From a virus: 35,352 nucleotides of DNA. The DNA is taken from positions 1 through 35,352 of IMG/VR virus record IMGVR_UViG_3300007539_000073, one strand, 5' to 3'. Below the pieces are notes generated by a model, which worked only from the letters and a program-made list of their open reading frames with translations, was not told the origin of the DNA and searched no databases. A program made the position numbers and the translations under genes. This document shows positions 1 through 35,352 of this stretch, in pieces (the first letter of the stretch is position 1; each line of letters opens with the position of its first letter).

Positions 1-2
1 AC

Positions 3-854
3 ACCATTTATTTTGATGAAGCACACAATGGCACTGCTAAGGGTTTCTTCCCTAGCGTCTTTGCTACTGCTCAGTATGCTAAGCGCCGCTACTATTTCAC
101 TGCAACACCTAAAACTGGTCGTGGCATGAGTGTTGCTCGCGGCATGAACAATACCTCTGTGTGGGGTGGTGTTCTGGAGAATGTTGCTGCACAAGAACTC
201 ATCGAAGCAGGTGCAATCGTTCCTCCTAAAGTTGTGCCTTTCGAGACCAATCGTATTCGCACTAAGCACAACGCACACGATGTTGATTGTGACAACTTGA
301 AGGATATGTTTGAGCAACTCGATGTATTCCAGCGCCCCAAAGTTCTTGTGTCTGCACCTTCTAGTAAAGTGCTGGGTAACATGCTCGGACAGACTGACAT
401 CCTTGAGTATTTCAAGAACAAAGGTTACGATGTGATGCACATCACCAGTAAGTTCGGTGCTATCATCAACGGCACCAAAGTTGGTCGCGAAGAGTTCTTC
501 AAGACTCTGCAATCGTGGGGTGCTGATGATCGTCGTAAGTTCGTCATCTTCCACTATTCTATTCTCTCTGAGGGCATCAATGTTCCTGGTCTGACTCACA
601 CTATCCTGCTGCGTAATCTTCCCATCATTGAGATGGCACAGACGATCGGTCGCGTGATCCGTGTTCATAAGGATGATCGCGCTGCTGTTGCTGCTGGCGA
701 GATCCCTGCGGGTGCTTTCCACCTCTATAAGAAACCTGAAGGCATCGTCACGATGCCCACGGGTTACAAGATGGGCAACGCTATCGCGACTCGTTTGCAA
801 AGTGTTGTGAATCAAATCTTCATGGAGGGGCGTCCCCCTCTGGCGTTCTGCTGA
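3..854 (+). CDS. SF2 DEAH-box helicase, C-terminal part (UvsW-like)
   Basis: The reading frame is open from base 3, so the gene starts upstream of the window; 283 residues are visible. The first codons give YFDEAHNG (Walker B, DEAH box), followed about 25 residues later by FTATP (motif III type) and, near the end, QTIGRVIRVHKDD (motif VI, arginine finger). These motifs, in this order, define a superfamily-2 nucleic-acid helicase or translocase. In T4-like phages such an enzyme is usually UvsW, which unwinds R-loops and branched DNA during recombination-dependent replication. I call it UvsW-like rather than uvsW because the N-terminal domain is missing and other phage SF2 helicases share these motifs. 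A GC-rich 6-bp hairpin (825-840, GAGGGG/CCCCTC, 4-nt loop) lies in the last codons. The gene ends 37 bases before a HicA-like gene that opens a cassette with a DNA methyltransferase. Confidence 0.85.
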   Translation, partial: TIYFDEAHNGTAKGFFPSVFATAQYAKRRYYFTATPKTGRGMSVARGMNNTSVWGGVLENVAAQELIEAGAIVPPKVVPFETNRIRTKHNAHDVDCDNLKDMFEQLDVFQRPKVLVSAPSSKVLGNMLGQTDILEYFKNKGYDVMHITSKFGAIINGTKVGREEFFKTLQSWGADDRRKFVIFHYSILSEGINVPGLTHTILLRNLPIIEMAQTIGRVIRVHKDDRAAVAAGEIPAGAFHLYKKPEGIVTMPTGYKMGNAIATRLQSVVNQIFMEGRPPLAFC

Positions 855-862
855 TGCTGTGC

Positions 863-883
863 TATGATATGAGGGTAGTCAAG
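863..883 (+). promoter_or_regulatory. Putative promoter -10 box and leader before the HicA-like gene
   Basis: TATGAT (863-868) is followed by GTAGTCAAG (875-883), eight bases before the ATG at 892. The 9-mer GTAGTCAAG recurs exactly at 3782-3790, again 15 bases downstream of a TATnnT box start to its GTCAAG part and just before a gene. The hairpin at 825-840 lies about 23 bases upstream. Unlike four later leaders, no GTGACA dyad is present at the matching upstream position. The repetition supports a promoter family; the exact transcription start is unknown. Confidence 0.45.
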
Positions 884-891
884 CAGGCACC

Positions 892-1113
892 ATGTCCCGC
901 TCCACTCGCCCTCTTAAGATGTCAGAGGCGTTCAAACTAGTCAAGACCGTTGGGGCAATCGTGACCCCAGCGGGCAAGCATCTCAAGATCACTCACCCAT
1001 TAGTCTCACAAACCTTTACGCTACCTTACGGCGGCAGCAAGGGACGCCCTACGCTCTCCCCTGGTATGTCATCCGAACTGCGTAAGTACATCAAAAAATG
1101 CCATGTTTCCTGA
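892..1113 (+). CDS. HicA-like small protein (dsRBD-fold mRNA-interferase-like)
   Basis: This 73-aa protein resembles the HicA/YcfA family. It has an N-terminal helix (residues about 10-18), a strand carrying GKHLKITHP (about 28-36) in place of the family's G-S/K-H motif with catalytic histidine, a further strand, then TLSPGMSSELRKYIKK (about 54-69) matching the family's closing turn and helix. HicA toxins are small RNases with a dsRBD-like fold, normally paired with a HicB antitoxin. No HicB-like partner is visible next door. Instead the last 11 bases overlap a putative nuclease gene that leads into a methyltransferase. The role could be RNA cleavage, a degenerate RNA-binding protein, or an attack on host transcripts. 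The assignment rests on pattern recognition over a very short protein. Confidence 0.5.
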   Translation: MSRSTRPLKMSEAFKLVKTVGAIVTPAGKHLKITHPLVSQTFTLPYGGSKGRPTLSPGMSSELRKYIKKCHVS

Positions 1114-1708
1114 AAAACTATTAGAAGTCCTGAAGTATCTTAACGAGATTAAGATACAGATCGCAGAAGATCATGAGGATGGACGTGTTAACAGCATTGC
1201 TGATGAGAGCACGCTAATTAAACTCCTCGTTGATAAATATGGTGAGGAGAACATCGAAGAACCTCCCGCCCGTTGGTGGTGGGATGTGAAGATCTTCGGG
1301 TATCCATTTAACATCAAATCCTCTGGATATGATGCTGCTGATAACTTTTCTTCTAAATCTGCTATTCTCTGGGCACTCACTAAGTTGAGCGAAGAAGATG
1401 TAGTTAAGAAGGGAAGAAGGTGGCAGCAGTTCCAGAAAGCACTTGAAAGTGCTAGGTACGATGACAACGGACGCGACTATTATATCCTGTCGATCAACAA
1501 AAATACTAATGAAGTTCATCTGTCTTCGTTGAAGACTTTGAACAAACTTACTCCTAATGGTAACAACCTCCCCTTCCAGATTAAGTGGAGTGATAATACT
1601 GTCAGTGTCAAACGTGATCATAGACAAGCATACGAGTTTCTGGTAGGATGCTATAAAGAATCTGTAAAGAAGAAAATGAGTCAGCATGAGGGTTATGAGT
1701 TCCTTTGA
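1103..1708 (+). CDS. Putative PD-(D/E)XK-like restriction endonuclease
   Basis: The protein has 201 aa. I do not recognise it with certainty. A block near residues 58-95 reads RWWWDVKIFGYPFNIKSS and is followed by a helix with DNFSSKSAILWALT. An Asp, a short hairpin, then (N)IK at a strand end fits a PD-(D/E)XK nuclease core with the acidic residue of the ExK replaced by Asn, as in some type II restriction enzymes; the layout recalls ScaI-type enzymes from memory only. The start overlaps the HicA-like gene by 11 bases and the stop lies 23 bases inside the next gene, a DNA methyltransferase. That arrangement is the strongest argument for a restriction partner. The alternatives are an inactive nuclease relative or an unrelated protein. 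Confidence 0.45.
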   Translation: MFPEKLLEVLKYLNEIKIQIAEDHEDGRVNSIADESTLIKLLVDKYGEENIEEPPARWWWDVKIFGYPFNIKSSGYDAADNFSSKSAILWALTKLSEEDVVKKGRRWQQFQKALESARYDDNGRDYYILSINKNTNEVHLSSLKTLNKLTPNGNNLPFQIKWSDNTVSVKRDHRQAYEFLVGCYKESVKKKMSQHEGYEFL

Positions 1709-2459
1709 GTTATACACAGGCGACTGTCTTTCCTTGATGGATAACATTGAGGATAATTCTGTCGATTTTATTTGTTGTGACCCACCCTACGGCACAACCA
1801 GCATCAAGTGGGATGAAGTGTTGGATTATGGTAAGATGTGGGCACAATACGAGCGTATATTGAAACCTAAGGGAGTGATTGTCTTGTTTGGATCACAACC
1901 ATTCTCTGCACAGTTGATCTGCTCTAAGTTAGAATGGTTTCGCTATGAGTTGGTGTGGAATAAGAACAAATGTGGTAGTCCTGGACTAGCAAAGAAGCGA
2001 CCAATGAAGACACATGAAAATATCATGATCTTCTATAAAGAAGCAGGCGGAACATATAATCCGCAGATGGAAAAGGGAGAACCGTATGCACGGACGAGCA
2101 AGAATCCTGAGGGTTATGTTGGACGCAAGAATGATCATGGTTATGGTATGAAACCTCGCAAATCCTTTGAGAACAAAGGAACGCGCTATCCTAAGTCTAT
2201 TGTTAACATCTCCCGAGACTTTAGCGCACAACAGCAAGTACATCCCACACAAAAACCCGTGCCTTTGATGGAGTGGTTGATCAAAACATACTCAAATGAG
2301 GGTGAAACTGTACTAGATAATTGCATGGGTTCTGGTTCTACGGGTGTCGCTGCGGTGAAACTTAACAGAAAGTTCATCGGTATTGACACTGACGCGGAAT
2401 ATGTTAGAATCTCTCAAGACAGAATACAATCAATCCCTATCGATATTACAAATCTATGA
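1686..2459 (+). CDS. DNA methyltransferase, beta class (N6-adenine or N4-cytosine)
   Basis: The 257-aa protein transfers a methyl group from S-adenosylmethionine to an exocyclic amino group of DNA. The catalytic motif IV DPPY is at residues 32-35, HPTQKP at 186-191, and the AdoMet-binding motif I DNCMGSGSTG at 211-220, followed by FIGID at 230-234. Catalytic motif before AdoMet motif, with the target-recognition region between them (about 95-180), defines the beta class. All key residues are present, so it should be active. The first ATG is at 1686; a second in-frame ATG at 1695 is an equally plausible start. It overlaps the putative nuclease by 23 bases and the next gene by four (ATGA), implying translational coupling. 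It may be an R-M methylase or an orphan protecting phage DNA from host restriction. The recognition sequence cannot be read from the gene. Confidence 0.9.
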   Translation: MRVMSSFELYTGDCLSLMDNIEDNSVDFICCDPPYGTTSIKWDEVLDYGKMWAQYERILKPKGVIVLFGSQPFSAQLICSKLEWFRYELVWNKNKCGSPGLAKKRPMKTHENIMIFYKEAGGTYNPQMEKGEPYARTSKNPEGYVGRKNDHGYGMKPRKSFENKGTRYPKSIVNISRDFSAQQQVHPTQKPVPLMEWLIKTYSNEGETVLDNCMGSGSTGVAAVKLNRKFIGIDTDAEYVRISQDRIQSIPIDITNL

Positions 2460-3721
2460 CATATACAGCATTGGACGAAAAGTTTTTGACTGAAAACACT
2501 GATATTATCACAGAGGAGAATCTCAATGAGAATCTTTTCTTCAATAGTGAGAATCTTGCTCACCATCGTGCCATGGCGGAACTACCTCAGGGTGGTTATT
2601 ATCGTCTGAATACTGCACTTAACCGTAGGCAGCGCCGTGCATACGGAAGGATGCTTAAAAAGCAACTTCAAGCAATCGACATCCGTCAGATTCACCCTCC
2701 CTGCGTACCTCTTTCTAATCGAAAGACTGGCGAGGTTACTTATCCTAATGGATTGCAGATCCGTAAGGATGTGACTACTAATGCTGACACTATTGCAAAG
2801 TTTCAAAAGGTAATCGCTGCTAAAGAATGGGAAGCAACGAAAGATCAAATGATGCTGATTGTGCTGCCCGAAGAGTATCAATATATTGATGAATTGACTG
2901 GTGTCAAGGTTATCTACGGTCTGCTCGATGGTAATCATCGATTCAAAGCAATCACGGGTCTCGGTGAAGATGTTATCTTTGCATGGGTTCTTGACATGAA
3001 TCTAGGAGAGATCTGGGAGTTTGGTAATGCTTTTTGCAATCGTGATACTAATGTAGTGCAACCCAGAACTAATGCAGATATCTCCAATGCACTGGTTAAA
3101 ACTGTTATCGATCCTGAGTCTGATTTGCATAAGTTAGTAGAAGCAACTAAGGAAGAAGGATACACTGGGAAGAGTATTGATGAGATTCTAGAGGATAAAC
3201 TCAGGCAAGATTATGACGTGGATGGCACACAAATCAATGCTGTTCTTCGTATCTTCAATGCTAGTGAAGAGCATGAATATCACTCCGATATTAAACGTTA
3301 CTACGCTTCCGAAGTTAGTGAGTGGGTTGCCCGTAATCGTCCTGGGTGGGTGATTATGGATGGTGCTAAAACATCTGAGGGAATTTACAGAAACCCCGAG
3401 ACAGATCAGATCTGCTTTGTGTATATTGACAAAGGATCTGTTATGCTTCACACTGTCTTGAAACTTGCCAAGATGGTGCAACAATATCCTGAAAAAGGTT
3501 TCATGGTGATTCACGTTATCTCTCCTGAAGTTGCTAACTCCTACACCGAGGAAAGTATCAAAGCGAAAGATACTGTAATCAAAACTGAGTTCTATGAAAT
3601 GATCAAGGATATTGCAAATCTGGGTAATATGTTAGACACTGACAAAGGTGTTAACATTCGCCACGCTAGATTGCCTCTTTACCCTAATGAAATGACTCGC
3701 AACAATCTGATATATGTGTGA
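2456..3721 (+). CDS. ParB/sulfiredoxin-like domain protein
   Basis: The protein has 421 aa. The segment about residues 85-185 resembles the ParB/Srx N-terminal fold: a strand, a helical stretch (DTIAKFQKVIAAKEW), then YGLLDGNHRFKAITGLG with DGNHRFKA at 158-165. This matches the G-x-H-R-x-x-A nucleotide-binding signature of ParB and sulfiredoxin-like proteins, some of which are CTPases, nucleases or ATP-dependent enzymes. The remaining 235 residues are probably helical and I do not recognise them. The start overlaps the methyltransferase stop (ATGA), so the pair is likely translated together. A link to DNA modification or restriction is suggested by position and by the frequent pairing of ParB-like proteins with methyltransferases in phages. 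A partition role is unlikely without parA. A hairpin terminator follows the stop. Confidence 0.65.
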   Translation: MTYTALDEKFLTENTDIITEENLNENLFFNSENLAHHRAMAELPQGGYYRLNTALNRRQRRAYGRMLKKQLQAIDIRQIHPPCVPLSNRKTGEVTYPNGLQIRKDVTTNADTIAKFQKVIAAKEWEATKDQMMLIVLPEEYQYIDELTGVKVIYGLLDGNHRFKAITGLGEDVIFAWVLDMNLGEIWEFGNAFCNRDTNVVQPRTNADISNALVKTVIDPESDLHKLVEATKEEGYTGKSIDEILEDKLRQDYDVDGTQINAVLRIFNASEEHEYHSDIKRYYASEVSEWVARNRPGWVIMDGAKTSEGIYRNPETDQICFVYIDKGSVMLHTVLKLAKMVQQYPEKGFMVIHVISPEVANSYTEESIKAKDTVIKTEFYEMIKDIANLGNMLDTDKGVNIRHARLPLYPNEMTRNNLIYV

Positions 3722-3790
3722 CAGTTGAAGTAGTGGCACAGCACCGCCCCACAGCGGTGCTTTTTCATGTATATTAAAAGAGTAGTCAAG
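3718..3790 (+). promoter_or_regulatory. Composite leader module 1: dyad, hairpin, -10 box
   Basis: The block opens with GTGACA at 3718 and TGGCACA ends at 3740. The two form an imperfect dyad, and its TGA is the stop codon of the preceding gene. A terminator hairpin follows (3740-3761), then TATATT at 3770-3775 and GTAGTCAAG at 3782-3790. The distance from dyad start to -10 box is 52 bases. The same order occurs at 4331, 5362 and 7079 with distances of 52, 54 and 52. No -35 consensus is present at the right spacing, so an activator bound at the dyad is plausible. Confidence 0.55.
3740..3765 (+). terminator. Rho-independent terminator after the ParB-like gene
   Basis: A perfect 7-bp stem GCACCGC/GCGGTGC (3741-3747 with 3754-3760), extended by one A-T pair, closes a 6-base loop and runs straight into TTTTT (3761-3765). 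It lies 20 bases after the stop at 3721 and before the promoter of the next gene. It is the clearest intrinsic terminator in the window. Confidence 0.8.
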
Positions 3791-3800
3791 GGAGCACCAA

Positions 3801-3992
3801 ATGCGTCATTACACAAAAGCACAAGTTGTTGAGCAATTCCGTTACAACTGGAAAGTAGCAACAATGCAGAATCCTTCACTCAAGAGTGATAAGATTGCCA
3901 AGCGTATTGCATTCGGTGATTTCACTGATATGCTTTGCAAGTGTAATGAAATTAGTCTCAAACAGTACGAGACATGGAGCAACCCTTTCTGA
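3801..3992 (+). CDS. Small hypothetical protein, 63 aa
   Basis: This is a short, mostly helical, basic protein of unknown function. It ends EISLKQYETWSNPF. A similar tail pattern (I-S/T-x-K-Q/H-x-x-W) closes the protein encoded at 4129-4326, so the two may be distant paralogues or share a tiny helix-turn-helix-like fold. The ATG is ten bases after GTAGTCAAG of the leader and is preceded by GGGAGC, a weak ribosome-binding site. The stop TGA overlaps the next ATG by one base (TGATG), so translation is coupled. The gene is the first of a three-gene run driven by leader module 1. Confidence 0.75.
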   Translation: MRHYTKAQVVEQFRYNWKVATMQNPSLKSDKIAKRIAFGDFTDMLCKCNEISLKQYETWSNPF

Positions 3993-4132
3993 TGGAAAAA
4001 CTTATGTCATGTGATACAAATACAGAGATTATGGAATCTCTTTTTGAACAAGTTCAGGAAGAATATCCTGACCTAACTATTGAACAGCAAGCGACAATCG
4101 CTTCACAACGTTTCTGGAATCTCGCACAATGA
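3992..4132 (+). CDS. Tiny acidic hypothetical protein, 46 aa
   Basis: An ATG at 3992 shares its first base with the stop of the previous gene, and the TGA at 4130-4132 overlaps the next ATG at 4129 (ATGA). Exact junctions on both sides are good evidence that this short frame is translated. The product is acidic and predicted helical: an N-terminal part with IMESLFEQVQEEYPDLT and a C-terminal part with QQATIASQRFWNLAQ, which look like two short amphipathic helices joined at a proline. It has no cysteine motif, signal peptide or membrane segment. I cannot assign a function; small acidic early proteins in related phages often bind host enzymes, but nothing here identifies a target. Confidence 0.65.
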   Translation: MEKLMSCDTNTEIMESLFEQVQEEYPDLTIEQQATIASQRFWNLAQ

Positions 4133-4326
4133 CCGCTTCGTTCCCTATTCTCAGCAAGATGATTCACTCTAAGAAAATGATCACCGATGTGATCAAAACT
4201 TGCGACGGTATTGATACTCTCAACCGAGAGGAAAAATTCGCAGTCTTCTGCGAAGTTTGCGACAACTTGTTAGAAGAGGGCAGAATTACCGTAGCAAAGC
4301 ATAAACAATGGACAATGGTCGTCTGA
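4129..4326 (+). CDS. Small hypothetical protein, 65 aa
   Basis: The protein is predominantly helical. Its C-terminal half (FAVFCEVCDNLLEEGRITV then AKHKQW) resembles the end of the 63-aa protein at 3801: a helix, a turn with I-T/S, a basic-aromatic KQ stretch and a tryptophan close to the C-terminus. The start overlaps the previous stop by four bases (ATGA). The gene ends five bases before leader module 2, so it is probably the last gene of the transcript that starts at module 1. Two cysteines (C-E-V-C) could form a partial metal site, but no second pair is present. The function is unknown. Confidence 0.75.
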   Translation: MTASFPILSKMIHSKKMITDVIKTCDGIDTLNREEKFAVFCEVCDNLLEEGRITVAKHKQWTMVV

Positions 4327-4330
4327 TACT

Positions 4331-4401
4331 GTGACACCTGACAAAGCGCCACACAGGCGCTTGTAGGTGCCTTAAAATCGTGTATTCTATGAGAGTCAAA
4401 G
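4331..4401 (+). promoter_or_regulatory. Composite leader module 2: dyad, hairpin, -10 box
   Basis: GTGACACCTGA starts at 4331. A perfect 7-bp hairpin AAGCGCC/GGCGCTT with loop ACACA occupies 4344-4362 and could act as a terminator, though its T tract is only TT. TATTCT lies at 4383-4388, 52 bases after the dyad start, followed by GAGTCAAAG at 4393-4401. That 9-mer is identical in module 3 (5424-5432). The gene start follows at 4416. Confidence 0.55.
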
Positions 4402-4415
4402 GAACACAACCAAAC

Positions 4416-4577
4416 ATGCTCACCAAGGGACTTCGTGGAGAACTTCTCTTTCTCAACCAACTTACACCGTTTGAAGCAAAACGACGCATGGAAGATCACA
4501 AGCGTTGGGAACAAGAACACCGTGAAGAATTAGAGCAAAATGCACAACAACTGTTCGACGATATGTTCGGAGGTTGA
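4416..4577 (+). CDS. Small charged helical protein, 53 aa
   Basis: I start at the ATG at 4416 rather than the in-frame GTG at 4380, because 4380 lies upstream of the -10 box of leader module 2 and would not be in the transcript. The resulting protein is highly charged, with a long predicted helix or coiled coil (residues about 18-46, rich in Glu, Arg, Lys and Gln, such as EAKRRMEDHKRWEQEHREEL) and a hydrophobic tail FDDMFGG. It has no signal or membrane segment. GGAGG within its last codons (4569-4573) serves as the ribosome-binding site of the next gene. The function is unknown. Confidence 0.7.
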   Translation: MLTKGLRGELLFLNQLTPFEAKRRMEDHKRWEQEHREELEQNAQQLFDDMFGG

Positions 4578-4579
4578 TA

Positions 4580-4768
4580 ATGAAAACTACTACACAAACT
4601 TATCTCGTGCGACTCTATGATGAGTTTACGATGATGCAAACTACTCGCACAATGCCCACCAAACCAACAACATCTAAGGGCATTAAAGCACAAAACAATC
4701 GAGTGCTAAAGTGGGCACAAAAGACTTATCCAAACCAAATTCGTTACGAGGTTGAACCACTAAAATGA
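4580..4768 (+). CDS. Small basic hypothetical protein, 62 aa
   Basis: The ATG at 4580 is chosen over an in-frame TTG at 4574 because GGAGG (4569-4573) sits six bases before the ATG, an ideal Shine-Dalgarno spacing and one of the best in this block. The product is basic and threonine-rich in the middle (TMPTKPTTSKGIKAQNN), followed by a helical VLKWAQKTYP segment. It could bind nucleic acid, but no known fold is evident. The stop overlaps the next ATG by four bases. The function is unknown. Confidence 0.7.
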   Translation: MKTTTQTYLVRLYDEFTMMQTTRTMPTKPTTSKGIKAQNNRVLKWAQKTYPNQIRYEVEPLK

Positions 4769-4941
4769 ACAACTTTGAAGCACTACAACTCAGCAACGAA
4801 ATTCAGGAAAGTATTGAAATCGTTGGCGAACTTTGGGAACTAAGTGACTTTGAAGTCACTGCCCTATGTGGTATCGTATCTGATGCATTTGCGTCTCGTG
4901 GTATCACTATGCAACAAACACTAGGAGGAAAGAATGACTGA
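4765..4941 (+). CDS. Tiny acidic hypothetical protein, 58 aa
   Basis: The frame starts at ATG 4765, overlapping the previous stop (ATGA), and ends at TGA 4939-4941, eight bases inside the following gene. Both junctions are compact and in register with the neighbours, which supports translation. The protein looks entirely helical and acidic, with a hydrophobic mid-segment (FEVTALCGIVSDAFASRG) that is too polar for a membrane span. Its last codons contain AGGAGG (4923-4928), the Shine-Dalgarno sequence of the next gene. The function is unknown. Confidence 0.65.
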   Translation: MNNFEALQLSNEIQESIEIVGELWELSDFEVTALCGIVSDAFASRGITMQQTLGGKND

Positions 4942-5146
4942 TAAAAAGAACATCGAAGATGTTACTGACTCACCCGAAGATTGGGATGACTTTTGGTTCA
5001 ACGAAGATCTGGGGTTATCTTACTCTGTCGATGAGGAAACTATGCGAGAGTTGATGAAACCTCGCAATCCCGTTAGTAACTACGTCGATGACGTATTGAA
5101 CGGCAAAAACTCTATCTGCAAACGCGAATCACCTCTTTCTGAATGA
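4934..5146 (+). CDS. Small very acidic hypothetical protein, 70 aa
   Basis: The start at 4934 is preceded by AGGAGG five bases upstream, a strong ribosome-binding site. The N-terminal half is very acidic and aromatic (DSPEDWDDFWFNEDLG), a composition seen in DNA-mimic and enzyme-binding phage peptides, although that is only a resemblance. The C-terminal half is more basic (KNSICKRESPLSE). The stop overlaps the next ATG by four bases. It has no membrane segment or metal motif. The function is unknown. Confidence 0.75.
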   Translation: MTDKKNIEDVTDSPEDWDDFWFNEDLGLSYSVDEETMRELMKPRNPVSNYVDDVLNGKNSICKRESPLSE

Positions 5147-5352
5147 ACAACACTACCGACGATCGTCAGCACATTATTGACACCATGGCAGAAACTTATT
5201 TTGCTGCTATGCATGAATGTGTCAATCGTGGCAATAATTTTGATGCTGTCTCCTGCTATGAAGAGTGGGTTGTTGATGGTAAAGATCCGCAAGATGGTGG
5301 ATTTGAGTTTACTTTCGTTCCCGATCTTACTCGCCTAGTTGAAGACAATTAA
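5143..5352 (+). CDS. Small acidic hypothetical protein, 69 aa
   Basis: This is the last gene of the five-gene run that begins at leader module 2 (4416, 4580, 4765, 4934, 5143); all but the first junction overlap. The start is the ATGA at 5143. The protein is acidic, with a helical first half (HIIDTMAETYFAAMHECVN) and a second half rich in turns (WVVDGKDPQDGGFEF) that ends in a short helix. I see no known domain. Leader module 3 begins ten bases after its stop. Confidence 0.75.
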   Translation: MNNTTDDRQHIIDTMAETYFAAMHECVNRGNNFDAVSCYEEWVVDGKDPQDGGFEFTFVPDLTRLVEDN

Positions 5353-5361
5353 ACTCCGCGT

Positions 5362-5432
5362 GTGACAGTCGTTGAACTGCACACTATCGCTTGATTTCCG
5401 CGCCAATCGGTGCAATACTATAAGAGTCAAAG
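5362..5432 (+). promoter_or_regulatory. Composite leader module 3: dyad and -10 box
   Basis: GTGACAGTCGTTGAACTGCA begins at 5362. TACTAT lies at 5416-5421 (54 bases on), followed by GAGTCAAAG at 5424-5432, identical to module 2. The hairpin between dyad and -10 box is weaker here (CCG/CGG around 5398-5410). The 91-base gap 5353-5443 holds nothing else that I can see. Confidence 0.5.
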
Positions 5433-5443
5433 AAAGCAACGCA

Positions 5444-5695
5444 ATGCAACTCACTTCAAAAGACGCAAACATGGTTGTTGATTTCTATCCCGTCAAATTT
5501 GCAGACGGTGAGATCAGCACCCGCTACATTCTGAAGACTGTTACCTTCATGGGACAATCTCAGTCTAAGCGTTACATCCTGAAGCGCGATTTTGAGCGTG
5601 AGGTAGATTCTCGCGTTGAGGGTTATGGTTACGAAGTGACAGAAATGCACATGGAACCGCAACTCTTCAACTCTGCAATGTGTCTCGCTTGCTAA
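5444..5695 (+). CDS. Small beta-rich hypothetical protein, 83 aa
   Basis: I use the ATG at 5444, downstream of the leader -10 box and its GAGTCAAAG, instead of the in-frame TTG at 5372, which lies upstream of the presumed transcription start. The 83-aa protein alternates strands and turns: FYPVKFADGEISTRYILKT, then a repeated basic RYIL-K pattern (residues about 28-31 and 44-47) and a charged helix FEREVDSRVEG. It ends with two cysteines (CLAC), which could be a redox or metal pair. The function is unknown. Confidence 0.7.
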   Translation: MQLTSKDANMVVDFYPVKFADGEISTRYILKTVTFMGQSQSKRYILKRDFEREVDSRVEGYGYEVTEMHMEPQLFNSAMCLAC

Positions 5696-5761
5696 TATCG
5701 AGGGTCTATGTAATTGTGTCTCCTGACGCGAGACCTCCCCTCAAATCTTTTCTCTTTTATT

Positions 5762-6124
5762 ATGAACCAAACCTTTTCTGAATTCGCTGCTACTGAACAA
5801 CAACGCATGGACAATCTCGCACAAGTTCTTAAGTATTCTGAAATGCTTTGTGAAGCACTCTTTCAAGATATTGAGAGACAGCATAACAATTCTGGATACA
5901 AATTTTACATCGAAAGTGGTAGGAAATATCATAAAATTGTGATGGAATGTGAGAGCGGTTCTAAATCTGTTCATGCATTTGTAGAGAAGAAGTTTGGTGC
6001 AGTGTATAAACCTGCATCGTGGAAAGCACCTGCAAAGCATATCCGCTTCACACTGCTTGATGATAACTCCCGCGAAGAATGTTTCGCTCGTGCTGATTGG
6101 GCGGGTGGATATCTGTATCTGTGA
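5762..6124 (+). CDS. Conserved-looking hypothetical protein, 120 aa
   Basis: The start is the ATG at 5762; upstream in-frame codons back to a TTG at 5714 look like leader sequence (CT-rich, no ribosome-binding site). The N-terminal half is helical (about 1-45). The second half is a compact alpha-beta segment: YKFYIESGRKYHKIVMEC, a surface loop with VYKPASWKAPAKH, and a C-terminal RADWAGGYLYL. From memory, this second half is typical of a hypothetical protein widespread in T4-like cyanophages, but I cannot verify that here. It has no catalytic signature. The next gene starts three bases after the stop. Confidence 0.75.
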   Translation: MNQTFSEFAATEQQRMDNLAQVLKYSEMLCEALFQDIERQHNNSGYKFYIESGRKYHKIVMECESGSKSVHAFVEKKFGAVYKPASWKAPAKHIRFTLLDDNSREECFARADWAGGYLYL

Positions 6125-6126
6125 TT

Positions 6127-6279
6127 ATGACACGTCAAATCGTCGAAACTGAACATCATGTCGTCGAATTTGAATCTAAAAAGTTATATAAACAGGTGTT
6201 GGATCAATGTAAAGAACTAGACATCAATTTGGATCACTGGTTATTTGAGTTCGATCTAGAACCTACCGAAAAAGAATAA
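6127..6279 (+). CDS. Tiny acidic hypothetical protein, 50 aa
   Basis: The ATG at 6127 lies three bases after the previous stop and is preferred to the in-frame TTG at 6097, which lies within the upstream gene. The protein starts with a beta-like stretch (IVETEHHVVEFE), continues with a helix (KKLYKQVLDQCKELDINL) and ends acidic (FDLEPTEKE). A probable terminator hairpin begins nine bases after its stop, so it closes this transcript. The function is unknown. Confidence 0.65.
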   Translation: MTRQIVETEHHVVEFESKKLYKQVLDQCKELDINLDHWLFEFDLEPTEKE

Positions 6280-6288
6280 AGAAAACAA

Positions 6289-6322
6289 GGGGAGACAGTT
6301 CGCCAAGTGGTTTCCCCGTTTT
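6289..6322 (+). terminator. Probable intrinsic terminator
   Basis: GGGGAGAC (6289-6296) pairs with GTTTCCCC (6310-6317) over eight positions with one G-T pair, around a 13-base loop, followed by GTTTT. The stem also contains a GACAGTT..AGTGG stretch resembling the dyad of leader module 1. It lies nine bases after the stop at 6279. Termination is likely; a regulatory role is conjecture. Confidence 0.5.
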
Positions 6323-6370
6323 GTATCATGGCGAACTACCGCGACCCCTCAGATCTGCAATACTACGTTC

Positions 6371-6613
6371 ATGGACATCAAAGCAAACGACATGACCCCT
6401 TCCGAACAGCAAGCAAAGCGGGCTGACATCATGGGGCAAATGATTGCCTTCGTTAATGATACAAATGCCGATGTAGATATGGCATATGATTGGGTATGTG
6501 AAATGCTGAACATTTCCTCCTTTGTTGATAACAACACTGCATGGGATTCTTTCTATGAGACTTGGGAATCTTGCGACAATCGCAATGATCTGAACACCTT
6601 CCAAATCGTCTGA
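6371..6613 (+). CDS. Small acidic helical protein, 80 aa
   Basis: It starts at ATG 6371, 92 bases after the previous stop. That gap holds the terminator and a possible -10 box (TACTAC at 6361-6366). The protein is acidic and helical, with FVNDTNADVDMAYDWVCEML around residues 27-46 and a C-terminal SFYETWESCDNRNDL. It has the same style (short helices with W and a few Cys) as its neighbour at 6645. No known domain is recognised. Confidence 0.7.
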   Translation: MDIKANDMTPSEQQAKRADIMGQMIAFVNDTNADVDMAYDWVCEMLNISSFVDNNTAWDSFYETWESCDNRNDLNTFQIV

Positions 6614-6644
6614 TCTCGTTAACACTAACCTCACTCAAATCATC

Positions 6645-6881
6645 ATGCTTCATCCTTACTACACCACAAACTTCGCAGATCGTGAAATGTTTGCACACAA
6701 CACAAAAGCACGCAAACAGAAAGAAGAATTGAACCGCATTTTGTCTCAACCTGAAACACGAATTAAGTACGCTTTTGAGTTCTTAAATGAGTATGGAGAG
6801 TATGAAGAATCTCGCGTTAAGTGTTACAATGCCATCGCAGAATGGTCTGACAAACTTGACACTTCCGAATCACACTTCTGA
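6645..6881 (+). CDS. Small charged helical protein, 78 aa
   Basis: The ATG at 6645 is preceded by CACTCAAATCATC, a CT-rich leader almost repeated before the gene at 7194, and lacks a Shine-Dalgarno sequence. The protein has a basic helix (NTKARKQKEELNRILSQ) followed by an acidic helical part (FLNEYGEYEESRVKCYNAI) and an AEWSDKL segment. It resembles the 80-aa protein just upstream in the spacing of its C-terminal E-W/C pattern, which may point to duplication. The function is unknown. Confidence 0.7.
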   Translation: MLHPYYTTNFADREMFAHNTKARKQKEELNRILSQPETRIKYAFEFLNEYGEYEESRVKCYNAIAEWSDKLDTSESHF

Positions 6882-6902
6882 CCCTTATCTAACAACAAAC
6901 AA

Positions 6903-7082
6903 ATGACCATTACTAATCCTTACGTCGAAAATCTTGTCCAGATGGGATATGATCGAAAAGACTGCGAAGTCGCGTCTAAAATGTTCATTAAGAAAGAGTT
7001 TCCATATACAATTCACGGTCGTACATTTCAGACTGAAGAAGAATATAATGAAGCAATTCATGATTTTATGAATGGTATGTGA
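6903..7082 (+). CDS. Small hypothetical protein, 59 aa
   Basis: This short frame runs from ATG 6903 to TGA 7080-7082. The stop codon is part of the GTGACA element of leader module 4, exactly as at the end of the ParB-like gene. The protein has a helical start (YVENLVQMGYDRKDCEVASK), then a beta hairpin (YTIHGRTFQT) and an acidic helix (EEEYNEAIHDFM). The upstream gap is only 21 bases and the coding pattern continues that of the neighbours. The function is unknown. Confidence 0.65.
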   Translation: MTITNPYVENLVQMGYDRKDCEVASKMFIKKEFPYTIHGRTFQTEEEYNEAIHDFMNGM

Positions 7083-7136
7083 CACCTGAACTAGTGGCAC
7101 ACTAGGGGTATCCAAGCGCCCCTGATCGCCTATAAT
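7079..7136 (+). promoter_or_regulatory. Composite leader module 4: dyad, hairpin, consensus -10 box
   Basis: GTGACACCTGAA starts at 7079 and TGGCACAC ends at 7102. A small hairpin AGGGG/CCCCT follows (7104-7108 with 7119-7123). TATAAT, a perfect -10 box, is at 7131-7136, again 52 bases from the dyad start. The presumed leader then contains a G-rich run (around 7145-7155) and CACTCAATTCTCTCATC before the ATG at 7194. Confidence 0.6.
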
Positions 7137-7193
7137 AAAGACATCAGGGGGAGGGAAACCAACCCCACCAAACATTCACTCAATTCTCTCATC

Positions 7194-7541
7194 ATGCGTA
7201 AGATCGAATCTCAAATGTGTGCCGCTATTCAGAAGAACATCAACTGGCAATCTGCTAACACCAGTGTTCACTTCAACGAAGAAACAGGCGAATCGATTGT
7301 ACGTCTGCACGGCAATAAGATCGCCGTTGTGTCTGATAATGACATGACAATCTTCGATGGTGGTTATCAGTCTAACACCACTAAATCTCGCCTTAATGCA
7401 CTTTGTGATTATTTTTGCATCTCTGGTGAAGGTGTATTCCAAAAGAATTGGACTTGGTATGTTCGTAAGTTCGTGGGCAGTGTGAATGGACAAGATGTGT
7501 TCAAAACTGAAGAATTTGACAACGGTTATATCTTCGCCTGA
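7194..7541 (+). CDS. Conserved-looking hypothetical protein, 115 aa
   Basis: This is the first gene after leader module 4, with the strongest -10 box of the block, so it is likely well expressed early. The 115-aa protein is beta-rich: SIVRLHGNKIAVVSDNDMT, then IFDGGYQSNTTKSRLNALCD (residues about 62-80) with a conserved-looking G-G-Y-x-S-x-T-T-K-S core, a VFQKNWTWYVRKF stretch and a C-terminal FDNGYIFA. From memory, the NTTKSRLNA core is common in a cyanophage hypothetical family; the function is unknown to me. The N-terminal 15 residues form a helix. The next gene starts three bases after the stop. Confidence 0.8.
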   Translation: MRKIESQMCAAIQKNINWQSANTSVHFNEETGESIVRLHGNKIAVVSDNDMTIFDGGYQSNTTKSRLNALCDYFCISGEGVFQKNWTWYVRKFVGSVNGQDVFKTEEFDNGYIFA

Positions 7542-7544
7542 TAA

Positions 7545-7739
7545 ATGTTCAAAGCATTAAGTAAGTCTCGCTCACGTTCCAATCTATTATCAATTCACAT
7601 GAAATTCATCCTTCTCGTTATTACTGCCATCTGTCTTTGGCAGAATCCTGGATTTCGTAGATTCGGCGCTGATGCATTACAAGAGGGTTCAAATCTAATG
7701 CGCCCCGATAATAACACTTCTTTCACTATTTCTTTCTAA
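7545..7739 (+). CDS. Small membrane or secreted protein, 64 aa
   Basis: The product contains a single hydrophobic segment (MKFILLVITAICLW, residues 19-32) preceded by a basic stretch rich in Arg, Lys and Ser, so it looks like a signal anchor or signal peptide. The rest is polar and ends with FTISF. Translation may begin at 7545, three bases after the previous stop, or at the internal ATG 7599, which would make a classical MKF-type signal sequence; neither has a clear ribosome-binding site. The next gene, one base further on, encodes another single-span peptide, so the two may work together at the host membrane. The function is unknown. Confidence 0.6.
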   Translation: MFKALSKSRSRSNLLSIHMKFILLVITAICLWQNPGFRRFGADALQEGSNLMRPDNNTSFTISF

Positions 7740-7740
7740 A

Positions 7741-7878
7741 ATGAGAATCTTCCTCGCTGCTTTCATTATCATCATCGGTGCAAACATCGGTCTTTCTGCT
7801 ATTAACTACGTTTCAGAACTTCAAGATGCACGGATGCAAAAATTATGTAAAATAGACAGTAGTTACTGTCAAGAATAG
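7741..7878 (+). CDS. Tiny single-span membrane peptide, 45 aa
   Basis: The frame from ATG 7741 to TAG 7876-7878 encodes an N-terminal hydrophobic helix (IFLAAFIIIIGANIGLSAI, residues 3-21) and a short charged tail with two cysteines (residues 36 and 43). The tail could be a disulphide-bearing domain if exported. It lies one base after the previous stop, and its own stop overlaps the GTG start of the next gene. Holin-like or host-membrane roles are possible, but nothing specific is visible. Confidence 0.6.
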   Translation: MRIFLAAFIIIIGANIGLSAINYVSELQDARMQKLCKIDSSYCQE

Positions 7879-8096
7879 TGCATCATGTTTTATACGAGTG
7901 GAGTGAATTAGTGGAAATAGATAAGCACGTTGAACAACTCGAACTCGCCATCGCTAGTATAGATCAACTAGCAAAATCACTTCACAAAACAGACAACAAA
8001 CACCTTTACGATTCGTCCCTCATTATTATCAGAAATGAACTCAAACAACAACTCGAAGACATTCTCTCACAGTTCCCAAATTATCATGCAAAGTAA
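7878..8096 (+). CDS. Small coiled-coil protein, up to 72 aa
   Basis: The frame opens with GTG 7878, overlapping the previous TAG by one base. A second in-frame GTG at 7911 would start the protein at VEIDKHVEQLE. From there the protein is one long helical heptad-like region (DKHVEQLELAIASIDQLAKS, then LIIIRNELKQQLEDILSQF), consistent with a short dimeric coiled coil. The last codons overlap the next gene by 11 bases. No ATG start exists in this frame near the junction, so the exact start is uncertain. The function is unknown. Confidence 0.6.
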   Translation: MHHVLYEWSELVEIDKHVEQLELAIASIDQLAKSLHKTDNKHLYDSSLIIIRNELKQQLEDILSQFPNYHAK

Positions 8097-8196
8097 ATAC
8101 CAAGGTATCGAAGATGGCGATTGGGATGATATCCTAACACCTGACGATTATCACCTTTATATTGAAATGAGGGAATATGAAAAATCTCAGCGTTGA
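8086..8196 (+). CDS. Very short acidic protein, 36 aa
   Basis: ATG 8086 to TGA 8194-8196. It overlaps the preceding coiled-coil gene by 11 bases and the following gene (8177) by 20 bases. The product is acidic and aromatic (GIEDGDWDDILTPDDYHLYI) and might be a small binding peptide. At this length the frame could be chance, but it bridges two better-supported genes in the same compact style and covers a stretch that would otherwise be empty. Confidence 0.45.
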   Translation: MQSKYQGIEDGDWDDILTPDDYHLYIEMREYEKSQR

Positions 8197-8416
8197 TGAC
8201 TTCAAACAAGGTGAAATCATAGAGTGGAAAGAACACAGAGGTTTCATTAATTTCATCTGCGAACAGTATCTAACTCTATGCATCCGAACTTATGACAAAC
8301 CCCAAGAAGTTGCAGCACATTCAAGACACAAACAAAACACAGTCTGTTTACTCATCTTCCGACACGATTGGAACGACATTAGAAGAACAACTCGATTACA
8401 TCAAACTAACAACTAA
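8177..8416 (+). CDS. Small beta-rich hypothetical protein, 79 aa
   Basis: This protein begins MKNLSVDDFKQGEIIEWKEH and continues with strands (FINFICEQYLTLCIRT) and a C-terminal CLLIFRHDWNDI. That is the pattern of a short SH3-like or similar small barrel, in which a G-E-I-I-E-W strand is followed by H-R-G-F. From memory, similar sequences occur in many cyanophages as hypothetical proteins. Its last 125 bases overlap a second open frame (8292). I consider this the better candidate of the two because of its protein-like strand pattern. The function is unknown. Confidence 0.65.
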   Translation: MKNLSVDDFKQGEIIEWKEHRGFINFICEQYLTLCIRTYDKPQEVAAHSRHKQNTVCLLIFRHDWNDIRRTTRLHQTNN

Positions 8417-8498
8417 GGAGATTGTTTTCATTCTGTGGAATAGTTGGCGAGATTATTTCATCCGACAACGTAACAACAACCGTACAGACACTAATTAA
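8292..8498 (+). CDS. Hypothetical 68-aa frame overlapping the previous gene
   Basis: ATG 8292 to TAA 8496-8498, in a different frame from the gene at 8177, which it overlaps for 125 bases. The part beyond the overlap (residues about 42-68) contains KEIVFILWNSWRDYF, a plausible amphipathic or membrane-binding helix. The overlapped part (MTNPKKLQHIQDTNKTQ) looks unstructured. Either both frames are used, or the true 3' gene begins further downstream or by frameshift from 8177. The DnaA-box-like cluster follows three bases after its stop. Confidence 0.4.
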   Translation: MTNPKKLQHIQDTNKTQSVYSSSDTIGTTLEEQLDYIKLTTKEIVFILWNSWRDYFIRQRNNNRTDTN

Positions 8499-8501
8499 TA
8501 G

Positions 8502-8541
8502 TTTTCCACAATAAATGCGGAAATTGTGGAAATGTGGAAAA
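8502..8541. promoter_or_regulatory. Cluster of DnaA-box-like 9-mers
   Basis: TTTTCCACA occurs at 8502-8510 on the + strand. Its reverse complement TGTGGAAAA is at 8533-8541 and a one-mismatch copy TGTGGAAAT at 8525-8533. TTTTCCACA is the DnaA-box form described for cyanobacteria (the Escherichia coli form is TTATCCACA). The outer pair also makes a 9-bp inverted repeat. The cluster sits in the largest gene-free block (8499-8732). It may be a replication start, a DnaA-titrating site or a DnaA-regulated operator. Confidence 0.5.
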
Positions 8542-8658
8542 AAACCTATTTGTGTGTTTTATCTCTCGATTAATGTCTCCGTTTGTTGTACTCTTAGCAC
8601 GCATCCTAACAGATGTCAACCCCTGTGAGAATACGCAGATAAATGTCAGTAACGCCCC

Positions 8659-8687
8659 TTGACTTATTCTCACTTTTCCCTTATAAT
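8659..8687 (+). promoter_or_regulatory. Near-consensus sigma-70 promoter
   Basis: TTGACT (8659-8664) and TATAAT (8682-8687) are separated by exactly 17 bases: one mismatch in the -35 hexamer, a perfect -10 and optimal spacing. Predicted transcription start is near 8694, 39 bases before the ATG at 8733. It is the best host-type promoter in the window and lies about 120 bases downstream of the DnaA-box cluster, suggesting early transcription by host RNA polymerase. Confidence 0.75.
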
Positions 8688-8732
8688 AACACTGTAAGGG
8701 TTCATACAAACCTTCTACTATCTTCCAGACTT

Positions 8733-8936
8733 ATGTTGTACACTATCTACGATGATTCAGAGATCCTCAGAGGTACTTTCAACAGTATCTACGACATGGA
8801 AAGGTATATCGATGGAGTTCGGAATACCAGGGGAGAAGCATACCCAGAGACTCCGAGAATGTCTCCCTTCGATTATATCAAAATGATCGGATGGTCTTGG
8901 GATTGTGTTGACAACTATATGGAGAGTAAGGTATAA
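8733..8936 (+). CDS. Small hypothetical protein, 67 aa, behind the strong promoter
   Basis: I start at ATG 8733 because the promoter at 8659-8687 lies inside the longer in-frame reading from 8643, so the extra 30 residues could not be made from it. The 67-aa protein is compact: a strand (MLYTIYDDSEILRGTF), a helix (SIYDMERYIDGVRN), a loop rich in Pro and Glu, then a second helix with MIGWSWDCVDNYM. Its fold resembles many one-domain phage early proteins, but I do not recognise it. It stands alone between two non-coding regions and is probably strongly and early expressed. Confidence 0.7.
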   Translation: MLYTIYDDSEILRGTFNSIYDMERYIDGVRNTRGEAYPETPRMSPFDYIKMIGWSWDCVDNYMESKV

Positions 8937-9127
8937 TGAGATGGACAGTATTGGGGGTTCTTCGATGTAACTAACTAGCCCGTTACTAAATGTTAAATAT
9001 GGCAGGTTTTTATGCCCCCTAAATGTTAAAATCGGCCACTACCCTAACCTACAAAGGTTCCCCAGCGCCCTAGATATTATTCGAGTTAATCTCAACGGCG
9101 TATATAAAAAAATTTCTCAGGTAAAAA
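8937..9127. other. Non-coding region with 12-bp direct repeat and AT-rich box
   Basis: No convincing frame occurs in these 191 bases. Two exact copies of CTAAATGTTAAA lie at 8986-8997 and 9019-9030, 33 bases apart (about three helical turns), as expected of a pair of protein-binding sites on one face of the helix. TATATAAAAA (9101-9110) lies 18 bases before the ATG at 9128 and vaguely resembles a late promoter. I see no clear terminator for the preceding gene. Confidence 0.4.
8986..9030 (+). repeat. 12-bp direct repeat pair, putative operator
   Basis: CTAAATGTTAAA occurs at 8986-8997 and again at 9019-9030, start to start 33 bases. The flanks differ, so this is not a longer duplication. The position, between an early-type gene and the genes that lead into the structural block, suits a regulator site. 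Confidence 0.5.
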
Positions 9128-9346
9128 ATGGACTCCAAGACCCGCGTAGAGAGACAAGACACACGAGTATGGGCATTAGAGCAATTAATTCATGGAGAGG
9201 GGTTTCTAGACCCACGGATGTATGCCTGTGCTGACTATTATGCATCTTCGTATGCATCTCAAGTTCTAGAAGATCTATATACACTATGGGTGGAGTGGAA
9301 GAACGATAATCCCACAAATAACCCCCAGATTAGAAATCGCCTATAG
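9128..9346 (+). CDS. Small hypothetical protein, 72 aa
   Basis: It starts at ATG 9128, shortly after TATATAAAAA and an AGG stretch that could act as a weak ribosome-binding site. The protein is helical with many aromatic residues: VWALEQLIHGEGFLDP, then YACADYYASSYASQVLED and LYTLWVEWKNDNP. It has no recognisable domain. It is the first of three closely spaced genes (9128, 9351, 9511) that run into the first large structural gene. Confidence 0.7.
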   Translation: MDSKTRVERQDTRVWALEQLIHGEGFLDPRMYACADYYASSYASQVLEDLYTLWVEWKNDNPTNNPQIRNRL

Positions 9347-9350
9347 AAGT

Positions 9351-9518
9351 ATGTCCCATAGATTCACAACTACCTTAGAGGAAGACGACTACGGAGATCT
9401 CATCCTTACAATTCCTTATGATGTATGTGAAGCAATGGGATGGGATCTCGGAACAGAATTAGAGTATGATATGACCGAGGATGGACTCGGATTTATTTTG
9501 AGGAAAGCAGATGAGTGA
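9351..9518 (+). CDS. AbrB/MazE-like swapped-hairpin protein, 55 aa
   Basis: The frame runs from ATG 9351 to TGA 9516-9518 and overlaps the next gene by eight bases. The product reads GDLILTIPYDVCEAMGWDLG, then TELEYDMTEDGLGFILRK. This is the AbrB/SpoVT or MazE pattern: a strand ending L-T-I-P, a short helix with the x-G-W-x-x-G turn, then two strands with a glycine-rich hairpin. Such domains dimerise and bind DNA as transcription regulators or antitoxins. In this position, before the structural genes, it could be a regulator; the CTAAATGTTAAA pair upstream is a candidate target. No toxin partner is evident. Confidence 0.6.
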   Translation: MSHRFTTTLEEDDYGDLILTIPYDVCEAMGWDLGTELEYDMTEDGLGFILRKADE

Positions 9519-9759
9519 AAAACTAATTACAGAAGAAACAACAGAGGTTGATGTAGCAGAGTCTCTACTAGCGATCAATGATTGCCTGGTTGCCATCCAC
9601 AAGCGCCTAGAAGCACTCGAAACGTATGTCAATGAACTACCTACCCCACAGAAGACATATTACAAACCAGCGGGGTATGAGGACTATCTTAATTTACCAG
9701 AGAATTTAAAAGAGATCTATCGGAGGATTGGAGAACTAGAGAATGGGATGCAGGACTAG
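9511..9759 (+). CDS. Small coiled-coil protein, 82 aa
   Basis: The protein is acidic with a strong heptad-like helix at residues about 12-45 (VAESLLAINDCLVAIHKRLE and onwards), a proline-rich break (ELPTPQKTYYKPAG) and a second helix with LKEIYRRIGELENGM. It overlaps the AbrB-like gene by eight bases and the following 919-aa virion-type gene by 17 bases. It could be a small structural or assembly factor for that protein. The function is unknown. Confidence 0.75.
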   Translation: MSEKLITEETTEVDVAESLLAINDCLVAIHKRLEALETYVNELPTPQKTYYKPAGYEDYLNLPENLKEIYRRIGELENGMQD

Positions 9760-12502
9760 GGGATACAAATTCGAGTTATGTAGTGGTACTGGAGTCAACA
9801 CAGACCATTGCGATCACTACACTCCGTCTTCTGGGGGTGTTACTTTTGAGTTTCAAGAGTATCCTCAGAATGTTATCCGATCAGGTAATTATAATATCCC
9901 AGGGCGCGAAGATAATCGAGTGATGTATCCATTCACTCAGACGATGGTATCAACGTCCACGGGAGGATCCACAGGGTCTGGAACTGGTACATCGGCAGCA
10001 AACTGCGGTAAATTGTCTAGACCGAACTCTTGTAACACTTTTAGTCGGGGGTCGGACGGCGCGGTCTCCACATTATTCCAAGAATACTATCCTACTGAGT
10101 TATCATTTGATTTTGGATTCTCAGACACTTGGTTTTCCTATCTGTATGATACCTCAGACGATTCAGGTATCGTAGGAATTCCTTGTTATCACATTGAAAC
10201 AGAAACTCGTACAGGAGATGGAGGGGGCAGTCGTCAGATCTGTCACCCTTGTACGGCGTTTACATCTACACCAGGGGAGACTCTGATCCGCTATACAGCA
10301 GAAGAAGACCTCACAGGGGACCCAGACTGCCCTCATCCGACGTTATTTGGTATTGGTACGACATCTAACAAGGTAGTCTTTTCATATAATCAGTTATCTA
10401 CCATTCTGCCTAATGGTGTAACAGACTTTTCATTGAGTTATGATGGTGTTACCTATACAGATGCATGGGATCCAGACAATAATAATCCTATAGTATATGA
10501 ATCATCACAAAATCCTTGGCAAGCAGGCGAAGAATTTGTAAGTGAGTTTGAAATCTATGACTTCAGTAGTGGAGCAACTAAGGCAGACTTCATTGTCAAG
10601 GCAAGGATTGAACCTATTTACGATGATAGTGGTGCTAGTACCGTCTTTACAGGCACTAGATGGATCATTACTGAGTTCCTAAACCCAGGAACAGGGTATG
10701 CTGTAAATGATACATTCTCAATGTCGTTCTTACACACCCATCCAGACAACAGTCAAAGCACGTTTACCATGAATATTAAGGTAACTGCTGTTGGTCCTGT
10801 TGATAATACGACTAGTCAGACGGGTTTTGACGTACTTAGAGTCAATGATAAGATCAATGGACACACTATTACCCGCACTTTCCACACAGAGATTGGTGAA
10901 TTTCCGTATCATATCATCTATGTTGATGGAGATGGGTTAGATTTTACGAAAGATACGCAATATACATCCGATCGTAACCATATTATCACTGCAAAAGCAG
11001 GATATGGTATCCCTGATCGCGCATGTTTAGTAGGTTTGTACGAATTTTTGAACAAATCACTGCAATTTGTCACTGCAGACATCAATAGAAACGCGCCAGA
11101 AGCATTTAACAGCATTGCACAACCCGCAGGATTCATTACAATCACCAATGGAGCGGTTACAGACATCTCATTTAGCGGAGAAGTCCTTAGTTTAGACATC
11201 AATAACATCAAAGATAACCTAAAAGACGCTTATAGTGACGCAGATAACGTTTCTCTCACTGGTGGAAGCGGAAGTGGGTTAGTTGTTAACGTAAGAGTTG
11301 GCGATGATAATAGTATAAACGCACTAGAAATCGTAAATCCTGGTCAAAATTACATTTCTGGTGAAGAATTGACCATTCCTGGTAGTGTAAAACCCGCAGG
11401 AAGTGCTACAAATGCTAAAGTTAGAATTTCAGTTGCCGCAAATCCTGGTTCTGGGTTCCAAGATCTTAAGGTTGCACCTATTTTAGAGATATCTCCATCA
11501 CCTGCAGAACCTATTGACGCTAAAAATGACGCAGTTATTGAAGGAACGTTCGTTGGTGGATCTTTAAGTTCCGTTATTATCAAAAAAGGCGGGTCTGGGT
11601 ATGATGAAGATGCACCTCCAAGTATATTTGTCAATAACGTTAACGAGATTATTACGGAGACTGTAAAGAATGATGCATATCGTGCGGATTTAGTACCTGA
11701 ATTTCAGGATATTTTGAAATCTACACCCACAGGTCCTGAAGGAACTGTGTATGAAACTACAGTTTCGGGTGAAGATCTGCAAAAACTCGAAGATGTTTAT
11801 AGTGAAGTTCCTGCATCAACAGATGTTAGGAAGGTAGAACCACCTTTTGAGGTTAAACTTGACCCAGATAGGAAGAGAATTGACCAATTACCGCAACAAA
11901 AGTATAGTTCTGATGCTACAGCACCACTAAAAGACATTATGGTGACGGATTATGACCTGAATTATCTGCAGAATACGGATGTTCCTAATGAATACAAGGA
12001 TAGATTCGCAGAAGAGAAGCAAAGATCCGCGAAACAAATTAGAAGTGACATTGATGATATTACACAAAAGCAGATTCCTGAGTTTAAGTCTCTGCAAGAT
12101 GCGAAAGTAGAAACTTGTGTGGGTAGTTTTACTAATTTACCAACCGCTACTACTTTTACTAAATACCTTATGCGACAGTATCGTGCAGATCCTGCCAAGG
12201 AAACTTCTATTGAGGTATCTTTGACTTGTATTCCTGCCGACATTGGTTGTTCTCACTTTACATGTACTCCTCCTGGGATATCTTCTGGATATTCTGAAGA
12301 GGTTGATACTGGACAAGTCGATGAAAATAATCAACCAATTACCACGACTTACACATATTCGTATGGTATGTCCCCTCTACTTGGTCCTGGAGCAAGAGAA
12401 TGGACTGCCACAGGTAAAATGAAGATCTTTCATGACTTGACTAATTCAGCGAGAACAGTTACACTGGCAACTGACGCATACGGAAACCCTTTTGATAAGT
12501 AA
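9743..12502 (+). CDS. Putative virion structural protein, 919 aa
   Basis: A large protein directly upstream of the PAAR gene. The N-terminus is Cys/His-rich (CSGTGVNTDHCDHYTPSSGG), suggesting a bound metal. Residues about 50-110 are rich in Ser, Gly and Thr (VSTSTGGSTGSGTGTSA). The middle contains at least three copies of the glycine-aromatic repeat that fills the giant downstream protein (NPGTGYAVNDTF, NPGQNYISGEEL, GGSGYDEDAPP). A charged, probably helical region (about 700-785) follows, and the C-terminal domain has paired cysteines (CIPADIGCSHFTC). Context and repeat type imply a baseplate or spike-associated virion component. I cannot match it to a named T4 protein. The start overlaps the previous gene by 17 bases; the next gene follows after three bases. 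Confidence 0.75.
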   Translation: MGCRTRGYKFELCSGTGVNTDHCDHYTPSSGGVTFEFQEYPQNVIRSGNYNIPGREDNRVMYPFTQTMVSTSTGGSTGSGTGTSAANCGKLSRPNSCNTFSRGSDGAVSTLFQEYYPTELSFDFGFSDTWFSYLYDTSDDSGIVGIPCYHIETETRTGDGGGSRQICHPCTAFTSTPGETLIRYTAEEDLTGDPDCPHPTLFGIGTTSNKVVFSYNQLSTILPNGVTDFSLSYDGVTYTDAWDPDNNNPIVYESSQNPWQAGEEFVSEFEIYDFSSGATKADFIVKARIEPIYDDSGASTVFTGTRWIITEFLNPGTGYAVNDTFSMSFLHTHPDNSQSTFTMNIKVTAVGPVDNTTSQTGFDVLRVNDKINGHTITRTFHTEIGEFPYHIIYVDGDGLDFTKDTQYTSDRNHIITAKAGYGIPDRACLVGLYEFLNKSLQFVTADINRNAPEAFNSIAQPAGFITITNGAVTDISFSGEVLSLDINNIKDNLKDAYSDADNVSLTGGSGSGLVVNVRVGDDNSINALEIVNPGQNYISGEELTIPGSVKPAGSATNAKVRISVAANPGSGFQDLKVAPILEISPSPAEPIDAKNDAVIEGTFVGGSLSSVIIKKGGSGYDEDAPPSIFVNNVNEIITETVKNDAYRADLVPEFQDILKSTPTGPEGTVYETTVSGEDLQKLEDVYSEVPASTDVRKVEPPFEVKLDPDRKRIDQLPQQKYSSDATAPLKDIMVTDYDLNYLQNTDVPNEYKDRFAEEKQRSAKQIRSDIDDITQKQIPEFKSLQDAKVETCVGSFTNLPTATTFTKYLMRQYRADPAKETSIEVSLTCIPADIGCSHFTCTPPGISSGYSEEVDTGQVDENNQPITTTYTYSYGMSPLLGPGAREWTATGKMKIFHDLTNSARTVTLATDAYGNPFDK

Positions 12503-12505
12503 ACT

Positions 12506-13057
12506 ATGCCTGGTTTAAACGCTGGTATCTTTATGGGTACATGTAGCGGTCATGGGACTGGTGCAGGTGCTTCTCATCACCCTGGATTGGGTGGTGGTGT
12601 CTTACCTAATTGCCCCCATCCCTCTTTGAGTCCTACAGTTGTCCCTGTTCCACTACCTGCAACTAATGCGGTTGCTATTTGGCCACCTTTACCACAATTA
12701 CCATTGGGTGTTGCTAAAGCAGCTGCTGCCAGAGTGTTTATCAACAAAATGGTTCCAATCGTAGATCAAGACCTTTTGACTACACACCCAACACCAACTC
12801 AGTTTGCAACAACGTCTGTTGGTTATAAATGCTTTACGGTGCGTAATACACCAGCATGGTGGTGCACACAGGGCGTAACGGGTGGTAGAGAGGCACCAGT
12901 GGGTCATGCAAGAAAGGCATTGGCAACCACTAAGAACGTTTTTATTGGCGGTGCTAGGGCAACCCGAATGGGAGACCCACTGGGTGATGGAACAACTGCA
13001 TTTCCGTGTCTGTCTGTTATAACTGGATCAAGTCCAACTGTGTTTATTGGAGGTTAA
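12506..13057 (+). CDS. PAAR-repeat baseplate spike-tip protein
   Basis: The protein has 183 aa. PAAR proteins form the small cone that sharpens the central spike of contractile tails (T4 gp5.4) and type VI secretion systems. The C-terminal part shows the family pattern: NVFIGGARATRMGDPLGDG (about 147-165), then a cysteine and SPTVFIGG at the very end. An earlier half carries NCPHPSLSPTVVPVPLP and VFINKMVPIVDQD. Histidines and cysteines (GHGTGAGASHHPG near the start) are candidate ligands for the metal normally bound at the tip. At 183 aa it is longer than the usual 90-100 aa, in line with the extended PAAR forms of T4-like cyanophages. It lies between the 919-aa virion-like protein and the wedge genes, fitting a spike role. 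Confidence 0.85.
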   Translation: MPGLNAGIFMGTCSGHGTGAGASHHPGLGGGVLPNCPHPSLSPTVVPVPLPATNAVAIWPPLPQLPLGVAKAAAARVFINKMVPIVDQDLLTTHPTPTQFATTSVGYKCFTVRNTPAWWCTQGVTGGREAPVGHARKALATTKNVFIGGARATRMGDPLGDGTTAFPCLSVITGSSPTVFIGG

Positions 13058-13059
13058 TT

Positions 13060-13206
13060 ATGGCAAAAATGAAAAAATCGCTTAGTGGCGGTAATATGAT
13101 TGAATCCACCCCGAAAAAAACAAGACAGGGGTCGGGTCAGCACACCAAGTATGGTTCGACTAGCCGAAATAACGCTAAAAAGCGTTATCGTGGTCAAGGT
13201 CGATAA
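13060..13206 (+). CDS. Small very basic protein, 48 aa
   Basis: I use ATG 13060, which is preceded by GGAGG (13049-13053) at six bases, and reject an in-frame upstream start inside the PAAR gene. The protein is lysine- and arginine-rich throughout, with STPKKTRQGSGQHTKYGS and a C-terminal NNAKKRYRGQGR; it must be disordered or nucleic-acid binding. Very similar basic peptides near baseplate genes are, from memory, common in T4-like cyanophages and remain unassigned. Its stop codon lies inside a late-promoter-like octamer. Confidence 0.75.
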   Translation: MAKMKKSLSGGNMIESTPKKTRQGSGQHTKYGSTSRNNAKKRYRGQGR

Positions 13207-13209
13207 ATA
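13202..13209 (+). promoter_or_regulatory. T4-type late promoter-like octamer GATAAATA
   Basis: GATAAATA differs by one base from the T4 late promoter TATAAATA. It spans the TAA stop (13204-13206) of the small basic gene and lies 53 bases before the ATG at 13262, so it could drive the baseplate wedge genes. The perfect octamer at 34408 also spans a stop codon. Confidence 0.5.
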
Positions 13210-13210
13210 A

Positions 13211-13230
13211 AAAGGGATAGAAACCCCTTT
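13211..13230 (+). terminator. Weak hairpin after the small basic gene
   Basis: AAAGGG (13211-13216) pairs with CCCTTT (13225-13230) around an 8-base loop. No T tract follows, so termination is doubtful; the hairpin may instead shape the leader of the late transcript from 13202. Confidence 0.3.
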
Positions 13231-13261
13231 AAAAGTTCTGTTTTTTCATAAACGGAGGCAC

Positions 13262-13420
13262 ATGGGGTTAAATCACGTTCCTGATCACAATAAAGAGATG
13301 ATGAAACAGGATTTTGGCACAACTGTGCTCATCACAGACCCAAGATCCGATTATTATCTCAACAAATATCAGGAAAATCGACAAAAGAAGAAAACTGATA
13401 CATTCAGAAAATGGCGTTAA
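13262..13420 (+). CDS. Small basic hypothetical protein, 52 aa
   Basis: ATG 13262 to TAA 13418-13420, preceded by GGAGG (13254-13258) only three bases away. The stop overlaps the gp25-like start at 13411 by ten bases. The protein begins MGLNHVPDHNKEMMKQDF, contains LITDPRSDYYLNKYQEN and ends with a lysine-rich tail (RQKKKTDTFRKWR). It lies immediately before two wedge genes and is translationally linked to them, so a role in baseplate assembly is possible. The function is unknown. Confidence 0.7.
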   Translation: MGLNHVPDHNKEMMKQDFGTTVLITDPRSDYYLNKYQENRQKKKTDTFRKWR

Positions 13421-13830
13421 AGAAGATTACGGGTAAATCCTTTACCAAATCGCGTAAATTCGTTGATTTGATGGTTAACTTTGCCCGAAACCCATTTACA
13501 GACGATGCATCAGTTGTGAAAAACGAAAGTGCGATCAAACAGTCGATCAAAAACTTAATTTTGACTCAACCTGGAGAAAAACCCTTTCAACCTAACGTTG
13601 GATCTAGAGTTACTGCCTTACTATTTGAACCTTTAGATCCATTCACTGCGGATGCTCTTAAAGAAGAGATCATAAATACCATTAATCAATATGAACCTAG
13701 AGTACAACTTCAAACTGTTTATGTGACGCCTATAATCGAAGGTAACAAACTTAATGTTACTATCGAATATCAAGTAGTCGGGTTACCTATTGTCGAAACA
13801 ATCAACTTTGTTTTACAGAGACCTGAGTAA
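13411..13830 (+). CDS. 25: Baseplate wedge subunit gp25-like (GPW/gp25 family)
   Basis: The 139-aa protein matches the gp25/GPW family (T4 gp25 has 132 aa), a lysozyme-related fold that joins the baseplate wedge and has counterparts in type VI secretion (TssE). Diagnostic features are the helix with ESAIKQSIKNLILTQPGEKP (about 43-62), the following NVGSRVTALLFEPLD (about 65-79) and strands VQLQTVYVTPII and NVTIEYQVVG. A 13-residue basic N-terminal extension precedes the domain. It overlaps the preceding 52-aa gene by ten bases and its TAA shares its last base with the ATG of gp6, so 25 and 6 are co-translated. Confidence 0.95.
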   Translation: MALKKITGKSFTKSRKFVDLMVNFARNPFTDDASVVKNESAIKQSIKNLILTQPGEKPFQPNVGSRVTALLFEPLDPFTADALKEEIINTINQYEPRVQLQTVYVTPIIEGNKLNVTIEYQVVGLPIVETINFVLQRPE

Positions 13831-15860
13831 TGCAACCAAACAACTTAACAGCATTAGATTTTGAGGATATTAAAGCCTCAATCAAATCCTATCTAAGAAC
13901 ACGATCTGAATTTACGGATTATGACTTTGATGGATCTTCGCTGTCGTATTTAATCGACACTTTGGCGTATAATACTTATTATTCCGCCTTTAATGCGAAT
14001 ATGTCGATGAATGAGGCATTTTTGCCCTCATCAACGGTTCGGGATAATGTTGTTAATATTGCAAAACTCTTAAATTACGTTCCTAGATCAATTACTGCGT
14101 CTAAGGCGTGTGTTTCTCTTGAAGTACAGACTATACAAACTGCTGGATCTTATCCTTCGTCGGTAACTCTTAAAAAAGGTTCTGTTTTGTCTGGTGGTTC
14201 TTATATTTGGAATATTCTGCAAGATATAACTGTACTTGTTAGTCCTACTACAGGTATTGCAACATTTCCTGCTGTTACTGTTCGCGAAGGTTCGATTGTT
14301 AACTTCTCTTATGTCGTTAATACTTTTGCATCTCAAGTTTATAAAGTTCCTTCTGAAGATGCCGATGTTTCTACCATTTCGGTGAAGGTAAAACCTAATG
14401 AATCTTCTACAGAATTTGATCTCTACAATAGAGTAGATACAGTCACTAATTTAACTCCATCAACGCGAGCATACTTCCTCAATGAAGGTGAGGATATGCG
14501 ATATGAAATTAAGTTTGGTGATGATAGCGTTGGTCGTGCTTTAAAGGATGGTGAAGTCGTACAATTAGAGTATTTGGTCACTTCTGGCGCTGAAGCGAAT
14601 GAAGTTGGTAAGTTTAACTTCATTGGTCGCATGATTGATAATAATGATGTTCAATATAATGCTGCTTCGATCACTACAGTAGTAAAAGAGAAGTCCCAAC
14701 AGGGTGATGGTGCAGAAAGCGTTGAATCTATCAAATATAATGCTCCTAGATACTATTCTGCTCAATATAGAGCAGTCACAGCACAAGATTACGCTATAAT
14801 CACAAAAAACATTTATTCTAACGCCGATTCTGTTGTTGCATATGGTGGAGATGCCTTAAACCCTCCAATCTACGGAAAAGTCTTTGTTGTTATCAAAACA
14901 AAAACAGGATCTCTTTTGAATGATGCAACTAAAAAAGATATTGCAGCAGATTTGAGAAAATATGCGATGGCATCTATTGATCCCGTGATTACGGATCCAG
15001 ATGATATCTTTATCAACATTAAATTGTTTGCTTCCTACGATACTGGTTGTGGATCTAATCCATCTGAAATTGAAACTGATATTAATGCTGGTATTCTTGA
15101 TTGGGCAAAACAAACGCAAATTAATAACTTCAACTCTACATTTAGATCGACAGATTTTGAAAAAGCAGTAACACTTTCAAATAAGTGTGTTACTGATGTT
15201 TCTTTGCAGACAACAATTCTAAAATATTTAAAACCGACTGCTAATCAAACTAATACTTACTGTATTTCTACAGGATCTGACTTATACAACAGTGCCCCTA
15301 GTCAGGATGCTGGTGATGGAACTTGTAAAAAGGAACCTGTTATTCTTTCGGGAACTTTTAGAACAGCGGATAGACCTGGTGTTGATCAACAGTTTGAAGA
15401 TGATGGTTTTGGTAATTTAAGAACTTTCTATAATACTGGTACTAGAAAGATCTATACAAATAATACTGCTGGTACAGTTGACTACGATACAGGTCAAATT
15501 TGTTTTGGTCCTATTAACGTTGTTGGTGCAGGTAATAATATTCCAGATTCTTCTGCCATCAGCATAACTGATTCTGTTACAGGTCTTGGTTCGATTACGG
15601 ATGTAAATCAGATTCCTTCAAACATTCAGGTTCCTGTTGTGTTTATTCCTGCTAATAACTCTACTATTCCAGCGACTACTCCTGGAACAGTAATTAATAT
15701 TATTACACCAACGATTACAGTTGCTCCTATTGGCACAACAACACCTCCCACAATCCCTCTAAATAGTTTGACGCCAACGGTATTCAATCAAACACCAACA
15801 ACGATTGAAGTCCCACCGATCGACAACCAAGGTTCAGTTAGCGATTCCGCCTGCTTCTAA
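13830..15860 (+). CDS. 6: Baseplate wedge subunit gp6-like
   Basis: The 676-aa protein corresponds to T4 gp6 (660 aa), which forms the inner ring of the baseplate and links wedges; the family includes phage P2 J-type proteins. The N-terminal region is typical: LDFEDIKASIKSYLRTR, DYDFDGSSLSYLIDTLAYNT, then NMSMNEAFLP and VVNIAKLLNYVPRS (residues about 8-95). The middle carries an acidic alpha-beta domain with APRYYSAQYRAVTAQDYAII (about 305-324), a common J-family motif. The C-terminal 160 residues are rich in Thr, Pro and Ile and look like an extended beta region. It starts on the last base of the gp25 stop and ends nine bases before the giant gene. Confidence 0.93.
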   Translation: MQPNNLTALDFEDIKASIKSYLRTRSEFTDYDFDGSSLSYLIDTLAYNTYYSAFNANMSMNEAFLPSSTVRDNVVNIAKLLNYVPRSITASKACVSLEVQTIQTAGSYPSSVTLKKGSVLSGGSYIWNILQDITVLVSPTTGIATFPAVTVREGSIVNFSYVVNTFASQVYKVPSEDADVSTISVKVKPNESSTEFDLYNRVDTVTNLTPSTRAYFLNEGEDMRYEIKFGDDSVGRALKDGEVVQLEYLVTSGAEANEVGKFNFIGRMIDNNDVQYNAASITTVVKEKSQQGDGAESVESIKYNAPRYYSAQYRAVTAQDYAIITKNIYSNADSVVAYGGDALNPPIYGKVFVVIKTKTGSLLNDATKKDIAADLRKYAMASIDPVITDPDDIFINIKLFASYDTGCGSNPSEIETDINAGILDWAKQTQINNFNSTFRSTDFEKAVTLSNKCVTDVSLQTTILKYLKPTANQTNTYCISTGSDLYNSAPSQDAGDGTCKKEPVILSGTFRTADRPGVDQQFEDDGFGNLRTFYNTGTRKIYTNNTAGTVDYDTGQICFGPINVVGAGNNIPDSSAISITDSVTGLGSITDVNQIPSNIQVPVVFIPANNSTIPATTPGTVINIITPTITVAPIGTTTPPTIPLNSLTPTVFNQTPTTIEVPPIDNQGSVSDSACF

Positions 15861-15869
15861 GAATAAGAG

Positions 15870-18800
15870 ATGAATATTAATAAGGTTTCTCAGTCTATTG
15901 CGAGTCAGACACCAGACTTCATTGGGTCTGAATATCCCCTGTTTAATAAGTTTATTGAATATTATTACAGGTCGCAAGAAAAAACAGGTCTTGGACAGAA
16001 CATTGTCAATAATTTCCTTCAATACCTGGATATTGATAAACTGGATATTGGAATTCTTGACGGTTCCACTTCTGTAGTAGAAGCGATTTCTGCAGAAAGT
16101 GAAACTATTGTGGTAGAATCTGTTGATCAGTTTCTGGACACTAATGGTTCTATACTGATTGGTGATGAAGTAATTTACTATGAAAGCACCACTTCATCTC
16201 CTAACATTGCTCTGAGTCCTGGTATTTCATACGAGCAAGTAAAATTAAAATGGACTACTCTTGCTCAAATCATTGATAGTTTTGATGGAACGACTCGTTC
16301 CTTCCCCTTGACTTCACAATCTAATCCGATTGGACCTCCTAGCGCACAACACCTGATTGTTAGCGTTTATGGAGAGGTTTTGATTCCTGGAACAGATTAC
16401 ACTGTTTCTGGAACAAATATTGTCTTCACTACTGCACCCAGAACCAGAATTGCATCTGATGACAATTCAGCGACATATATTACTTTCCTAAGTGGTTTTA
16501 TTGAGAATACCATCGTCGGTGTTGATAATATCTCGAATTCCTTTGGTGAAGGTAAAACAGAATTTAAACTCACCAGAAATGGGGTGAAATATGAACCCAT
16601 TGTTGATGAGTATGTAGTAGCAGTATATGACAATAAACTTTTAATTCCTAAGGTTGATTACTTCCTTGATGGTGATGTGTTTATTTTTAACACAGCACCT
16701 CTGAATGGAAGATTTTTATCAGTTTATTCTATTGAGGCACCGATTCCTTCTTTTGGATCTAATGCACTTGGATATGCTCGTGTCAATAATGATGGTGAGT
16801 TAACTTCTATCTCCGTCAACGAAAATGGAACTGGATACAAGTTCCAATATCCACCTAAAGTTTCTATTAACTCTTTTGGTGTTGGTGGCGGTGCAAGTGC
16901 AACTGCTCTTGTAAATGGTATCAAATCTTCTACTCTTCTGGATGGTGGTAAAGGTTATAGTGATACCAACCCTCCAACTGTAGTTATTGAAAATCCCACC
17001 GTTGCTGGTTCTAAAATTGCTGAACTCAAAGCAACTGTAACTAATGGTGTTATTTCTGGGATTGAAGTTACTAATTCTGGTAGTGGATATACTTTTACCC
17101 CTAGAGTAACATTCAAGCAGCCTGGTGGCGCTACACTAGGCACTCCGACTATTAGTAACGGTTCTATTACTGGAACTATTCCTATCACTAACGGTGGTCA
17201 GGGATATACTACTGCACCCACCATTTACGTTGATGAACCTCTGGGTACTAATCCTATCAGGGCAAATCTTCAGGCAGTTATTACAAATGGTGTGATTACC
17301 AGTATTAACATTTTGAACGCTGGTCAAGGTTATACGACTGTTCCTAGGATTGCTGTAGTTGATCCCACTGGTGCTCAAGTTCTTCAGACACAAGTCGATG
17401 GAGACGGACGTGTTATTGGCATTGAACTACTGAGTGGTGGTAGTGGTTATGATGATGTACCTTCTGTATACATTGTCGATAATAGAACTAATGGTGGTAC
17501 TGGTGCAACTGCAACAGCATCCATCTTTAATGGTAGAATTACTGATATCAATGTTAATAACTTTGGTAGTGGATATAGTGCTGCCAATCCTCCACAAGTT
17601 GTTATTCAAGCACCTCCTCAGGCGGAAGCATCTGTTGAGATTGGTTTGAACGAAATTACAGGTTTCACAATTAACAAACCTGGTAAAGGATATACTAAAG
17701 CACAATTTATTGGTTGTGCTAGAGCTGCTAGTGGTATTACTTCTTATACTGAAAGCGGCAATGCGGTGTTCTCCAATAATACTACTGCTGCTGCCGCTGC
17801 AATTAATACTAATGTAAAATGTCTTGACGCATTATTTGTCAAGAGACTTTTAGACAAATATACAGAACAGTTCCTTCCTGACGTTCCTGAACTTGATTAT
17901 AAGAAGATTGATGTTCGTACAGCAATCAAGTCTGTAAAAGATTTTTACTCTGCAAAGGGTACTTCTTTTAGTGTTGCATATCTGTTTAAACTTCTGTATG
18001 GTGAGCAGATCAGTATTTCGTATCCTAAAGATCAAATCATTAAACCATCTTCTGCAACTTGGTCTATTGATACAATTCTTCGTGCAACACTGGTAAGTGG
18101 TGATCCTACAAATATTAAAGATGGTTTGCTGACTCAAGAAGCAGATATTGCAGATCCTAATATTAAAGCAGCGAGTGCGTTGGTTGAGAACTATATCTCA
18201 ATTAAAACTTCTGATGTTGAGATCTTTGAACTTGTTCTGTCTGAAGAAACTATTCAAGGTTCTTTCACAGTTCCTTATAAAACAAAACTGGCAGAACCTC
18301 TTGGAACTGAAGATAATGTTATTACAGTTGACTCTACTATTGGTTGGCCAGAAAGAAATGGTGAGTTTGTAATTGGTGGAACTGAAGTAGTTCAATATAA
18401 AGAAAAATCTCTGAACCAGTTTATTGAATGTACTCGTTCAGCAAATGGTATTGTAGAAGACTGGGATTCTGCTACACCTGTAGCATCTAATTTTACTGTC
18501 TTTATTAACAAAGGAACTGCACAGGAAGTAGTATTGAATGTTGTTGGTATTGTTGATGCACAACAAACAACTCTTACTGACACTGGATCTTACTATCTTG
18601 CTGGTGATAAATTATCAGTATCTAAACTTGGTGGTACATCAGTAAAACCAGAACTCAGAACCTGGTTGTACAATGTTAAAAAACTGATTGAAGTTGCTAG
18701 TGTGACTTTCGGTGGTATTGATAATCGTTTTGCAACAATCACTTGTTCTAATCCACATGGTCTCTTGGTTGGAGATCAGGTTACAGTTTATGGTGCAAAC

Positions 18801-21800
18801 CCCATCATCTATAATGGATCTTTCTTAGTCACTTCTAGAGATAGTGAAACTGTATTCCAATATCAACTTCCTGCTCCTGCTACAGTTATTCCTCAGGGTA
18901 ATATCTTAGTATCAGTTGACTTGAATAAGGGTAAGTCGGACAATAGTGCTGTACTTAATTCTATTGGTCCTTACACAACAAACATACAGAACTCGTTCTT
19001 TAACGACAACTATGTTTATGTTGCATCTACAGGTATCCCCAACTATAAGATTGGTCCTTTCCCTGGATCCGCTCTGTTACCTGGTAACCAGCGTAAATTA
19101 AACAGATTCCCACTGGTTCCTCAAACAATTTCTACCAAAAATGCTATCTCTCCTGGTCCTATTGGTACATGGGTCAATGGTGTTTCTATTTGGTCTTATA
19201 AGTCGAGTGTAACTAAGACATTTGGTCCAGTAACATCTATTGATATTACTAATGCTGGTTCCGACTATGACGCAGCATCTCCTCCAACTATTACTATCGC
19301 TGGTGGCGGTGGATCTGGAGCAGCAGCAAGCGTTGTCGTCGATGGTTCTATCACATCAATCAATGTTGATGCTGGTGGATCTGGATATACTTCATCTCCT
19401 CTAGTCTCTATTGTTGGTGGTGGTGGATCTGGTGCTGCTGCAACTGCTATTATCACTAAGGGTGTTGTTTCTAGAATTCTGATGAATTCTGGTGGTACTG
19501 GATACACCTCACAACCGTCTATTACCATTGTTGGTGGCGGTGGAACTGGTGCAACTGCAACTGCATCTGTTCGTGGTCCTATCAAGTCTATTTCTGTAGA
19601 TGCAGGTGGTGCATCTTATACGTCTAAACCAACTGTTTCTCTTAGTTCTGGTTCTGGTGCTGTTGCTCAGGCAATTGTTAGTAACGGAAGAATTATTTCT
19701 ATCGCTATCATTTCTGCTGGTAGTGGTTATACCACTGCTCCAGAAATTACAATTCAAGGAGATGGTTTTGGTGCTGTTGCTCGTGCAACTATTGATACTG
19801 ATGGTGAAAATGCTGGTAGAGTTACTGGTATTGAAATTCTTAACAGAGGTATCAACTATGTTCAAGGGACTACTTTAATTAATCTGACTTCTGTTGGTTC
19901 TAATGCAACCTTCAGTTCAAATGTATTCCAATGGACTTACAATTTACAAGAAACAGAAACAGTTGATTCTGCTAAAGGTGGTGTTTTTGCTGGATTTAAT
20001 AATCAATATGGTGGTGAATATGCACACATTTCCAATCCACAAAGACTGAGATATATCCTTGGTGATAATTTATTTGAAAATACATCTGGTGCAATTCTTG
20101 AACAAGATGATCAGTTAACACACTCTCCTATCATCGGTTGGGCGTTTGATGGTAATCCGATTTATGGTCCTTATGGATATACCGATCCTACCGATCAATC
20201 TTCTGAAATTTCTAGACTGGATACTTCATATCGTCTGAAGACAAATCTTGTTTATAATGAAACTACTAATCCATATCCTGTTAGAACTGCAGGACCTCTT
20301 CTGACTGAGGAAGCAGCAGGTAGATTTGTTAATGATTATGAGTATGTTTTCGGTCTTGGTGATTTAGACCAATATAACGGTCGTTTTTGCAAAACACCTG
20401 ATTTTCCAGAAGGTAGATATTGTTACTTTGTTACCATTGACACCACTGAAGCTGGCAATTCTGTATTCCCGTATGTTTTAGGTCCTGACTTTAACTCGGT
20501 TGTTGATTCTTGGAATCTCAACAAAGATGCAGTACAGCAAAATATTCCTACAGGTGTTGTTCGTTATAGGGATCCTTATGAGAACGTTGATATTGACGTT
20601 GAGAGAGCGCCTAATGCATCTACAAACGCTTTAACTACTGAGGGTGGTGATATTCTTCTGTTTGATGTAGAAGACGAGAATAGAGACGGTGTTATCTCTC
20701 AAGATGAAATTGATGATCCCGATCAATTGTTTGAAGAGTCTCCTTTGCAACTCTTTGACTATTTCCCCAAAGTTAGATTTGACTCTAAAGTTGATATTGA
20801 AGTTGAGACAATCACTAAATTTGAAGATGCTGCTGTAACTGGATTTATTGTTGAAAACCCTGGTAAAAACTATCAGGTAAATGATATCTTGACGTTTGAT
20901 AATACTGATACTGAAGGTATTGGTGTATCCGCTCGTGTTTCTAGAATTAAAGGTGAAACTGTTACCTCATATAGTTTTGAAACGGTAAATGATAAAAACT
21001 ATGGTGTAGTTCAGACCCAAGTACCTCACAACATTGCTGCAGGTGACACGGTTTACATGGACTATAATCCTGTTATGGATAACACCAATAAACAGTTTAT
21101 TGTTCGTCAATTAAAAGGTATTGAAGAAGTTGTAATTACTCAAACTGGATCTGGTTATGATGAAGAGATTCCTCCTACAATTATTATTGATGGTGATGGT
21201 GAATCTGCTAAATTAGAAGCAGTAGTAACTTCTGTTGGATCTATTGAGAGAGTTAACATTATTAACTCTGGTTCTGGATACACTAAAAATCCTAGAGTTA
21301 TTCTGAGTCATCCTCAGGTGTTTAAAAAGGCAGATTATTATGTCTCAACAATTGCGAATCAAAACTACGTCAAAGTTAATGATGTAATTGTAAATGATGA
21401 TAAAGAAATTTTCTTCTGTGGTAAAACTTTAGATGCTAACAGTAATGAAGTTGCATTTGTATCCAAATTCTCTGCTCTTGGTGTAAAAGAGTGGGAAAGA
21501 ACTTTAGAAAGTCAAACAGGTGAAACTTATACAGAGTTTCTTAAGTTGGATGTTAGTGGAAACAATGTTTGGGTAGTTGGTGAGAACAAACCCAATGCAC
21601 CCGTTCTCGCTGCATATAATCCAGACATTATTCTGGCAAAATATACACAGGCTGCTGATGGTCTTAGTGCTACATTAACTTTCCAAAAAGGTTATGCTGG
21701 TATCTCTGGTTCTACTCGTGCAGATAAAGTAACTGCAATTAAGAGATATTCTGATACTCGTTATATTATTGGTGGTTATACAAATACAAACTCGGCAAAT

Positions 21801-24800
21801 CCTTATGATGCTTTCATTGCATCTATTGATTCTACTGGTAATTTTGCTGCCAAGAGAAAAATTGCAACTGCTGCTAAGTCCGAAAAACTTCTTGATCTAA
21901 TTGTTCTTGATGATGCAGTATACTTTGTTTTAGAGACTGCAGATAGCAGCAGTTCTAACGATGTTAGAGTTTCTTTTGGTAAGGCACTAATCGGAACTAG
22001 TGTAATTACTATTGAGTGGATTAAGGAAATCAATAATTCCTTGTATTCTTTCATGGATGTGAGTTTGGTTAGCGACGAATTTAGTGAGTGCTATGTTGCC
22101 GCTACTTTGAGACTTAAGTCCGACAATACAACTAAAGATAGTTTCTGGGTTGGTAAGTTTGATACCACTGGTGATCTTCTTTGGAACTACAGATATGTCG
22201 CACCCTCTGGACAGTCTATTCAAGTCGCACAAAATTCTGTAATTGATATTTTTGGTGATTTGAACGTTGCATTTACTAGAACTGATAATACAACCACTTA
22301 TAAAACTGTAGATACTGTCAAAATTGGTTATGATGGTAAGTTAAAGTCGCATACTAATAACGAATTCAACAAAAATAATATTGAAGGCATTTCAGCACAT
22401 GCTTTAGCTGTTGATAATTCTGGTGACGTTTATACATTCGGTCAAACCTCTTGGAACCGAAATGAATTTATCTTTGCCTTTGCTTCGGGTGAAACTACTG
22501 ATACTTGTGCTCATTATACTGGCACATTTACTGGCACTGGTGGTGCAATTCAGTATCTTGCAAATGCGGCATATATGCCTGCATATCAGACTGCATCTCC
22601 TTCTGCCTGGGAAAATGCAAACATTAAAATTACTGCAGCACAACTTGGAACTAAGTTGAATGACGACTGGACCTGTGAATTCATGGTCTATAAGAATGGT
22701 TCTGAGTACAATACTCACAGTCAAACTCAAGTCACATTGATGGCAATCGGTGATGCTACCGTTTCTACTGGTGGTCTCTGGTTGTACTATGATCTTTCTA
22801 GTGGCAAACTGGAACTGGTTGTTACAAACAATACGACAGCACTTAATTCTGCAGGTAGTGCATTACAGTCAGTATCGACAACTATGTTTGCCGATAACAG
22901 TTGGCAGTTTGTTGCAGTTAAAAAGTCTGGTAATACCTTTACTGGATATGTAAATGGTATTCAGGTATTTACTGGTACTATTGCAAACACTAGTCTCGGA
23001 AATAAAGACCTGTTCTTTGGTAATATTCCTGGTAGAAGCACAACTCTTGGTCAGTTCCGTAAGAACGAACAGTTCCAAGGATACTTCGACAATATTAGAC
23101 TTAGAAACAGAGCAGTTACTCCTACAGTTCCTAGTGATGTTTCTGCACTTCCCACTTCTGGTGGATTTGCTCTTGCTTACGATTGGTCAGATGATGCTTG
23201 GTTTACAACTAATTTGAACCGTTACGATTATATTGATTATATTGGTTGGGGTCTTAAGACTGATAAAAATTCAGATGCTGCAAGACTTGGAGATCAAGGT
23301 GTTAAGACTAACACTGGAGTTGGTTTTGCCAGAACTGCTGTCACTGCTGTCACTGGATCTACGCTTACAGTAACCAACACTGGACTCGCTCTGGGAACCG
23401 CTGGTCTGCAGACTTTAGACTTTGATGATGCGACAATTACTTTGGCTCAGGACACTGAGACACTTACTTATGCTGTTGATGAGTGGAGTTCTAGAACATC
23501 TACAGTTCCTTCTCCTGGATCTCAGAAACTGAAAGTAAATGCTGTTGTTAAGAACAGATATTATATGAAGGTTACTAACACTGTCAAGATTGACAATGTT
23601 CAGGAACTTACTATCAACCAAGCATTCAATTTCTCAGTTGGTGCAAAGTTACGTTTGAATAATACTTCGGGTGCTTTTGTTAATAGCGGTTATATCTTAA
23701 AAGTTGATAATACTAATAATAAAGTATATGTTGCTGTTAATAATAACGCCTGGTCTGATGATCTGAACACTGGTAATTTAGTTACCGAACAGTTTGCTGA
23801 GCAAAGCACTTATGGGATCACGGGTCCTGTTCCTAATGATGTTAATGATATCGTTGATTATATCTTTGAGAAGGTTAATAATACTACACCTGGCACCTTT
23901 AATATCGATCTAGACAAGTACAATTTAGATGGAACATATAATGCAGGTGGCGGTCAGAATCTTGATTCCTTCGCTAAGTTCAAACCATTTAACACCGATT
24001 TTTATAGCGTTAAAATTGAAGAAGTTTCTGGATCATCGACCTTTATCGTTGGATCTGTTGTTAACATCTCATCATCTGATATTTCTTTCAATGCTGCATA
24101 TACTACTGCACAGATTACAAATCTTACTGGCGTTCTGAAAATAACTTTAGTATCTACTCTGAGTAAAACTCTTCAATGTACTGCTGTTGCCAATACTGAT
24201 GAAGTGTATGTTATCACTGGTGATAAGCATTATCTGAGTGTTGGTGAAAACGTTAATGTTGATGGTAATCCCTCTCAAGAAGTTAATAGTGTAACTTACG
24301 ATGAGTATGACGGTTCATTTATTGTTGATCGTGTAGTAAGTTCTAAAGAATTTACATACAAACTACCTCAGACAGCAGTTTCTGCACCTGCAACCTCTGC
24401 AGCAAATGTTAGTGTGTTTGTCAAGTCTCCTGTCTTGAAGATGTACTATGGTCACCAGTATCTGTTCGACCTTAGTCACTCCTCTATGGCTGGTGCAAAC
24501 CTGTCATTCTCTAAAGATAATCTGTTCAAACTTGAATATTCCTTCAACTCTATTGAAAGAATTGGAACACCTGGTTTGACTGGAGAAGGGCAACCTACAC
24601 CTACTGTGAAACTGAAAGTAGATCGTGACATTGTAACAAATATCTCATATTATTTCGATCCTTCTAGAACTGGTGATGATTCTCCGATCGCATCTTCTAG
24701 TTATCTCGATATTGTTGATTCTCCTTATGTCGGAACATTTACTATCACAGATACCTCTGGAGGAACAATTACTACTGGTGATAATATCTTTAAGTTCTTA

Positions 24801-27800
24801 TTGGCTAACGAACCCGAAGGTGTTGCTACCGTTTCTCAAACCACTTATAGCACCTCCTCTACAAAGGCAGTTGGTCCTATCAATGATATCAGGATTGTCA
24901 ATGCTGGTGGTTTCTACTCTAGACTTCCTGTTGTAACAGGTATTCAATCTTCTCGTAAAATTGAAAGAGTTGCTATTAATGAACCTGGTACTGAGTATGC
25001 AGTAGGAACTTACAATAGTGTTCCTATTGGTGGAGATGGTGAGGGTGGTTTGGTTTCTATCACCGTTGCTGATGGAACAGACTCTGAAGGTGTATCAATT
25101 CCTGGTCAGATTCAAGAAGTTGTTGTTACCTCTCCTGGTAAAGGTTACACAACAGCAGTAATTGATATCGAAGCAATTGAAGGTATTCTTGGTGCAGGTT
25201 TAACTGGATCGGGTGCAGAACTTCAGGTTGTTATTCCTCCGTTTGGATCTGGAGCATCTATTTTCACAAAGGGTGACAAAGTTGGTAAAATCAAGAAACT
25301 GAAGAATAACAACTTTGGTTATGATTATCCTCATGACTACACTTTGCGTCCAGAGATTACGTTCCCAATCAACGCACAGTTAACTTCTACCAGTATTCTT
25401 GATAGTATTACAGTTACTAACCCTGGATCTGGTTATTCTCAAGCACCTGCTGTTGTTATCACAGGTGGCGGTGGTCAGAATGCCGTTGCTGAGGCAACAA
25501 TTAGAAATGGTCGTATTGATCAGATCATTGTAAAAGATCCTGGTTCGGGATATTCTTCTGAACCCACAGTTGCACTTAAGTCTTCTTTCAACTATGTTGT
25601 TAACCTTGACTTGGGTCTTCTGCAGTTTGCATTCCCACATGGAATTACTAATGGTGCTCAAGTTACGCTTTCTGTAACCGATACTGGAGATGGCGCTGAC
25701 TTCCCTCTGGCAGCAGGAGCACTGGGTAGATTGAATAGCACTACAACTTATTTTGCAATTACAGGTAGTGCAAACTCTCTCGAAGATGATCAATTAAAAC
25801 TTGCGATTACCGCTGCAAACGCAGAACTTGGTGATGCTATTACATTTGCTAACACTGGTACAGGCAGACAGTCTTTGCTGACTGAATCTTTTGGTGCTGC
25901 AGCGACCGCAAATGTCATTACTTCAACTTTCCTTGAGGGTGAGTTAGTTTATCAAGGTGACAGTCTTGAGACTGCAACTGCTACTGGTTATGTTTCTACT
26001 AATAGTGGTTGGCAAGTTGGTCCTAGAATTCTTAAGATTGTTGATTACACTGGAGATTTTGCAAGTGGTCAAAGAGTAACTGGTGTAATTTCTAAGTCTT
26101 CTGGTATTATTAGCGATCTCAAGATTGCTAAAGGTGTCTTGGAGATTGGTTCTATTACTAAGACTACAGGTCAATTTATTGATGATGTTGGTAAGCCTTC
26201 TGAGATTATTCAAAAGATTCAAGACTCTTACTATTATCAAGACTTCTCATATGCAGTTAAGTCTTCTGTCTCTATTGATGATTGGAAGGATATCTTAATC
26301 AAGAATGTTCACCCTGCATCATTTAAAGTCTTTGGTGAGTTGAATCTGAATGAATATGGTTCTATTCCTAACAAAGAGACTGATTTTGAATTAACTAAAT
26401 CCGTTGAACTTGCAAGGCAGGCAACAGTACCCAACATTCAGAGTTTCTCTCTGGTTGAACCCATTTATTCAGAGTTCAATAATACTGAAGTTCTGTTCCG
26501 TCAAAAGAGACTGACTTCTTCGGAGAATATTCTTACCTCTGTTGTACAGCGTGTTGATGATATTTCTAACCTGTTTGATGGCGAAAGAATTTCATTCCCT
26601 CTAACTGTTGCTGGGAATAATGTTGTTGCAAACGCTAATCAGTTAATGATTGTTCTGAATGGTGTTGCACAAACTCCAAATACTTCGTTTGAGATTCAAG
26701 GAGATTCTATTGTATTCAGCGAACCTCCCTCTCCTCCTGCAAGTGTTAAGTATGTCAATGTAACTGTAAATCAGATTAATATTGTTGATCTTACATTTAA
26801 TAATCAAAGTGGTATTTTCCCACTTGTAGGTAATACTTTGGTTGGTGTTTCTTCTACAGCGAGACTGACAGTTACTAAGGTTGTTGGTGACAATATCCAA
26901 GGTTATGTGACCGAAGGAACCTTCATTATTGGAGAACTTTGCACAGTCGGTGCAACTGGATTCTCTGCAAACTTGGCAACTAATACTGCGATTAACAATA
27001 TTGGACTGTTCTCTTTCGGTGAAACTGTTACTAATCTCACAGGTGACACTGCTAAAGTTGAACAGATTAACCTCGAAAGAGGGCAGGAAACTCCTGTTGC
27101 AGATTTACGCTATACCATTGGTGCTGCAACCACTAGTTTTGAAGTTGTAACTACTGCTGCTGGTGCAGACGCACCTGTTCCTGCGGGCACATTTGTTCAA
27201 GGTGAAAAATATCAGTTTGGATCTGAAATCTTCACTGTTAATACTATTAGTAATGGTTCTCAATCCACAACACTGGGTGTAACTAGAGGTGAGGATGGGA
27301 CTCAAGCAGCAGCACAACAGGAAGATATTCCGATCTATGGAACACAGATTTCTGTTACAAATGCATTAACTCTTAGTAAAACTGCAGGTACATATCAATC
27401 TACACCTGGTCTTTATGATATTGAACTTAATGATGTTATTATTGGTGCATCTTCTGGTGTTGTTGCTCGTATTACATCTACTGCAGCATATCAAGATCCT
27501 GTAACTCAAGAGTTTATCGGACAGGTTAACATCTCTGAAGGTTCTTCCTTCTTTGGTCTGTTGTTCAACAGAATTACATCTCAAACTTATCCCAACATCG
27601 TTTTAGATGATATTTCTAAATCAACCGTAAGTATTGTTGATTTCACTGATAATGCAACTGCATTTGATGTCAAGTTCCCGTCAAATGAACTTATCAACAA
27701 CTTTGTAATTCCTTACGACACTGCATCTGGTGCTCTCCAACAGGATGAATTTATTCGCAATTATAAGGTTGAGTATGGTAGTTCTAGTGCAGATTTCTTC

Positions 27801-30800
27801 GCTAATGAAGGCGGCAAGGTTAGAAGACTGACATTTAAGGATAGTGTTGGCAGCGGATTCTTTGCTGCTGGTCAGACAATCAGAACCACTGACACTAAGG
27901 CAGAAGTTATTGGTTATAACCAAGCAAGAAGAACTATCTACCTTGGTAAGATTGGTAGAACTCAATCTACTGGTGCAGACTATCATACAGCAACTTTTGC
28001 TGCTGGAGCTGCTCTCAATACTTACAATGAGAGATATGGAACCGCATGTCTAGCACTTTCTCCTGGCGTTGCTCCTCATACTTTTGTTAGTGGTGTTGCT
28101 AATGCAATCACTGCATCTGTTGGTGCAAGTGGAACATTTACTGCAGCAGCAGGAACAACTTATGATCCTCTCTCTGGACTCTTAGTTCTCAATATTGGAA
28201 CTCACTCTCTGACTACTAGTAATAAAGTAACCATTGCAGACAATGGTATTACATTTACTTGTGATCAGGATAATAATACCTCTAATAAAACATATCCTCG
28301 TTCTACTGATCCTGCATCTGGTCAGGCACTTACTATTACCGCAACTACTTCTACAACAGTTACTGTTAACGTTGGAGCAGTTCCTGTTGATGAGTATATT
28401 AGTTATGCTACCTCTAGTGAATTTGGTTTTGGAACGGGTGCATTTACAGTTGAACTTTGGATTAAACCTCTCTCTGTTGCTGCAGGAAGTAAAACACTCT
28501 TTGACTTCAGAACAGCAGCAACTGAACTGTCACCGTATTTGTATCTCGATGGTGCGAATCTGAAATATTATAATAATGGTAGTGTTACAATCACTGGTAC
28601 AACAAACTTAGTTGCTGGAACTTGGTATCACGTTGCTATCAGCAGAAGTGGCACTACAACCAAAATGTTCCTTAATGGAACTCAAGAGGGTAGTGATTAC
28701 TCTGATGCTTCCAACTATGGAACCACGAAACCAATTAGAATTGGCGCTACTTATAACGCTGGTGCAGTATTCCCTGGTTATGTCGATGAGTTCCGTGTTT
28801 CTACTAATGCTCGTTATACTGGTGCATTCACTGCACCTGCAGGCATCTTCCAAGGTGATTCAAATACCAAATTACTTCTTCACTTTGATGGTACAGAAGG
28901 TCAAACTTATGTTGATGATTGGTCTGGTGCTGAAGGATTTACTAAGGGTGAAGAATTCAACAATGATGCAATCCTTGCAACCTCTAGAGTTACAGGCGCA
29001 CCTGCTGGATTTGCTGCAAAGAGTCAAAGATATTATGATGCTGCAAATCTTCTTCTTTCCAACAAAGACTTTATTGCAAAAGAAACTGTTCACTTATTGA
29101 CTCAGCAATATCCTTCATTGGCAATTCCTGGTGGAAATGTAAATTGTGAAGATGACATCGTTGATGTTATTGAAGAATTGGTTGAAGATCTTCGTAATGG
29201 TAGCAATAGTCATATTTGGGATACAGCAGCACTGTATGTCAATAGAACTACAACACCTATCACAATCAATCACGTTGATGGTGAGCAAGTAGAGACTGTC
29301 TGGGCATTCGATAAAGCAAAAGAAATTGCACAGTATATTATTACAAATACTCTTTGGACTGTTACTGGTTCTCATGGACTGACGCAGAAAACTGATGCAA
29401 CAATCACTGATTCCACTGCATCTTCTCTGAATCAATTTACCGTAACTGGTGCAACTTATGACGCCGCAACTGGTGTTATGGTACTCACGATTGGAAGTCA
29501 TTCATTGACAACTGCTTCTCGTGTTTCTCTTGCTACAGAGAGTCTTACATTTACTTGCACTCAAGATGGTAATGATCGTCAAACTGCATATCCTCGTGCA
29601 ATTGCTGGTGATGGAAATCCTGATCCTGCTTACAATGCAGTTCTTGCTGTCACCGCTGTTTCTGCAACTACAATCACCGTTAATGTTGGTGCTTCACCTG
29701 TTGGTCAGCAATATGCACACACCTTCGTCTCTGCCACTTCTAATGGTGTTACACAACTAGATTACAGTCTTGCCGATTGTGCTGATGTTTGGACCACTGT
29801 TGGTAACCTGATGGATATCATCACTGATACCCTTGAGCAAGCAAATCTCAGTTCCCCTGTTGATCACCTTGCAAGTGTAACTAAGGTCGAACCTGCATAT
29901 GAGTTCCAAGGTGGTACAGTTGATGCATTCTTGGAGACAGATTTCACAGTTAATTATCAAGACACTGTAAATGATCTGGTATATACCAATCAAATTGATG
30001 GTGATGCTCAATACAGATTCAGAGATGCTGCTGGTTTAATCCGTGCAAACCGCACACCTATCGTTGATAAGGCAGCAGCAGATATGATTGCTAGATATCC
30101 CGACCTTGCTCAGGATATGCCTAGAAATGAAAATGGTGGTAGCACTGATGGAACTCTTCGTTGTAAGACTGACCTTGGACTGATTCTTGATGGACTTGCT
30201 AATGACATTGAGAATGGTGGCAACAGAAACAGCGTTACCGCTGCTAACTTCTATATTGGTGCAAACGGAGAACTGCAGCACATCAGACTGCAAGCATTCC
30301 AGTCAATCTATGCACATGATCGCTTAGGTTATTATGCTAAACAGGCGATCACTGGAGATCTTGACGAAACTAATACCAACGCAATTATTGTTGGTGATTG
30401 GGGTATTACAAATGACGGTGGTAACTGTGCAAACGTACAGTCTGCTATCGATACATTGATTACAACAATCAATGATATTATTGCTCCTACAGACGAAGAC
30501 TTTAACATTGCTGCTGATAGAATCTATTTCAACAGAGATTATATCGCTCAGGAAATCACTGGACTTACAACTCAAGAGTTTACATATACTCTGAATAATG
30601 TAAATTACAGTGCATTAACATATCCTGGTTCAAATGGTCGTGTGACTTGTGAGAGAGATCTCAAACTGATTCTCTTGAGTATTATTTCTGATCTTCAAAC
30701 TGGTGGTACGAATAGCACTATTCAAGCAATTGAGTTGTATCTGAATGCAAATCTCACTATCAATCATATTGAGAATGAATTGCTCGCTACCATTTACTCT

Positions 30801-33800
30801 ATTGAACTGCTTAAGACATTTGCTGAGAGAGCAGTACAGAATCTTCTGTATGATCAATTTACCAATGTAACTGGTGATCAGTATGCAGCACAATTTACAT
30901 CGGAGACTGCATATCGTGATCAATTAACACCGACAGCGATTAATAACGTCATCTACAGAATTAGAGATCTTGTTGACACCTCTGTTTCTATCCTTGCTCC
31001 TGGTAAGGATGAAGCAAGAAGTGCTGCTAAGAATCTTCTGTACAATAAGAACTACTATAGAGAGGAAATCTCCACTCTGGCAACTGCACAGTTTGGTACT
31101 GGTGCATGGACTTATGACACATTCATTGATGGTTTAGTTGATGATGTCGTACATGATCTCATCACTACCGATGTAGATACTAGCGTATCTGCTTACACAA
31201 TTACTTTAAGTGCTTCTACTGGTGCTTTTGCGGTTGGTGAAACTGTCACATCTAGTGGTGGTGGAACTGCAACTGTTCTTGAATGGGATTCTGAGGATGA
31301 GATCCTCTATGTCGGTGCATTTACTGGCACTGCATGGGCAGCAGCGGACACTCTGACTGCTCCTTCTACTGCAACAGGAACCATTGCTACTAGCGGTGTA
31401 AGTTCTGCTTATGATTGGTACTCTTCTCCTGCAAACGTTAAGATCCTTTCTAAGGCAAGAACAATTACATCTAATATTGCAGGTCAAGTTCCTGGAACAA
31501 ACCTATTCACCAATCCTGAGGCATTCGCTGCTAATTGGCAGGTAAATTCCAATGGTGGTGTTGATTCTCTCTTAATTACTGATAATAATATTGCTGCTCC
31601 TGATTCTACAGTAACTGCAGAGAAATTCTACGCTGCTAACAATAATGGTGGAGTTCATGATACTTTCAGAGACTATAGTTTAACTGCATTTGAAACATTT
31701 GACTCCGATACAGTTAAGTTTGACTCGGGTAGCGAAACATTTGATACTGGTGCTGTTGGAATTGATGCGACCCAAACATTCACATATTCGGTCTTCTTCA
31801 AATCTGCTGGATCTCAATCTGTCAGATTCAAGATTGCTCTTGATCCTGGCACCGCATCTGAACAGAATATTTTCTTCGATCTCAACCTCAACGCTGGAAC
31901 CACAGGATCTCTGTTCATTCCTCAGGGTGGTCTAACGGGTGATGCTTATGGTGCTGTTCCTTATGGTAATGGTTGGTATAGAGCATATATTACAACAACG
32001 TTTGGATTTGGTTTCTCTACACTCAGAGCATCGGTTATTGTTAACTCTGCTACTGGTGCAAACAACTGGACTGGAGATGGTGCTGTTGGTGCATACTTCT
32101 GGGGTGCGAAACTCAATAAAGGTGCGCTTGATCCATATCTCGCAGTTAGTGGTGAAATCTTCTACGCTGATACTGAGTACAATATTAAGAAGTATGCAAT
32201 TGACCTTCTTGAAGGATTTATGGGTCAAGCACTTGACAATACTCTGACCTCACCTTCTACTAATGCTGGTTTCTATTCATTCTATGATTCCACTGCTGCA
32301 TCTGATTATACTAAGGCAACAATTCAACGATTTATTCGTTATGGATTGAATGTCATTCGTGAGCAGTTGAATACTGATTCTTACTACACAACTCTGACTC
32401 AGGTAACTGGCATTTCTCTAGTTGCTAAGACATACGGAATTAGAGATATCCCTGTCGGAATTGCTGGAGGTCTGCAGTCCTCTGATTACATTTATGGTTT
32501 GAATAGTGATTCATATGCTGAACTGGAAAGCATCTCACTTAATGAGGCAAAGATTGTTCAGGTTTATAAGAGATTTAGAATTGATGGTACTATCACTGAC
32601 GGTCCATTCATTATGGGCGAGGTAGTTACTAAGCAAGGTGCTCCCTCTGTTACTGGCGTCGTTTATGGATTCCATGAAGATGCAAACTATAAGTATCTTG
32701 ATGTTCGTGTTACCGCTGGTCCTTGGGCAGTCACAGATACTCTTGTGGGTGCAACTAACTCTACAACAGCACAAATTAGTGCTGAGGAAGATAGATTACA
32801 TGTTATCGATCTTAAGGGTGAATTCACTAACAATATTCCATTCAAGGGATACACCAGCGGTCAAACCGCTCAACCTACAGGATTCCTTAAGACTCAGGCT
32901 GCTGTAACTAGCAATCTTGGTGGTACTCTCACAGTTGATACTGAAACTCTGCTTGGTTCTTTCGAGAAGACAGCAGTTGTTTATCCCGAATCGTCTAGAC
33001 AATACCTCGATGTTAGTAAGTATGCTGGTTTAGATGTTCAGGTTGGTCAAAGAATCGCATCCGAAGGATATATCCGATTGGGTGTTTCTATCGTCAATAA
33101 CTTGAATGTATTCACTGAGGGTGGAAGACTTTACAAGGTTGTTAACGGAAACCAAGATACTAATACTTACGGCATCATTACTGAAATCGATCTTAATAAT
33201 AACTACATCTATGTTTCACAAGTCTTAGGAACATTCAATAACGGTGATTTGGTTGGTGATTATGGTGTAGGTAATAGTTTCCCTGTTGGATACGCGAGCG
33301 TATCTACCAAGGTTACAACTGCTGGTGCCGCTGCTGCTCTTGTACAAGATATTCGTGATGTTGGTCTCAATAAGAGAATCTATCTCAGTGATATTCGTGG
33401 AACATTTGATGTTAAAGATTCTATCAAGGGTCTCGATGGATACCGCGCAGCAATTCTTGCTAAGGTTGATCTTAAGGCAAGAGTTAAGCGTGCATTCAAG
33501 GGATTTGATGGTACTCAAACTAACTTCAAACTCACCACAGATAATGGCACACAATACCTCCCTGACCCCGCAGGTCACCTGTTGGTATTCATCAATGGTG
33601 TTTTACAACCTCCTGGTGCTACAAATGCATTTACTGCATTCTCCGATGAAATTCAATTCACTGAGGCACCTGATCCTGGCGCATCCTTCACTGGATTCTA
33701 TGTTGGTAAGTTGAGACAACTGGATGATATTTCATTCGAGTTTGACTCTCTGCGTCAGTCCTTCAACCTTAAGCGTAGTGACGTATTCTACTCACTGACA

Positions 33801-34412
33801 CTCACAGATGGTGTTCAATCGAGCGTCATCAGACCTGAAAATAACATCATTGTTTCTATCAATGGCGTTCTTCAGGAACCTGGTGTTGGTTTTGAAATTG
33901 TTGGTTCAAGAATCATCTTCTCTGAGATTCCGCGTGTTGGATCTACCTTCGTTGCATTCTCTTACGTCGGTTCTGAAGCAGACGTTGAGGCAGCAACTGT
34001 TATTCCTCCAATTGAATCTGGTGACTTCATCGAGATTCAGGGTGAGACCTCAGAAAGAGAAGTTGCTTTGATTGAATCTTCAAACTCTTTGATCACATTC
34101 GATTATCTTGGATCTGTCTTTGGACAAGATGGTCAAGCATCTGCTATTCTGACAAGTGGATTTATTGATAGAGTACAGGTTACCGCTGGTGGTTCCAACT
34201 ATACATCTAGACCTACTGTAAGACTTGACTCCATTTCTGGATTCGATGGTCAAGTACGCGCATTGGTAGGCGTTGCGGGTGTTGAAATGAGTAGTTCTGG
34301 TTCTGGATATCAAAATCCTGAAGTTGTCGTGGAAACATCTGTTCCCGATGATTGGACTGCTCCTGATCTTTCTCTCTACGGAGAAGAGGTAATCGATCCA
34401 GAGATCCTATAA
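15870..34412 (+). CDS. Giant modular baseplate or tail adhesin-like protein, 6180 aa
   Basis: One uninterrupted frame of 18.5 kb. It follows gp6, where T4 has gp7 and gp8 (wedge), so a baseplate-attached role is likely. Approximate residues: 1-75 conserved-type N-terminus (PDFIGSEYPLFNKFIEYYYR); 137-290 two short beta modules with INGV-like strands; 313-613 eight GxGY repeats; 649-730 helical segment with FYSAKGTSFSVAYLFKLLYG; 1124-1335 second GxGY cluster; 1391-1545 YHYH domain (HSPIIGWAFDGNPIYGPYG, YNGRFCKTPDFPEG); 1602-1613 EF-hand loop; 1821-2204 propeller-like region; 2214-2421 and 4050-4345 LamG-like lectin folds; 4384-5100 helical repeats; 5210-5425 jelly-roll-like domain; 5870-6035 beta modules; final GxGY copies. 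No signal peptide or intein motif was seen. Lectin folds suggest binding to host surface glycans. A T4-type late promoter lies at its end for the next gene. Confidence 0.85.
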   Translation: MNINKVSQSIASQTPDFIGSEYPLFNKFIEYYYRSQEKTGLGQNIVNNFLQYLDIDKLDIGILDGSTSVVEAISAESETIVVESVDQFLDTNGSILIGDEVIYYESTTSSPNIALSPGISYEQVKLKWTTLAQIIDSFDGTTRSFPLTSQSNPIGPPSAQHLIVSVYGEVLIPGTDYTVSGTNIVFTTAPRTRIASDDNSATYITFLSGFIENTIVGVDNISNSFGEGKTEFKLTRNGVKYEPIVDEYVVAVYDNKLLIPKVDYFLDGDVFIFNTAPLNGRFLSVYSIEAPIPSFGSNALGYARVNNDGELTSISVNENGTGYKFQYPPKVSINSFGVGGGASATALVNGIKSSTLLDGGKGYSDTNPPTVVIENPTVAGSKIAELKATVTNGVISGIEVTNSGSGYTFTPRVTFKQPGGATLGTPTISNGSITGTIPITNGGQGYTTAPTIYVDEPLGTNPIRANLQAVITNGVITSINILNAGQGYTTVPRIAVVDPTGAQVLQTQVDGDGRVIGIELLSGGSGYDDVPSVYIVDNRTNGGTGATATASIFNGRITDINVNNFGSGYSAANPPQVVIQAPPQAEASVEIGLNEITGFTINKPGKGYTKAQFIGCARAASGITSYTESGNAVFSNNTTAAAAAINTNVKCLDALFVKRLLDKYTEQFLPDVPELDYKKIDVRTAIKSVKDFYSAKGTSFSVAYLFKLLYGEQISISYPKDQIIKPSSATWSIDTILRATLVSGDPTNIKDGLLTQEADIADPNIKAASALVENYISIKTSDVEIFELVLSEETIQGSFTVPYKTKLAEPLGTEDNVITVDSTIGWPERNGEFVIGGTEVVQYKEKSLNQFIECTRSANGIVEDWDSATPVASNFTVFINKGTAQEVVLNVVGIVDAQQTTLTDTGSYYLAGDKLSVSKLGGTSVKPELRTWLYNVKKLIEVASVTFGGIDNRFATITCSNPHGLLVGDQVTVYGANPIIYNGSFLVTSRDSETVFQYQLPAPATVIPQGNILVSVDLNKGKSDNSAVLNSIGPYTTNIQNSFFNDNYVYVASTGIPNYKIGPFPGSALLPGNQRKLNRFPLVPQTISTKNAISPGPIGTWVNGVSIWSYKSSVTKTFGPVTSIDITNAGSDYDAASPPTITIAGGGGSGAAASVVVDGSITSINVDAGGSGYTSSPLVSIVGGGGSGAAATAIITKGVVSRILMNSGGTGYTSQPSITIVGGGGTGATATASVRGPIKSISVDAGGASYTSKPTVSLSSGSGAVAQAIVSNGRIISIAIISAGSGYTTAPEITIQGDGFGAVARATIDTDGENAGRVTGIEILNRGINYVQGTTLINLTSVGSNATFSSNVFQWTYNLQETETVDSAKGGVFAGFNNQYGGEYAHISNPQRLRYILGDNLFENTSGAILEQDDQLTHSPIIGWAFDGNPIYGPYGYTDPTDQSSEISRLDTSYRLKTNLVYNETTNPYPVRTAGPLLTEEAAGRFVNDYEYVFGLGDLDQYNGRFCKTPDFPEGRYCYFVTIDTTEAGNSVFPYVLGPDFNSVVDSWNLNKDAVQQNIPTGVVRYRDPYENVDIDVERAPNASTNALTTEGGDILLFDVEDENRDGVISQDEIDDPDQLFEESPLQLFDYFPKVRFDSKVDIEVETITKFEDAAVTGFIVENPGKNYQVNDILTFDNTDTEGIGVSARVSRIKGETVTSYSFETVNDKNYGVVQTQVPHNIAAGDTVYMDYNPVMDNTNKQFIVRQLKGIEEVVITQTGSGYDEEIPPTIIIDGDGESAKLEAVVTSVGSIERVNIINSGSGYTKNPRVILSHPQVFKKADYYVSTIANQNYVKVNDVIVNDDKEIFFCGKTLDANSNEVAFVSKFSALGVKEWERTLESQTGETYTEFLKLDVSGNNVWVVGENKPNAPVLAAYNPDIILAKYTQAADGLSATLTFQKGYAGISGSTRADKVTAIKRYSDTRYIIGGYTNTNSANPYDAFIASIDSTGNFAAKRKIATAAKSEKLLDLIVLDDAVYFVLETADSSSSNDVRVSFGKALIGTSVITIEWIKEINNSLYSFMDVSLVSDEFSECYVAATLRLKSDNTTKDSFWVGKFDTTGDLLWNYRYVAPSGQSIQVAQNSVIDIFGDLNVAFTRTDNTTTYKTVDTVKIGYDGKLKSHTNNEFNKNNIEGISAHALAVDNSGDVYTFGQTSWNRNEFIFAFASGETTDTCAHYTGTFTGTGGAIQYLANAAYMPAYQTASPSAWENANIKITAAQLGTKLNDDWTCEFMVYKNGSEYNTHSQTQVTLMAIGDATVSTGGLWLYYDLSSGKLELVVTNNTTALNSAGSALQSVSTTMFADNSWQFVAVKKSGNTFTGYVNGIQVFTGTIANTSLGNKDLFFGNIPGRSTTLGQFRKNEQFQGYFDNIRLRNRAVTPTVPSDVSALPTSGGFALAYDWSDDAWFTTNLNRYDYIDYIGWGLKTDKNSDAARLGDQGVKTNTGVGFARTAVTAVTGSTLTVTNTGLALGTAGLQTLDFDDATITLAQDTETLTYAVDEWSSRTSTVPSPGSQKLKVNAVVKNRYYMKVTNTVKIDNVQELTINQAFNFSVGAKLRLNNTSGAFVNSGYILKVDNTNNKVYVAVNNNAWSDDLNTGNLVTEQFAEQSTYGITGPVPNDVNDIVDYIFEKVNNTTPGTFNIDLDKYNLDGTYNAGGGQNLDSFAKFKPFNTDFYSVKIEEVSGSSTFIVGSVVNISSSDISFNAAYTTAQITNLTGVLKITLVSTLSKTLQCTAVANTDEVYVITGDKHYLSVGENVNVDGNPSQEVNSVTYDEYDGSFIVDRVVSSKEFTYKLPQTAVSAPATSAANVSVFVKSPVLKMYYGHQYLFDLSHSSMAGANLSFSKDNLFKLEYSFNSIERIGTPGLTGEGQPTPTVKLKVDRDIVTNISYYFDPSRTGDDSPIASSSYLDIVDSPYVGTFTITDTSGGTITTGDNIFKFLLANEPEGVATVSQTTYSTSSTKAVGPINDIRIVNAGGFYSRLPVVTGIQSSRKIERVAINEPGTEYAVGTYNSVPIGGDGEGGLVSITVADGTDSEGVSIPGQIQEVVVTSPGKGYTTAVIDIEAIEGILGAGLTGSGAELQVVIPPFGSGASIFTKGDKVGKIKKLKNNNFGYDYPHDYTLRPEITFPINAQLTSTSILDSITVTNPGSGYSQAPAVVITGGGGQNAVAEATIRNGRIDQIIVKDPGSGYSSEPTVALKSSFNYVVNLDLGLLQFAFPHGITNGAQVTLSVTDTGDGADFPLAAGALGRLNSTTTYFAITGSANSLEDDQLKLAITAANAELGDAITFANTGTGRQSLLTESFGAAATANVITSTFLEGELVYQGDSLETATATGYVSTNSGWQVGPRILKIVDYTGDFASGQRVTGVISKSSGIISDLKIAKGVLEIGSITKTTGQFIDDVGKPSEIIQKIQDSYYYQDFSYAVKSSVSIDDWKDILIKNVHPASFKVFGELNLNEYGSIPNKETDFELTKSVELARQATVPNIQSFSLVEPIYSEFNNTEVLFRQKRLTSSENILTSVVQRVDDISNLFDGERISFPLTVAGNNVVANANQLMIVLNGVAQTPNTSFEIQGDSIVFSEPPSPPASVKYVNVTVNQINIVDLTFNNQSGIFPLVGNTLVGVSSTARLTVTKVVGDNIQGYVTEGTFIIGELCTVGATGFSANLATNTAINNIGLFSFGETVTNLTGDTAKVEQINLERGQETPVADLRYTIGAATTSFEVVTTAAGADAPVPAGTFVQGEKYQFGSEIFTVNTISNGSQSTTLGVTRGEDGTQAAAQQEDIPIYGTQISVTNALTLSKTAGTYQSTPGLYDIELNDVIIGASSGVVARITSTAAYQDPVTQEFIGQVNISEGSSFFGLLFNRITSQTYPNIVLDDISKSTVSIVDFTDNATAFDVKFPSNELINNFVIPYDTASGALQQDEFIRNYKVEYGSSSADFFANEGGKVRRLTFKDSVGSGFFAAGQTIRTTDTKAEVIGYNQARRTIYLGKIGRTQSTGADYHTATFAAGAALNTYNERYGTACLALSPGVAPHTFVSGVANAITASVGASGTFTAAAGTTYDPLSGLLVLNIGTHSLTTSNKVTIADNGITFTCDQDNNTSNKTYPRSTDPASGQALTITATTSTTVTVNVGAVPVDEYISYATSSEFGFGTGAFTVELWIKPLSVAAGSKTLFDFRTAATELSPYLYLDGANLKYYNNGSVTITGTTNLVAGTWYHVAISRSGTTTKMFLNGTQEGSDYSDASNYGTTKPIRIGATYNAGAVFPGYVDEFRVSTNARYTGAFTAPAGIFQGDSNTKLLLHFDGTEGQTYVDDWSGAEGFTKGEEFNNDAILATSRVTGAPAGFAAKSQRYYDAANLLLSNKDFIAKETVHLLTQQYPSLAIPGGNVNCEDDIVDVIEELVEDLRNGSNSHIWDTAALYVNRTTTPITINHVDGEQVETVWAFDKAKEIAQYIITNTLWTVTGSHGLTQKTDATITDSTASSLNQFTVTGATYDAATGVMVLTIGSHSLTTASRVSLATESLTFTCTQDGNDRQTAYPRAIAGDGNPDPAYNAVLAVTAVSATTITVNVGASPVGQQYAHTFVSATSNGVTQLDYSLADCADVWTTVGNLMDIITDTLEQANLSSPVDHLASVTKVEPAYEFQGGTVDAFLETDFTVNYQDTVNDLVYTNQIDGDAQYRFRDAAGLIRANRTPIVDKAAADMIARYPDLAQDMPRNENGGSTDGTLRCKTDLGLILDGLANDIENGGNRNSVTAANFYIGANGELQHIRLQAFQSIYAHDRLGYYAKQAITGDLDETNTNAIIVGDWGITNDGGNCANVQSAIDTLITTINDIIAPTDEDFNIAADRIYFNRDYIAQEITGLTTQEFTYTLNNVNYSALTYPGSNGRVTCERDLKLILLSIISDLQTGGTNSTIQAIELYLNANLTINHIENELLATIYSIELLKTFAERAVQNLLYDQFTNVTGDQYAAQFTSETAYRDQLTPTAINNVIYRIRDLVDTSVSILAPGKDEARSAAKNLLYNKNYYREEISTLATAQFGTGAWTYDTFIDGLVDDVVHDLITTDVDTSVSAYTITLSASTGAFAVGETVTSSGGGTATVLEWDSEDEILYVGAFTGTAWAAADTLTAPSTATGTIATSGVSSAYDWYSSPANVKILSKARTITSNIAGQVPGTNLFTNPEAFAANWQVNSNGGVDSLLITDNNIAAPDSTVTAEKFYAANNNGGVHDTFRDYSLTAFETFDSDTVKFDSGSETFDTGAVGIDATQTFTYSVFFKSAGSQSVRFKIALDPGTASEQNIFFDLNLNAGTTGSLFIPQGGLTGDAYGAVPYGNGWYRAYITTTFGFGFSTLRASVIVNSATGANNWTGDGAVGAYFWGAKLNKGALDPYLAVSGEIFYADTEYNIKKYAIDLLEGFMGQALDNTLTSPSTNAGFYSFYDSTAASDYTKATIQRFIRYGLNVIREQLNTDSYYTTLTQVTGISLVAKTYGIRDIPVGIAGGLQSSDYIYGLNSDSYAELESISLNEAKIVQVYKRFRIDGTITDGPFIMGEVVTKQGAPSVTGVVYGFHEDANYKYLDVRVTAGPWAVTDTLVGATNSTTAQISAEEDRLHVIDLKGEFTNNIPFKGYTSGQTAQPTGFLKTQAAVTSNLGGTLTVDTETLLGSFEKTAVVYPESSRQYLDVSKYAGLDVQVGQRIASEGYIRLGVSIVNNLNVFTEGGRLYKVVNGNQDTNTYGIITEIDLNNNYIYVSQVLGTFNNGDLVGDYGVGNSFPVGYASVSTKVTTAGAAAALVQDIRDVGLNKRIYLSDIRGTFDVKDSIKGLDGYRAAILAKVDLKARVKRAFKGFDGTQTNFKLTTDNGTQYLPDPAGHLLVFINGVLQPPGATNAFTAFSDEIQFTEAPDPGASFTGFYVGKLRQLDDISFEFDSLRQSFNLKRSDVFYSLTLTDGVQSSVIRPENNIIVSINGVLQEPGVGFEIVGSRIIFSEIPRVGSTFVAFSYVGSEADVEAATVIPPIESGDFIEIQGETSEREVALIESSNSLITFDYLGSVFGQDGQASAILTSGFIDRVQVTAGGSNYTSRPTVRLDSISGFDGQVRALVGVAGVEMSSSGSGYQNPEVVVETSVPDDWTAPDLSLYGEEVIDPEIL
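16805..17708 (+). repeat. GxGY protein repeat cluster I in the giant gene
   Basis: Eight copies of a 30-50 aa unit centred on G-[STKQ]-G-Y (GTGY, GKGY, GSGY, GQGY, GQGY, GSGY, GSGY, GKGY). Each is followed after a few residues by a P-x-V/I strand and then NG-x-I-x-x-I. The DNA copies are divergent, so they are old or selected for diversity. The fold is probably all-beta. The same unit occurs in the 919-aa protein at 9743. Confidence 0.8.
19230..19870 (+). repeat. GxGY protein repeat cluster II in the giant gene
   Basis: Six units (GSDY, GSGY, GTGY, GASY, GSGY, GINY). The first three carry a glycine run encoded by GGTGGNGGT stretches. They are closer to each other in DNA than the copies of cluster I, pointing to more recent tandem duplication here. 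Further clusters follow at about 20840-21310 (three units), 24890-25575 (five) and 34180-34320 (two). Confidence 0.75.
20673..20708 (+). other. EF-hand-type calcium-binding loop in the giant protein
   Basis: The codons give DENRDGVISQDE, residues 1602-1613. This fits the EF-hand loop pattern D-x-[DN]-x-D-G-x-I-x-x-x-E at every ligand position. Flanking sequence is acidic (FDVEDE before, IDDPDQLFEE after). It suggests a calcium-stabilised hinge or dockerin-like element just after the YHYH domain. Confidence 0.6.
28077..28389 (+). repeat. Recurring module, copy A, inside the second LamG-like domain
   Basis: Residues about 4070-4173 start at HTFVSG and contain TYDPLSGLLVLNIGTHSLTT, ITFTCDQDNN, TYPRSTDP and TVNVGAVPV. 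They lie between a LamG first strand (RYGTACLALSPG) and the rest of that domain (FGFGTGAFTVELWIKP). Copy B is at 29451-29735. Confidence 0.65.
29019..31161 (+). repeat. Four degenerate helical repeats in the giant protein
   Basis: Units begin near 29019, 30017, 30499 and 31008. Each has A-A-x-L/I-x-x-N-x-x-[IY]-[AVR]-x-[EK] (DAANLLLSNKDFIAKE, DAAGLIRANRTPIVDK, IAADRIYFNRDYIAQE, SAAKNLLYNKNYYREE). In the first three, a Cys followed by an acidic-hydrophobic helix comes next (CEDDIVDVIEELVEDL, CKTDLGLILDGLANDI, CERDLKLILLSIISDL), then a G/N/S turn and an aliphatic helix. The fourth is broken by other modules. Confidence 0.7.
29451..29735 (+). repeat. Recurring module, copy B, between helical repeats
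   Basis: Residues about 4528-4622 contain ATYDAATGVMVLTIGSHSLT, LTFTCTQDGN, AYPRA and TVNVGASPV, ending AHTFVSA. They match copy A (28077-28389) along most of their length. Here the module separates the helix AKEIAQYIITNTLW from DCADVWTTVGNLMDII, which look like neighbouring parts of one helical repeat. Confidence 0.65.
31494..32145 (+). other. Carbohydrate-binding-like jelly-roll domain in the giant protein
   Basis: Residues about 5209-5425 start with NLFTNPEAFAANWQVNSNGG, continue with TVTAEKFYA, FTYSVFFKSAGSQSVRFKIA and NGWYRAYITTTF, and end with GAYFWGAKLNKG. This order of strands is typical of CBM-like jelly rolls in phage fibres and glycan-binding proteins. It is an inference from strand patterns; no ligand residues can be named. 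Confidence 0.55.
33480..33990 (+). repeat. Tandem INGVLQ beta modules near the C-terminus of the giant protein
   Basis: Two consecutive units contain LLVFINGVLQPPG, then IQFTEAPDPGASF, and IIVSINGVLQEPG, then IIFSEIPRVGSTF. The same unit occurs near the N-terminus (residues about 137-290) and at about 26545-26760 (LMIVLNGVAQTPN, SIVFSEPP). Such modules are common spacers in phage fibres. Confidence 0.7.
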
Positions 34413-34415
34413 ATA
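34408..34415 (+). promoter_or_regulatory. T4-type late promoter TATAAATA
   Basis: A perfect match to the T4 late consensus. It spans the TAA stop of the giant gene (34410-34412) and ends 20 bases before the ATG at 34436. It should be used by host RNA polymerase with a gp55-like sigma, given the T4-like context. Confidence 0.7.
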
Positions 34416-34435
34416 ACTAAAAATTCCTACGAGTA

Positions 34436-35352
34436 ATGGCTAAACAAACACTCGGTCTTGGAACCTCCGCTAATGATAATACTGGTGATACTTTACGAGT
34501 CGGCGGTGACAAGATCAATGACAACTTTAATGAGCTGTACGCGGCATTAGGTAATGGCACTAACTTAACAGTTAGTGTTACTAATCCTGCTGTAGGGCAA
34601 GTCTTAAGGTATAACGGAACGACGTTCTTACCTTCAGACTATACGAACCTTACCGCTAACTTAGATGTTAACGGTAACAACATCGTATCCTCTTCTAACG
34701 GGAATATCGCCATTACTCCAAACGGCACTGGAAATACAACTATTTCCAACGGTAGTATTGTTAATACATTTAACGGAACTACTGGTGTTGTTGATTTCCC
34801 GACAAAAATTCAGTATAAGAATGAATACACTGCTGTAGGTAACGCTCCTGCAGCAGCAACTTATACTGGTTACTTCTTCACTGTTGATGGTGATGATAAT
34901 CCGTATGTCAATATTAACATCACTGCAGGTGGTGCTGGTGATGTAAGAGCAAAACTTCTCACTGAGTATTCCAGTATTGATCTGCTTTCTGACGTTGATA
35001 CAACCAGTAATGCTCCCACATCAAACCAAGTCCTTGCTTGGAATGGTTCTAACTGGGTGCCTGCTGATCAAACAGGCGGCGGTGGCGGTGGTGCAGACCA
35101 GAACTTGTTTGCTACTTTTTCTGGTGATACTGGTAGTACAACAGCGAATACTACTACAGATAGTCTGACTATTGCTGGTGGCACTAATATCGCGACTTCA
35201 GTTAGCGGAGATGTTTTAACAGTCAATTTTGACGGAACTATTCCAACAACTCTTGCTGCTCTGACAGATACGAATGTAAGTGGAATTACACAGGGAGATT
35301 CATTGTTCTACAATGGAACTCAATGGACAGTTGTTAGAAGTCCTATTACTTG
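34436..35352 (+). CDS. Tail-fibre-like structural protein, N-terminal part
   Basis: ATG 34436 follows the late promoter, and the frame stays open to the end of the window (305 codons visible). The N-terminus (LGLGTSANDNTGDTLRVGG, then KINDNFNELYAALG) is a hallmark of many cyanophage and pelagiphage fibre or baseplate-attached proteins and probably mediates attachment. The sequence then becomes Asn/Thr/Gly-rich beta repeats, with two copies of a L-S/T-D-x-x-x..Q-V/S-L-x-W/Y-N-G-x-x-W unit (NQVLAWNGSNWV at about 34996-35070; GDSLFYNGTQWT near 35298). A glycine run (GGGGGG, around 35070) may be a flexible hinge. The exact fibre type and length are unknown because the gene runs off the window. 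Confidence 0.8.
   Translation, partial: MAKQTLGLGTSANDNTGDTLRVGGDKINDNFNELYAALGNGTNLTVSVTNPAVGQVLRYNGTTFLPSDYTNLTANLDVNGNNIVSSSNGNIAITPNGTGNTTISNGSIVNTFNGTTGVVDFPTKIQYKNEYTAVGNAPAAATYTGYFFTVDGDDNPYVNINITAGGAGDVRAKLLTEYSSIDLLSDVDTTSNAPTSNQVLAWNGSNWVPADQTGGGGGGADQNLFATFSGDTGSTTANTTTDSLTIAGGTNIATSVSGDVLTVNFDGTIPTTLAALTDTNVSGITQGDSLFYNGTQWTVVRSPIT

Follow-up and report, generated by a model that had tools for sequence, protein, structure and literature searches.

Conserved clusters of predicted cyanobacterial-type DnaA boxes in the control region of T4-like cyanophages, a candidate site of replication start

A compact cluster of predicted cyanobacterial-type DnaA boxes was found in a non-coding control region of a T4-like cyanophage, and the identity of the boxes, their non-random occurrence and their conservation in related phages are well supported by sequence comparison. 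We tentatively interpret the locus as a divergent-promoter control region with a predicted docking site for host DnaA that would help to start phage replication, a reading to which we give slightly less than an even chance. T4-like phages serve as the textbook example of replication that needs no host initiator; to judge from the boxes, T4-like cyanophages may use or sense host DnaA, though they are thought to replicate without it. The cluster is a candidate location of replication start in these phages and, being conserved and phased, offers a precise, testable site for host-cell-cycle control of very abundant ocean viruses. DnaA is not mentioned in PMC3037559 or in the review PMC2984593, and no earlier report of DnaA boxes in cyanophages or T4-like phages was found in the open-licence literature, an earlier report elsewhere being possible.

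Position, sequence and chance expectation of the box cluster

The DNA analysed, referred to as the window, is the entire 35,352-base IMG/VR record IMGVR_UViG_3300007539_000073, a fragment of a T4-like cyanophage that is closest, among named phages, to those of Synechococcus such as S-SM1, S-P4 and Syn19. The cluster lies at the start of a non-coding stretch of about 230 bp, from the end of an open reading frame at 8498 to the start of the next at 8733, with small early-type genes on one side of the locus and baseplate genes on the other. The upstream gene (8292-8498, plus strand, 68 aa) has its stop 4 bp before the first box; the downstream gene (8733-8936, plus strand, 67 aa), the first gene of the rightward promoter, belongs to a T4-GC 640-like family, its Syn19 counterpart being annotated T4-GC 640. 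Elsewhere in the window, a single open frame of 6180 aa after gp6 (15870-34412, plus strand), very large for a phage structural gene, takes up half of the sequence.

An exact cyanobacterial DnaA box, TTTTCCACA, occupies 8502-8510 on the plus strand, and the same 9-mer stands at the syntenic place in most relatives. On the minus strand follow a near-exact box, ATTTCCACA (8525-8533), 14 bp from the first and replaced by an exact TTTTCCACA in many relatives, and a second exact TTTTCCACA (8533-8541). A weak box-like copy between these strong boxes, ATTTCCGCA (8516-8524, minus strand; with columns conserved at about 0.8-0.9 across 47 non-redundant loci), may be a further DnaA site. A sequence-only reading of the window had reported two exact boxes and one near-exact box, inverted and intergenic, within 8502-8541, and these coordinates were verified.

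The two copies in the cluster are the only exact copies of TTTTCCACA in the 35,352 bases, for which 0.7 would be expected. Copies with one mismatch number 11 in the window against 15.4 expected and thus show no enrichment, so the signal resides in clustering and not in number. First-order simulation of the window gave two exact boxes with starts no more than 31 bp apart in 2 of 1500 runs. Across 25 complete T4-like cyanophage genomes, with 120 exact boxes in total, an exact pair within 60 bp was present in 18, where 0.19 such pairs would be expected if the boxes were scattered, and a 19th genome (S-SSM6b) carries a variant cluster of TTATCCACA, ATTTCCACA and TTTTCCACA at the same place. All clusters in those genomes are at this locus or at most about 1 kb away, second clusters within about 1 kb of the first occurring in ACG-2014d and S-ShM2. 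At least two host-consensus boxes thus recur within tens of bases of each other, beyond chance. The sequence-only reading had named random scatter of similar clusters through the genome as evidence against its interpretation; no such scatter was observed in the 25 complete genomes, and the cluster is well supported as non-random and conserved in related phages. The phage T4 genome has five TTATNCACA sites, none of them clustered, and no DnaA-box cluster.

The 9-mer TTTTCCACA is identical to the DnaA box at oriC of S. elongatus, Anabaena and Cyanothece, and is experimentally supported in Anabaena and Cyanothece (PMC4674748), in agreement with the earlier designation of the boxes as cyanobacterial-type. 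The host WH7803 encodes dnaA and has TTTTCCACG-TTTTCCCCA shortly upstream of dnaN, and other host-family genomes, GC-poor ones included, have TTTTCCACA or one-mismatch boxes upstream of dnaN; some minus-strand dnaN loci, whose reading in the wrong orientation was evident from a missing ATG, were left out of this comparison. The phage variants TTATCCACA and ATTTCCACA fall within the usual tolerance of the box. Host DnaA probably binds the phage boxes cooperatively. The WH7803 genome also contains an inverted exact TTTTCCACA pair with a 35-bp gap (G001:C1:1819368-1819420, L246), far from dnaN and dnaA.

Conservation, arrangement and loss among related phages

To guard against circularity, the only criterion for choosing relatives among viral contigs was the CTTAGC...GTCAA block of the leftward promoter-like element, a different conserved feature 60-110 bp from the boxes; nearly all block-selected loci with enough flank have at least two boxes, 60-175 bp upstream of the block. 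A gapped profile of the box-free half was then run over the block-selected contigs and contigs fetched via the gp6 gene, and found the element in 134 loci. In the 122 of these with enough flank, a set assembled in part through that element and in part through gp6, at least two boxes were present in 89, one in 6 and none in 27. Averaged over the 47 non-redundant loci, column identity was about 0.75 for the boxes, 0.78 for the segment between them, 0.48 for the sequence upstream and 0.88 for the leftward promoter-like block, which itself served to select these loci.

The arrangement of the boxes differs among relatives and includes an inverted pair, three boxes, direct 11-bp arrays (ACG-2014d) and, elsewhere, 12-13-bp arrays, yet the 9-mer and its known variant TTATCCACA persist despite changes in orientation, number and spacing. 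In 71 unique inverted pairs from cyanophage-like contigs, which are not all independent, gap lengths being inherited, the gaps are concentrated at 4, 14-16 and 25-27 bp, lengths separated by roughly one helical turn, and show a phasing R of 0.86 at 11 bp, compared with 0.36 in other contigs (n=24). Spacing across relatives is thus helically phased while orientation is free, which points to a protein that would assemble cooperatively on one face of the DNA. These traits also weigh on the improbable alternative that the motif serves as an operator for a different protein, whether of the phage or of the host, and looks like a DnaA box by chance. Such an operator would fit the segment between the boxes being as conserved as the boxes themselves in the inverted-pair family, and the DnaA boxes are predictions from sequence; however, the motif is identical to the host box, tolerates TTATCCACA, is free in orientation and is helically phased, all of which are traits of DnaA boxes and not of a fixed palindromic operator.

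The inverted repeat could also be imagined to form an RNA hairpin or terminator with a stem of at most 11 pairs. This explanation is barely credible and was rejected: folding is no better than that of shuffled sequences (z -1.1), the alignment has no covariation, no Rfam match was obtained, and several lineages carry boxes in the same orientation only, as direct repeats, so that the stem is impossible there. A coding minus-strand open reading frame over the region was likewise rejected, as the lengths of the aligned indels are not divisible by three.

In a gp6 tree built by a quick method, the cluster is characteristic of one large clade, within which it was lost about five times (the P-SSM4 clade, the S-TIM4 line, L460, the L300/L313 clade and L283), and the P-HM1/P-SSM2 branch has no cluster. 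Lineages that lost the boxes keep the neighbouring promoters, and the function of the boxes is therefore dispensable. A rule by which Synechococcus phages have boxes and Prochlorococcus phages lack them was rejected, as it is only a trend. Boxes are absent from the Prochlorococcus phages P-SSM2, P-SSM4 (L138), P-HM1 (L226) and P-RSM4 (L118), but P-SSM7 (L554, host NATL1A) has the cluster and the Synechococcus phage S-TIM4 (host WH8102) does not; P-HM1, P-SSM4 and P-RSM4 keep the leftward promoter-like element, and P-SSM2 lacks both. The presence of TTTTCCACA upstream of dnaN in low-GC Prochlorococcus-like genomes also argues against a host-genus rule. The literature describes Prochlorococcus as having no box near dnaA.

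Additional boxes were observed around the locus. Ten relatives have one more exact TTTTCCACA about 229 bp to the left of the cluster, either at the start codon of the upstream gene or immediately in front of it (L006:1284, L007:1279, L008:1284, L010:1272, L011:1272, L013:1272, L015:1287, L016:1278, L021:1278, L022:1279). Second clusters at L018:2175-2194 and at 53068-53092 of S-ShM2, 250-920 bp downstream of the first, each adjoin a promoter-like sequence or gene start. Recurrent inverted TTTTCCACA pairs with an 18-bp gap were also seen in five viral contigs of GC 0.45-0.60 (L585, L587, L600, L603, L618), a group mostly without cyanophage-like proteins.

Flanking promoters and possible roles of bound DnaA

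The box cluster is flanked by divergent promoter-like elements. The leftward element (8591-8619, minus strand; TTGACA at 8619-8614, a 17-bp spacer and TAAGAG at 8596-8591) is the most conserved non-coding block of the locus and, under the gapped model, keeps its 17-bp spacing in 79 unique loci; as its -10 lacks the usual final T, its promoter function is something that we infer. Its predicted start falls near 8584, which places the boxes some 45-85 nt further along in the leftward direction, and the predicted rightward start falls near 8694. On the plus strand, a rightward sigma-70-type promoter, TTGACT-17-TATAAT (8659-8687), which aligns in relatives, begins 118 bp downstream of the cluster, a distance that shifts by tens of bases among relatives through insertions. 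The sites for the putative host regulator thus show a skewed, intergenic and promoter-proximal concentration, as in a CtrA-like sensor. Cyanophages have sigma-70-like early promoters and no motA or asiA (PMC2984593). A perfect sigma-70 consensus (TTGACA-18-TATAAT, 12/12) is also present at 8908-8937 on the plus strand, overlapping the end of the 67-aa downstream gene.

In our preferred interpretation, host DnaA would bind the boxes between the divergent promoters and help to start phage DNA replication at the cluster by opening the DNA and/or by boosting a leftward non-coding transcript that would start about 45 bp from the boxes and cross them. Replication could depend in this way on the level or state of host DnaA early in infection, and recombination-dependent replication would later take over. 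We prefer an aid to replication start because of the analogy with lambda, in which host DnaA activates the origin through its stimulation of pR (PMC7466680). A single theta origin has been predicted for Syn9, as cited in the review PMC2984593; the finding, from the same source, that these phages encode their own replisome and recombination genes counts against a DnaA-dependent start, as does the loss of the boxes in several lineages that keep the promoters.

The locus lacks some features of a full oriC. The AT-rich conserved linker next to the boxes (8542-8590, conservation 0.72) is a candidate unwinding region but not an exceptional one: the least stable 50-bp window ranks in the lowest 0.3% in Syn9 and in the lowest 3-10% in the other phages checked, so that duplex stability is extreme in Syn9 only. 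No DnaA-trio follows any phage box, while in the positive controls, the dnaN upstream regions of low-GC Cyanobiaceae hosts (e.g. L525, L500), CTACTACTACT, which resembles a DnaA-trio unwinding element, comes after a DnaA box; WH7803 gave no match to the strict pattern. GC skew is monotonic, with no switch at the locus, in S-SM1 and Syn19, and skew at four-fold sites has no switch there in S-SM1, Syn19 or Syn9; an origin inferred from GC skew was accordingly rejected. Together, the lack of a DnaA-trio, of a skew switch and, except in Syn9, of exceptional melting argues against a full oriC.

The main rival to a role in replication start is DnaA-controlled transcription, in which DnaA would act purely as a transcription factor, repressing or activating the leftward and/or rightward early promoter and tying early expression to the host cell cycle; at the leftward promoter it could serve as a roadblock or as a stimulator in the manner of lambda pR, with the CtrA sites of alphaproteobacterial phages as a parallel. 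The placement of the boxes past the predicted leftward start and ahead of the rightward -35, the missing oriC-type unwinding signature at the phage locus, and the CtrA precedent, where focused intergenic clusters near promoters have demonstrated binding and regulation (PMC9437464), would all suit such a factor. We nevertheless consider it rather unlikely, as the distance to the rightward promoter is variable, the promoters remain where the boxes are gone, and the leftward -10 is non-consensus.

Of the three roles that the sequence-only reading had offered, a decoy that titrates DnaA to halt host replication appears the least likely, and we regard it as very improbable. Compact titration loci are known, such as datA of E. 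coli, and every replicated phage genome would contribute 2-4 high-affinity sites. However, each genome has one compact, phased cluster of 2-4 boxes and no enrichment elsewhere, not many scattered sites; titration would require neither strict phasing nor a fixed location next to promoters, and would take effect only once copies accumulate.

More broadly, a large family of lytic T4-like phages with their own replisome may gate replication start or the early programme on host DnaA, with timing tied to the cyanobacterial cell cycle and the link since abandoned in several lineages; this is conceivable, but we hold it to be doubtful.

Comparison with known host-regulator sites and origins

T4 origins such as oriF lie beside an early or middle promoter whose transcript is a possible primer, and their promoters are MotA-dependent. 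The proposed cyanophage origin would likewise lie beside a promoter with a transcript as possible primer, but T4 has no DnaA-box cluster and uses MotA-dependent promoters, whereas cyanophages have no motA (PMC2984593). With the cyanobacterial oriC upstream of dnaN (PMC4674748), the phage locus shares an identical box sequence and clustered boxes in both orientations; it differs in having fewer boxes, no dnaN, DnaA-trio or skew switch, and a position inside a phage control region.

The closest concept is provided by the CtrA-site clusters of pili- and flagella-tropic alphaproteobacterial phages, linked to lytic deferment (PMC9437464), which are also focused, intergenic, lineage-conserved sites for a host cell-cycle regulator near promoters. 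The regulator here is putatively DnaA, in contrast to the demonstrated binding in the CtrA system, and none of the subsets of phage genomes in that study had a skewed distribution of DnaA sites. Finally, in the lambdoid pR/ori-lambda region, host DnaA beside an early phage promoter influences origin activation (PMC7466680), as is proposed here. Lambda is temperate and has its own initiator O with iterons, whereas the cyanophage is lytic and T4-like with no iterons seen, and the cyanophage boxes differ from those of lambda in matching the consensus exactly and in being phased.
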